A stretch of DNA of 64,000 nucleotides, taken from positions 992,001 through 1,056,000 of the forward strand of contig JAPNXP010000015.1 in assembly GCA_028753945.1 (NCBI GenBank), given 5' to 3'. Source of the DNA: Hexactinellida sp. DTS-2022 (lineage: Eukaryota; Porifera; Hexactinellida). The position numbers and the translations under genes were made by a program. Under the pieces are notes generated by a model. The model did not search any database. It worked only from the letters and a program-made list of their open reading frames with translations, and was not told the origin of the DNA. Below are positions 1 to 64,000 of this stretch, piece after piece; the stretch's first letter is position 1, and every line of letters begins with the position of its first letter.

Positions 1-345
1 GTGTGAGAAACAGAGGATATTTGCAACTCAATTGTGGCACAAACTGAGGCCAATTTTAAAATTCGTACAATGTGAAAAGGTGAGAATGAATTCTCTATCG
101 AATGGATATAAATTTTATATTCGGGCACTATTTTTTAACCTGTTGTGACATTAAATAGGTGTAAAAATGTTATCAAAAATCGTGACACCAGGTGATCATC
201 TGTAACCCATGAGACACCTATCCAGAAATTTGGGATCTTAGTTAATAAAACTGTTGGGTGGAGGGGATACAGAAGAAAATATACCAAAGTAATAAGATTA
301 GAACTGGGCCACGATAATATAGTGGGCACTGGGCACAGTAAAACT
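1..345 (-). repeat. Old minus-strand copy of the dispersed 1.2-kb repeat unit (head part)
   Basis: Read on the minus strand this matches the head of the units at 17.0-27.7 kb: the block around the CACCTGGGGT..ACGATTTTTGAT motif, the A/T-rich stretch and the GTGCCACAATTGAGTTGCAA block. Bases 300-345 hold a decayed single copy of the ~60-bp palindromic repeat, with GGGCCAC..TATAGT..GGCACAGTA. There is no coding signal; short frames here are by-products of the repeat. Confidence 0.75.
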
Positions 346-394
346 TCTTATTTTTTATGTTTTTATGTATTTAATACAGTATATATAATCCGTT

Positions 395-545
395 TAATTA
401 ATTAATTAATAGAGCCACCGGTTAATAGATTTCTCCGCTTAATGGGGTCTAAATTTCACAGGATTTTTAGGACGGAATTACAGTTTGACACAAAATGTTT
501 TGTTTATAGGTTTATCCGATAATAAGGTCAAACTAGTGGTACACT
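395..545. mobile_element. Remnant of a pogo/Tigger-like MITE
   Basis: The segment shares TTAATAGAGCCACCGGTT, TCTCCGCTTAAT and AAATTTCACAG with the element at 49,184-49,364, which has pogo-like ends and TA flanks. Here the ends are decayed, so the boundaries are approximate. Confidence 0.5.
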
Positions 546-557
546 AATACCTGTCTG

Positions 558-1789
558 TTGATTTTTCGTGAGAATAATAGTAAGTATTTTGTACCGACTT
601 TTCAACAAAGAAAAGAAGATTCTACTTCCGAATCTAAAAGCGAGAGTGATCTCTATTGGGCCCCGAGCGAAGAAACCAAAACAGAGAATAAGCAAACTAT
701 AAAACAAATGCCGTTTGTAACAGGTTTAGCGGCTCACAAACAATGCGAGGACAAGCGACAATCTACAAAGAGAAAACTAGATTCCTCAGATAGTAATTTG
801 AATCTTAAAAAGAAAATTGTCAAAAGTCGCGTAACAAAGGATTTCACGTTTGGAAAAGCAAAGGAGCAACCAGTACACAAGTCAAATGTTAGAATTAAGG
901 AAAGGGACTGTTTCGAACATTTGAAATAGTATGTGGAATTCAGTTCTGATGAAGAAACATTGAAGACAGATGACAAAATAAGTTATGAGGATAATCTACA
1001 AAAGAGAGAAGACCAACAGTTAATGGAAGATGAGATAGCATTAGTTAGCAGATACATACGGCAGCAGAAATTAGATGAGACACTAGCAATACAGCACAGT
1101 AGTGAGTCTCAAATAATATCTGTTGAGAGGGGAAGGAGACATTTGAAACAAATCGATAATACAGAGGAAGATTTAGCAACAGAAGATTGCTATATATACT
1201 GTGAGGATTGTGACGATATGCATTTTGGTGATTGTCCTCTGTATGGCGAGTTGGAACCGTTAAAAGAGTCGGAAATGAAAACGAATTCCCTGTCTTCAAT
1301 CCCAGTTCCTAAACAGCTCTGCTTAAGAATGTCACCCATACCAAACGCGGGACTTGGGATATTCGCGAGAGAGACAATCCCAGTCCAAACACGAAATCGA
1401 ACACAGAAAGATAAACCATTTCAATGTCAACTATGTTCACCTTCGTTTCAACTTAAGTCAAGCTTGACAAGACACACCCGTATACACACAGGAGTTAATT
1501 TATTAATATGTGACATATGTAATAAGAACTTTACTGAAAGCACAAGCTCACTGTGCACACTCGGACACACACGGGAGAGAACCCCTTTCAGTGCCTTAAA
1601 TGTAAAGCAAAGTTTGGCGACTCAAGTACTCTAGTTACGCATGTCCATACACACACGGGAGAGAAGCCGTACGAAAGCCTTACCTGTAATATACGGTTTA
1701 CCACTTCTTTCAATCGACTTCGGCATGCCCGTATACACACGGTTATATTTAGTTTGCCGTATTATAGTTTGTCGTTTTTCATGGATTAA
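558..1789 (+). pseudogene. PRDM9-like: PRDM9-like PR/SET zinc-finger gene, broken
   Basis: The frame contains YCEDCDDMHFGDCPLYG near 1190-1250, a match to the zinc knuckle that precedes the PR/SET domain in PRDM9/PRDM7. It is followed by PIPNAGLGIFA near 1335-1370, the conserved start of that domain. Within about 15 codons the sequence then jumps to C2H2 fingers (CQLC...HTRIH at 1423-1490), so most of the PR/SET domain is missing. The frame from 558 meets a stop at 927-929 and continues in the same frame to 1634. The second finger is frameshifted, and fingers continue in another frame to about 1740. The last visible finger has Ser for its first Cys, and the fourth knuckle ligand (normally His) is Tyr. 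In functional PRDM9 the PR/SET domain methylates H3K4/K36 and the fingers place recombination hotspots; none of that can be expected here. No KRAB domain or convincing start codon is visible. It could instead be the chance fusion of a PRDM fragment with another zinc-finger gene. Confidence 0.75.
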
Positions 1790-2530
1790 TTAAGAGTGTT
1801 AAGAGCATACTAATACACAACTCTAGCTAATTAAATATGAATTATTGTTGGTAATAATATAACCGATTATATAGGGTATATGGCAACCGTTTTCCAACAT
1901 GATAGGGTTCTTATATCCGATATTAATCTGGTCGTTGAAATCCCAAAATGGGTCATACCTAGAAAAAATTCATACAAAGCGTATTTTAGTATCATTAGAA
2001 GCGGAATTTTTCGTAGAATAACATATCCAAATCCGTTTGGGGAAAAAATTTTACACGAGTGGCAGTGTCGGCCATTTCATAGTAAATCGCCGACATTTTC
2101 GTAACTAACTTTCTCAAATCAATTCTAATCAACTTATAATCATCATATTTGTACTCAGCGTAAAATTTCCAGCAATTTGATATATCACATGACAACATTT
2201 GGAGGATTTCTCCATAGCAACGCTGGAATGTATCAAAAATATGTCAGGAATGTGCGAACATTCCAATTCTCAAATTGTGTGCCTATCCAATCTAGTGACC
2301 CCTCGTTCAACTCCACTAGTATAATTATACACATATCGACCCTCTAAAATGGGATTTGACGAGATCTAGCTCAAAATCTTCAATTTTAGGTTTATCTCGA
2401 TTAATCTCGATTAACCAACGACCAGACTATATGTTCTTATAACCGGTGTGCTTATATCCGACATCTACTGTACTACTCTCTGACAGCTTATTTATTTCCC
2501 TCACAATTTTTTCCTGTTAGTTATTCAACA
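1790..2530. other. Spacer; holds a diverged copy of a foldback arm
   Basis: No gene is visible. From about 2120 to 2310 the sequence resembles the left arm of the foldback element at 9562-10,853: both carry a CCATAGCAACG block, then AACATTCC with CTCAAATT/CTCCCAATTT, then GTGACCCC. Divergence is high, so this looks like an old copy. The last 100 bases before the fumarase start are A/T-rich and would contain its promoter; no clear TATA element was chosen. Confidence 0.4.
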
Positions 2531-4252
2531 ATGAATCAAATTCATAATTTACACCATACTGTTAGACTTTTCACTCGATTCACTCTACCACTAATAGCAC
2601 ACATCAGATATAAGAGCTCACCTCCGAAACCTTTCTTCTATCAAGATGTGCTAGCTGTCCCCACTAACACACCGGACAATACTCCGTACAGACTGATCAC
2701 ATCTGATTTTGTAACTAAAATGAGTGTCAATAATCGCGATTTCCTAAATGTAGCCAGCTCAGCTCTCACTCTGCTAACCAAAGAAGCAATGACAGATATC
2801 GCTCACTTACTCAGACCTGCACACTTGCAGCAGCTCAGCAACATCCTCAAAGACAGAGAGGCTTCTAACAACGATAAGTTCGTTGCTCTGACTCTTCTAA
2901 GGAATGCGAATATAGCCTCATCCATGGTCCTACCCGGCTGTCAGGACACCGGGACTGCAATTGTGATCGGCAAGAGAGGACACTGTGTGATGACAGACAG
3001 CAGGGACGAGGAGCACATAGCGCGAGGTGTGTACCAAACCTACACAGAGAGGAACCTCAGATACTCACAGGTAGCGCCAGCTGATATGTTCACAGAAGTG
3101 AACACCGCTACGAACCTCCCAGCTCAGATCGAGCTGTACGCTTCGCCTGGCAGTGAGTACAAGTTCCTATTCATAGCAAAGGGAGGCGGGTCTGCTAATA
3201 AGACATTTCTCTTCCAGCAGTCGAAAGCTGTTTTGAATAGAGAGAAACTGCTTCGGTTTTTCAAGAATGAGATTACTAAGTTAGGCACCGCAGCTTGTCC
3301 GCCATACCATCTGGCTCTTGTCGTTGGTGGGCTGAGCGCAGAGATGACTCTGAAGACAGTGAAACTAGCTTCCACTAAATACCTAGACAACCTCCCCACC
3401 TCTGGCAACGAGCACGGACAAGGGTTCAGGGACCTGGAGATGGAGCGGGAGGTGCTACATCTGACTCGGGCGACTGGCATAGGCGCTCAGTTCGGAGGGA
3501 AGTACTTCTGTCATGACGTCAGAGTAATCCGACTCCCGAGACACGGGGCCTCGTGTCCGATTGGAATCGGCGTGTCGTGTTCCGCAGACAGACAGGCGCT
3601 CGGCAAGATCACGAGAGAGGGCGTGTTCCTGGAGCAGCTGGAGCGGGAGCCTGGCAAGTTCCTGCCAGACGTGACAGAAGATCATCTGATAGAAGGCGAG
3701 GTCGTGAAGATAGACCTCAACCGCCCCATGAGAGACGTGCTGAATACGCTATCCGGGTACCCCGTGAAGACGAGACTGAGTCTCTCGGGCACCCTGGTGG
3801 TGGCGCGGGACATAGCGCATGCGCGCATACAGGAGAGGCTCTCCAGCGGACAGGGACTGCCCGAGTATCTGAAGGATCACCCGGTATATTATGCCGGTCC
3901 CGCTAAGACGCCAGAAGGAATGACCTCCGGTTCCTTCGGTCCTACAACGGCCGGGAGAATGGACTCGTATGTGGAAGAGTTCCAGGCTAATGGCGGGTGC
4001 TTGGTAATGCTCGCGAAAGGTAACAGGAGCAGACAGGTGACACAGGCCTGCAAGAAGCACGGAGGCTTCTACCTGGGCTCGATTGGGGGGCCAGCTGCTG
4101 TTCTGGCTCGGGATAACGTGAAGAAGATGGAGCTGCTGGAGTATCCCGAGCTTGGCATGGAAGCCGTCTGGAAAATTGAGGTAGAAGACTTCCCAGCATT
4201 CATAGTAGTAGATGATAAGGGGAATGATTTCTTTCAGGAATGGCAGATATGA
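2531..4252 (+). CDS. Fumarate hydratase, class I ([4Fe-4S]), probable mitochondrial isoform
   Basis: The 573-residue protein should catalyse the reversible hydration of fumarate to L-malate in the TCA cycle. It belongs to the iron-sulfur class I family, unrelated to the class II FH of vertebrates. The three cluster cysteines appear as C137 (GCQDTGT), C256 (ACPPYH) and C350 (GVSCSAD). Their spacings of 119 and 94 residues equal those of the Leishmania enzyme (C133, C252, C346 from memory). Other likely active-site residues are D139, H338 (RHGA), R426, T472/T473 and R476 (GPTTAGRMD) and K496 (LAKGN). The first acidic residue is D39; residues 1-35 are rich in His, Arg and hydroxyl residues, consistent with a mitochondrial presequence. 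Length fits the eukaryotic family. There is no intron. Codons are more G/C-rich than the surroundings, as expected for a constrained gene. Known animal carriers of class I fumarase include schistosomes. A 45-bp minisatellite begins about 150 bases past the stop. Confidence 0.95.
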
Positions 4253-4404
4253 ATATGTGACGCCGTAGATGGTCCCCTTTATTAATATTGAATTATTTCT
4301 GACGCAGGGTTCTGTATATTTTCCGGGGAGGCGGAACCACGACGGTAAGCTAAGCAACCCGAACACTTTGTATAGGTTAAACTTTAACCTTCATTTGACT
4401 CCAC

Positions 4405-5595
4405 GGGGTCCAATGAGACCCCATAATTTTGGACCCCACTGGGTCCAATTCGCTACTATATTTTTGGGGTATATTCGGACCCCACTGGGTCCAATTCGCT
4501 ACTATATTTTGGGGTCTCTTCGGACCCCAATGGGTCTAAGTCGCTACTATATTTTGGGGTCTCTTCAGACCCCACTGGGTCTAAGTCGCTACTATATTTT
4601 GGGGTCTCTTCGGACCCCACTGGGTCTAAGTCGCTACTATATTTTGGGGTCTCTTCAGACCCCACTGGGTCCAATTCGCTACTATATTTTTGGGGTATAT
4701 TCGGACCCCACTGGGTCCAATTCGCTACTATATTTTTGGGGTATATTCGGACCCCACTGGGTCCAATTCGCTACTATATTTTGGGGTCTCTTCGGACCCC
4801 ACTGGGTCTAAGTCGCTACTATATTTTGGGGTCTCTTCAGACCCCACTGGGTCTAAGTCGCTACTATATTTTGGGGTCTCTTCAGACCCCACTGGGTCTA
4901 AGTCGCTACTATATTTTGGGGTCTCTTCAGACCCCACTGGGTCTAAGTCGCTACTATATTTTGGGGTCTCTTCGGACCCCACTGGGTCTAAGTCGCTACT
5001 ATATTTTGGGGTCTCTTCAGACCCCACTGGGTCCATTTCGCTACTATATTTTTGGGGTATATTCGGACCCCACTGGGTCCAATTCGCTACTATATTTTGG
5101 GGTCTCTTCGGACCCCACTGGGTCTAAGTCGCTACTATATTTTGGGGTCTCTTCAGACCCCACTGGGTCTAAGTCGCTACTATATTTTGGGGTCTCTTCA
5201 GACCCCACTGGGTCTAAGTCGCTACTATATTTTGGGGTCTCTTCAGACCCCACTGGGTCCAAGTAGCTACTATATTTTGGGGTCTCTTCAGACCCCACTG
5301 GGTCTAAGTCGCTACTATATTTTGGGGTCTCTTCAGACCCCACTGGATCTAAGTCGCTACTATATTTTGGGGTCTCTTCGGACCCCACTGGGTCTAAGTC
5401 GCTACTATATTTTGGGGTCTCTTCAGACCCCACTGGGTCTAAGTCGCTACTATATTTTGGGGTCTCTTCAGACCCCACTGGGTCCAAGTAGCTACTATAT
5501 TTTGGGGTCTCTTCAGACCCCACTGGGTCCAAGTAGCTACTATATTTTGGGGTCTCTTGGGACCCACTGGGTTCAAGTCGCTACTATATTTCTAG
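4405..5595 (+). repeat. 45-bp minisatellite, about 26 units
   Basis: Near-identical 45-bp units contain GGGGTCTCTTCAGACCCC, a GGGGTC/GACCCC inverted repeat, followed by ACTGGGTCTAAGTCGC and TACTATATTTT. A variant of 46-47 bp with GGGGTATATTCGG recurs near 4450-4500, 4690-4770 and 5050. Because the unit length is a multiple of three, several frames stay open on both strands; these are not genes. It is related to the array at 55,958-57,770. Confidence 0.97.
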
Positions 5596-5960
5596 AGGTT
5601 ACCTTTGGCACCCGAGAACCTGTTTAGATTTCCAATCAAAATTCACACATCCTCGCCAAGTTGTGACGTCATTGTCACATTTTGATTGAGAAGATGAAAA
5701 CTCACTTAATTGCCCATAATTCTTCCCTTCTATAAATTGATAATTCGCATAAAAATCTGAAAATTTATATAACATGCACAATAATATAAGATGCGGACAC
5801 GTTGACCACACCAGATTGCCAATATGCTTATTTATCATCAATTGATGACGTGATGAAAAAATCTCTTAATGTTAAAATTGACTGTTATTGGCCTATTTGA
5901 GGTATAATTAATTAGAAGTATAAATTCAACCACACTCCAACCGCCAAGAGTTTGTTATGT
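5596..5960 (+). mobile_element. Truncated, diverged copy of the Helitron family
   Basis: The segment aligns along its length with 6310-6640 of the complete copy: the TTTGGCACCCG..AAC block, GACGTCATTGTCACATTT, AAAAATCTGAAAATTTA and GATGCGGACACGTTG. The 5' end is missing and the minisatellite sits in its place. The 3' end is not recognisable beyond about 5960. Confidence 0.75.
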
Positions 5961-6186
5961 CATTGTGTCCCGCCAGGACGCCCCTAACTAATATTTTGTT
6001 CATGACTCTTAAATAAATTAATAAATATAATTGGGCTGAAATTTCTAACTGCGGCCCGGCCCTCGACCCGTATATTAAGTAACCATGCCCGCAGCCCTGC
6101 GCGCGGCAAGCGACTGGATTATTCGGCCTGCAGAATGCCCGCATTGATATTTTTGGAACGCAAGAGGCCCGAAGCTTGTATATAAA
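5961..6186. other. Spacer with G/C-rich blocks, unidentified
   Basis: No gene is visible. G/C-rich pieces (CGGCCCGGCCCTCGACCCG near 6052; CGCAGCCCTGCGCGCGG near 6090) resemble hAT MITE ends, but I could not pair them into a terminal repeat or find a target duplication. Confidence 0.3.
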
Positions 6187-6703
6187 TCTATACTATTAAA
6201 ACACAAGCCTGGGTGGGTGTGTGTATATATATATGTGTATATATTTGTTTGTATGTTACGAGTTGATTGAAGAAAGTGGACGGTTTCCAAATGAGATTTT
6301 TGGTATATAGTGGTAACTTTTGGCACCCGCCAACAAGTTGAGGTTTCCACTCAAAATTTCTCACACCTCGACAAGTTATGACGTCATTGTCACATTTCGA
6401 GAACACTGAAAATTCACTTAATCGCACATAATTCGCGCCCTTTAAGAGAGAAAAATCTGAAAATTTAATAGAACATGTACATTAATGATGCGGACACGTT
6501 GGTCGCACCAGATCACCAATATGCTTACTCATTATCGCATGATGACGTAATCACTAAATTTCACATTGTTATATTCTACTATTTTAGGCCTATTTACGCT
6601 TTATAATCAATGTTAGACGTGTATAAACCACACATCAACCGCGAAGCGGTTGGTGTGTGGTTGTGTTCTGCCGCGAAGCGACCTAGCAAGCGAAGCGCGC
6701 TAG
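6187..6703 (+). mobile_element. Non-autonomous Helitron with both ends
   Basis: The 5' end is TCTATACTATTAAAACAC, preceded by A. The 3' end is CGAAGCGCGCTAG, followed by T. A 5' TC, a 3' CTRR, insertion between A and T and absence of terminal inverted repeats are the Helitron signature. A short hairpin (AACCGC GAA GCGGTT) lies about 50 bp before the 3' end. There is no Rep/helicase gene. This 517-bp copy is the reference for reading the interrupted copy at 11,843-28,281. Confidence 0.85.
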
Positions 6704-6728
6704 TTGTTATTAATTTCAGTTCAAGAGC

Positions 6729-6892
6729 ATGGGCGTAGGCACCGGTAGGGTTGGTGGGGCTATGGCCCTACCAATAATATTACTCTTTCCATATAAGCTA
6801 ATACAAAAATATATGAATTGCCCTACCAATCCTGTCAGCATGGCCCCAAGGGCCCTACCAATCCACATTCCTTGTCTACGCTCCTGAAGAGG
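6729..6892. mobile_element. Short TIR element, hAT-like MITE
   Basis: The ends CATGGGCGTAGGCACCGG and CTTGTCTACGCTCCTG are inverted matches of the CAGGGGCGTAG type. The interior has several TAGGG..CCCTACCAAT inverted blocks. The flanks share only AAGAG, so the target duplication is decayed. A fragment of the same family seems to lie at 33,333-33,376. Confidence 0.6.
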
Positions 6893-7090
6893 ATAATTAG
6901 GGAATCCTTGTGTGGGACCTTGTTTCTGAAAACTGATGAATAAGGGAAAAATCAGTCTTCTTACTTTTATGTATTCCCAATTGGTACCTCGTGACAATTA
7001 AAAACAATAATACTGATCATAATGGGAGTAGTTCCCCCCCTAGCCGACCTGCGTGCAAATCTGTTGGCATGTATGACTATTTTAGTTTAC

Positions 7091-8012
7091 CAGGACTCCG
7101 AGTAAAGTCTGGGTAGCTCCGGGCACAGTGGGCAAATAGGTGGAAGTAGAGCATTTTTTTGACAAACTCAGATCTCAATTATATTGTAATAATTGAATTC
7201 TTCATACTCTAAAACCTAGGTAACCGAATTTGGGAAGTAAATAACATCAAATATTTCAGTTATGCTGTCCTGATGGAATGTCAATTATTTGGATCCAAAA
7301 ATATCTTTTTAATATTTTAGTTAACCACAGGATATAATTGTAAATATTTCATTCAAAACTAGTGCTTGAAAGTACAACTCAGTTTTCAATTACGTATATG
7401 CTTAAACTATATAATCTATTTCAATTCTAGAATCGATATTTATAGATTTAAACAAAATCTGTATCACTGGAATTAACTGCGTTCGGACAAATCTAATTTT
7501 GTTGATATAGTGCTGATATATATCGTGGGCATTCGTGGGCAAATGTTATTAAGTTTTTAAATTGAAGCTAGCCACAAAAGCATGAATTTAAGATATTTTT
7601 CAAGGGCGCGAAATGACGCGACGTGGGTCACCTAATGACTTTTAAACAAAATATATTAGGATTTTAACTGTTTTTGAAAAATTATATCAGGTTCAAGAAT
7701 TATAATCATTGATCATGGTTGAACAATAAATTTTTATTAACAAACCTTAAATATAATTTATGAGTGAATTATCATTAACCGTCTAGAACTGCGCTTAGGA
7801 AGACTACATATATCATTTTTGATAACGCCAATGATTCAGTTTACAGCTACCGATAACCTATATGTCAATAATACTTCATTACAGTCTATCTAGCATAGTT
7901 TTCCTACTTCCACTTACACCCCTGAATATGCCCACTGTGCCGGGAAACTCCGGGTAACTTCTCTTGGCAACCCGGACATGTCCGGGTGGCCGGGTGGCCT
8001 ACGAAGCCTATG
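7091..8012. mobile_element. TIR element of about 0.9 kb, hAT-like
   Basis: Long imperfect terminal inverted repeats are visible. On the left AGCTCCGGGCACAGTGGGC is followed by GGTGGAAGTAG; on the right CTACTTCCAC is followed by GCCCACTGTGCCGGG. The right end (CCTACGAAGCCTATG) belongs to the family of the element at 33,422. The flanks TAGTTTAC and AAATTTAC may be a mutated 8-bp target duplication. The A/T-rich interior shows no coding signal. Confidence 0.6.
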
Positions 8013-8075
8013 AAATTTACATTGTTATATATCTTATATTTCTATTAAACTTATCCCAGCGATTCTTCCTATATT

Positions 8076-8460
8076 TTGTATATGGCTCAATCCAAAATTA
8101 AAGGTCTATTGAAGCGAAAGAGGGCTGTGTCGTTTGAGACACCTAATTTTGAATTTGATGCTGAGGAATATACCTCTGATTGTGATAACATTTCTTTGTC
8201 AGAGATTGATGAAGATTCGTCTTACTCAGTTGGGTCTAGTATAGGCTCAGAAGATTCTGATAGCGCATTGTGTAATACTAGTGAGTCGGATTTGGGATCA
8301 ACACACTCACTAATGGATACTAATGAGGATGAAAATGAATTTATTATTTCTCGTGATTTATCTAAGTGGAGTAAATCTATTCCTAACTGTGATGATATAG
8401 CTGAAACTGAAATTTCTTCTAGTATTCCTGATTCTATCAGTGGATTTTCAAGTGTCTCAG
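8076..8460 (+). CDS. Acidic N-terminal exon, probably of the piggyBac-derived gene
   Basis: The open frame encodes 128 residues before the donor. A basic stretch near the start (KIKGLLKRKR) is followed by a long Ser/Asp/Glu-rich segment (EIDEDSS, EDSDSALCNTSESD), which is the usual make-up of piggyBac N-termini. The Met at 8082 (MAQSK) is an alternative start. The frame ends at CAG|GTATGT (junction 8460/8461), a good splice-donor consensus, and would stop four codons later if unspliced. The junction falls after the first base of a codon. The frame at 29,177 begins after an AG acceptor with the second base of a codon, so the phases agree and the join would give an Asp. This is inference; the alternative is a separate small gene or an unrelated remnant. 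Confidence 0.6.
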
Positions 8461-8963
8461 GTATGTTTGATTAATTCGCCATAATTTCGCGTTCAGCATC
8501 CTTAAGTTGATAACTTGACATACAATATTAATATCTAAGGGCCCTAGTTTTGAAAATGTAAACTGTTTTATAAGGAACCCTATTTCCTTATATATTTGGC
8601 CAATTTCTGCCTAGGCAGTTCCTAGGAGTTTCTAAATTTTTTCCAAATCTCAGCCTGTGTCCCTTATAAAAAGGTGCTCCTTATTTTCAAAAACGTGTAC
8701 TTGTTGATCTTGATTATATCGTCACGATGAGTAATTTATTTAGAAATTTTGATAAGTTCAATGAATTAATGGTGCTGTAACGGAAAATTTGGTTCCCTTG
8801 GAAAATTGGTCCGGCGGTACCAAAATTTTCATGGAAATTTGGTCCTTCTGTGGAAAATTGGTCCCTCTGAGGTTTGTGTTTTTTAGTTACCATATTACTA
8901 AATAGTAGCTTAGGCGATTTTTCGCCATATTGGGACCAAAATGTTTTATGAATAAGCCTGTCA
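8461..8963. other. Non-coding; short dispersed GGAAAATTGGTCC repeats
   Basis: No gene is visible. Between 8775 and 8870 the motif GGAAAATTGGTCC or close variants occurs four times, and it recurs inside the hairpin just downstream. Confidence 0.5.
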
Positions 8964-9034
8964 GTCACTGGAAAATTGGGCCCCGAAGATTGGCCCGGGG
9001 GAACAATCTTTTCGGGGCCCAATTTTCCAGTGAC
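8964..9034. repeat. Long hairpin with G/C-rich arms
   Basis: The left arm GTCACTGGAAAATTGGGCC plus CCGAAGATTG pairs with the right arm CAATCTTTTCGG plus GGCCCAATTTTCCAGTGAC. The arms are nearly perfect over about 29 bp with a short loop. It resembles a very short palindromic MITE. Confidence 0.7.
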
Positions 9035-9150
9035 AGTACTGATCAATAACATCTTGGGAGGCCATACGTCATTCAAAGATTCACGGATTCGAATTTTACT
9101 TCATAATCAGGTGGTTACATATAGTTGTGATGACCAACATAGTGTTAAAA

Positions 9151-9268
9151 AATCCAAAATTGCAGCTGTGCCGACAGCATGTTCCTTTGGAGGCAATATC
9201 TTTTGGTGGCTTGTTAATTGATAGTGCCTCCCTCCAAAGGAAAATGTCGGAACAGCTTCCAGGATTTC
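9151..9268. repeat. Isolated copy of the ~117-bp dispersed hairpin
   Basis: It starts ATCCAAAATTGCAGCTGTGC, then GTTCCTTTGGAGGC, a central CTTTTGGTGG loop, and ends with a decayed inverted arm. This is the same family as the hairpins between the 1.2-kb units, here standing alone. Confidence 0.75.
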
Positions 9269-9336
9269 ATATAGGGGGGTTGTAGAGGGAGGATACCACT
9301 TACACTACGAAGTTTGATCTGTCCCCCCCCCCTGAG

Positions 9337-9475
9337 CAGGGGCGTGCTGGGGTTGGGGGCCCATGCGGGATCCAATCAGAAAGTAATCGAAGCGGGGCCT
9401 GCGGTCCCACAAGGGGAGCCCTAGGGCGGCCCCGAGCGGATATCCCGCATCGATTGTATGGCCAGCACGCCCCTG
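9337..9475. mobile_element. hAT-type MITE with perfect 8-bp target duplication
   Basis: The ends CAGGGGCGTGCTGG and CCAGCACGCCCCTG are exact inverted repeats. Both flanks are CCCCTGAG (9329-9336 and 9476-9483). Length is 139 bp and it is non-coding. The 8-bp duplication and CAGGG ends are typical of hAT elements. Confidence 0.9.
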
Positions 9476-9561
9476 CCCCTGAGGAAGATACATTTCCAAG
9501 AGTGCCAAATGTCAGCTCCAATTCTCGTTAATTTCATGGCGCGTTAATTTCCTATAATAAG

Positions 9562-10853
9562 GTATAGTCCAGCAATATGGTGCAGGAAATGGTCGAATAG
9601 TGCATTTTCGAGATAAAAGCACCAAATTTTGCACAATTGTAGTATTATAGGTTCTGATCAACTTCAGCTATGGCACATAGCAGAATTTTTGGAAGAACAA
9701 ATTTTTCAGGGGGTCAAAAATTGGTGCCCAATCGAATCGCCGGAAGTATAAATACAGGATAGCTCATTCAAATGCATTCTTAACGACTTTATATTGTCAG
9801 ATTCGTGCTCAGCAATTAATTTCAAGCATTTTAATAGGTATATTGACCATATTTGGTGAGAATATTTTTTGGTTTTCCATAGCAACGGTAAGAATGTGAT
9901 AAACATTCCGATCTCCCAATTTGGAGTAACCATATCGAGTGACCCCTTGTTTTTCTCGGGTATGCGTACTGAGTGCGAATATACTATTAGAAACACTCTA
10001 AATATTAATTGTCAAGCCAAAAGTATGCATTTATCATATTCCAGCTCAAAGCCAAGATTTATCCAATATCAAAAGTAGTTGTTGCTTGAAGGAGCACTAC
10101 TGTACTTTGATCACAGAAAAAGCCGCAAGAACATGTATTTGTACTTGTACTACTTCTAGGCAGGCTTGGACCGGCCATAGTTCCATAGTGCAATGCACAT
10201 GCTCCCCCATTTATTCGTCTTTGTGTCAGGCCAGTAGCTAGGGGGAGGCTCGCCGGCTAGGTTAACTTTTGTGATATATCTGACATTTGGATTTGTTGTT
10301 GAATTGTATATTATTATTATTGGAGTTTCAATTTCCTCATGCTCACATTTTGTATTATACCCTCGAATGGCGAATCAAAATAGCAGGAAATGATAAATGC
10401 ATACTTTTGGCTTGACAATTAATATTTAGAGTGTTTCTGATAGTATATTCGCACTCAGTACGCATACCCGAGAAAAACAAGGGGTCACTCGATATGGTTA
10501 CTCAAAATTGGGAGATCGGAATGTTTATCACATTCTTACCGTTGCTATGGAAACCAAAAAAATTCTCACCAAATATAGTCAATATACCTATCAAAATGCT
10601 TGAAATTAATTGCTGAGCACGAATCTGACAATATAAAGTCGTTAAGAATGCATTTGAATGAGCTATCCTGTATTTATACTTCCGGCGATTCGATTGGGTA
10701 CCAATTTTTGACCCCCTGAAAAATTTCTTCTTCCAAAAATTCTGCTATGTGCCATAGCTGAAGTTGATCAGAACATATAATACTACAATTGTGCAAAATT
10801 TGGTGCTTTTATCTCGAAAATGCACAATCTTTCACCATATTGCTGGACTATAG
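9562..10853. mobile_element. Foldback element with ~480-bp inverted arms
   Basis: The left arm (9562-10,040, starting TATAGTCCAGCAATATGGTG) and right arm (10,388-10,853, ending CACCATATTGCTGGACTATA) are inverted copies with few differences. A loop of about 350 bp contains an A/T-rich stretch and a CAGGCTTGGACCGGCCA piece like a hAT end. The arms are non-coding. It abuts, at 9525-9560, a fragment of the palindromic element also seen at 19,494-19,672. Confidence 0.88.
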
Positions 10854-11842
10854 TTAAGTATATAAAGTATAGTTCTTCACAAATTGAGGGGAGTATTCAT
10901 GAATATCTTCTAAATCTTAACAATAATCTCACAAAATTTGGAATATCATATTTTTTGGACAAGTTGAATCACTAATATGCAGGGTGCTAGATTAAGATTC
11001 TGAAGTTCAAAGCAAGTTGGCCAACATGGCTTAGAATTCAGTATGCGGGCTTGTTTCAGGGCCGGCGGACCGCTTCCGCCGCCCCTGTGTTTAGTGATCA
11101 AGTGTTCTTTAGACTTGCATTAAACGATTATCCTCATTGAGTTACTAGTTAATTTCTTACACTTATCTTGGATACCAATATTGTATAGTGAATTTGTTTG
11201 GCAGTTTCATTTTTATTTTTTTATTTTTGGCACTTCCCACTATTAATCTGATATGCTTTTAACCACATGTTTTCTTATTATTCAAGACATATTATGTGAC
11301 TTTAATAATTTAATTAACTCATTTAATGCTACATCTTTTAATATATTAATTTTAATTAAACTTTTAAGTTGGCCTAGCTAACAAAACTGAGATAATATAC
11401 CAAGGCTTTCATTTTAAAACTGGCCATTGGAGCCAAGTTTGGGGTTATGAGGAGGGCGGTCCTCCAGGTCTGGAACCGAGAGGAGCTTGACACACCTTTT
11501 TGGTTTATTTGACTTTAAACTACGTATATGTAAGAGACGTATGTATTATACATTCATAGTATTTAGTCTTATACGTATACTATTATATAAATTTCTACTA
11601 TTCAGATGTTTAGTCGAAATGAGACTATAATTATTTAAAGCTTTAATAATGAATGCCCAAGTTTTTGACAGATTCGTCTGCACAAGAATATTTAAGATTG
11701 TTGCTTTCAGTAACTTCAGTTATTGATGGTTACAATTAATTTAGAAGTCTGTGAATTATCTTGAAGGCCCGTAAAACTTCAATTACTTATTTCTCACCAT
11801 ATTTTATACTTTTGATAAAAGTGTTCAGTGTTCTATCTAGAA
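10854..11842. other. A/T-rich spacer, nothing recognised except a tiny palindrome
   Basis: No gene is visible. At 11,058-11,088 the palindrome CAGGGCCGGCGG...CCGCCGCCCCTG looks like two hAT ends with almost nothing between them; TGTTT occurs on both sides. Confidence 0.45.
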
Positions 11843-12095
11843 CTAGCGCGCTTCGCTTGCTAGGTCGCTTCGCGGCAGAACACAACCACACACCAAGCGC
11901 TTCGCGGTTGATGTGTGGTTTATATACTCCTAATAATGATTATAAAGCGTAAATAGGCCCTAAATAGTCAAATTTAACAATATGAAATTTTAATGAATAC
12001 GTAACATACGATAATGAGTTAGCATATTGGCGATCTGGTGTGACAACCATGTCCGCATGATTAATGTCCATGTTCTATTAAATTTTCAGGTTTTT

Positions 12096-13043
12096 ACTGT
12101 GCCGACTATACTATAGTATAGTGGCCCAGTTCTAATCTTACTGCCTTGGTTAGTTATTATTACTGTGCCGACTATACTATAGTATAGTGGCCCAGTTCTA
12201 ATCATACTGCCTTGGTTATTACTGTGCCGACTATACTATAGTATAGTGGCCCAGTTCTAATCATACTGCCTTGGTTATTATTACTGTGCCGACTATACTA
12301 TAGTATAGTGGCCCAGTTCTAATCTTACTGCCTTGGTTATTACTGTGCCGACTATACTATAGTATAGTGGCCCAGTTCTAATCATACTGCCTTGGTTATT
12401 ATTACTGTGCCGACTATACTATAGTATAGTGGCCCAGTATTGGTCTTAGTGCTTTGGTTATTACTGTGCCGACTATACTATAGTATAGTGGCCCAGTTCT
12501 AATCTTACTGCCTTTAATAATATTTTGTACTGTGCCGACTATACTATAGTATAGTGGCCCAGTTCTAATCTTACTGCCTTTAATATTTTTACTGTGCCGA
12601 CTATACTATAGTATAGTGGCCCAGTATTGGAATCACTGCCTTTATTTTTACTGTGCCGACTATACTATAGTATAGTGGCCCAGTTATAATCTTACTGCCT
12701 TGGTTATTATTACTGTGCCGACTATACTATAGTATAGTGGCCCAGTTCTAATCTTACTGCCTTGGTTATTATTATTACTGTGCCGACTATACTATAGTAT
12801 AGTGGCCCAGTTCTAATCTTACTGCCTTGGTTATTATTATTATTATTATTATTATTACTGTGCCGACTATACTATAGTATAGTGGCCCAGTTCTAATCTT
12901 ACTGCCTTGGTGATTATTACTGTGCCGACTATACTATAGTATAGTGGCCCAGTATTGGTCTTAGTGCTTTGGTTATTATTATTATTACTGTGCCGACTAT
13001 ACTAAAGTATAGTGGCCCAGTATTGGAATCACTGCCTTTATTA
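12096..13043 (+). repeat. Array of a ~60-bp repeat with a 35-bp palindrome
   Basis: About 15 units each carry ACTGTGCCGACTATACTATA followed by GTATAGTGGCCCAGT, a near-perfect 35-bp palindrome whose core CTATACTATAGTATAG is exact. A spacer TCTAATCTTACTGCCTTGGTT or TTGGAATCACTGCC and a variable (TTA)n tract complete the unit. The palindrome is almost invariant while the spacer varies. Confidence 0.95.
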
Positions 13044-13055
13044 TTATTATTTTTT

Positions 13056-13898
13056 TTTTTTTTTCTCCGTAGACGGTGCCCTGGCCTGAGCTTTATAGTT
13101 GATGGGCTGAAACTTGGCATGTAGATGCGATGGGACCGTCTAATTTGCACCTGGGGTTACGATTTTTGATTAACAAATTTTTGACACATCTTTAACACCT
13201 TTCAAAATTTGTCTGGTCCATAACTCAAAATATGTTTTACTAAACCCCCAAATTTTATTTCACATTTGGATTCACCATAAAATTCTGCGTCTGATGGGAG
13301 AAGAGAACTTTTAATAAAGATTTTTATTTCTGCCACAAATGTGGTTTGAAATTTCTTTGTTTACTCACACTTCAATTTCAGTAAAACTGTGAAATCTAAT
13401 TCCATTTTTCAACTTGTAATAATTATATTGATTTAACTTGTTAAATCTTTCACTATTGTTTCAACTTGCGATAATTAAATTGATTCAACTAATAAATTCC
13501 AGCTGGCTTCTATTTAATTCTAGTATTACTATACAATGGATTAAATAAATTATAATAATATAAGGAATTTGTTGACTCAACTCAACCAACCGTGGATAAC
13601 ATTGCTAAAATAAATTCCTGATAATATATTTTATTATCAATACATAATGAATGAATGGCATTAAACTCTTGATGGTTTATGATAGAAACTAACTTCAAAT
13701 TTATCTACCGTTCCTTGTAACTCCGACCAATTAACAAATGGTTCTTCACACCTTGGGCGTTGATGACTGGGCGAAAAAAAATCCAAAATTGCACCCTGTG
13801 CTGACAGCATGCTCCTTTGGAGGCACTATCAATAACCAACCAATAAAATATAGTGCCACCAAAGGAGCATGCTGTCAGCACAGGGTGCAATTTTGGAT
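13056..13898 (+). repeat. Long unit 1 (type 1) with terminal hairpin 13,781-13,898
   Basis: The type 1 head starts TCTCCGTAGACGGTGCCCTG, runs through GCACCTGGGGTTACGATTTT and ends in the GGGCGTTGATGACTGGGCGA tail. The hairpin arms are perfectly complementary here, including changes unique to this copy (GCACCCTGTGCTGACAGCAT on the left, exact complement on the right). Confidence 0.9.
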
Positions 13899-13904
13899 TT
13901 TTTT

Positions 13905-14100
13905 TTATTACTGTGCCGACTATACTATAGTATAGTGGCCCAGTTCTAATCTCAGTGCCTTGGTTAGTTATTACTGTGCCGACTATACTATAGTATAGTG
14001 GCCCAGTATTAGAATCACTGCCTTTATTTATATTATTATTACTGTGCCGACTATACTATAGTATAGTGGCCCAGTATTGGAATCACTGCCTTTATTTATA
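13905..14100 (+). repeat. Three more ~60-bp palindromic units
   Basis: The palindrome is the same as in the 12,096-13,043 array, at 13,909, 13,973 and 14,041, directly after hairpin 1. Confidence 0.93.
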
Positions 14101-14109
14101 TTATTATTA

Positions 14110-15576
14110 TTTTTATTTTTTCTCCGTAGACGGTACCCTGGCTACACCTTTATACATTGAGGGCTGAAACTTGCCATGTAGATGCGAAGTGCCCTTCTAA
14201 TTTGCACCTGGGGTTACGATTTTTGATTACGAAATTTTGCACACATTTTTAACACCTTTCAAAATTTGTCTGGTCCATAACTCAAAATATGTTTACTAAA
14301 CCCCCAAATTTTATTTCATATTTGGATTCATCTTAAAATTCTGCGTCTGTTGGGAGAAGAAATCTTTCAATAAAGGGGTCAATTTCTGCCAAAAATGGGG
14401 GTTAAAATTTCTTTGTTTACTCACACTTCAATTTCAGTTAAGCGTTAAATCTAATTCTATTGTTTCAACTTGTAATAATTATATTGATTTAACTTGTTAA
14501 ATCCTACTCTAGTGATTCAACTTGCGATAATTATAATGATTTAACTTGTTAAATCCTACTCTAGTGATTCAACTTGCGATAATTATATTGATTTAACTCA
14601 TAAATTCCAGCTGGCTTCTATTTAATTCTAGCATTACTATACAATGGATTAAATTAAATTAATTTATATAAGGAATTTGTTGACTTTACTCAACTCACCG
14701 TGGATAACATTGCTAAAATAAATAACTAATAATTTAATTTATTATCAATAAGTAATGAATGGCATTAAACTAAAGATGGTTTATGATAGAACCGTTAACA
14801 TTTTACATTCCACAACAACGACAGATAAAGTGATTATATTTATTTCGCGAGAATATTCTTGCACAATTAATGTACTGACGTAATTTATTATAATAAATTC
14901 CTTTTGTATTTAACTTATAGACGGTTCCAATTGGATTATTGGGGTTATCGAGTGCGCTGAATTCAAATATGATAGTGAAATTCGATTGAAATTAATAATA
15001 AGTGCAAATAATTGAACTTTATTTATTTTGCCTTACATAATAATGATGTTAAATTATTATTTTATTAATTAAATATTTATACTAATTAGCTAAATTTCAT
15101 TAATCTCAGAGATGATACAAGATAGAAACAAACTTTCAATTTATCAATTGGTCCTTATGCCACGTACCACCTATACAAGTGAGTCTTGACACCTTGAGGT
15201 GATGATGACATCGTCAAAAAAATGTATTTTTACAATTTTGTGAATTCGATATTTAAAATGGGTTATTTGAAGTTGGGTGAAGACCCAACACTCACATAAA
15301 AAATGCTGAGTCATCAGCTATTATATTCTACTCAAACTTGAATATCTCTAAAATGAAGTGAACTAAATGGAAACTTGCGCCACTCTAAGGGTCGATGCCT
15401 TCTGTAACACCTTTTGATATATTTTAACACCTTCATAGTGATGATGACATGGCGAAAAAAAATCCAAAATTGCAGCTGTGCTGACAGCATGTCCCATTGG
15501 AGGCACTATCAATAAACCACCACCAAAATATAGTGCCACCAAAGGAACATGCGTCGGCACAGCTGCAATTTTGGAT
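14110..15576 (+). repeat. Long unit 2 with terminal hairpin 15,462-15,576
   Basis: A type 1 head (CTCCGTAGACGGTACCCTGG) passes into a tail shared with type 2 units (ATCAATTGGTCCTTATGCC, GGTCTTGACACCTTGAGG, the GTTGGGTGA..ACCCAACAC inverted repeat). The hybrid suggests recombination between subfamilies. Confidence 0.9.
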
Positions 15577-15589
15577 TTTTTTTTATTTT

Positions 15590-17009
15590 TTTTTCTCCGT
15601 AGACGGTACCCTGGCCACACCTTTATACATTGAGGGCTGAAACTTGCCATGTAGATGCGAAGTGCCCTTCTAATTTGCACCTGGGGTTACGATTTTTTAT
15701 TAGCAAATTTTGGACACATTTTTAACACCTTTCAAAATTTGTCTGGTCCATAACTAAAAAAATGTTTTACTAAACCCCCAATTTTTATTTCATATTTGGA
15801 TTCACCATAAAATTCTGCGTCTGATGGGAGAAGAAAACTTTCAATAAAGGGTTAAATTTCTGCCATAAATGGGGGTTGAAATTTCTTTGTTTAGTCACAC
15901 TTCAATTTCAGTAAAACTGTGAAATCTAATTCCATTGTTTCAACTTGTAATAATTATATTGATTTAACTTGTTGAATCCTACTCTAGTGATTCAACTTGC
16001 GATAATTATATTGATTCAACTTATAAATTCCAGCTGGCTTCTATTTAATTGTAGCATTACTATACAATGGATTAAATTAAATTAATTTATATAAGGAATT
16101 TGTTGACTTTACTCAACTCACCGTGGATAACATTGCTAAAATAAATAACTAATAATTTAATTTATTATCATTAAGTAATGAATGAATGGCATTAAACTAA
16201 AGATGGTTTATGATAGAACCGTTAAGATTTTACATTCCACAACAACGACAGATTAAGTGATTATATTTATTTCGGCGAGAATATTCTTTTTGCACAATTA
16301 ATGTACTGACGTAATTTATTATAATTAATTCCTTTTGTATTTAACTTATAGAATTTTCCAATTGGATTATTGGGGTTATCGAGTGCGCTGAATTCAAATA
16401 TGATAGTGAAATTCGATTTAAATTAATAATAAGTGCAAATAATTGAACTTTATTTATTTTGCTGTACATAATAATGGTGTTAAATTATTAATTTATTAAT
16501 TAAATATTTATACTAATTAGGTAAATTTCATTAATCTCAGAGATGATACAAGATAGAAACAAACTTTCAATTTATCAATTGGTCCTTATACCAGGTACCA
16601 CCTATACAAGTGGGTCTTGACACCTTGAGGTGATGATGACATCGTTAAAAAAATGTATTTTTACAATTTTGTGAATTAAATAATTCGCATGGGTTGGTTG
16701 GAGTTGGGTGAATACCCAACACGCACTTAAAAAATGCCGAGTCATCACAGATTATATTCTACTGAAACTTGAATATCTCTATAATGAAGTGAGCTAAATG
16801 GAAACTTCCACCACTCTAAGGGTCGTTGCATACGGAAACAACTTTCTGAAATAATTTAACACCTTCATTGTGATGATGACTAGGCGAAAAAAAATCCAAA
16901 ATTGCAGCTAGTGCCGACAGCATGTTCCTTTGGAGGCACTATCAATAAACCACCACCAAATATAGTGCCACCAAACGAACATGCGTCGGCACAGGCTGCA
17001 ATTTTGGAT
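15590..17009 (+). repeat. Long unit 3 with terminal hairpin 16,894-17,009
   Basis: Structure matches unit 2: type 1 head (CTCCGTAGACGGTACCCTGG), then the shared tail. The hairpin's left arm reads GCAGCTAGTGCC while the right reads GGCACAGGCTGC, so this copy is not fully complementary. Confidence 0.9.
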
Positions 17010-17026
17010 TTTTTATTATTATTATT

Positions 17027-18219
17027 ATTAGTCCGTATTCTCTCCACAGTACAGAGTTTAATTAACTAAGAGCCCAAATTTTCTTGATATGTGTCTCATG
17101 GGTTACAGATGTGCACCTGGGGTCACGATTTTTTATTACATTTTTTTGGACACATTTTTGCACCTGTTTAATATTGAAACAGGAACAATAAATAGTACCC
17201 GAAAATTAAATTTATATGCATTCGATAGAGAATTAAATTCTACACCTTTTCACAGTGCACGATTTTTCAAATTGTACTTAGTTTGTGCCACAATTGAGTT
17301 GCAAGTTTCCTTTGTTTACTAACACTTCAGTACAATTGAAAGTGTTAAATCTAATTCTATTGTTTCAACTCGTTATTATTATATTGATTCAACTTGTGAG
17401 ATCGAGTAGGCTTCTATTTTCCAATTGAAAACTAAGATTCTACATTCCATAACAACGACAGATTATGTGATTATATTTCCTTCTGCAAGAATACTCTTAC
17501 ACTGTTAATATACTGACGTAATTAATAATAATTAATTAAGTCAGTATATGACTTATATAGATGCTCCCAATTTGTTTATTAGGGGTTATCGAGTGTGTGG
17601 AATTGAAATTTGATAGCCAAATTAATTAATTAATTATTTATGACAAAATAATTAAACTTAATAATTGTAAGTTGACATTGAAATTAGTGTTAAATTATAA
17701 ATAATATTAATTATTATTTATACTAATTAATTAAATATCAGAAATCTCAGAAATCAAATAAGGTAGAAACAAACTTCCAATTTATCAATTGATCCTTGTG
17801 CCACGTAACACCTCTACAAATGGGTCTTGACACCTTGAGGTGATGATGACATCGTCAAAAAAATGTGTTTTTACAATTTTGTTAATTCGATATTTAAAAT
17901 GGGTTAGTTGATGTTGGGTGATGACCCAACACTCACATAAAAAATGCTGAGTCATCAGCTATTATATTCTACTCAAACTTGAATATCTCTAAAATTAAGT
18001 GAACTAAATGGAAACTTCCACCACTCTAAGGGTCGATGCCTTCTTTAAAACCCTTTTGAAATAATTTAACACCTTCATAGTGATGATGACATGGCGAAAA
18101 AAAAATCCAAAATTGCAGCTGTGCCGACAGCATGTTCCATTGGAGGCACTATCAATAAACCACCACCAAAATATAGTGCCACCAAAGGAACATGCGTCGG
18201 CACAGCTGCAATTTTGGAT
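17027..18219 (+). repeat. Long unit 4 (type 2) with terminal hairpin 18,105-18,219
   Basis: The type 2 head starts GTCCGTATTCTCTCCACAG and includes GTGTCTCATGGGTTACAGAT. A 77-codon open frame (17,089-17,322) recurs in several units but shows no sign of protein-level constraint. Confidence 0.9.
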
Positions 18220-18973
18220 TTTTATTATTAGTCCGTATTCTCTCCACAGAACAGAGTTTAATTAACTAAGAGCCCAAATTTTCTTGATATGTGTCTCATG
18301 GGTTACAGATGTGCACCTGGGGTCACGATTTTTGATTACAAATTTTTGGCTACATTTTTGCACCTGTTTATTATTAGAAAAAGAACAATAAATAGTGCGC
18401 GTATATTTAATTTATATGCATTCGATAGAGAATTAAATTCTACACCTTGTCACAGTGCACGAATTTTTAAATTGGGTGTCGTTTGTGCCACAATTGAGTT
18501 GGAAATTTCCTTTGTTTACTAACACTTCAATTCATTGAAAGTGTTAAATCTAATTCCATTGTTTCAACTTGTAATAATTATATTGATTCAACTTGTGAGA
18601 TCGAGTAGGCTTCTATTTTCCAATTTAAAAATAGATTATATATTTCATAACAACAACAGATTATGTGATTATATTTACTTCTGCGTGAATATTCTGCACA
18701 ATGGATACACTGACATAATTAATCGCTCTGTCTTCAACTTATAGAGACTGTTCCAATTAGATTATTGGGGTTATCGAGTGTGCGGAATTGTAATTTGATA
18801 CCCAAATTAATTAATTAATTATTTATGGCAAAATAATTAAACTTAATAATTGTAAGTTGACATTGAAATTGGTGTTAATTATTATTTATACTAATTAATT
18901 GAATATCAGAAATCTCAGAGATCATAGAAGATAGAAACAAACTTTCAATTTATCAATTGGTCCTTATGCCAGG

Positions 18974-19936
18974 CAGAGACGGATTAAGGGTATATTGGGC
19001 CCCGGGCGGACATCAACCACGGGCTTTTAAGAGTTTCTTTGAGGACATCCCTGAATATAATCCTACAGGGTCCTTACAAATTTTTGTACAATCTTCACTA
19101 CTTTTTGCATTCCAACGATTTCCTAAGTCTTCTGATATATCGCCCCACAACCCAATGGTATTCACAAATTTGGTTTTCTTTCTGAGTTAAAAGCGTGTTG
19201 CTCTTCTACAACCTTTGGAACTTGATACTCGGACTTGATAAAACTAGAGTCCCATACTGAAAGTAATTCGTATTAATTAGATACAAATGAATCGCCAAGA
19301 GGTACAAAAGAAGATGTTGAAGTAGAAAGCTCATAGTCTTCGGCTGTAAATTCTTGGGATTGTGATTATAGGTTAGAGAATGTGTCTAGTTTAGGAAGTT
19401 TAGACGTTTCTTGTTTAGGTGACATTCTTTTCTTTTAGTTGCCCCCGACTTGTGAATAGGATGCATTACTGTGAAGTGGAGAATATATCTTATTATAGGA
19501 AACTAACGCGCCATGAAATTAACGAGAAGGAAATTAACGCTCCATTAAATTAACGCGAAATAGCAGGAAAATAAGGTCATGGAAATTAACGCTCCATGAA
19601 ATTATCATGAAGGAAATTAACGCGATTTGGAGAAATTCGCGTTAATTTCATGGCGCGTTAATTTCCTATAAAAAGGTATTTAGACTCGAAAAATTCAATG
19701 TAAAGTAGATCAGGACTAGGCTTGTTACTTAAGGTGTGCTGTCTATTGATTGTATCATTGTTATTGCTTCACTGTTCAAACTCAATTAAACTATGATTAT
19801 CATGTTATTGCTTCACTACTCAGACATTATAATGCAACACATTTCTCAATACAAATATTACAGCTTTGTATTGGGCCCCCTTTAGGCTCGGGCCCCGGGC
19901 GACCGCCCCATCCGCTCCCCCCTTAATCCACCACTG
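18974..19936. mobile_element. hAT-type element, 963 bp, inserted in long unit 5
   Basis: The ends CAGAGACGGATTAAGGG and CCCCTTAATCCACCACTG are inverted repeats, continued inside by GGGCCCCGGGCG blocks. ATGCCAGG flanks both sides (18,966-18,973 and 19,937-19,944), and sister units show the empty site with a single ATGCCAGG-like sequence. No transposase is evident. A smaller palindromic element lies inside at 19,494-19,672. Confidence 0.92.
19494..19672. mobile_element. Short palindromic MITE nested in the hAT element
   Basis: The ends TATAGGAAACTAACGCGCCA and TGGCGCGTTAATTTCCTATA are inverted, with internal tandem AAATTAACGC.CCATG motifs. One end of the same family occurs at 9525-9560. Confidence 0.75.
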
Positions 19937-20359
19937 ATGCCAGGTACCACCTATACAAGTGGGTCTTGACACCTTAAGGTGATGATGACATCGTTAAAAA
20001 AATGTATTTTTACAATTTTTTAATTTCGACATTTAAAATGGGTTAGTTGGTGTTGGGTGATGACCCAACACTCACATAAAAAATGCTGACTCATCACTTA
20101 TTATATTCTACTGAAACTTGAATATCTTTGAAACGAAGTGAGCAAAATGGAAACTTCCACGACTCTAAGGGTCGTTGCCTTCTGAAACACCTTTCTGAAA
20201 TAATTTAACACCTTCATAGTGATGATGACTTGGCGAAAAAAAAATCCAAAATTGCAGCCTGTGCCGATAGCATGTTCCTTTGGAGGCACTATCAATAAAC
20301 CACCAACAAAATATAGTGCCACCAAAGGAACATGCGTCGGCACAGGCTGCAATTTTGGA

Positions 20360-20399
<40 letters not shown>

Positions 20400-20400
<1 letters not shown>

Positions 20401-21588
20401 GTCCGTAGCCTCTCCCCAGAACAGAGTTTAATTAACTAAGAACTTAAATTTTCAGGACAGGTGTCTCATGGGTTACAGATGTGCACCTGGGGTCACGATT
20501 TTTTATCACATTTTTTTGGACACATTTTTGCACCTGTTTAATATTGAAACAGGAACAATAAATAGTACGCGAAAATTAAATTTATATGCATTCGATAGAG
20601 AATTAAATTCTACACCTTTTCACAGTGCACGAATTTTCAAATTGTACTTAGTTTGTGCCACAATTGAATTGCAAGTTTCCTTTGTTTACTAACACTTCAG
20701 TTCAATTGAAAGTGTTGAATCTAATTCTATTGTTTCAACTCGTTATTATTATATTGATTCAACTTGTGAGATCGAGTAGGCTTCTATTATATAATTGAAA
20801 ACTAAGATTCTACATTCCATGACAACGACATATTATGTGATTATATTTATTTCTGCTTAGAATATTCTTGCACAATGGATACATGACGAAGTTAATTCTA
20901 ATTAATTCGCTCTGTGTTTAACTAATAGAGATGATTCCGAATAGATTAGTGGGTTATCGAATGCGCTGAATTCTAATATGATAGTGAAATTCAATTTAGT
21001 TTAATAACTATTGCAAATAATTGAACTTAATTTATTTTGATGTACATAATTTTGGTGTTAAATTATTAATAGATTAATTAAATATATATACTAATTATCT
21101 AAATTTCATTAATCTCAGAGACTATAGAAGATAGAAACAAACTTTCAATTTATCAATTGGTCCTTATGCCACGTACCACCTCTACAAATGGATCTTGACA
21201 CCTTGAGGTGTTTATGACATCGTAAAAAAAATGTGTTTTTACAATTTTGTTAATTCGACATTTAAAATGTGTTAGTTGGTGTTGGGTGATGACCCAACAC
21301 TCACATAAAGATGCTGAGTCATCAGCTATTATATTCTACTCAAACTTGAATATCTTTGAAATGAAGTAAACTAAAACGAAACTTCCACCACTCTAAGGGT
21401 CGATGCCTTCTGAAACACCTTTTTGAAGAAAATTAACACCATCATAGTGATGATGAAATTGCGGAAAAAAAAATCCAAAAATGCAGCTGTTCCGAACAGC
21501 ATGTTCCATTGTAGGCACTATCAATAAGCCACCACCAAAATATAGTGCCACCAAAGGAACATGCGTCGGCACAGCTGCAATTTTGGAT
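20400..21588 (+). repeat. Long unit 6 (type 2) with terminal hairpin 21,473-21,588
   Basis: A (TTA)n tract precedes the head GTCCGTAGCCTCTCCCCAG. The tail matches units 4-8. The left hairpin arm carries private changes not mirrored on the right. Confidence 0.9.
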
Positions 21589-21597
21589 TTTATTATT

Positions 21598-22787
21598 AGT
21601 CCGTATTCTCTCCACAGTACAGAGTTTAATTAACTAAGAGCCCAAATTTTCTTGATATGTGTCTCATGGGTTACAGATGTGCACCTGGGGTCACGATTTT
21701 TTATTACATTTTTTTGGACACATTTTTGCACCTGTTTAATATTGGAAAAAGAAGATTAAATAGTGCGCGAATATTTAATTTATATGCATTCGATAGAGAA
21801 TTAAATTCTACACCTTTTCACAGTGCACGAATTTTTAAATTGGGTTTCGTTTGTGCCACAATTGAGTTGCAAGTTTCCTTTGTTTACTAACACTTCAGTT
21901 CAATTGAAAGTGTTAAATCTAATTCTATTGTTTCAATTCGCTATTATTATATTGATTCAACTTGTGAGATCGAGTAGGCTTCTATTTTCCATTTGAAAAA
22001 AAAGATTATATATTTCATAACAACGACAGATTATGTGATTATATTTACTTCTGCGAGAATATTATTGCACTGTTAATATACTGACGTAATTAATTATAAT
22101 TAATTCAGTCAGTACATGACTTATATAGATTCTTCCAATTTGTTTATTAGGGGTTATCGAGAGTGCGGAATTGAAATTTGATAACCAAATTAATTAATTA
22201 ATTATTTATGACAAAATAATTTAACTTAATAATTGCAAGTTGACATTGAAATTGGTGTTATATTATAAATAATATTAATAATTATTTATACTAATTAAGT
22301 AAATATCAGAAATCTCAGAAATCAAATAAGGTAGAAACAAACTTCCAATTTTTCAATTGATCCTTGTGCCACGTAACACCTCTACAAATGGGTCTTGACA
22401 CCTTGAGGTGATGATGACATCTTCAAAAAAATGTGTTTTTACAATTTTGTTAATTCGATATTTAAAATGGGTTAGTTGATGTTGGGTGATGACCCAACAC
22501 TCACTTAAAAAATGCTGAGTCATCAGCTATTATATTCTACTCAAACTTGAATATCTCTAAAATTAAGTGAACTAAATGGAAACTTCCGCCACTCTAAGGG
22601 TCGATGTCTTCTGTAACACCTTTTGAAATATTTTAACACCTTCATGGTGATGATGACATGGCGGAAAAAAAAATCCAAAATTGCAGCTGTGCTGACAGCA
22701 TGTCCCATTGGAGGCACTATCAATAAACCACCACCAATATATAGTGCCACCAAAGGAACATGCGTCGGCACAGCTGCAATTTTGGAT
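21598..22787 (+). repeat. Long unit 7 (type 2) with terminal hairpin 22,673-22,787
   Basis: Very close to unit 4, including the GTCCGTATTCTCTCCACAG head. The left hairpin arm has CTGACAGCATGTCCCATTGG while the right arm is the standard form. Confidence 0.9.
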
Positions 22788-22814
22788 TTTTATTATTATT
22801 ATTATTATTATTAT

Positions 22815-23997
22815 TAGTCCGTAGCCTCTCCCCAGAACAGAGTTTAATTAACTAAGAACTTAAATTTTCAGGACAGGTGTCTCATGGGTTACAGATGTGC
22901 ACCTGGGGTCACGATTTTTTATCACATTTTTTTGGACACATTTTTGCACCTGTTTAATATTGAAACAGGAACAATAAATAGTACGCGAAAATTAAATTTA
23001 TATGCATTCGATAGAGAATTTAATTCTACACCTTTTCACAGTGCACGAATTTTCAAATTGTACTTAGTTTGTGCCACAATTGAATTGCAAGTTTCCTTTG
23101 TTTACTAACACTTCAGTTCAATTGAAAGTGTTAAATCTAATTCTATTGTTTCAACTCGTTATTATTATATTGATTCAACTTGTGAGATCGAGTAGGCTTC
23201 TATTATATATTTGAAAACTAAGATTCTACATTCAATAACAACGACATATTATGTGATTATATTTCTTTCTGCAAGAATACTCTTGCACTGTAAATATACT
23301 GACGTAATTAATTATAATTAATTCAGTCAGTATATGACATATATAGATGCTCCCAATTTTTTTATTAGGGGTTATTGAGTGTGCGGAATTTAAATTTTAT
23401 AACCAAATTAATTAATTTATTATTTATGACAAATTAATTTAACTTAATAATTGTAAGTTGAAATTGAAATTGGTGTTAAATTAATAATAATTATTTATAC
23501 TAATTTATTAAATATCTTAAATCTCAGAGATCATAGAAGATAGAAACAAACTTTCAATTTATCAATTGGTCCTTATGGCACGTGCCACCTATGCAAGTGG
23601 GTCTTGATACCTTGAGGTGATGATGACATCTTTAAAAAAATGTGTTTTACAATTTTGTTAATTCGATATTTAAAATGGGTTAGTTGATGTTGGGTGATGA
23701 CCCAACACTCACATAAAAAATGCTGAGTCATCTGCTATTATATTCTGCTCAAACTTAAATATCTCTAAAATGAAGTGAACTCAATGGAAACTTCCACCTC
23801 TCTAAGGGTCGATGGCTTCTGAAACACCTTTCTGAAATAAATTAACACCTTCATAGTGATGATGAAATGGCGAAAAGAAAATCCAAAATTGCAGCTTGTG
23901 CCAACAGCATGTTCCTTTGGAGGCACTATCAATAAACCTCCACCAAAATATAGTGCCACCTAAGGAACATGCGTCGGCACAGGCTGCAATTTTGGAT
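22815..23997 (+). repeat. Long unit 8 (type 2) with terminal hairpin 23,881-23,997
   Basis: Very close to unit 6, with the GTCCGTAGCCTCTCCCCAG head. Units 4/7 and 6/8 look like pairs, which suggests duplication of a two-unit block. Confidence 0.9.
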
Positions 23998-24014
23998 TTT
24001 TTATTATTATTATT

Positions 24015-24132
24015 ACTGTGCCGACTATACTATGGTATAGTGGCCCAGTTCTAATCTTACTGCCTTGGTTATTATTATCACTGTGCCGACTATACTATAG
24101 TATAGTGGCCCAGTTCTAATCTTACTGCCTTG

Positions 24133-24167
<35 letters not shown>

Positions 24168-24470
24168 TGTGCCGACTATACTATAGTATAGTGGCCCAGT
24201 ATTGGAATCACTGCCTTTATTATTATTACTGTGCCGACTATACTATAGTATAATGGCCCAGTATTAGAATCACTGCCTTTATTACTGTGCCGACTATACT
24301 ATAGTATAGTGGCCCAGTATTAGAATCACTGCCTTTATTTATATTATTATTACTGTGCCGACTATACTATAGTATAGTGGCCCAGTATTGGAATCACTGC
24401 CTTTATTACTGTGCCGACTATACTATAGTATAGTGGCCCAGTATTGGAATCACTGCCTTTATTATTATTA
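24015..24470 (+). repeat. Block of seven ~60-bp palindromic units
   Basis: Palindromes of the same family, with one or two single-base changes in the core (for example CTATGGTATAG near 24,030). The block is followed, as at 13,043, by a type 1 long unit. Confidence 0.93.
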
Positions 24471-24483
24471 TTTTTATTATTTT

Positions 24484-25313
24484 TTCTCCGTAGACGGTGC
24501 CCTGGCCTGAGCTTTATAGTTGATGGGCTGAAACTTGGCATGTAGGTGCGATGGGACCGTCTAATTTGCACCTGGGGTTACGATTTTTGATTAACAAATT
24601 TTTGACACATCTTTAACACCTTTCAAAATTTGTCTGGTCCATAACACAAAATATGTTTTACTAAACCCCCAAATTTTATTTCACATTTGGATTCACCATA
24701 AAATTCTGCGTCTGATGGGAGAAGAAAACCTTCTATAAAGAGTTTTATTTCTGCCATAAATGGGGGTTGAAATTTCTTTGTTTACTCACACTTCAGTTTC
24801 AGTATAACTGTTAAATCTAATTCCATTGTTTCAACTTGTAATAATTATATTGATTTAACTTGTTAAATCTTACTCTATTGATTCAACTTGCGATAATTAA
24901 ATTGATTTAACTTATAAATTGCAGCTGGCTTCTATTTAATTTACCATACAATGGATTAAATAAAATAATATAATATAAGGAATTTGTTGACTTAATTCAA
25001 CTCAACCGTGGATAACAATGCTAAGATAAATAACTAATAATATAATTTATTATCAATACATAATGAATGAATGGCATCAAACTCAAGATGGTTTAAGATA
25101 GAAACAAACTTCAAATTTATCTACCGTTCCTTGTGACTCGGACCAATTAACAAATGCTTCTTCACACCTTGGGCGTTGATGACTTGGCGAAAAAAAATCC
25201 AAAATTGCAGCCTGCGCCGACAGCATGTTCCTTTGGAGGCACAATCAATAAACAACCAACAAAATATAGTGCCACCAAAGGAACATGCGTCGGCACAGGG
25301 TGCAATTTTGGAT
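24484..25313 (+). repeat. Long unit 9 (type 1) with terminal hairpin 25,197-25,313
   Basis: Nearly the same as unit 1, including the short type 1 tail. A 60-mer block followed by a type 1 unit occurs twice, so this pair may be one larger duplicated module. Confidence 0.9.
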
Positions 25314-25341
25314 TTTTTTATTTTTTTTATTATTATTATTA

Positions 25342-26535
25342 GTCCGTAGCCTCTCTACTGACCAGAGTTTTATTAACTAAGAACCCAAAATTTCAGGATA
25401 TGTGTCTCATGGGTTACAGATGTGCACCTGGGGTCACGATTTTTTATTACATTTCTTTGGACACATTTTTGCACCTGTTTAATATTTAAACACGAACAAT
25501 AAATAGTACCCGAATATTCAATTTATATGCATTCGATAGAGAATTAAATTCTACACCTTTTCACAGTGCACGAATTTTTAAATTGGGTTTCGTTAGTGCC
25601 ACAATGGAGTTGCAAATTTCCTTTGTTTACTAACACTTCAGGAAAATTGAAAGTGTTAAATCTAATTCTATTGTTTCAACTTGTGATTATTATATTGATT
25701 CAACTTGTGAGATTGAGTAGGCTTCTATTTTCCAATAGAAAAATAAGATTATATATTTCATAACAACGACAGATTATGTGATTATATTTCCATCTGCAAG
25801 AATACTCTTGCACTATTAATAGACTGACGTAATTAATTATATAATTAATTCAGTCCGTATTTTGACTTATATATAGATGCTTCCAATTTGTTTATTAGGG
25901 GTTATCGAGTGTGCGAAATTGAAATATGGTAGCCAAATTAACAATAATTACTATTTATGACAAATAACTAATCTTAATAAATTTAAGTTGACATTGAAAT
26001 TGGTGTTAAATTATAAATAATATTAATAATTATTTATACTAATTAATTAAATATCATAAATCTCAGAGATGATACAAGATAGAAACAAACTTCCAACTTA
26101 TCAATTGATCCTGATGTGACGCAACACCTCTACAAATGGGTCCTGACACCTTGAGGTGATGATGACATCGTCAAAAAAATGTGTTTTTACAATTTTGTGA
26201 ATTCTATAATTCGAATGGGTTGGTTGGTGTTGGGTGATCAGCCAACACGCGCATAAAAAATGCTTACTCATCACTAATTATATTCTAATGAAACTTGAAT
26301 ATCTTTGAAATGAAGTGAGCTAAAACGAAACTTCCAACTCATTAAGGGTCGTTGCCTTCCGAAACACCTTTCTGAAATAATTTAACACCTTCATTGTGAG
26401 GAAAACATGGAGAAAAAAATCCAAAATTGCAGCCTCTGCCGACAGCATGTTCCTTTGGAGGCACTATCAATAAACTACCATCAAAATATAGTGCCACCGA
26501 AGGAACATGCGTCGGCACAGGCTGCAATTTTGGAT
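25342..26535 (+). repeat. Long unit 10 (type 2) with terminal hairpin 26,419-26,535
   Basis: Head GTCCGTAGCCTCTCTACTG. The repeat-borne open frame seen in other units is interrupted here, which argues against it being a gene. Confidence 0.9.
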
Positions 26536-26547
26536 TTTTTATTATTA

Positions 26548-27733
26548 TTTTTGGTCCGTAGATCGTCCACAGAACAGAGTTTTATAAACTAGAACTGAAA
26601 TTTTTAGGACAGGTGTCTTATGGGTTACAGATGTGCGCCTGGGGTCACAATTTTTTATTACATTCCTTTGGACACATTTTCACACCTGTTTAATGTTACA
26701 ACAGGTACAATAAATAGAGCCCGAAAATTAAAATTATAGGCATTCGATGGAGAATTACATTCTACACCTTGTCACAGTACACGAATTTTCAAATTGTGCT
26801 TAGTTTGTGCCACAATTGAGTTGCAAGTTTCCTTTGTTTACTAACACTTCAGTACAATTGAAAGTGTTAAATCTAATTCTATTGTTTCAACTTGTGATAA
26901 TTATATTGATTCAACTTGTGAGATCGAGTAGGCTTCTATTTTCCAATTGAAAACTAGGATTCTACATTCCATAACAACGACAGATTATGTGATTATATTT
27001 CCTTCTGCAAGAATACTCTTGCACTGTTAATATACTGACGTAATTAATTATACTTAATTCAGTCAGTATAGGACTTATATAGATGCTCCCAATTTGTTTA
27101 TTAGGGGTTATCGAGTGTGCGGATTTGAAATTTGATAGCCAAATTAATCAATTTATTATTTATGACAAAATAATTGAACTTAATAAATATATGTTGACAT
27201 TGAAATTGGTGTTAAATTATTAATAATTATTTATTCTAATTAATTAAACATCATAAATCTCAGAGATGATACAAGATAGAGACAAACTTCCAATTTATCA
27301 ATTGGTCCTTATGGCACGTGCCACCTATACAAGTGGGTCTTGACACCTTGAGGTGATGAAGACATCGATAAAAAAATGTTTTTTTACAATTTTGTTAATT
27401 CGATATTTAAAATGGGTTAGTTGATGTTGGGTGATGACCCAACACTCACATAAAAAATGCTGAGTCATCAGCTATTATATTCTACTCATACTTGAATATC
27501 TCTAAAATGAAGTGATCTAAATGGAAACTTCCACCACTCTAAGGGTCGATGCCTTCTGTAACACCTTTTTGAAATAATTTAACACCTTCATAGTGATGAT
27601 GACAATGCGAAAAAAAATCCAAAATTGCAGCCAGTGCCGATAGCATGTTACTTTGGAGGCACTATCAATAAACCACAATCAAAATATAGTGCCACCAAAG
27701 GAACATGCGTCTGCACAGGCTGCAATTTTGGAT
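26548..27733 (+). repeat. Long unit 11 (type 2) with terminal hairpin 27,617-27,733
   Basis: Last unit before the array meets the Helitron 5' half. Head GGTCCGTAGATCGTCCACAG. Confidence 0.9.
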
Positions 27734-27750
27734 TTTATCTCTTATTAGAG

Positions 27751-28027
27751 CAGTAGTTCTTAACCTGGGGGAAATTTCCCCGGGGGGAAATTTCGGGGAT
27801 ATTAGGGGGAAATCAATTTAGACAAAATTAATAATAATAATAAAACAAAAATAAAATAATACCTCCTAAAATTGATCCACTGGTGGCCAAGAAGCAGTTA
27901 TCACCAAATAGCTAATAATTTGTAATTTCAAGGCTACATTGTTTATTTTACTACAAATGAAGGGGGAAATCGGGTAGAGTGAACAGGCCAAAAGGGGAAA
28001 TGACATAAAAAAGGTTAAGAACCACTG
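27751..28027. mobile_element. hAT-type MITE with perfect 8-bp target duplication
   Basis: The ends CAGTAGTTCTTAACCTGGGG and AAAGGTTAAGAACCACTG are inverted, of the widespread CAGTGGTTCTTAACCT hAT type. TATTAGAG lies on both sides (27,743-27,750, 28,028-28,035). Removing it joins the last hairpin to the Helitron 5' half. Confidence 0.93.
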
Positions 28028-28406
28028 TATTAGAGGGAAGGAATTATGTGCGATTAAGTGAAATTTCAGGGTTCACGAAAATGTGACTTGTCGAGGTGTG
28101 AGAAATTTTGAGTAGAAACCTCAACTTGTTGGCGGGTGCCAAAAGTTGCCCATATATGCCAAAAATCACATTTGGAAACCGTCCACTTTCTTCAATCAAC
28201 TCGTAACATACAAACAAATATATATATATAGTATTATATACACATATACACATATACAGGTTTGTGTTTTAATAGTATAGATATCAGATTTGGGAGGAAC
28301 TCTTAAAACTAAAGCATTTCTTATGGACGCGATATTATTACTCAATTTTGCCTCGTAATTGCTATAATTACGGATATTATGTCTTTTTGAACATGATAAC
28401 ACTTGA

Positions 28407-28531
28407 CAGGGGCGTCGCACGGATCTGGTAAGTGGTCCGGGAGAACTGGACCCTCCTATATAATGTAGTTACAGCAAATGAAAACTTGTCCGGCCATAGC
28501 CGGACAAGCCGGACGGCGTGCTACGCCTATG
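28407..28531. mobile_element. Short hAT-like MITE
   Basis: The ends CAGGGGCGTCGCACGG and CGTGCTACGCCTATG are imperfect inverted repeats. The flanks CACTTGA and CAGTTGA look like a mutated target duplication. The interior has a CCGGCCATAGCCGG palindrome. Confidence 0.65.
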
Positions 28532-28724
28532 CAGTTGAGCTATGTAAATTATGATAATCTAAATAATATATGGGGATCAAACAAATATGGTGATTTTTTT
28601 ATTGAACAGAATATCCCCCATAAATATAGTCTCTCATTTAAGATCTGAATCACCAAAGCTTTTATGTAACCACTTTGGTACTATAAATAAAGGATCGATA
28701 AAAATCACTATTTTATAAAGATGG

Positions 28725-29108
28725 GGTTGCTTAACCTTTGTGAGGCCTACGTTTACGATTCGATTTCTCTCCACCGTTAACCCCCCCCCCCCCCCCCCCA
28801 TCCTACTCAATACAATTCATCCTATGGAAAAATATTTATTGTACTGTTGTATGACAGTTTAACTACCATGACAAATTTACAACTTCATGTATGACTTCCT
28901 CAACTTGTAATTAGGTAACATATACGTAGACAAAGTTGGTACACAAAATTTCTTCTGTGATGATGTGAAATGGATTTATGACTATCATATCCTATTAAAA
29001 AACAGATCATTTTAATACTTCATACAGTAATTTCCCAAAAACTATGCTGATATTCAACAAACCGGCTAACTGATTAATAAACTCTGTAACCGTTAACCGA
29101 ATCCAGCC
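28725..29108 (+). mobile_element. hAT-like MITE of the GGTTAACC family, decayed
   Basis: The start (GATGGGGTTGCTTAACC) and end (GTTAACCGAATCCAGCCTTG) match, in the same orientation, the better copy at 43,158-43,750. A run of about 20 C at 28,782 replaces part of the TTAACCGG palindromes. It ends about 70 bp before the proposed splice acceptor of the piggyBac-derived exon. Confidence 0.7.
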
Positions 29109-29176
29109 TTGCAATTTGTTAAATACTAGGGCAATGGTGCCATTTTTTTCTATTTTAAAACATTTATTTTCTATAG

Positions 29177-31065
29177 ATGCTTTCAAGTTGTTTTTTACAC
29201 AAGATCTACTTTCTAAAATATTAATTTCTACTAACGATAAGTTAACTCTCCATTTGAGTTCCCTTATTGGCGCTAATAGAAATAGATATATCTATCCTAT
29301 TACATTCTTACAATTACAAGCCTTCATAGGCTTGATTATTCTAACAGGAGTATTTCGCGCACATCGCGAACCAATTTCTAATCTTTATTGTGACGATCCA
29401 AACTTGTGCCGTCCAATATTCAGGGCAACATTACCAAGAGAGAGATTTAAAGTAATACTACGATTTCTCAGATTTGATGACTATCGTACGAGATTAGAGA
29501 GGATTAAAACTGATCGTTTGGCGCCAATTAGAGAAATCTTTGAACAGGTTATCCACCAACTTAAGACATCATATATCCCAAATAAGTTCATCACAGTAGA
29601 TGAACATTTATGCCGATACCGCGGGAGGTGTTCATTCCTACAATATATACCTTCTAAGCCAGATCGTTATGGCATCAAGATGTTTGTGATAGCAGATTCT
29701 CAAAATTTCTATCCTATTAATGTTGAAGTCTACACAGGAAAGTCTAAAATAGGTAACAAACCTGAGGATATCGTCCTCCGACTTGTATCACATTTAAGTT
29801 CTGGACATGTATTGGTGGGTGATAATTTTTTTACATCCCTAAGTTTATCTAAGAAGTTACACGAGCAGCATTGCATAAAGTATTTCGGTACATTAAGAAA
29901 ACGTCGAGTAGAAGTACCAAAATTAATGACTAATGTAAAGGGAATTCCACCCCACTCTTCTACATTTTTATTTTTAGAAAATCAAACTATGGTGTCATAT
30001 ATTACTAGAAAAAACAAGAATGTCATTTTACTCTCAAATTACCACCATGACAAAGAAATTTCGGACCACGTGAAAAAAAAACCAGTAATCATAATGGATT
30101 ATAATAAACACAAGTCTGGCGTAGATATTTTAGATATGATGTTGAAGGGATTTAGACCTTATCGAGCCAGCAGGAGATGGCCATGTGTTGTTTTCTTTGA
30201 TATCATTTCAATGGCAACACAGGCTGCATATGTTTTATTTTGTAAGAAATTCACCGACTCGGATATATCCAAGAAAAAAAATAGAAGAAAGTTTCTCTAT
30301 ACTCTTGGTAAAGAGCTAGTAATCCCTGAAATTCAAACGAGGAGGCAGTCAAAGTCTTACAAATATCTCAATAAGGATGTGAGAAACTATATTGATTCTC
30401 TTTTTAGTGATGAACTTCCTAAATGTAAACTATCTAAATCTCAAATTGCTCGAAGAACTTCTGACCCCAATTTGGAATTAATTACTTCTAGCTCTATACA
30501 AACCTTGCCACCAATCACTTCTCCCCAGCTGTTACCTACTGCCTCCTCGTTGGAATTAATTACTTCTAGCTCTATCCAAACCTTGCCACCAATCACTACT
30601 TCTCCTCAATTGTTACCTACTGCCTCGTCGTTGGAATTAATTACTTCTAGCTCTATACAAACCTTGCCACCAATCACTTCTCCCCAGCTGTTACCTACTG
30701 CCTCCTCGTTGGAATTAATTACTTCTAGCTCTATCCAAACCTTGCCACCAATCACTTCTTCTCCTCAATTGTTACCTACTCCATCCTCTCTGAACCAGAT
30801 CCCTACTACTTCTTGTGTACAACCTTCCATTCCACTTAGTCAAATACCACCTGCTACTACTACTTTAGAAACAATTAGTTCTGTAGAATTAGAGCAAACT
30901 ACAGATTCATCAAAGTCTCTAAAAAGGAGATGTTTCTTTTGTAATCGTTCCAAAGACAAAAAAGTAAAATCAAACTGCACATTTTGTAGCAAATTTGTTT
31001 GCACAATTCATGGCAAACAAATCACAGTGTGTGTAAATTGTGAGGATAGGCTTTCGATCTATTGA
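29177..31065 (+). CDS. PGBD-like: piggyBac-derived transposase, main exon
   Basis: This is a DDE_Tnp_1_7 (piggyBac) domain. With the open frame numbered from 29,116, the catalytic aspartates are D162 (FITVDEH), D236 (LVGDNFFTS), D337 and D340 (KSGVDILDMM), so all four are kept. The C-terminus has a zinc cross-brace typical of the family: C606, C609, C621, C624, C629, H632, C639, C642. Between them, residues 453-557 hold four tandem copies of a ~26-residue Ser/Thr/Pro-rich repeat (LELITSSSIQTLPPI..). A pyrimidine-rich tract ending TTTTCTATAG at 29,176 sits just before DAFKLFFTQDLL, where the domain begins, and makes a plausible acceptor in phase with the donor at 8460. The spliced protein would be about 757 residues. 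I saw no TTAA-flanked terminal repeats, so a domesticated host gene is as likely as a transposon. piggyBac transposases excise and insert DNA at TTAA in the nucleus; activity here is unknown. Confidence 0.92.
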
Positions 31066-31379
31066 TCTACCTTTTTACACTCAGCAATATTGTTATGTTA
31101 CACAATACACCATGACTGTTTATAGAGTATTTTAGATTTTAGATTTTTTATATGTCAATTAAGGAACACATGAATCACTAGTATAATATTATATCTATAG
31201 TTCCTATCTTATTATCTAGGGCTGAAACGAATATTCTAATATTCGTTTTTTTTGATGACTAAGCATTTAATCAAATTTGAGACTCAAAATATAGTGGAAG
31301 AGTTCTACAATAATTTAATCATAATTGCAAAGTGTATTTATCGCACAAGTAGCTATTAATCAATAGTTAGGTAAATAGA
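31066..31379. other. Spacer after the piggyBac-derived gene
   Basis: No gene is visible. A CGAATATTCTAATATTCG palindrome lies near 31,228. Confidence 0.4.
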
Positions 31380-31485
31380 TATGTAAAGTTGTTTTGTTAT
31401 TCGAAATTCGACATTCGACATTCACATTTATAATAGTATATCACCTTGTATCAGTCTGTATAAACCTGTGTCAGTCTGTATCAGC

Positions 31486-31656
31486 CAGGGTTTCATCCAG
31501 GCGTATGCGACGTAATTTCAAAAGGAAACTTTTCTAGGCGCGCGAAAATCGAGAGATGCTCCCATAGACGTAGTACAAATTGAGTATTTTAGGCGCGTAT
31601 GAGAGAGCTCAAACTTAATCTAGGCGCGCGGGAAATTTTTCCTGGATGAAAGCCTG
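31486..31656. mobile_element. hAT-type MITE with perfect 8-bp target duplication
   Basis: The ends CAGGGTTTCATCCAGG and CCTGGATGAAAGCCTG are inverted. GTATCAGC flanks both sides (31,478-31,485, 31,657-31,664), taken from the host decameric repeat. The interior has three TAGGCGCG motifs. Confidence 0.92.
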
Positions 31657-31767
31657 GTATCAGCTGGTGTCAGTATGTACCAGTCTGTATCAGATTGGAC
31701 CATGGGTCAACATTGGTGACCCATCAGACCCATTGCATTTGTGACCCATGACCCATTGACCCATGAC

Positions 31768-32489
31768 CATGGGCGTAAATCCTGGGGTTACGGGGGGAAC
31801 GCGTCCCCCCTACTTTTTGTCAGGGTTGGATTCAAGTACAGTTCGACTTAAGTGCTGTTTCAACAAAATTTTACTCGCTTCAAGTGATGAAGTAGGAGTT
31901 GAGAAATTAACGGATCATAGAATCTTTTTGCATTTTGCGTAAATACTATAATAAATTTGGGTTCTCTTACGCAGGGTGTATAGTTTGTGGGAATCAGTTT
32001 CATATAGTAACAAGTGTTTCTCAAACTGGATGTCATGAAAAAGATTCTAGGGGCCGTGAGATACATTAAATTTCTGAAAGAACATCTTGATCTAACTTAA
32101 GTTTATTCTTCATATTTTATAGCCAAAATTGAGAAGAATATAGTCTATTATCTCATGTCTTATAGGTAACATTTTGAGTTTATTCTTCTCACCTAGGTTG
32201 TTATTACTCGACTTCTTAAACAGGATATAAGGGTAACAAGTATTGTCCACAATATAAACTTCCATATACTATTATACTATTAGTGCTCAGTATAGGTATT
32301 ATCAATTATATTCCCATATATATATATTTTTTAAAGATAATATAGTTTCTGGCTCCATGGGTGCTAAGGATCGACCTTGATCAATTTTGAGAGTCAAGAA
32401 TCAATAAATCTGGTAGGGTAAGTTCCTCTCACCAACTGTGAAAACGTCCCCCCCCAACTTTGTAGCATGGATTTACGCCCTTTCCCATG
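31768..32489. mobile_element. TIR element of about 0.7 kb
   Basis: The ends CATGGGCGTAAATCC and GGATTTACGCCC(..)CATG are inverted, with G-rich and C-rich runs just inside them. No exact target duplication is seen, because the flank itself is a GACCCATG repeat. The interior is non-coding. Confidence 0.65.
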
Positions 32490-32689
32490 AAGCATCGAGT
32501 GACCCATTGACCTTTTTAAATATTTAATTTTTAATATCTAAACATTATGTAACACAATCCGACTTATAATTTATGTATGATGCTTGTCAATCAATTAATT
32601 TTGGTAGAATTCTAATACCAAAGAAATACCCTGTAATGTTTCTGGGTTAATTTGATTCGTACTAAAACTGGACGAACATCGAAATTCCA

Positions 32690-32945
32690 AATGGGTCATG
32701 GGTCATGGGTCACAGAACCGTGACCCATTACCTATCTGACCCATCGAGGCATCGACCCATGGTCCACTCTGGTCTGTATCAGCTTGTACCAGTCTGCATC
32801 AACCTATATCGCCTTGTATCAGTCTGTATCACCTTGTATCAGCCTGTATCAACCTGTACCAGTTTGTATTACCTTGTATCAGCCTGTATCAACCTGTACC
32901 AGTTTGTATTACCTTGTATCAGTCTGTATTAGCTCCTACAAATCG
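32690..32945 (+). repeat. GACCCAT-rich stretch and CTTGTATCAG decamer array (left arm)
   Basis: TGGGTCATGGGTCA and GACCCAT motifs run from 32,690 to 32,765, followed to 32,940 by about 17 degenerate 10-bp units of the form TGTATCAGCC. The mirrored array is at 34,345-34,810. Confidence 0.85.
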
Positions 32946-33421
32946 CATTACTATTACTAAATACCAGTTTTTCATTAATTAACTACGAGAATTCCTAACA
33001 ATTTGGAGAAATTCTGACGTTTTTTTGCAAGATATTCAGATGAAATATTTTGGTGCTTTCGAAATGCTTTTTATTTTTTCACAGCTTATGTGCTTCCATT
33101 CTAGACACTGGTAGCACAAAATGAGATCATAAATTTTTTTCAGTGCTTTGACAGCATGTCACTATTTGAATTACTAAGATGTCGAATATTTTAGTTCTGG
33201 TCACTTTTTGATGAGGAAACCTTGAGAATTACTATTAGGCACGACTCAATATGCTTTCGAAGCATCTGCTGATCAAAGCATAATTTAATTGGAATATTTG
33301 TGTTAGCTTCTATGGAGAAAAGACAATTATTGGTAGGGCCAAGGCCATATCAGTCCTACCGGAGACTACGCCTATGTATTGCAGGATGATAATCAAATGC
33401 AATTGAAAAGGACCACAAGAT

Positions 33422-33588
33422 CATAGGCGTCGTAAACCGCCCGGGTGCCCGGAAATGTCCGGGCGGGCCGAAGGGATTGTCCCTATGCTACTAACACTAA
33501 ACTCCGAGTTTACCCGGAGTTTACCCGGACATTACCCGGAATTTCCGGGCGGCCCGAAGGATTGACCTTTGCATTTACGACGCCTATG
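33422..33588. mobile_element. hAT-type MITE with perfect 8-bp target duplication
   Basis: The ends CATAGGCGTCGTAAA and TTTACGACGCCTATG are inverted. CACAAGAT flanks both sides (33,414-33,421, 33,589-33,596). Internal CCCGGA/TCCGGG blocks repeat. It interrupts the protease-like relic. Confidence 0.93.
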
Positions 33589-33596
33589 CACAAGAT

Positions 33597-33901
33597 GATG
33601 AATCTTTTTGTTGATCAACGTTAATGACATTTGTTGTAAATTCTATACCAGTTGATAAATAAATCGATGTTAATTGTTCTTCTAATTTGATGCTTAGCTT
33701 TCCTACTTCACTATCAATAGAGGCGAAAGTAACCCAATGAGCTACCCCTGTATGGTGTATTTGAATATTTATTTCTGAAATGGGTGACCTCTTAAAACTA
33801 GTTACTCGTTGTGAGTATAAGGTATCTTGAAATGAATTGTTCATTCTAAACTGTTTTCTCAAAATGTTTGTGCTGCCCAAATCATTTTGGAATTTAGCCA
33901 T
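33597..33901 (-). pseudogene. Relic resembling a Ulp1-like (C48) cysteine protease, mobile-element borne
   Basis: The minus-strand frame reads HHTGVAHWVTFASI, then SIKLEEQLTSIY, then NVINVDQQKDSSSC. This resembles the His-containing and QQ..CG regions of Ulp1-type proteases carried by several animal DNA transposons. It lies in the loop of the foldback element and is a broken fragment. The source family is not settled from sequence alone. Confidence 0.5.
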
Positions 33902-34344
33902 CCGGTATCCGATAGCAAAGAATTATGGTCGTGAACTGTCAATCCGAGATCCATAAGCCACATTTTATTGGAAGGCACATAAGGGTGGTCGATTTCTTGA
34001 GGTTTGACACTAGGTAACAATCTTAGAGTTACATTGAAGATTGATATCAGGGTTGTATGCTGGAAACGACAACGTGTGTTTTATCCACAATAATGAATTT
34101 GAAAATAACAAATCCATTGGGATTATACGTATAGTACTGATCTAAAATAATTTTTTACCATGTTTAATAAAGAATTTTCCAAGCAACAATTTGAATGCAA
34201 CTTGTCGCACGAAAATTGTGCACCGTGTTTGTTACCTTGTTGCATACAACTTTGTTGCGTGCAACAAAGTTGTATCGTGTATGGTGGGCTTTAGGAATTC
34301 GCGTAGCTAATTAATGAAATACTGGTACACGTATTTAATATTTA

Positions 34345-34810
34345 GTAATGCGATTTGTAGTAGCTAATATAGGCTGATACAGACTGTGACAAGCTAATAC
34401 AGACTAATACAGCTATACAGGTTGATACAGACTGATACAAGGTGATACAGACTAATACAAGGTGATACAAACTTGTATAAACTGATACAGGTTGATACAG
34501 ACTGATACAAGGTGATACATACTGATACAAACTGGTACAGGTTCATACAGTTGATATAAGGTGATAGAGACTGTTACAAGGTGATAGAAACTGTTACAGG
34601 CTAATACAGACTGTTACAGGCTAATACAGACTGATACAAACTGATACAGGTTGATACAGACTGATACAAGGTGAACAGAGTACAGACTGAACAGGTTGAT
34701 ACAAGGTGATACAGACTGATGCAGGCTGATACAAACTGGTACAGACTGATACAGGTTGATACAGACTGAACAGGTTGATACAGAATGATACAAGGTGAAT
34801 TAGGTGATAC
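34345..34810 (-). repeat. Decamer array, inverted (right arm)
   Basis: About 45 degenerate 10-bp units (GACTGATACAAGGTGATACA) are the reverse complement of the arrays at 31,440-31,485 and 32,768-32,940. Confidence 0.9.
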
Positions 34811-34870
34811 ATTATAAATGTGAATGTAGAATGTAGAATATAGAAACAACTTCACATATCTGGTAGAAAT

Positions 34871-35459
34871 TTATATTTACGATCTCTTCAATCTATGTTG
34901 TATCTACTACGGTGAGACCCGTAAAGCCCGTGGCCCGCTATTCAAAGTCCGCGGCCCGCTTATTTATTCCGCCAGCCCGCAAATTAGGAAATTTGTTTAT
35001 TTTATATAAGGCTCCGTTGGCTGAATTCATGAATATATTCTCTAGGAATTGGGATTCATTTAATTTCCACGTTATAAGATGCTGGAAATCGTATGCGCAA
35101 TTAGTATATGAAATTACTTATATAGAGCTCAGTTTTTCAGTATGTGTATTCAGGCACTGAGAAAGGTCAGTTTTCCCCAAGCTTTGAAATTGACCTTTAG
35201 AAAGTAAGCCTGGGCTTTTAGTATGGGAAAAAATCTGAACTCTACAAAGCGCAGCTCTTTATAAGCATTCTCTTAGTATATATGTATGTTGCAGTGTATT
35301 AGAGAATGAGTATGCGTACACACCATTTAATTTGGTGTGCACGCGTGCTCACTAAACTGTCTAGTAGTTTCGCGTAGACCCTAAATGTAATTTGTGTGTT
35401 AAGAGTATTTCTCATGGAATGGGTTGTTTAAAGCTTGATTTATGTAAAACCTCTGAATA
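34871..35459. other. Spacer, no gene recognised
   Basis: A G/C-rich block with repeated GGCCCGC (34,918-34,982) resembles a hAT MITE end but has no visible partner. At 35,315-35,350 ACACACCA..TGGTGTGCACGCGTG echoes the palindrome at 58,032. Confidence 0.35.
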
Positions 35460-38400
35460 TAGTTAATTAATTAAGACATGTCATGAACGCCTCAAGGCTC
35501 AACACCGATTTATCAAGTTGTTACGGGACAAAGGAACGATTGATGAATTTGAAGTATATTACTGTGCCGACTATGCTATACGTATATACGTAGTATTGTG
35601 GCCCAGTTCTAATCTAAGTTCTTTGGTTACCGAATATTATGTCCGTATCGTCTCCACAGACCAGAGTTATAATTACTAAGAACTCAAAAAAATTATGACA
35701 GGTGTCTCATGGGTTACAGATGTGCACCTGGGGTCACGATATTTGATTACATTTTTTTGGACACATTTTTGCACCTGTTTATGTTAGAAAAAGAACAGTA
35801 AATAGTGCGCGAATATTCAATTTATATTCATTCGATAGAGAATTTAATTCTACACCCATTCACAGTGCACGAATTTTCAAATTGGGCTTCGTTTGTGACA
35901 CAATTGAGTTGCAAATTTCTATTGTTTACAAACACTTCAGTTCAATTGAAAGTGTTAAATCTAATTCTATTGTTTCAACTTGTGATTATTATATTGATTC
36001 AACTTGTGAGATCGAGTAGGCTTCTATTTTCTATTTGAGAACTAATATTTTACATTCCATAACAACGACAGATTATGTGATTAATTTACTTCTGCGAGAA
36101 TAAGCTTGCACAATGGATACACTGGCATATTTAATTCTAATTAATTCGCTCTGTGTTTAACTTATAGAGACGGTTCCAATTATATTATTGGGGTTATCGA
36201 GTGCGCTGAATTCAAATATTATAATGAAATTCAATTTAGATTAATAATTATTGCAAATAATTGAACTTAATTTATTTTGCTGTACATAATAATGGTGTTA
36301 AATAATTAATAAATTAATTAAATATTTATACTAATTACCTAAATTTCATTAATCCCAGAAATCATATAAGATAGAAACAAACTTCCAATTAATCAATTGA
36401 TCCTTATACCACGTAACACCTCTACAAATGGGTCATGGCACCTTGAGGTGATGATGACATCGTAAAAAAATGTGTTTTACAATTTTGTGAAGCATAAAAT
36501 TTAAATGGGGTTGTAGTGTTGGGTTATTACCCAACACGCACATCAAAAATGCAGAGTCATCACCTATCAAATTCTACTGAAACTCGAATATCTCTCAAAT
36601 GAAGTGAGCTAAATGGAAACTTCCACCACTATAAGGGTTGTTGCCTTCTGAAACACCTTTCTGAAATAATTTAACACCTTCATAGTAATGATGACAATTG
36701 GGAAAAAATCCCAAATTGCAGCGGATTTTTTCCCAAAAAAAAATAACAGCATTTTCCTTGGAGGCACTATCAATTACCCAACCAGTACCCACCAAAAGAT
36801 AGTGCCACCAAAGGGAAATCCGTCGGCACAGCTGCAATTTTGGATTTTTTATTATTAGTCCGTAGCTTGTCCACAGAACAGAGTTTTATTAACTAAGAAC
36901 TGAAATTTTCAGGACAAGTGTCTCATGGATTATAGATGTGCACCTGGGGTAACGATTTTTGATTAACAAATTTTGTACACATTTTTAACACCTTTCAAAA
37001 TTTGTCTGGTCCATGACTCAAAAAATGTTATACTAAACGCTGGAATTTTATTTACTATTGGATTCACTATAAATTCTGCGTCTGATGTGATGAGGCACAT
37101 TTTTATAATGGGAATATTGATGTAATAATTTAATGGCGAAAAAAATCCTTTAATGGCGAAAAAAATCCAAAATTGCAGCTGTGCCGACAGCATGTTCCAT
37201 TGCAGGCACTATCAATAAACCACCAACAAAATATAATGATACCAATGGAACATGCGTCGGCACAGCTGCAATTTTGTTTTTACTGTGCCGACTATACTAT
37301 AGTATAGTGGCCCAGTATTGGTCTTAGTGCTTTGGTTATTAATATTGGTCCGTAGCCTCTCTACTGAACAGAGTTTTACTAACTAAGAGCCCAAATATTC
37401 AGGATATATGTCTCATGGGTTACAGATGTGCACCTGGGGTCACGATTTTTTATTACATTTTTTCACGATTTTTTATTACATTTTTTTAAAATTGCAGACT
37501 GTGCCGACAGCATGTTCCTTTGGAGGCACTATCAATAAACAAACAACAAAATATAGTGCCACCAAAGGAACATGCGTCGGCACAGTCTGCAATTTTGGAT
37601 TTTATTCTTCCGTAGCTCATCCACTGAACAGAGTTTAATTAACTAAGAACCCAAAATTTCAGGATATGTGTCTCGTGGGTTACAGATGTGCACCTGGGGT
37701 CACGATTTTTGATTACATTTTTTTGGACACATTTTTACACCTGTTTAATGTTGGAAAAATAACAATAAATGGTGCCCCAATATTCTATTTATATGCATTC
37801 GATAGAGAATTAAATTCTACACCTTGTCACAGTGCACGAATTTTTAAATTGGGTGTCGTTTGTGCCACAATTGAGTTGGAAATTTCCTTTGTTTACTAAC
37901 ACTTCAATTCATTGAAAGTGTTAAATCTAATTCCATTGTTTCAACTTGTAATAATTATATTGATTCAACTTGTGAGATCGAGTAGGCTTCTATTTTCTAA
38001 TTGAAACCTAAGATTTTACATTCCACAACAACGACAGATTAAGTGATTATATTTATTTCTGCGAGAATATTCTTGCACAATGGATACATGACATATTGAA
38101 TTCTAATTAATTCGCTCTGTGTTTAACTTATAGATACAGTTCCAATTAGATTATTGGGGTTATCGAGTGCGCTGAATTCAACTATGATAGTGAAATTAAA
38201 TTAAATTAATAATAATTGCAAATAAATTAATTGAACTTCATTTATTTGCTGTACATAATAATGGTGTTATATTATTAATAAATCAATTAAATATTTATAC
38301 AAATTACCTAAATTTCATTTATCTCAGAAATCAAATAAGATAGAACCAAACTTCCAATTTATCAATTGATCCTTATGCCACATAACACCTCTACAAATGG

Positions 38401-39600
38401 GTCTTGACACCTTGAAGTGATGATGACATCGTCAAAAAAATGTGCTTTTACAATTTTGTGAATTCTATACTTCGAATGGGTTGGTTGATGTTGGGTGATC
38501 ACCCAACACTCACATAAAAAATGCTGACTCATCACTTATTATTTCCCACTGAAACTTGAATATCTTTGAAATGAAGTTAGCTAAAACGAAACTTCCAACT
38601 CACTAAGGGTCGTTGCCTTTTGAAACACCTTTCAAAATAATTTAACACCTTGAGGCGTTGATGACTGGGCGAAAAAAAATCCAAAATTGCAGCCTGTGCC
38701 GACAGCATGTTCCTTTGGAGGCACTATCAATAAACAACCAACAAAATATAGTGCCACCAAGGAACATGCGTCGGCACAGGCTGCAATTTTGGATTCTATT
38801 ATTATTATTTTTGGTCCGTAGATCGTCCACAGAACAGAGTTTAATTAACTAAAAGCCCAAATATTCAGGATATGTGTTTCAATAGTTACAGATGTGCACC
38901 TGGGGTCAGGATTTTTTATTACATTTTTTGGACACATTTTTACACCTATTCAATGTTAGAAAAGGAACAATAAATGGTGCCCGAAAATTAAATTTATATG
39001 CATTTGATAGAGAATTAAATTCTACACCTTTTCACAGTGCACGAATTTTTTAATTGGGCTTAGTTTGTGCCACAATTGAGTTGCAAATTTCCATTGTTTA
39101 CTAACACTTCAGTCAATTGAAAGTGTTAAATCTAATTCTATTGTTTCAACTTGTGATAATTATATAGATTCAACTTGTGAGATCGAGTAGGCTTCTATTT
39201 TCCAATTGAAGACTAAGATTAAATATTTCATAACAACGACAGATTATGTGATTATATTTATTTCTGCTTAGAATATTCTTGCACAATGGATACATGACAT
39301 ATTTAATTCTAATTAATTCGCTCTGTGTTTAACTTATAGAGACGGTTCCAATTAGATTATTGGGGTTATCGAGTGTGCAGAATTCAAATATGATAGTGAA
39401 ATTAAATTAAAATTAATATTAATTGCAAATAATTGAACTTAATTTATTTTGCTGTACATAATAATGGTGTTAAATTATTAATAAAGAAATTAAATATCTA
39501 GACTAATTAGCCAAATTTGATTAATCTCAGAGATTATACAAGATAGAGACAAACTTCCAATTTATCAATTGATCCTTATGCCACGTACCACCACTACAAA
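35460..39600 (+). repeat. Second cluster of 1.2-kb units and hairpins
   Basis: The cluster opens with an inverted tail fragment (35,480-35,558) and one 60-bp palindrome (35,560-35,640). Then follow a type 2 unit (35,640-36,700), a rearranged hairpin (36,705-36,850), a short unit (36,855-37,140), a hairpin (37,160-37,275), one 60-bp unit (37,281-37,340), a head fragment, a hairpin (37,487-37,605), a full unit (37,610-38,670), a hairpin (38,677-38,797) and a last unit to about 39,600. It matches the array inside the Helitron but lies outside it. Confidence 0.88.
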
Positions 39601-39671
39601 TACTACAAACAATCAAGTTCTAAATGCAGTAAAAAATTAAATAAGGATAGCTATATGTAGTTTACCTACAC

Positions 39672-39911
39672 CAGGCGTGCCCAAATCGAATTTTAATTTC
39701 GGGACACATTGGTTTCCTCAAATATTTAGGTGGTCCAAAAAGGCCAATTGCTAAATTTCAGATATATTTAGGGAGAGATAGGTTGGGGTATCCAAAACGA
39801 AAATGGAACAGAAATGGTTAAGAAACACATCTAAAATCATGACAGACTACATAAAATGATCAAAATATTAACCGGATTAAATTTACGCGGGCTGTATGTT
39901 GGGCACCCCTG
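39672..39911. mobile_element. hAT-type MITE with perfect 8-bp target duplication
   Basis: The ends CAGGCGTGCCCAAATC and GTTGGGCACCCCTG are inverted. ACCTACAC flanks both sides (39,664-39,671, 39,912-39,919). A second copy lies inverted at 54,613-54,835. Confidence 0.93.
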
Positions 39912-40007
39912 ACCTACACGGTAGAATAGATGGAAGTGAATATACACTACTAGTAACTAATACAAGTTCAATATTATTTCCTAATACTATGCCGACTGCC
40001 TAGTGTT

Positions 40008-40197
40008 GTTGAAAATAAAGTGTTTGAATGTATTTGAACAAAATACAAATACATTTCAAAAGTATTTAATTACAATACAAATACTTTCACAAAAATATAA
40101 AAAGTATTTAAATACATCTCAAATACATGGGAAATGTATTTAAAATACATCAAATACAAAATACATTTGTATTTGACCCCAACCCTGCACATTGACC
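40008..40197. mobile_element. A/T-rich hAT-like MITE
   Basis: The right end ATTTGACCCCAACCCTG is typical of hAT MITEs whose interior is made of ATTTGAAATACA-type words. The left end (CTAGTGTTGTTGAAAATA) pairs only loosely. No target duplication was found. Confidence 0.5.
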
Positions 40198-40340
40198 ATT
40201 GAACGCATTTTAGCAACAAATTAGATGACACGTTAATCGACAAACAATTACTATATACTCATATAACATTAAGATTACTATAAAGTCAATAAGTTCTTCT
40301 ATATCTCAACAAAAGATGCAGCTAGACCAATTCATGTTAG

Positions 40341-40433
40341 GCATGGCGGTCCCACTCTGGTGGTGGGTGGCCCCCATTTGGTGGGCGGCCCTGTTCAGCT
40401 GAACATTCTGAACGTGCCTTAATCCGGGCCTGG
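40341..40433. mobile_element. Fragment of a hAT-like MITE
   Basis: It ends CCTTAATCCGGGCCTG, the inverse of the CAG..GGATTAAGG end type seen at 18,974. The GGTGGTGGGTGGCCCCC interior is G/C-rich. The left boundary is uncertain. Confidence 0.45.
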
Positions 40434-42540
40434 TGTTAAGTTAACAAATTCCTTATTTAATTTAATTTGCTTTAATTCATTAAATAGTAGAACTACAATT
40501 AAATAGAAGCCTGCTCAAATTCACAAGTTAAATCAATATAATTATCTCAAGTTGAAATAATAGTGAAGGATTTAACAAGTTAAATCAATAAATTTATTAC
40601 AAGTTGAAACAATGGAATCAGATTTCACACTTTACTGAATCTGAAGTGCGAGGAAATAGAGAGATTGGCACCCCCATTATGGCACAAACCTAGGCCCAAT
40701 TGAACATTTGTTATTTACCAAAAGGTGTAGAATTTAATTCTCTATTCAAATATGTAAATCTTGACACGTTAACTATTAAATATTTCATGTTAAGAGCCAT
40801 AATTAGCTTAAGTAGGTGTTAAGATACTTTGATCAAAAATCGCAACCCCAGGTACAAATTAATCAATTCATTCGCACCTACATGCCAAGTTTCAGCCCTC
40901 AATGTATACAGTACAGGTGTCAATAGGGCACCGTCTACGGAGAATAATAAATCCAAAATTGCAGCTGTGCCGACGCATTTCCCTATGGTGGCACTATCTT
41001 TTGGTGGCAGGTTGGGTAATTTATAGTGCATCCAAGGAAAATGCTGTCTGCATCACTATAAGCAAGGAATTATCCAGGAGCGTGAGACGCTCCTTTTGGA
41101 GCATGATTTTTGAAAAATTTGAACTTAGAAGCGCGAAAATTTGGAATCCTCTCCTATACCGTAACATTAATTTGTGATTTAGGCGTATGAAAATTGGATC
41201 AGACCAGGATTAGGAGCGTAATTACAAATGGCTGTATAATACACTGACTATAAGGGTGCTAAATTATTTCAGAATGGTGTTTCAGAAGGCAACGACCCTT
41301 AATGAGTTGGAAGTTTCGTTTTAGTTCACTTCATTTTAGAGATATTCAAGTTTTAGAAGAATATAATAGGTGATGACTCAGCATTTTTATGTGCGTGTTG
41401 GTTGTGTGATCACCCTACGCCAACCAACCCATTTGAATTATATAATTCACAAAGTTGTTAAAACACATTTTTTGATGATGTCATTATCATCTCAAGGTGT
41501 TAAGACCCACTTGTAAAGGTAGTACGTAGCATAAGGACCAATTGATAAATTTGAAATTTGTTTCTATCTTCTATAATCTCTGAGATTAATGATATTTAAT
41601 TAATTAGTTAATTTAGTATAAATAATTATTAATATTATTTATAATATAACACCAATTTCATTGTCAACTTACAAATATTAAGTTAAATTATTTTTCATAA
41701 ATAATAAATTATTTAATTTGGCTATCTAATTTCAATTCCGCACACTCGATAACCCTTAATTAATAAACAAATTGGAAGCATCTATATAAGTCTTATACTG
41801 ACTGAATTAATTATACTAATTACTTCAGTATATTTATAGGGCAACAGTATTCCTGCAGTAAATATAATCTCATAATCTGTAGTTGTTAAGGAATGTGAAA
41901 TCTTAGTTTTCAATTGGAAAATAGAAGCCTACTCGATCTCATAAGTTGAATCAATATAAAATCACAAGTTGAAACAATAGAATTAGAATGGGAAGCATGC
42001 ATTCTACCAACAAAATTCATTCAAATTACCAACAAATTTGTGACTGTCAGTATACTACTGGTTGGGTATGAAATTTTGTGACTGTCAGTATACTACTGGT
42101 TGAGTATGCTACTGGTTGGGTAATTGATAGTGCCTCCAAGGAAATGCTGTCGACACAGCTGCAATTTGGATTTTTTTCGCCATGTCATCATTACTATGAA
42201 GGTGTTAAACCATTTCAGAGAGGTGTTTCGGAAGTGAACGACCCTTTGTGAGTTGGAAGTTTCGTTTTAGCTCACTTCATTTCAGAGATATTCATGTTTC
42301 ATTAGAATATAATAGGTGATGAGTCAGCATTTTTTATGTGCATATTGGGTGTTCACCCAACTCAACCAATCCATTCAAAATATAGAATTCACAAAATTGT
42401 AAAACACATTTTTTAAACTATATCATCATCACGTCAATGTGTCAAGACCCATTTGTAGAGGATGTTACGTGGCATAAGGATCCATTGTTAAATTGGAAGT
42501 TTGTTTTTATCTTTATCATCTCTGAGATAGGGGAGCGGAA
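40434..42540 (-). repeat. Minus-strand cluster of 1.2-kb units and hairpins
   Basis: A type 1 unit (40,434-40,940), a hairpin (40,950-41,060) with a different loop, an unmatched insert (41,060-41,230), a type 2 unit (41,235-41,990), a duplicated TGTGACTGTCAGTATACTAC segment (42,040-42,100), a hairpin remnant (42,100-42,180) and another tail (42,180-42,535). All are inverted relative to the Helitron-borne array. Confidence 0.85.
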
Positions 42541-42544
42541 TAAG

Positions 42545-42770
42545 ATCTGAAATTCATGTAGGATTAAGGCCTAAACTTAAACTACCCTTGTAGGAATAAG
42601 AGCTAAATATTTCTCAAGTAGGAATAAGACATGAACAGTTTGAAGTAGGAATATGACCTAAAACTAGCTATGTAGGAATAAGACCTAAAATATTTCTGAA
42701 ATAGGAATAAGACCTAAACAGTTTGAAGTAGGAATAAGACCTAAAACTAGCTACGTATATGTAGGAAAAA
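42545..42770. repeat. Short tandem repeat with AGGAATAAGACCTAAA
   Basis: Six to seven copies of TAGGAATAAGACCTAAA alternate with AACAGTTTGAAG and ACTAGCTA, giving a higher period near 65 bp. Beyond it, 42,835-42,900, GGAATTCCCATAGGATTCCC repeats irregularly. Confidence 0.75.
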
Positions 42771-43157
42771 TGTGATCAATCTAAATTCCCAGGACGGACG
42801 TAATTCAGGGGTGTCGATTACAGGGTTTCAGTGGGAAGGGAATTTTAATTCCCACAGGATTCCTGTTGGAATTCCCATAGGATTCCCATAGGAGTAATAT
42901 GGGTTATCATATTTATTAAACATTTTAAATTATTATCCTCCGTAGATATCCTTTCGCATTCAACAAACAGTGTATATAATTATCAAATCAATTTAAGGAA
43001 GTGTGTGTAGAGAATAAATATGATGTTAATTAAAATGTTTGTAAGTAATATAATGTAGAAATTTTTCTTATGGAAAGACTCTCACTACACCAACAATTAC
43101 ACAGCGGCAAATTGGGCATTATTGATTGTCTTGGCGCAAAGTATCAGCACAGCTCTG

Positions 43158-43750
43158 CAAGGGTGGGGTTGGTTAACCGATCCGAGGCTACGGTTACAAT
43201 TCGATTTCTCGCAACGGTTAACCGGTTAACCGCCCATCCTACTCAATACAATAAATCCTTTGTAAAATTTTTATTAGTGGCCAGTCACGTAGCTACGGGG
43301 GGGGCGAGGGGGGGCGACTGCCCCCCAAAGTACTTCTCGCCCCCCCTCCCAAGAGAATTTAGGAAGTGTTCGTTATAGTAAATAGAGTGATTCGTCCCCC
43401 CCTTAAAAACTTGCCCCCCTGAATTACGTACTATAGCTACGTGCCTGGATTATACTACAGAATAAGACAGCTGTATAAAGTATAACCGCATAAGTATATT
43501 AACTGATACATTTCGTGCATTAGGTAAATTTAAATCAATGTTGTCTAAGAAAATTTAATAAGTGGTGATGAGAAATAGGTTTAGGACTACATATTCTGAT
43601 AAAATCCAAAAAAATTTAATACTTTTTATATTAATTTCTCAATTAAACTGCTGATATTCAACAGACCGGCTAACTGATTAATAAATCTCTAACCGTTAAC
43701 CGATGTCAGCAACGGTTAACCGGTTAGCCGGTTAACCGAATCCAGCCTTG
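43158..43750 (+). mobile_element. hAT-like MITE of the GGTTAACC family
   Basis: The ends CAAGGGTGGGGTTGGTTAAC and GTTAACCGAATCCAGCCTTG are inverted. AGCTCTG lies on both sides (43,151-43,157, 43,751-43,757). Repeated CGGTTAACCGGTTAACCG palindromes mark both ends. A second MITE is nested at 43,282. Confidence 0.85.
43282..43447. mobile_element. Nested short TIR element
   Basis: The ends CAGTCACGTAGCTACG and ATAGCTACGTGCCTG are inverted, with G-rich then C-rich tracts inside. It lies within the GGTTAACC-family element, so it is the younger of the two. Confidence 0.75.
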
Positions 43751-43757
43751 AGCTCTG

Positions 43758-44400
43758 GAAGAATCCTGCGTGTGCATGGTCCTCGTGTAAAAGAGCAAAA
43801 TACCCCCCAAGTTTCTATAGGCACACATGATATCTGAGTGTAGACTCATCATCACTTGATTCTGAACTATTTGGGTCCAAATTTTTCCCATCAGGTGATT
43901 CTTCTTCTCATGTTCTGCTTTAGTTTCCGATTGTTACGGACATGCAGTTATTGTATTCTATGGCTGAATATTCCTTGTTTAGATATTTTGTTTTTGTGTC
44001 GAGTTCTTATATCAGCATTCATGCGGGTCTTAACTTTGGCAATGCTAGTAATTTGTAGGCCATCATCCAATCTTCTCATTTCTGAATCATAATATGAGAA
44101 TACTTTATACATTGATGACATAAATTTCCATATAATAATATAGGGTGGTTTGTTTTTATATAGGATCTAGCGTGTTATGGTAAGATTCTGCGCCGTTGTT
44201 AGTAATAACATCAGTATAAAATACAGATAAGCTTTGGTTTCCATCAATGCATGTTTTGGCAAAGTATATTTTGAATGTATTAACAAGTTTTAACTCCAGG
44301 TTTGGTAATCCTATCAGCTGAACCCCGATTGCTAGGAAAGTAGGTTTTAATATCTTCTTCTAATAAAAATGGCAATGACATCAACTGACGTATCCATTTT
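43758..44400. other. Spacer, no gene recognised
   Basis: Short open frames occur here but none resembles a known protein or has supporting signals. Confidence 0.3.
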
Positions 44401-44401
44401 T

Positions 44402-44850
44402 TGCTGATGGATTTCATGGATCTCATGGATTTCATGGATCTCATGGATTTCATGGATCTGATGGATTTCATGGATCTCATGGATTTCATGGATTTCCTTG
44501 GAATTTGGAGAATCCAAATCCATCCGATATCCATGAGTTTGGGATTTGTCAATCCAAATCCATCCAAAATCCATGGATCTTATGGATTTCATGGATCTGA
44601 TGGATTTCATGGATCTGATGGATTTCATGGATCTGATGGATTTCATGGATCTCGTGGATTTTCATGGATCTGATGGATTTCATGGATCTGATGGATTTCA
44701 TGGATCTGATGGATTTCATGGATCTGATGGATTTCATGGATCTGATGGATCTCATGGATCTGATGGATTTCATGGATCTGATGGATTTCATGGATCTGAT
44801 GGATCTGATGGATTTCATGGATCTGATGGATCTCATGGATTCATGGATTG
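44402..44850. repeat. 18-bp tandem repeat (ATGGATCTGATGGATTTC)
   Basis: About 22 units of two 9-bp halves (ATGGATCTS and ATGGATTTC) are interrupted at 44,495-44,570 by a diverged stretch. The period is a multiple of three, so both strands give long low-complexity frames (Met-Asp-Leu/Phe; Met-Lys-Ser-Ile) that are not genes. Confidence 0.92.
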
Positions 44851-45404
44851 GACATGGATTTGATATCAGTATTCCATATGGATATGGATTGGATTTGGAT
44901 GTATATTCCTGTGGAAAATGGATTACTGAATGGATTTGGATTATGATTTTTTGATCCATCTGGCCCCTCTGTTAATATATATATATTATCTAACTTATCA
45001 TGACTATCTCAGGATAATTTGAGATAAATGAGTTGCGCGATGCTCTTTCGAATTCACAAATTGCAAACAATGCTTAAAACTAGGAATATATCCCCGAAGT
45101 GCTGACAATACTGCTACATACAGCTGTTCGGTTTATTAGTCATTAATATAAGTAATGCTGGTATAGCATGTCCTTTGTACTGAATGAATATTGTTAATAG
45201 CTGATAAAAACGATGCGGGACTACTTTGAAGGTTGCATCAAAGTGAATGGTTTCTACTACTATCAGTTTCGAAATCAAAAGATCTGTAGCAAATACTAGT
45301 GCAATTTCATTACCCTCTCTAACTGTAAATCTATGATTACTTGAGAAAGTTGGAACTCGCCAACAACTAGCGAAAATCAATATTAATGATTGTCTGTTGG
45401 AAAA

Positions 45405-45668
45405 TTTCAGATCCCCACATCCCAAGAGGTTAAGAATCTTGGAGCTTGGTTTGACGACACCCTCACTATGTCCTCACACGTTACCAAGGTGGCATCTTCT
45501 TGCTACTACTTTCTCTATAATATCCGGAGAAGTAGGAAATATCTCTCTCGACAGGTATGTGAAACTCTCGTAAACGCTATGGTTACCTTTCGTTTGGACT
45601 ATTACAATAGCCTACTGTATGGACATCCCTTAAAATTACTTTCTCGCCTCCAACGTGTCCAGAATAGC
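45405..45668 (+). mobile_element. LINE reverse transcriptase fragment (CR1/L2-like), first part
   Basis: The translation NLGAWFDDTLTMSSHV, YNIRRSRKYLSR and RLDYYNSLLYGHP, LQRVQN is the conserved C-terminal segment of ORF2 in CR1/L2/Jockey-type LINEs. Upstream RT motifs are absent, as in 5'-truncated copies. Confidence 0.88.
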
Positions 45669-47075
45669 CAGGGGGGGCAGAAAAAAAAGACGATTTTTAG
45701 TAGTATAAAACCTGCTGTAAAATATGTATTTTATAGTGGGAAAATTCCAAAAATACTCAAGTTTTTTCAAAATTTCCAAATACACTAACTTTTTACTGAC
45801 ACTCAAATATAAAACTAGATCTTTCCGAATCTACTCAAGTTTTTCAAAATAATTCCAATTCTACTCAAGTTTTACAATATAATTCCAATTCTGCTCAAGT
45901 TTTTTCAATAAATTCCAAATCTACTCAACTTTTCAATAAATTCTCAGATCTACTCAAGTTTAGAAAGGCTATATTTACTCTATCTTGTATATTAAATCAC
46001 AATGTTTTGGTGTTTGTTTGTTTGCGTGTTTGTTCAGAATTGATTGAGAAACTGGTAAAAAGCTACAGACTTGAAATTTGGCAGGGGGGTAGGGAATACT
46101 GTATGTACAAACAAGTTCAATATCTAAAAAATATTCATATCTTTCATCACAAAGGTGTCTAAACCTTTAGCCAATTAATTAAATTCGAGGATTGTTCCTG
46201 TATGGATTAGCAGTAGCATTCAATTAGTATAATTGAATGCTTTAGTGTCTGTCAAATGTCAAGTGTGCATTATAGAATACTGAGACTGTAATCTAATTGG
46301 TCGAGAGGAAGTTCAGGCATCTAATCAGTTATTTGTGTTCTGTCTGTCTAGCCATACATTTATAACATTCCATTGTGTTATTTGATATCAAATTATTATC
46401 AATCATTACAATAACTTCTCCACATCCCAAAGTTAGGGGTCCACTGGTACAGTTTCTTAGTGAAATTTAATTATATATTTGGAGTTGGTATTTTATTTAC
46501 ACGGACAAGCTTTAAATATCTAGAAAATTATCTGTTCAAATAGCATAAATATCAAAATTATTTACTCTGTCCTTACATAAACCTATAGCTAGGATCCACG
46601 GATATAAATAGACTGCTAGGGGCCACTCATCAAGAACGACATTTAGTTTGAAAAGGAACATGCTTGAAATACAAGCGAGGGCCGCAGGCCCGAGTACAAG
46701 TTGTAAGGACCCGCGTAGAGCAGACGAGCAGCTTTTACTAATGAATATTTGTAGTTGGAGCATCATACTCCAATAAAACTTGAGCATATTTGGAATAATC
46801 CAATAAAACTTGAGTATATTTGGAATAATCCAATAAAACTTGGGTATATTTGGAAAAACTTTAGTATATTTACAAATTAGTTGAGTATTGTTGAGTATAT
46901 TTGGAAATTTTCAAAAAACTTGAGTATTTTTGGAATTTTCCCATTTTATAGTAGTATAAATCTGTAATACGCTGTATTTTATATTCTCGGGCGACCGAGG
47001 GATCTCTGTTAAACTTAAGTGAGTAAATCATAAATCTGGCCCCCCCTGCCCCCCCCCCCCTCAGCTACGCCCCTG
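45669..47075. mobile_element. 1.4-kb TIR-like insertion splitting the LINE
   Basis: It runs from CAGGGGGGGCAG to CTCAGCTACGCCCCTG, hAT-like ends. Inside, 45,700-45,775 (AATTCCAAAAATACTCAAG) and 46,905-46,965 (CTTGAGTATTTTTGGAATT) are inverted, with tandem TACTCAAGTTTT motifs between 45,830 and 45,960 and near 46,780-46,930. No clear target duplication; some LINE sequence was lost at the junction. Confidence 0.6.
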
Positions 47076-47300
47076 CCTCAAAGTCAAACAGCCAACCCGC
47101 TCTCTTAGATCGGGATCTGGAATTACGCTTAATGAACCGCTATCTACTCATTCAAAACTCTTGGTGATCGCTCATTCTCATTCACTATCGCAGCACCAAA
47201 TAAATGGAATCGCCTCCCTACTACATCAGGTATTCCCCTTCTCCAGATCTCAGTAAAACAATTAAAAACTAATCTTTTTAAAGAAGCATTGCTAACACAC
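47076..47300 (+). mobile_element. LINE fragment, C-terminal end of ORF2
   Basis: The pieces QPTRSLRSGSGI and then, in another frame, TIAAPNKWNRLPTT..VKQLKTNLFKEAL match the last residues of CR1/L2-type ORF2. Same strand as 45,405-45,668, so probably the same insertion. Confidence 0.8.
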
Positions 47301-47739
47301 TCAAAAGAAATGCTAACACACTCAATTCGTTCAAACATGAGTATATTTTCGCATTCGACACAAGCACTTTTTTATTTATTTATTATTATTGATTTTAATA
47401 TTTTCCTATACAGCGCATTTGAACATATTCTTATGGAATTTGCGCTTGAAAATTTGTTGTTGTTTACACAAAAAGGTAACAAATTAATCAAGTTCAAAAT
47501 CAACCTTGAAGATAGCTTTCAAAGGGTATTATAGGTAAACAAGTATGCTGAACACGAATTTCGAATTTATAATTTTAGAATATGAAAATCTTATAAAGGG
47601 ATGTATATAACGTCCCTTTCTACCATTTTCCATAGCAGAAAGGGTGAAGAGTAAGGCCGCATAGCGGCCGTTAACTTGAGGTGCGTGGCACCGATCTGTC
47701 GCAAAGCGACCGATACCGAAGGGCTCGTTTATATTAATT
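47301..47739. other. Spacer with a G/C-rich hairpin block
   Basis: No gene. The block 47,645-47,730 (GGCCGCATAGCGGCC; GTCGCAAAGCGAC) is shared in inverted form with 51,305-51,350 (GAGCCCTTCAGT, GGTCGCTTCGCGAC). Confidence 0.4.
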
Positions 47740-49183
47740 TGCAAAAATTCATTAATCTCATAAATGATATTAGATAGAAACAAACTTTCAATTTATCAAT
47801 TGGTCCTTATGCCAGGTACCACCTATACAAGTGGGTCATGACACCTTGATGTGATGATGACATCATCAAAAGAATGTGTTTTTACAATTTTGTTAATTAT
47901 ATATTTCGAATTGGTTGGTTGGTGTTGTTTGAACACCCAACACGCACATAAGTCATCACAAATTATATATATTGAAACATGAATATCTCTAAAATGTATT
48001 GAGCTAAAAGGAAACCTCCACCACTCTAAGGGTCGCTGCCTTCCATAACACCTTTGTGAAATAATTTAACGCCTTCATAGTGATGATGACATGTCGAAGA
48101 AAATCCATAATTGCAGCTGTGCCGACAGCATTTTCCTTGGAGACACTATCAATTACCCAACCAGTAGCCGCCAAAAGATAGTGCCATTAAAGTGAAATGC
48201 TTTGTCACAGCTGCAATTTTGGATTCTATTTATATTTTTGTTTTCTTCGTAGACGGCGGCCTGGCAAGAGCTTTATAGTTGATAGGTTGAAACTTGGCAT
48301 GCAGGTGCGATGGGACCGTTTAATTTGTACCTTGGGTTACGATTTTTTATTATCAAATTTTGGACAAATCTTTAACACCTTTCAAAATTTGTCTGGTTCA
48401 TAACTCAAAAAATGTTTGACTAAATCCCAAATTTTACTTACCATTGGATTCATCATAAAATTCTGCGTCTGATGGGATTAGAAATTTTTTAATAATGGTT
48501 TAATTTATTTGTTTCCTCACACTTCAATTTCAATAAACTGTTAAATGTCATTCTATTGTTTATAATTATATTGATTTAACTTGTTAAATCTTTCACTATT
48601 GTTTCAATTATTAACTTAACTTATAAATTCCAGCTGGCTTCTATTTACTTGTACTATTACTATACAATGGATTAAATTAAATTAAATAATATAAGGAATT
48701 TGTTCACTTAACTCAACTCACCGTGGATAAAATAATTACTAATAATTTAATTTATTATCAATACATAATGTATGAATGGCATTAAGCTCAAGATGGTTCA
48801 AGTTAGAAATATTCTTCAAATTCAACAATCGTTCTTTTGTCCCGTAATAACTTGTTAAATGAGTCTAAACAGCATGAGGCGTTCATTCCATGGCTAAAAT
48901 AATCCAAAATTGCAGCTGTGCCGACACACGTTCCTTTGGAAGCACTATATTTTGGTGTTTGGTTAATTGAATAGTGCCTCCAAAGGAAATTGCTATCTGT
49001 TCAACTGCAATTTTGGAATTTTTTCCCCATGTTTTCATCAACGCCTCAACTTGTGAAGACCCATTTATCAAGTTGTTACGAGACAAAGGAACAATTGGTA
49101 AATTTGAAGTTTTTTTCTATCATAAACCATCTTGAGTTTAATGACTTTAATTCATTATGTATAGATAATGAATTATGTAAATA

Positions 49184-49364
49184 CAGTCAACTCCGCTTAA
49201 TAGAGCCACCGGTTGATCAATTTCAAAGCTTAATCGGGTCAAAATTTCACAGAATAAATATGCCGGATTTACTTGGTATAAAAGATTTTCGGTGACAGAT
49301 TTCTCCGCTTAATCAGATCAAGGCGACCTGGTCCCGAGGTTAATCTACTAAGCGGAGTCTACCG
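49184..49364. mobile_element. pogo/Tigger-like MITE
   Basis: The ends CAGTCAACTCCGCTTAATAG and CTACTAAGCGGAGTCTACCG are inverted, with TA on each side. The right TA (49,365-49,366) is also the left TA of the next element. Confidence 0.8.
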
Positions 49365-49366
49365 TA

Positions 49367-49550
49367 CAGTGGAACTTCGTTAATACGAACACCAACGGAC
49401 GGTGAAAATTTGTTCGGTTTATCCGGAGTTCGTATTAACCGAAGTAATACCCATTCAATAACCATTGTAAAGACTTGATTTTGTGGATCTGTTTGTTCGT
49501 GTTATCCGGAAATTCGTATTAAATGTGTTCGTACTAACGAGGTTCTACTG
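49367..49550. mobile_element. pogo/Tigger-like MITE, second family
   Basis: The ends CAGTGGAACTTCGTTAATAC and CGTACTAACGAGGTTCTACTG (last 20 bases inverted to the first) have TA flanks. The internal GTTCGTATTAA and TTATCCGGA motifs repeat. Same end type as the element at 60,974. Confidence 0.85.
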
Positions 49551-50085
49551 TAGTTAATTATTTAGCTATGTTATCCATGGTGAGTTGAGTTAAGTCAACA
49601 GATTGCTTATTTAATTTCGTTTGCTTTAATCCATTGTATAGTAATATTACAATTAAATAGAAGCCAGCTCGAATTCACAAGTTAAATCAATATAATTATT
49701 ACAAGTTGAAACAATGGAAATTGATTTAACAGTTTATTGAATCTGAAGTATGAGAAAATAGAGGATATTGGGCCCCAATTATGGCACAAACCTAGGCCAA
49801 ATGGACATTTGTGATTTGCCAAAAGGTGTAGAATTTAATTCTCTATCAAAATATGTAAATTTTAGTAAGCTCACTATTAGTTAATTCATGATATGAGCCA
49901 TAATTAGTTTAAATAGGTTTTAAAATTCTTTGATCAAAAATCGTAACCCCAGATGCAAATTATACGGTCACATCGCACCTACATGCCAAGTTTCAGCTCT
50001 TAATCTCTAAAGGTGTGGCCAGGGCATCGTCTACGGAGAAGGAAATCTAAAATTAGACATGTGCCGACAGCATGATCCTTGGAGG

Positions 50086-52207
50086 CACTGTTTTGCCGGA
50101 AATCGCCCCCACCCTACAGATTTGGACCCCCCTTTTCTATAATACTGCAAAGTCGTATACTTGAATGTGTGAATACAGAATATGTCACAACCATTTAGTT
50201 ATTTCGTTTTAGTTTAAGATAAGTATAGGAATGTTTGTTTAATGCATATGTTATGTCGATTTTGTCAAATGTTGATTTTACAAAATTAACATGAATCAAT
50301 GGAACTAAAACTAGTGTTCGACTTTGTCTATATTACTCGGATAGGCCTTAGTTTTATTGCATTTTGTTAGAATTCGCTTCATCCAAGTATAAGTATACAA
50401 CTTGTATGAAGTGAATTTTACTAGAATTAAAAAATATACCAGGGTAATTTTGCAGAATGAACGAATAAAATATGTCGATTTTATAAAATCAACATTTTTT
50501 ATTAGTTGATTTTGTAAAATCGACATTCTGAAATGTCGATATTACAAAATCAACTACAGTCAACTCCCGTTATAACGAAGTGCTCGGGACCGTGCTTTCA
50601 TTTCGTAATAACCGGAGTTCGTTATAAGCGCAGTCGATCTTAAAAGAGTTCATTACAGGTATAATTTCGTTGTAACCGGAGTTTGCTATATACGGATTTC
50701 CTTATAACCGGAGTTCGTTGTAAGCAGAATTCGTTATAACCGGAGTAAAATCAATAGTTTAGAGGCTATATGGGATATAAACGACTTCGTTGTAAGCGGA
50801 ATTTCGTTATATTCATTTCGTTGTAACCGAAGTTTTAATAATATAATAAGATAGAAGGATTTCCGGACCATTGAACGACTTCGTTATAAGCAGGTACTTC
50901 GTTTTATCCGACTTGGTTATAACGGGAGTTGACTGTAATTAAAAATCTCGATTTTATAAAATCAACTATTTTACAAATTTAACTTAATTTTGTATGTTGA
51001 TTTTACAAAATCGACATTTTCGATGTTGATTTTGTAAATCGACTATTTGACAAAATCGACATGACACATGACATACATAACATGACTAATAATAGTTAAC
51101 TAATAACAAGTATAAGATTTTAATTAACTAACAGTTTACACGCAGATAAGATATATAATCAGTATGGGTACAAACATATACGATACAATTGATTCTTCCG
51201 ACAAAGCTAGAGTTAGTATTTGGAGAACTTGCATTAGCTTGGGCTGTTCTATACCATCATATTTTAACATTTATCATTCAACAATGTATATTTTTGGAAT
51301 TATGAGCCCTTCAGTCTCGGTCGCTTCGCGACGGTTCGGCACTTCACCCCTCAACTGACACCTTTTATGCCATGAACTCAATTATTTATTTGTATAAATC
51401 TGCTTGGCGTATTAATATATTATTAAATTCCACACAAAGTCATCTTTGTGGCCTTAGATCATTCGTATCCGCGGCGCCTAAAATTATGGACCATTTCAAA
51501 TAATAAAATAGTAATTGAAACCTGTGGCTGGTAATTATACGTAATTAATTAATTCAGTAAATTGTATTGCAAAGTAATTTCCTAACCCTGATTTAGGAAA
51601 CAAAAATTTAGGAAACATGCAATGCAATATATTTATAATGTTGCAAGATTTTGTGTCCACTGAATCAAAATTGTAAGAGCTGAAATAAAATTACTTCCTA
51701 CATCACTTTAGGATCCAATAATCGGTATACATGTGTCTCATTTTATGTTGTTTTGTCATCTAAAATTGTGGGCGAATCGGATAAAAACTGAAAGAGTTAT
51801 TCCCAAATATGTGCTTTTATGACGTCATAATCCCGTTATTTCGTTTAGAAAACCAATAGATCGTTGTCAGCGTGTAAATCACCCTTGCATGCAAATTTTC
51901 ATATCTCTAGACTCTAGAGTATATGCTATTTCCTATTAATTCTGGACAAACACACAAACAAAGGATCAATATAGAGATAGATAGATAGATAGTAGATAGA
52001 TAGATAGATAGATATGTCATTCAACTTTGTTAACGTTACAATGTTGCGCAATGTATGTTTGGTTTGGTGCAATTTAGTTGCAACAAGTAAATTAATTTGC
52101 AGTATTATAGAAAAGGGGGAGTCCATTTCTGTAAAGCAAAATGATATTTTACAGATTTAGACCCCCGGGCCAAATCTGTAGGGGGGGGGGGCAATTCCGG
52201 CAAAACA
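50086..52207. mobile_element. 2.1-kb TIR element inserted in a dispersed hairpin
   Basis: The ends GTTTTGCCGGAAATCGCCCC and GGGGCAATTCCGGCAAAAC are inverted and extend about 65-110 bp (CCTACAGATTTGG; CCCTTTTCTATAATACTGCAAA). The flanks GGAGGCACT and GCACTATCTTTTGG share GCACT and rejoin to a normal hairpin. The interior has repeated GATTTTGTAAAATC palindromes (50,465-50,550; 50,945-51,060), a nested pogo-like MITE, an ATAG tract (51,965-52,015) and no transposase. Confidence 0.8.
50557..50935. mobile_element. pogo-like MITE (CAGTCAACTCCCGTTATAAC family)
   Basis: The ends CAGTCAACTCCCGTTATAAC and GTTATAACGGGAGTTGACTG are perfect inverted repeats with TA flanks. Internal words TTCGTTATAA and CCGGAGTTCG repeat. 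An inverted sister copy is at 59,536-59,858. Confidence 0.9.
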
Positions 52208-52690
52208 GCACTATCTTTTGGTGGTTGGTGGGTTGATAGTGAGTCCAAAAGAACATGTTGTCGACACAGGTGTAATTTTAGATTTTTCTGTAATGTCGTC
52301 ATCACTATATTGGTCCTAAACCATTTCAGAAATGTGTTTCGAAAGGCAAAGACCCTTAGAGTGGTGTAAGTTTCCTTTTAGCTCACTTCATTTCATAGAT
52401 ATTCAAGTTTCAGTAGAATATAGTGGGTGATGAGTCAGTATTTTGTATGTGCGTGTTGGGTGCTCACCCAACACCAACCAACTTATTCGAAATATATAAT
52501 TCACAAAATTGTAAAAACACATATTTTTAACCATGTCATCACCACCTCAAGGTGTCAAACCAAATTTGTAGAGATGCTAAGTGGCATAAAGATCAATTGA
52601 TAAATTGAAGTTTGTTTCTATCTTGTATCGTCTCTAAGATTAAGCTATTTAGCAAATTAGTATAAATAATTTAACACCAATTTCAATGTC
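52208..52690 (-). repeat. Hairpin half and minus-strand unit tail
   Basis: It continues the cluster broken by the 2.1-kb element: ACTATCTTTTGGTGGTTGG, then the inverted tail with GACCCTTAGAGTGG and GGGTGATGAGTCAG. Confidence 0.8.
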
Positions 52691-53889
52691 AACTTAAAAT
52701 AAATCAAAAAAATTTTATAATGAGTACTTTTATTACTTTCTAATTGGGCACAAGAAATACAAGGATTTAAGTAATGGGAGAAGGTTCAGAATTAGGTTTT
52801 CTGGCGTTTGTTGGATTTAAATGCGGAAACCTGATCTTTACGGCGGGTTTCACTGATCTGCTTCCTTAAATTGTTAAAATAGATATTTGAAAGGATATTG
52901 TTCACCTATTCTCTTGATTTAATCGAGTGTTCAGTACAAGCATACGATGTTTGCTATGGGCTATTGACAACATGCCAAATGGATACCGGAAAGAATAAAG
53001 TACTCATTTTCTAATTTTTAGTGTGCTTCTTCTAGTAAAAAACGTTATAGTAGGGTCCTACTATAGTTTATACTATAAGTGCACATTATTGAATTTACCT
53101 CTGTCGGACTTCCGGCCGGCCGTACGCGATGGCCTGAATAAACCATTTGTGATAAGAGATTTAGAATTTGGACAGAGATATAGAATTTCCTGGAGATGAT
53201 CACCTTGAAGCCCGATTTTTCAATTTCGCTTTTGTTCGTCAGTTATATCGAAATAGGTATTCTGGTCCAGTGACTCTTTAATAATTCGAATTATCAATTG
53301 AAATTATAGAGGTTGTATTATCCTAAGGATGTTCTTTCTATTTATCAATTAAAATTAATAGGTCGCTAACCAACTCTAGGTTTTATTAACGATTATTTAC
53401 ATAAATCAGCCATCTTCTCCATATTGTAATTACTCTATAGTATACTATAGAACATATTACAAAAGCCTACTATCTGCTAGCTAATGTTATTGATTGGTTT
53501 GTAAGTGAATATGTGTTTCATACAAGTGTAATCAAAACACTTGGAAGTTGGAACACTTTACAAGTTGATGATGATGTCAATTCTATTATTCAAATTAGAA
53601 ACGTAAATACTACACGTATTCTTAATTTATATTGTAATAATTAATCTTTAACTAATTTTAACATTTGTTTTAATAGTATAGAGTAATAATTACCATATAT
53701 GGGTATGTATATTTGATTACGTCATTGTGATTAAATCCGATGTGAAATCATTCTCAAAAGTATTTTAGATGTTTCTAGCGTATTTGAAAACCTATGTTTA
53801 GTTTATTCCATGACAATAGGTAATTCACTGGCCTGGAAATGAAATGTGCGATACTTGACTTATCTATCCGTATAATTAGTATGCCATGC
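52691..53889. other. Spacer, no gene recognised
   Basis: A/T-rich sequence without terminal repeats or a credible reading frame. A G/C-rich spot (CGGACTTCCGGCCGGCCG) sits at about 53,105. Confidence 0.3.
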
Positions 53890-54170
53890 GTCAGTATATA
53901 AATAGTGCAAGAGTAATTTTTTATGCGTATTCTCCCATCTGACGCAGAATTTTATGGTGAATCCAATGGTAAAATATAAATTTCGGGTTTAGTATAACAT
54001 TTTTTGAGTTATGGACCAGACAAATTTTCAAAGGTGTCAAAGTGGTATTAAAAAAATGGTCTATCAAAAATTTGGCTCGAGATGCACATCTGTAACATAT
54101 GGGACAGCAATGCTAAAAATTTGAGCTCCGGGGCAATCTAACTCTGGCCTGTAGAGCGGATACGGTCTAA
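53890..54170 (-). repeat. Minus-strand unit head fragment
   Basis: Includes TCTGACGCAGAATTTTATGG and a GTCCATAACTC-type word inverted (TTATGGACCAGACAAATTTT), ending at a GGATACGG head. It mixes type 1 and type 2 words. Confidence 0.75.
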
Positions 54171-54605
54171 AACAAAAACCCAAGGCAGTGATTTCAATAC
54201 TGGGCCACTATACTAAAGTATAGTCGGCACAGTAAAAACTAACAAACCAAGGCAGTAAATTAGAACTGGGCCACTATACTATAGTATAGTCGGCACAGTA
54301 TTTATAACTAACCAAAGCAGTAAGATTAGAACTGGGCCACTATAGTATAGTATAGAATAGTCGGCACAGTAATAACTAACCAAGGCCACGCCAAGGCAGT
54401 AAGATTAGAACTGGGCCACTATACTATAGTATAGTCGGCACAGTAATAACAAACCAAGGCAGTAACATTAGAACTGGGCCACTATACTATAGTATAGTCG
54501 GCACAGTAATAATATACCAAGCCAGTCATTTCAATACTGTCCACTATACTATACTATAGTCGGCACATTCATAATATGCCAAGGCAGTCATTTCTATACT
54601 GAGCC
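54171..54605 (-). repeat. Minus-strand block of ~60-bp palindromic units
   Basis: Seven to eight copies of ACTGGGCCACTATACTATAG and AGTCGGCACAGT, inverted relative to 12,096-13,043. Several cores are mutated (TATAGTATAGTATAGAATAG near 54,340), so this block is more decayed. Confidence 0.92.
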
Positions 54606-54612
54606 ACAATAC

Positions 54613-54835
54613 CAGGGGTCCCCAACATACGGCCCGCGTAAAATTTAATCCGGTTAATATCTTTGATCATTTTATGAGTCTGTCATGATTTTAGATATGT
54701 CTCTTAACCTTTTATGTTCCATTTCCGCTTGGGTAACCAAACCTATCTCTCCCTTATATATCTGAAATTTAGTAATTGGCCTTTATGGACCACCAAATAT
54801 TTGAGGAAACCAATGTGGCCCGCAGTAAATTGAGA
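54613..54835. mobile_element. Truncated copy of the 39,672 hAT MITE, inverted
   Basis: It starts CAGGGGTCCCCAACATACGG and shares, inverted, the words GGTTTCCTCAAATATTT and GGTCCATAAAGGCCAATT-like with 39,672-39,911. The far end is decayed. Confidence 0.8.
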
Positions 54836-55540
54836 GTCGGCTCAGTTATAATAGAGTATGATTTAACAAGCTATATCAATATATTTATTATAAATTGAAA
54901 CAATAGAATTAGGTTCAATATAATTATTACAAGTTCAAACAATAGAATTAAGTATAACACTTCAATTTATTCTGAAGTGTGAGGAAATAGAGGAGGTGGC
55001 ACCCCAATTATGGCATAACCTAGGCTAAATTGAACATTTGTGATTGCCAAAAGGTTTAGAATTCAATTATTTATCCAATATGTAATTTGATTAAGATTGC
55101 TATTAATTATTTTATGCTATGGGCCATAATTATATTAAATAGGGTAAAATTATTTGATCAAAGATCGTAACCCCAGGTGCAAATTAGACGGTCACTTCGC
55201 ACCTACATACCAAGTATTAGCTCTTATAAAGGTTTGGGCAGGGTACCGGCTACGGAGAAATACCAAATTGCAGCTGTGCCGAGAGATGTTCCTTGGAGGC
55301 ACTATCCTTCGGTGGTTGGTTAATTGATAGTGCCTCCAAAGGTAAATGCTGTCTTCACAACTACAATTTTGGATTTTCTTCGCCATGTTTTGAACCCCTC
55401 AAGGTGTTTAGACACATTTTCAAGTTGAAACTAGACAAAGGAACAATTGATGAATTTGAAGTTTATTTCTATTGTAGGGGATCATCAAAATATGTTCGTA
55501 TTTTCCAAAATTCCATATTAACCGGAGTCATTTGAATGTA
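54836..55540 (-). repeat. Minus-strand type 1 unit with hairpin 55,262-55,378
   Basis: The inverted type 1 body ends CCGGCTACGGAGAAA. Then follow the hairpin (loop CTTCGGTGGTTGGTTAATTGA) and the start of another inverted tail (CATGTTTTGAACCCCTCAAGG). Confidence 0.82.
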
Positions 55541-55957
55541 TTAATTTGCTAGCGGAACTAAACTTTGTTCTCCTTGAGCGAGATTTTGCCTTATTAGTGT
55601 TGGTATAAATAGTTATCGAAGTACTGAGTGGAAGTTTACCTGGAGCTAAGTATACAAGAAGTAGTGAACCAAACGAACAACTATTTACATTAGGTTGATA
55701 GAGTATGAGTTGTAAAAAGAAAGATGTATTCAGCAAGCAATTTTCCAATAGCAATATTAGCAAAGTCGAAATCAAAGTGTAGTGGGTTGGCAATGAGAGT
55801 GAAAGGAGGGGCTTAGTTTCATAAGTTATGAAAATCCTGGCTATATTTCGAGGAATTTATTGGAGAGTAGAAATTATCAGAGTTCCGAGGCTCCAAAATT
55901 ACTCAGGGGGATTCTAAGCCCTCAAGAAAATGAGGGGATGCAAATTAATCTTTTTCA
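55541..55957. other. Spacer, no gene recognised
   Basis: No similarity or terminal repeats found. Confidence 0.3.
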
Positions 55958-57770
55958 ATTAAGGTACAACTAGACCCCACTTAGTCAAAGTTGCTCATTT
56001 CAATTGGGGTCCAACTAGACCCCACTTAGTCAAAGTCGCTCTTTTCAATTGGGGTCCAACTAGACCCCACTTAGTAAAAGTTGCTCTTTTTAATGGGGTG
56101 CAACTGGACCCCACTAAGTCCAAGTCGCGCATTTCAAATGGGGTCCAACTGGACCCCACTTAGACAAAGTCGCTCTTTTCAAATGGGGTCCAACTAGACC
56201 CCACTTAGTCAAGTTGCTCTTTTTAATGGGGTCCAACCGGACCCCACTAAGTCCAAGTCGCGCATTTCAAATGGGGTCCAACTGGACCCCACTTAGTCAA
56301 AGTTGCTCTTTTTAATGGGGTCCAACCGGACCCCACTAAGTCCAAGTCGCGCATTTCAAATGGGGTCCAACTGGACCCCACTTAGTCAAAGTCGCTCTTT
56401 TCAAATGGGGTCCAACTAGACCCCACTTAGTCAAACTTGCTCTTTTTAATGGGGTCCAACCGGACCCCACTTAGTCAAAGTCGCTCTTTTCAAATGGGGT
56501 CCAACTAGACCCCACTTAGTCAAACTTGCTCTTTTTAATGGGGTCCAACCGGACCCCACTTAGTCAAAGTCGCTCTTTTCAAATGGGGTCCAACTAGACC
56601 CCACTTAGTCAAACTTGCTCTTTTTAATGGGGTCCAACCGGACCCCACTTAGTCCAAGTCGCGCATTTCAAATGGGGTCCAACTGGACCCCACTTAGTCA
56701 AAGTCGCTCTTTTCAAATGGGGTCCAACTTGACCCCACTAAGTCAAAGTTGCTCTTTTTAATGGGGTCCAACCGGACCCCACTTAGTCCAAGTCGCGCAT
56801 TTCAAATGGGGTCCAACTGGACCCCACTTAGTCAAAGTCGCTCTTTTCAAATGGGGTCCAACTTGACCCCACTAAGTCAAAGTTGCTCTTTTTAATGGGG
56901 TCCAACTGGACCCCACTTAGTCCAAGTCGCGCATTTCAAATGGGGTCCAACTAGACCCCACTAAGTCAAAGTTGCTCTTTTTAATGGGGTCCAACCGGAC
57001 CCCACTTAGTCCAAGTCGCGCATTTCAAATGGGGTCCAACTGGACCCCACTTAGTCAAAGTCGCTCTTTTCAAATGGGGTCCAACTTGACCCCACTAAGT
57101 CAAAGTTGCTCTTTTTAATGGGGTCCAACTGGACCCCACTTAGTCCAAGTCGCGCATTTCAAATGGGGTCCAACTTGACCCCACTAAGTCAAAGTTGCTC
57201 TTTTTAATGGGGTCCAATTGGACCCCACTTAGTCCAAGTCGCGCATTTCAAATGGGGTCCAACTAGACCCCACTAAGTCAAAGTTGCTCTTTTCAATGGG
57301 GTCCAACTGGACCCCACTTAGTCCAAGTCGCGCATTTCAAATGGGGTCCAACTAGACCCCACTAAGTCAAAGTTGCTCTTTTTAATGGGGTCCAACCGGA
57401 CCCCACTTAGTCCAAGTCGCGCATTTCAAATGGGGTCCAACTGGACCCCACTTAGTCAAAGTCGCTCTTTTCAAATGGGGTCCAACTTGACCCCACTAAG
57501 TCAAAGTTGCTCTTTTTAATGGGGTCCAACTGGACCCCACTTAGTCCAAGTCGCGCATTTCAAATGGGGTCCAACTTGACCCCACTAAGTCAAAGTTGCT
57601 CTTTTTAATGGGGTCCAATTGGACCCCACTTAGTCCAAGTCGCGCATTTCAAATGGGGTCCAACTAGACCCCACTAAGTCAAAGTTGCTCTTTTCAATGG
57701 GGTCCAACTGGACCCCACTTAGTCCAAGTCGCGCATTTCAATTGGGGTCCAATTGGACCCCACAAGGGCA
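55958..57770 (+). repeat. 44/45-bp minisatellite, about 40 units, with higher-order structure
   Basis: Units start GGGGTCCAACTGGACCCCAC (inverted repeat GGGGTCCA/TGGACCCC) and alternate between a 45-bp form with AGTCCAAGTCGCGCATTTCA and a 44-bp form with AGTCAAAGTTGCTCTTTTTA. A block of nine units (401 bp, 56,942-57,342) is repeated almost exactly at 57,343-57,743. It shares GACCCCACT..GTC.AAGTCGC and the GGGGTC/GACCCC hairpin with the array at 4405-5595. Confidence 0.96.
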
Positions 57771-58031
57771 ACAAAGGAGATTTCATTTGCTAGATACTTT
57801 TTGGGGTTAAATTAGTAACCTACGTAGTATTCATCATCTAATTTCCGGGGACCCACAAAAAGAGTATTGTATTGGGGCAAAGGTTAAAAGAGAACATTTC
57901 CTTGGGTCAGCCCCCTAAAAATCCATATGTGGAACACTGATCAAGTGCTCATACGTAATTCACACGTATGAGCACTTTCAACACCAGGAGGTATGCATTC
58001 AATATACTAATGTTGCAGTGCAAACGCAAGA
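57771..58031. other. Spacer, no gene recognised
   Basis: Contains an ATACGTAATTC..CACGTATGAGCACTT inverted word pair near 57,950-57,975; nothing else identified. Confidence 0.3.
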
Positions 58032-58055
58032 TTGGTGTACACGCGTGTACACCAA
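58032..58055. repeat. Perfect 24-bp palindrome
   Basis: TTGGTGTACACG and its exact reverse complement abut. The flanks repeat the theme (GCAAACGCAAGATTGG at 58,020; TGTAAACGCGAGATTGG near 58,084). It could be a binding site or the remnant of a small inverted element. Confidence 0.85.
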
Positions 58056-58254
58056 CTTGTCTGGTGCACACGCGTTTACACAGTGTAAACGCGAGATTGG
58101 GGATTTATTATACTTGTGGTTCATTTATTTTAAATTACTAACGTGGTATTTGTTGACCATGCTAGGCAGGATTGTTATGGGAATGGGAATCAATTTATTC
58201 CCTGTGGGATTCTATGTGGGAGTATATACTATTTATTATACGCAGGGGGTGGTG

Positions 58255-58475
58255 AATCTTCTGTTAACAGCCATTTTGGCTGTTTGCTGTTAACAGCTAA
58301 CTATTTGCTGTTAACAGCTAAGAATTCGTCCCCAATTGGCATTAAACCTTAACTGCATTTAAGTCGCCTTTAAGCTGTTAATTAACGCCAATTTCAGCTG
58401 TTAACAGCCAATGTGAACTGTTAACAGCCAATTCTAGCAGAATCTAGCTGCTAACAGCCAATTCAAGCTGTTCAA
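58255..58475. repeat. Cluster of GCTGTTAACAGC palindromes, part 1
   Basis: About nine copies of CTGTTAACAG, many within AGCTGTTAACAGC, are spaced at 10-40 bp. Spacers are unrelated. Confidence 0.88.
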
Positions 58476-58602
58476 ATTCAATAATTGTATCAGTAAAAAT
58501 AAGGAAAAGGGACAAGCAAAGAAAAGTTATACTCAAAAATGTTTAAATTCGAATTGTATATCGTATTTACATAACAGTGAAATTTGAAACTAAATGATTA
58601 TA

Positions 58603-58768
58603 CAGTGGAGCCTCCCATAACGGACACTCCAAATAGCGGACAACCTCTAAATAACGGACAACCCTCGTAGCACGGATTTATTTATTTATGTGTCTAATAG
58701 AAAAGCAACCTCTATATAACGGACAACGGTTCCGGTCCCAAGGTGTCCTTTGTTCAGCGGCTCTACTG
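58603..58768. mobile_element. pogo/Tigger-like MITE
   Basis: The ends CAGTGGAGCCTCCCATAACG and GTTCAGCGGCTCTACTG are inverted, with TA flanks (58,601-58,602, 58,769-58,770). Internal ATAACGGACAAC words repeat. It splits the GTTAACAGC cluster. Confidence 0.87.
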
Positions 58769-58799
58769 TATAATAATATTTAAATTATTGCATTGGTCA

Positions 58800-58945
58800 G
58801 CATCTAGCTGTTAACAGCTTCGATTTTCATTTGCTGTTAACAGCCAGTGGCTATTAACAGCGCTGTTAACAGCTTCGATTTTCATTTGCTGTTAACAGCC
58901 AGTGGCTATTAACAGCGCTGTTAACAGCTTGGCTGTTTCCAACCC
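58800..58945. repeat. Cluster of GCTGTTAACAGC palindromes, part 2
   Basis: Six to seven further copies. The segment 58,805-58,865 is tandemly duplicated at 58,866-58,925 (CTGTTAACAGCTTCGATTTT). Confidence 0.9.
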
Positions 58946-59535
58946 TGATTACACGTAGACACAAGTGCACTATACACCTTGCTCTCATTTTTGTCGGTAT
59001 ACCCTTTGAAATTTTGTGTATTTTTCCACAGTTACCCTGAGTACCATTTGATAAGAAATAGTATGTATTGCAACTCGTTCTTGCCAACTGTTCCAGTAAT
59101 TCTTTTAAACTGTCAAGTGTCAACGTCAAGGAATATATTATACTACATACCATCTCGCTCATTAATTTCCTTATCTTAATTATTTTCATTAAGTACTAAT
59201 TATAAATGTTGGTACAAGCTACAAGGGTGTTCCCTGGATCAATAAATTTACATTTATCAATGAATAGAGATAACGAACATTTATATATTCTATTACGACC
59301 AGTGGCGTATTCTGTAATTTGTGTGCGAGAAAGAGCACTCGCGTATTCTCTTGGTGGGTTTGCTTTTTGGCATAAAACCAAAATACTTATAAGCGTTAGA
59401 ATCATCTTGGCATGTTCAATGTAAGCCATCGCTAATCCGAACTGGAGATATGACAATTTTTTCGTTTAAAAAGACACCTTTAATTACATCTTTATTGAGT
59501 GATTGGAAAACGAATTCATTATGAAAACTATAATA
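58946..59535. other. Spacer, no gene recognised
   Basis: Short frames only; none resembles a known protein. Confidence 0.3.
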
Positions 59536-59858
59536 CAGTCAACTCCCGTTATAACCAAGTCGGATATAACGAAGTCATTCAATGGTCCGGAGATCCTTCT
59601 ATCTTATTACATTATTATAACTTCGATTACAACGAAATGGATATAACGAAATTCCGCTTATAACGAAGTAATTTAAATCCCATATAGCCTCTAATCTATT
59701 GATTTTACTCCGGTTATAACGAACTCCGGTTACAACGAAATCCAACTTGTACAACTTGTAATGAACTCCGCTTATAACGAACTCCGGTCATAACAAACTC
59801 CGCTTATAACGAAATGAAACTAAGGTCCCGGGCACTTCGTTATAACGAGAGTTGACTG
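59536..59858. mobile_element. pogo-like MITE, inverted sister of 50,557-50,935
   Basis: The ends CAGTCAACTCCCGTTATAAC and CGTTATAACGAGAGTTGACTG (last 20 bases) have TA flanks. The interior aligns in reverse with the other copy (ACGAAGTCATTCAATGGTCC; ATCCTTCTATCTTATTA). Confidence 0.9.
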
Positions 59859-59860
59859 TA

Positions 59861-60973
59861 GTACCACTTTGTGGTACTTTCGTAACTTTTGCTAGTTCTC
59901 TATAATTTGACAAATGAGGCTAAGCAAGGCGCATTGTCTAGAGATTAACTTGCCGCGCCGAAGATAATTCTGGGGTACATTACGCGGCAGAGTAGAGTCA
60001 GAGGCCATCCATGGCACCGCAAATGGTCCGGGGGACCATATATGACATGACAAATCTACATCAACTTTAATATTATGCCGGAGTTCATTTAAATTCGATT
60101 TTAACCTTGCCTACTAGTATACTGTACTACCTTTCGTTAAATTGATAATTATCCATAAACTATATTACGTGGCTATTAACTTATGACGTCATTATTCGAG
60201 TAATACGATGAGCGAACCCTTTATTAACCTACACTTATGGGTTTAAACATTTTTTAAAGTTCAGTTATTTCTCTTAATTAAGTTAATAATTATTCAAGTT
60301 AATTCTGGCTATTCAAGCACATTTTTCTTGGTTTGTGTGGGTAGAGTTAATGTTCTAAACTATGTTAAAAGATATTTCGTTTGTTTGATATCATCAGAAA
60401 TACTTTATATTTACTGGAAATTACCTACTACGTACCTGTTGTTATTCCCACCTTGTGTTTCATTAAATCATACTTTTGAATTATTCAATAATTTAAGTTC
60501 AACTAACCACCTGCACCTGTTTTATATTCTTAATGCTTTCCACTAAACTTTAAACTGTGTGTCTTCACATCTATATATTATTCTCGTAATCCTACTAAAC
60601 TGTTTTGAAAGCACTTACTGCTTAATTAATTAATCATTATTAATTAACAAGTGAAATATTCTAATTTTTATTTCAACATTACATAATATAATTTAAAGTG
60701 AATACTCACTCATTAATAGCGCAACTGTCTCTCAACTCGAGTTCAATAAACCATTTTACATCCTTTTTGTTATAATTGCATTATAGTAAATAACTCATCA
60801 CTTCATTATATATTATACGTACGTATGTATATGTAGATAACAAAGTTTCATAAGGTGTCAAACAAAGAGCGCGAGATTCTGAAATACGATCCTAAGACGC
60901 AGTAGAAATGCATTGGTGCACATGATTTAGGCCTGTGACCAATTCTACCCTGGATAAACCTTCTATGAAACTA
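59861..60973. other. Spacer, no gene recognised
   Basis: A/T-rich, rising above its surroundings between 60,230 and 60,860. No coding or repeat structure found. Confidence 0.3.
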
Positions 60974-61374
60974 CAGTAGAACTTCGTTAGTACGAACACG
61001 TTAATAGGAACACTATTTCAGTCAGTGGCATATCTAGTGGGGGGGATTTGGGTGTTCAAACACCCCCTCAGCTCAACTATAACACACTGCTTCCCAAAGT
61101 TGGAAGTATTGTTTTGTTAATAAATCGATTTTACTCAATAAGAGCAGCGGCGGCGCTCTCGAATTCTAATTTACAGAATGTTATGCAATTATATTATTTT
61201 TTTATCATTCTCGTATGCTCTGAACACCTTCCTCAACCAAATCCTAGATACGCCCCTGTCAGTCCCCTTCAAAGCCTTTTCATTACAAATAATATTGTTT
61301 AATACGAATACAATTCTGGATTAGGCGAACGCATTTTGATCGTCCCCTGGTGTTGAACTAACGCGGTTCTACTG
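60974..61374. mobile_element. pogo-like MITE just upstream of MTHFSD, with nested MITE
   Basis: The ends CAGTAGAACTTCGTTAGTAC and GAACTAACGCGGTTCTACTG are inverted, the left one after TA. It ends about 45 bp before the MTHFSD start codon. At 61,023-61,258 a hAT-like MITE (CAGTGGCATATCTAG..CTAGATACGCCCCTG, with TCAGT on both sides) is nested. Confidence 0.85.
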
Positions 61375-61418
61375 AATACAAATTCTCAAAGGTTTCGTTT
61401 CCAAATTCCAGAGAAGTG

Positions 61419-62453
61419 ATGGCAGAGTTATATCTAATAAATGAAGGTGACGTCACCAAATCATCCATTAGACAGAAAGTGTGGAAACACATGGAAGATA
61501 GCAATATCGCCCAGTTGCCGCGCCCCGTGTTTAACCGTATCCCCAACTACCGAGGCGCCGCCGCTGCCTGCCAGAACATCACTCAGCTAGACGAGTTCAA
61601 ACATGCCTCTTCAGTCAAAGTTAACCCTGACAAGCCCCAGGCAGAAATTAGGTTTCTAACGCTTGAACACGAGAAGCTGTTGTACGTACCTACTCCCAAG
61701 CTTAAGAGTGGACTCATTAACCACATCGAGAGTCCAAGTATCGCGAATAAACAGCTGCTCCGGAAGTGTGCGAGCTACGAGGGCATCAGTGAGTTCGGCA
61801 GGGAGATAGATCTCGATGAAGAGGTGAGAATAGATCTCGTCATCACTGGTTGTGTCGCGGTGTCGCGAGAGGGGTGGAGGATTGGTAAGGGAGAAGGATA
61901 TGCTGACCTAGAGGTAGCCATGATGCTAGTATTGAGAATTATATCACCGGAAATACGTATAATCACTTCTGTCCACGACTCACAGATAGTTGATATACCC
62001 GAGTCTATAATGCAGGCTCACGACATACCTATTGACATAATAGTAACCCCAACACGAGTAATACACTGTCCCAGGAGACCGAGGCCCCCTGGTATCATAT
62101 GGAGTCTGCTGACCGCTAAGCAGCTATCAGATATTCCGATCCTTAATGTTCTGCGCGAGAGAGAGTATTCTTCAGGTGCTGACGTCACTCTCAGGAGTGG
62201 GGACATGGATGGAATTACAAGTCTACATATTAGGGATAGGGGCTCTAAGCGTGGGAGTGAGCGTATGAGAAAACCTATTCAAAATGGAGAGATTAATAAG
62301 AAAACTACTGATGACAATGTAGTTATAAAGATTCGGGATAATGTTCAAAGTAGAATAGTTTGTTCAGATGGTTTGGATGTGAGTAGTTTTGAAGTTATAA
62401 GTTTTACGGATTTCATCTCTCAACATCCTGACTGGAGTTTGTACAAGAAATAG
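61419..62453 (+). CDS. MTHFSD: Methenyltetrahydrofolate synthetase domain-containing protein
   Basis: The 344-residue protein aligns end to end with the catalytic-like part of animal MTHFSD. Recognisable blocks are IRQKVWKHME (18-27), PRPVFNRIPNYRGAAAACQN (34-53), VNPDKPQ (68-74), LLYVPTPKLKSGL (87-99), GWRIGKGEGYADLE (152-165), VDIPE (191-195) and VTPTRVI (209-215). IGKGEGYAD is the glycine-rich signature of the 5-formyl-THF cyclo-ligase fold. In vertebrates the protein also has a C-terminal RRM and its enzymatic role is unproven. Here the last ~85 residues are low in similarity and no RNP motif is visible, so the RRM seems absent. The start is the ATG at 61,419; a GTG just before it is not needed. 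There is no intron. The carrier gene follows 510 bp downstream on the same strand. Confidence 0.93.
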   Translation: MAELYLINEGDVTKSSIRQKVWKHMEDSNIAQLPRPVFNRIPNYRGAAAACQNITQLDEFKHASSVKVNPDKPQAEIRFLTLEHEKLLYVPTPKLKSGLINHIESPSIANKQLLRKCASYEGISEFGREIDLDEEVRIDLVITGCVAVSREGWRIGKGEGYADLEVAMMLVLRIISPEIRIITSVHDSQIVDIPESIMQAHDIPIDIIVTPTRVIHCPRRPRPPGIIWSLLTAKQLSDIPILNVLREREYSSGADVTLRSGDMDGITSLHIRDRGSKRGSERMRKPIQNGEINKKTTDDNVVIKIRDNVQSRIVCSDGLDVSSFEVISFTDFISQHPDWSLYKK

Positions 62454-62692
62454 TCAGTTATTATTTTGAATATGATTTGATATCACTTTTATAATTAATT
62501 AAACTAATCAATTGATTGTGCGAGAGTATCTTATTATATTCTATAAGTTTTATTGTTTTATACTTTGTTAAATAGTTAATTTACAAATTACAACCTTAAT
62601 AATCAGATAAAATTTTATGCCACACGTTATAGTATTTCCCGAATGCCATTATGTTTCCACTGTAGCTACTCTCAGGTTTGTAGTTAATTTAA

Positions 62693-62875
62693 GAGCATCC
62701 TTATATGTAGACCGTCTAGAAATAGACGGTCTATAAAAGCCCATACAAATAAGCCAAAAATTTGTAGACCGTCTATAAATTCTGTAGACCACTTGCCCTG
62801 CTTTTTATGGGTAATACTAATGCATAGGGAATAAAACCTGGTCTATTTCTAGACTGTCTACATATAAGATATCTC
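62693..62875. mobile_element. MITE flanked by TTAA
   Basis: The ends GAGCATCCTTATATGTAGAC and GTCTACATATAAGATATCTC are inverted, and TTAA lies on both sides (62,689-62,692, 62,876-62,879). Internal TGTAGACCGTCTA words repeat. TTAA suggests piggyBac-type or Harbinger-type mobilisation. Confidence 0.8.
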
Positions 62876-62962
62876 TTAATTTAATTATCCTAATTCTACT
62901 CAGTAATGGAAGATAAATAGTCTGTATTTGCATTAATTAACGGCATAGAGATTATTACCTCT

Positions 62963-63877
62963 ATGAATCCAAGTGAGTTTGTCCTTGGAGGTATAGCAGC
63001 TGTATGTGCAGGTGTATTCACGAACCCCCTCGAGGTCATTAAGACCCGTCTGCAGTTGCAAGGGGAGCTTAGAGCGCACGGCACGTACAAGAGACACTAC
63101 AGAAACACTCTACAAGCGTTTTATACAGTGGCACGTAATGATGGCATGCGCTCCATTCAGAAGGGACTGGGCCCCGCTCTGGTGTACCAGGGCGTTATGA
63201 ATAGTGTCCGGCTAGGCACATACCAGGTGTTTATGGACACAGGTGCCGCACACGACGAGAAAGGTAGAACCGTCCTACCTACTACAATGGCGTTTGGCGC
63301 TATTGCCGGGTGCATGGGGTCTTTCGTTGCCAGTCCGTTCTACCAGGTTAAAGTCCATTTGCAAGCTCAGAGCGCTCCCTCCATTGCGGTAGGCTATCAA
63401 CGGAGCCACACAAGTGCTAGGAAAGCTCTGTCAAGTATCTACAGGGAGTACGGGGTGTTCGGTCTGTGGAGGGGGGCCTCTGGGGCCATGGCCAGGGTAA
63501 CCCTCGGATCAGCTGCTCAGCTGAGCACATTCTCTAACGTACAGTGCCTCCTCAGTGAAGCCTTTAACAGGAAGCGAACTGATATGAGTGTACTAGTCGC
63601 TTCGAGCTTTATGAGTGGACTCGTTGTATGTGTAGTAATGACGCCTTTAGATGTCATCTGCACTCGATTATACAACCAGAAATTGGATTCTCAAGGCAGG
63701 GGCGTGATGTACAAGGGTATTATTGACTGTGGGGTGAAGATTAGGAAAAGTGAAGGTATTAAAGCCTTCTACAAGGGACTTGGGCCTCACTACATTCGTA
63801 TTGGGCCACATACACTGTTGAGTTTAGTATTTTGGGGGAAGTTTAGGCACATTTATCAAACCTTGAAAAATACATAG
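62963..63877 (+). CDS. SLC25A35: Mitochondrial carrier, SLC25A34/35 type
   Basis: The 304-residue protein is a full-length six-helix mitochondrial carrier of the inner membrane. The three repeat signatures are NPLEVIKTRLQLQG (P22), SPFYQVKVHLQAQ (P125) and TPLDVICTRLYNQ (P228). The second and third depart from the P-x-D/E-x-x-K/R consensus just as in animal SLC25A35 and A34. Further family matches are GTYKRHYRN (40-48), SVRLGTY (81-87), GLWRGA (167-172), GKG-like SQGRGVMYKGIID (243-255) and RIGPHTLLSLVFW (279-291). The substrate of SLC25A34/35 is not established; oxaloacetate-type carriers are near relatives. A and B paralogues cannot be told apart here. The start ATG gives the family's usual short N-terminus. 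There is no intron. The upstream spacer holds a MITE. Confidence 0.95.
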   Translation: MNPSEFVLGGIAAVCAGVFTNPLEVIKTRLQLQGELRAHGTYKRHYRNTLQAFYTVARNDGMRSIQKGLGPALVYQGVMNSVRLGTYQVFMDTGAAHDEKGRTVLPTTMAFGAIAGCMGSFVASPFYQVKVHLQAQSAPSIAVGYQRSHTSARKALSSIYREYGVFGLWRGASGAMARVTLGSAAQLSTFSNVQCLLSEAFNRKRTDMSVLVASSFMSGLVVCVVMTPLDVICTRLYNQKLDSQGRGVMYKGIIDCGVKIRKSEGIKAFYKGLGPHYIRIGPHTLLSLVFWGKFRHIYQTLKNT

Positions 63878-64000
63878 CGTAGATCCATTCAAAATTGTAA
63901 TTAGATTGAGATTTTGTTATATTCCATGCTCCATTAATTATCCAATATAATTTGCATACCTATGATATTTACAGAAATTATTTGGGTTATACGTTGTAAG

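What the first reader, a model, noticed from the sequence alone, without database searches (positions are those of the whole stretch)
11843..28281. A 16-kb long-period tandem array sits at one point inside a Helitron
The two halves of a Helitron family known from a 517-bp complete copy (6187-6703) lie at the outer edges of the array in the right order and strand. The 3' terminus CTAG/T is at 11,843 and the 5' terminus A/TC at 28,281. The halves break at the same internal position (AGAGAAAAATC|TGAAAATTT) with almost nothing lost. Helitron-borne tandem repeats are known in Drosophila (DINE-1 type) and molluscs. Here eleven ~1.2-kb units with large hairpins plus 60-bp arrays would make one 16.4-kb element, so a rolling-circle element may be spreading or amplifying a macrosatellite.
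Basis: partly seen in the sequence, partly recalled or inferred. Interest (0 to 1): 0.8.

Follow-up and report, generated by a model that had tools for sequence, protein, structure and literature searches.

The report
Helentron tandem array nested in Helitron
The 16-kb repeat array is not part of the small jumping element it splits; it looks like a second kind of rolling-circle jumping DNA that landed inside the first, and related arrays elsewhere in this genome flank the enzyme gene that probably moves them.

Summary
The anatomy is confirmed: two halves of a 517-bp Helitron flank a 15.6-kb array of 11 hairpin-ended units plus 60-bp repeats, broken inside one A5/T5 run. The interpretation changes: the array is not that Helitron's cargo. 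The hairpin-arm 17-mer has 7,934 exact hits genome-wide, and no Helitron half lies in 20 fetched array stretches. Eight of 11 inspected edges elsewhere end at the window's own two end sequences in unrelated DNA. Three sites with a known empty form show insertion into A/T runs without target duplication. These are Helentron/HINE hallmarks. At five loci array units flank a gene module on both sides, on one strand; a Rep hit is listed in four, and one fully scanned frame has Rep, PIF1 helicase and AP-endonuclease domains. B units within an array are no more alike than between arrays (89.2 vs 89.4%). Best reading: a Helentron family lying head-to-tail and moving as multi-unit blocks inserted into a Helitron. 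A second, probably a third, Helitron was hit at the same T run. New variant of a known kind; no autonomous element was read end to end.

The parts
11843..12095 (-). 3' half of the target Helitron (CTAG end at 11843), up to the T5 run 12091-12095
12096..13056 (+). 5' edge of the inserted element: block of 15 copies of the 60-bp repeat (r60), first one starting A-CTGTGCCGAC (5' subterminal repeat) with an 18-bp palindrome
13064..13905 (+). A unit (836 bp) ending in a near-perfect long hairpin
13905..14109 (+). three r60 copies
14121..17009 (+). two A/B chimeric units (A 1-624 joined to B ~416-1194)
17017..23997 (+). five B units (~1.2 kb), each ending in a hairpin followed by a T/TTA tract; the second is split by a hAT-type insertion
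18974..19936 (.). nested hAT-type element, 8-bp direct repeats ATGCCAGG on both sides
24004..24476 (+). seven r60 copies
24485..27733 (+). A unit and two B units; the last hairpin (about 27611-27736) is the 3' end of the element, ending GGATTTT
27751..28027 (.). hAT-type MITE inserted in the Helitron 5' half next to the junction, 8-bp repeats TATTAGAG at 27743-27750 and 28028-28035
27737..28281 (-). 5' half of the target Helitron (TC end at 28281), split by the hAT-type element; BLAST match 28030-28281
6187..6703 (+). uninterrupted 517-bp copy of the same Helitron family (a paralogous empty site)

Best explanation
The 15.6-kb array is its own transposon insertion: a non-autonomous, multi-unit member of a Helentron-type rolling-circle family that inserted into the T5 run of an older Helitron. 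Shown: recurring ends (r60 start at one edge, hairpin plus T tract at the other), insertion into A/T runs without target duplication at three sites, CTGTGCCGAC/GTCGGCACAG subterminal repeats, and a Rep/helicase/AP-endonuclease gene module embedded in the same kind of array. Inferred: the Rep protein nicks at an r60-type 5' end and replication runs until it stops at one of many hairpins. Because nearly every unit carries its own hairpin terminator, stretches of one to many units are mobilised, giving insertions from about 2.2 kb (C2) to about 16 kb (window). Head-to-tail arrays would arise by read-through or circle concatenation and by re-insertion into the T tracts at unit boundaries; which dominates is not shown.
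For: No Helitron halves in 20 of 20 fetched stretches, chosen from the best B-unit matches. Same ends at 8 of 11 hand-picked outer edges (4 r60, 4 hairpin) plus both window edges, in unrelated flanks. Known empty forms: Helitron family vs the window; Helitron vs C2; B unit vs the nested inverted element at L037:1563-6848. Subterminal repeat within 2 mismatches in 246 of 249 hairpin arms (both arms counted), 14-15 nt before the T tract. Hairpin 3' ends are followed by a new A/B unit start (86) or r60 (22) in 108 of 119 oriented cases. Coding module: spacer 91% identical between C12 and C5 and joined to the array at the same point within about 20 bp; array within 0.6 kb upstream, same strand, at 8 (plus 1 partial) of 15 non-self spacer loci and within 0.9 kb downstream at 8 (plus 1 partial) of 12 non-self 3'-region loci; both sides at C1, C2, C11 (two loci) and C12. 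C1:7543700-7557200, held in sequence, shows array - gene - array on one strand. Pfam: Helitron_like_N, PIF1, Exo_endo_phos. B units: within-array 89.2%, between-array 89.4%, nearest neighbour in the same array 5 of 63 (shuffled mean 5.7%). Blocks of 3.7-4.9 kb at 94.8-96.2% shared between contigs.
Against: No complete autonomous element was read from terminus to terminus, so that the coding module uses exactly these r60/hairpin ends is inferred from linkage. At C1 the gene's 3' region runs into the next unit without a hairpin of its own. Three of 11 other edges are not canonical: two truncated units and one running into the coding module. Six of 15 spacer loci and three of 12 3'-region loci show no adjacent array in the listing. 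At C11:1.98 Mb no Rep hit is among those listed. The 32 A units do show a local signal: nearest neighbour in the same array for 6 of 32 (19%; shuffled mean 6%, maximum 25%), although mean identity is 90.2% within and 90.7% between. Block ends cluster at hairpin/r60 boundaries (40-50% vs 7% random), but length-variable TTA tracts there can break alignments for trivial reasons. OTU is weak in Pfam (16.1 bits, cut-off 23.3).
Confidence: 0.84

Rival explanations
1. One reading: one 16.4-kb Helitron carries and amplifies the macrosatellite between its own TC and CTAG ends.
For: The halves are in order and orientation; a second Helitron copy (C2) with a ~2.2-kb insertion of the same ends, and a third right junction (C8), sit at the same internal point.
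Against: 0 of 20 other array stretches have Helitron halves; arrays have their own ends elsewhere; the same kind of element also sits in a B unit's A run (L037); window and C2 Helitron halves are only 87% alike and group apart.
Confidence: 0.05
2. Ordinary macrosatellite: local tandem amplification by unequal exchange, with dispersal by extrachromosomal circles integrating at T-rich microhomology; the Rep gene is a bystander transposon that jumped into arrays.
For: T/TTA tracts at unit boundaries offer microhomology; six of 15 spacer loci show no adjacent array; A units have a mild excess of nearest neighbours in the same array (6 of 32).
Against: No local homogenisation of 63 B units; precise r60 and hairpin edges; the coding module begins inside a unit leader at a shared point and, in the C1 sequence, is followed by a fresh unit start on the same strand, which is not how a later T-run insertion would look.
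Confidence: 0.08
3. The units are retroposons: in reverse orientation many end in an A or (TAA)n tail, as non-LTR retrotransposon derivatives do.
For: TTA tracts lie between units and r60 repeats.
Against: No target duplication at three sites with known empty forms; no reverse-transcriptase domain among the Pfam hits of the two module frames scanned (1,697 and 290 aa; a third, 339-aa frame was not scanned).
Confidence: 0.02

Closest known systems
Helentrons and HINEs (DINE-1 type; Thomas et al. 2014, PMC4067079; passages and section 6 seen)
   Same: T-rich target, no target modification, T strings at the edges, subterminal inverted repeats near the 5' end, palindrome near the 3' end, autonomous partner with Rep/helicase/AP-endonuclease, OTU-type domain in some.
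   Different: Here copies lie head-to-tail in arrays of 0.84-1.4 kb units with ~120-nt hairpins (5-10 bp palindromes are given for the mite HINEs), the coding copy is itself flanked by units on both sides, and the 5' end is a repeated 60-bp module.
Cg_HINE of Pacific oyster (PMC7492417; abstract and passages seen)
   Same: Satellite-like arrays dispersed by non-autonomous Helentrons into oligo-T sites without target duplication.
   Different: Oyster repeats are short arrays, mostly 140-180-bp monomers, between two fixed end modules, and the authors could not relate autonomous elements to them; here units are whole hairpin-ended elements and a coding module lies in the arrays.
Tandem Helitrons (plant centromeres, as cited in PMC7492417 and PMC5148889; a three-copy fungal case in PMC5148889; passages seen)
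   Same: Head-to-tail copies attributed to rolling-circle replication, circles or repeated insertion.
   Different: Those inner copies are described as often 3'-truncated; here most inner units keep the 3' hairpin, and arrays mix several unit types at many places.

Membership tests
Helentron/HINE | Inserts in T-rich DNA (T|T) without target duplication | tested here: met
   Three sites with known empty form: Helitron at C7, Helitron at C2, B unit in L037
Helentron/HINE | Subterminal inverted repeats | tested here: met
   CTGTGCCGAC one or two nt inside the 5' T tract; GTCGGCACAG within 2 mismatches 14-15 nt before the 3' T tract in 246 of 249 arms
Helentron/HINE | Palindrome near the 3' end | tested here: met
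   Two hairpins folded: -46.1 and -65.4 kcal/mol, z -14.0 and -17.8; larger than the palindromes in PMC4067079
Helentron/HINE | Partner with Rep and helicase plus AP endonuclease at the C-terminal side | tested here: met
   1,697-aa frame at C1: Helitron_like_N 53-197, PIF1 712-931, Exo_endo_phos 1236-1419
Helentron/HINE | OTU cysteine protease (carried by some) | tested here: inconclusive
   Pfam OTU 16.1 bits, below the 23.3 cut-off; PDB sequence hits: best E 2.9e-6 to a chain labelled RNA-dependent RNA polymerase (a viral OTU domain by recall), then OTU domain-containing protein 1 at 8.5e-5
Helentron/HINE | Autonomous and non-autonomous copies share both termini | tested here: inconclusive
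   Shared leader and flanking units on both sides; termini of a whole autonomous element not read
Helentron/HINE | Circular or single-strand rolling-circle intermediate | not testable with these tools
   needs DNA from the animal
Canonical Helitron (for the array) | 5' TC, 3' CTRR, insertion between A and T | tested here: not met
   Array edges are T-tract/ACTGTGCC and GGAT/T-tract inside T runs
Canonical Helitron (for the 517-bp target) | 5' TC, 3' CTAG with inverted repeat near the 3' end, A|T insertion | tested here: met
   6187 TC, 6703 CTAG, flanks A and T; self-inverted match at element positions 440-476; 40 further near-complete copies
Locally amplified satellite | Units of one array more alike than units of different arrays | tested here: not met
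   B: 89.2 vs 89.4%, nearest neighbour in same array 5/63; A: 90.2 vs 90.7%, but nearest neighbour 6/32, about three times the shuffled mean

The most novel reading that the evidence does not exclude
A satellite that is itself the transposon: because nearly every unit carries its own 3' terminator and r60 blocks supply 5' starts, the transposase can mobilise any run of units, including its own gene as one unit among many. The array would be a modular multi-terminator element in which transposon and macrosatellite are the same object, and several per cent of the genome (rough estimate 6.7 Mb of 112 Mb) would be built and reshuffled by transposition, not by unequal exchange.
Probability: 0.4. 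Interest if true: 0.68.

Novelty: new variant of a known kind. Interest (0 to 1): 0.52.

Why it matters
How satellite-like arrays get dispersed, and whether rolling-circle transposons make or merely carry them, is an open question; PMC7492417 (passages) reports that autonomous elements could not be related to the oyster HINE arrays. Here arrays, empty sites and a gene module with many long open frames (20 loci with stop-free frames of 1,652-1,709 aa among the rows listed) lie in one assembled genome, so the read-through, circle and re-insertion models can be tested directly by junction sequencing and comparison of individuals.

Tried and rejected
Rejected: Helitron-borne cargo (no Helitron halves in 20 other array stretches). 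Disfavoured: local satellite amplification (A units keep a mild local signal). Rejected: retroposon tails as the explanation of TTA tracts. Considered: the 45-bp minisatellite at 4432-5591 as Helitron cargo; it abuts an old Helitron copy at 5593, but no Helitron 5' part was found in 4001-4440. Considered: naming the animal Xenoturbella bocki because of 18 sequences and ~112 Mb; the published assembly has ~111 Mbp, 18 large scaffolds holding 72 Mbp, longest 8.76 Mb and 43% GC (passages of PMC11521371), whereas this genome's contig C1 is 17.6 Mb and the window is 36% GC, so the organism is left unidentified. C14:2723993 (left junction, one mismatch) shares only 22 bp with the Helitron and is not counted. 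(right-junction pattern with up to 3 mismatches) was too loose to be useful: 305 hits, only the window without a mismatch. Literature: searches for Helentron with tandem repeat, Helitron with macrosatellite, Helitron tandem arrays with five other words, DINE-TR1, centromeric Helitron, and Helentron with OTU and array listed no paper that I recognised as describing hairpin-ended Helentron arrays with the coding copy inside; only open-licence papers are held, and beyond the five papers named here I saw listings only.
Full report
OBSERVATION. The 517-bp Helitron copy at 6187-6703 matches 12095-11843 (3' half) and 28281-28030 (5' half), both on the minus strand. The termini are TC and CTAG. Of 15 loci holding a Helitron copy (fetched; one is the window's own 6187 copy), 12 read AAAAATCTGAA at the break and 7 read AGAGATAAAAATCTGAAAATTT exactly. 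In the window, the 5' half stops after AGAGATAAAA and the 3' half resumes at AAAAACCTGAAAATTT, so the array sits inside the A5/T5 run and nothing beyond A/T is duplicated. The stretch that looks lost beside the 5' half is a hAT-type insertion (27751-28027) with an 8-bp direct repeat TATTAGAG. A second hAT-type element with ATGCCAGG repeats lies at 18974-19936. Between the edges are 11 hairpins, in 2 A units, 2 A/B chimeras and 7 B units, and 25 copies of a 60-bp repeat, r60.

THE ARRAY IS NOT HELITRON CARGO. A B unit used as query gives 313 matches with only the 40 best of 3,870 candidates scored. The 17-mer TGCAATTTTGGATTTTT, which occurs in both hairpin arms, has 3,945 plus 3,989 exact hits and none for the reversed control. 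Scaling by array bases per 17-mer in the sequence held (189,317 bases, 223 hits) gives about 6.7 Mb, or 6% of 112 Mb; this is rough, because the sample was chosen for strong B matches and long arrays, and lone hairpins are over-weighted. In 20 fetched array stretches (16 places) there was no Helitron half. I printed 11 outer edges picked by hand from that table (a twelfth printed point was internal): four begin with r60 preceded by an A/T tract, four end with the hairpin and a T tract, two are truncated units and one runs into coding sequence. The window adds one edge of each canonical kind.

TARGET SITES. Three filled sites have a known empty form. First, the window Helitron. Second, a Helitron on C2, where the left junction lies at 4198802-4198825 and the right one at 4196587-4196626, so the insertion is about 2.2 kb; the Helitron 3' half was read in L048, and the right side was seen only as a pattern match running into the Helitron 5' part. 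Third, an inverted array inside a B unit at L037:1563-6848, inserted into the A run of CACTTAAAAAATGC. None shows a duplication beyond A/T. A right junction of the same type on C8 is a probable further Helitron case whose left side I did not find. The window and C2 Helitron 3' halves are 87% identical, while the window half is 93-95% identical to seven other copies and groups with them (clade support 0.94). Those seven were fetched with the window half as query, and the position of the C2 half itself is weakly supported. Independent hits of one T5 site in an abundant Helitron family (2,643 first-look candidates) are the simpler reading.

TERMINAL ANATOMY. Two hairpins fold at -46.1 and -65.4 kcal/mol, with z -14.0 and -17.8. 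A 10-nt repeat, CTGTGCCGAC, starts r60, and its inverse lies 14-15 nt before the T tract in 246 of 249 hairpin arms with up to two mismatches (both arms are counted, so these are not 249 independent ends). Of 119 hairpin 3' ends that could be oriented, 86 are followed by a new A/B unit start, 22 by r60 and 11 by something else; reading those 11, one is an r60 and two are unit starts that the pattern missed. These features match those given for Helentrons and HINEs in PMC4067079 (passages and section 6 seen): T-rich target, no site modification, T strings at the edges, subterminal repeats and a 3' palindrome.

THE GENE MODULE. In one, at about 104 bits, 20 listed loci have stop-free frames of 1,652-1,709 aa, and several members lie within about 4-10 kb of arrays on the same strand. 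L045 (C12) and L026 (C5) share a 91% identical spacer that leaves the array at the same point within about 20 bp, inside the unit leader. With the last 300 bases of array plus spacer as query, 8 of 15 non-self spacer loci have array within 0.6 kb upstream on the same strand, one partially, six not. With the 3' region plus array as query, 8 of 12 non-self loci have array within 0.9 kb downstream, one partially, three not. Both sides are present at C1, C2, C11 (1.35 and 1.98 Mb) and C12; a Rep hit lies between them in the list at all but C11:1.98 Mb. The C1 locus was read over 13.5 kb: array, spacer, two short frames (one with DUF6570), a 1,697-aa frame with Helitron_like_N, PIF1 and AP-endonuclease, about 1 kb of 3' region, then array again. 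At C12 the frames are broken. The C-terminal tail resembles OTU proteases (Pfam 16.1 bits, below cut-off; PDB best E 2.9e-6 to a chain labelled RNA-dependent RNA polymerase, a viral OTU domain by recall, and 8.5e-5 to OTUD1). A, B and the coding module share the leader up to about GGCTTCTATTT and diverge after it, which suggests that A and B are internal-deletion derivatives (inference from reading).

HOW ARRAYS MOVE. Sixty-three full B units compared pairwise are 89.2% alike within arrays and 89.4% between arrays; nearest neighbours lie in the same array for 5 of 63 (7.9%; shuffled mean 5.7%, maximum 19%). The 32 A units are 90.2% and 90.7% alike, but 6 of 32 nearest neighbours lie in the same array (19%; shuffled mean 6%, maximum 25%), so some local duplication is likely among them. 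Against the 89% background, blocks of 4.9, 4.1 and 3.7 kb are shared between different contigs at 94.8, 95.0 and 96.2%. Ends of shared blocks fall within 30 bp of a hairpin end or r60 start in 40-50% of cases versus 7% at random, but variable TTA tracts at those points confound this. I infer that insertions carry runs of units, starting at an r60 and ending at one of several hairpins. Hairpin bypass as a cause of variable Helitron content is in print (PMC6431247 passages), as are circles and tandem copies (PMC5148889 passages).

VERDICT. This is a Helentron-type multi-unit insertion in a Helitron: a new variant of Helentron-dispersed repeats. What is unusual is that whole hairpin-ended elements form the array and that the enzyme gene sits inside the same kind of array. 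Not shown: the termini of a complete autonomous copy, present-day activity, and the organism's name.

Noticed in passing
window 4432-5591 and 55952-57763: Two arrays of ~45-bp repeats that look related (both contain GACCCCACT and GTCGC); the first abuts an old, 74% identical Helitron copy at its internal position 122 (5593).
   Followed up: partly
L045 about 1570-1610 and the matching part of C1 (L047): The spacer upstream of the Rep frames encodes a 2A-like motif, GGVELNPGP, present in both loci; its role in a Helentron is unexplained.
   Followed up: partly
C11:9014277, 9022806 and 9032402: Three spacer copies with identical scores about 8.5-9.6 kb apart on one strand: possibly a recent tandem triplication of the autonomous module.
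   Followed up: no
window 35591-42528, 47728-50089 and 52208-55472: Further degenerate pieces of the same A, B and r60 units in both orientations, so the window holds several older insertions.
   Followed up: no
genome-wide: A second, better-matching group of Helitron_like_N proteins (~220 bits, frames up to 1,930 aa) exists; it may belong to the partner of the 517-bp Helitron.
   Followed up: no
window 32774-32934, 34374-34792 and 44404-44849: Other tandem arrays with periods of about 10 bp (first two) and 9/18 bp (third).
   Followed up: no
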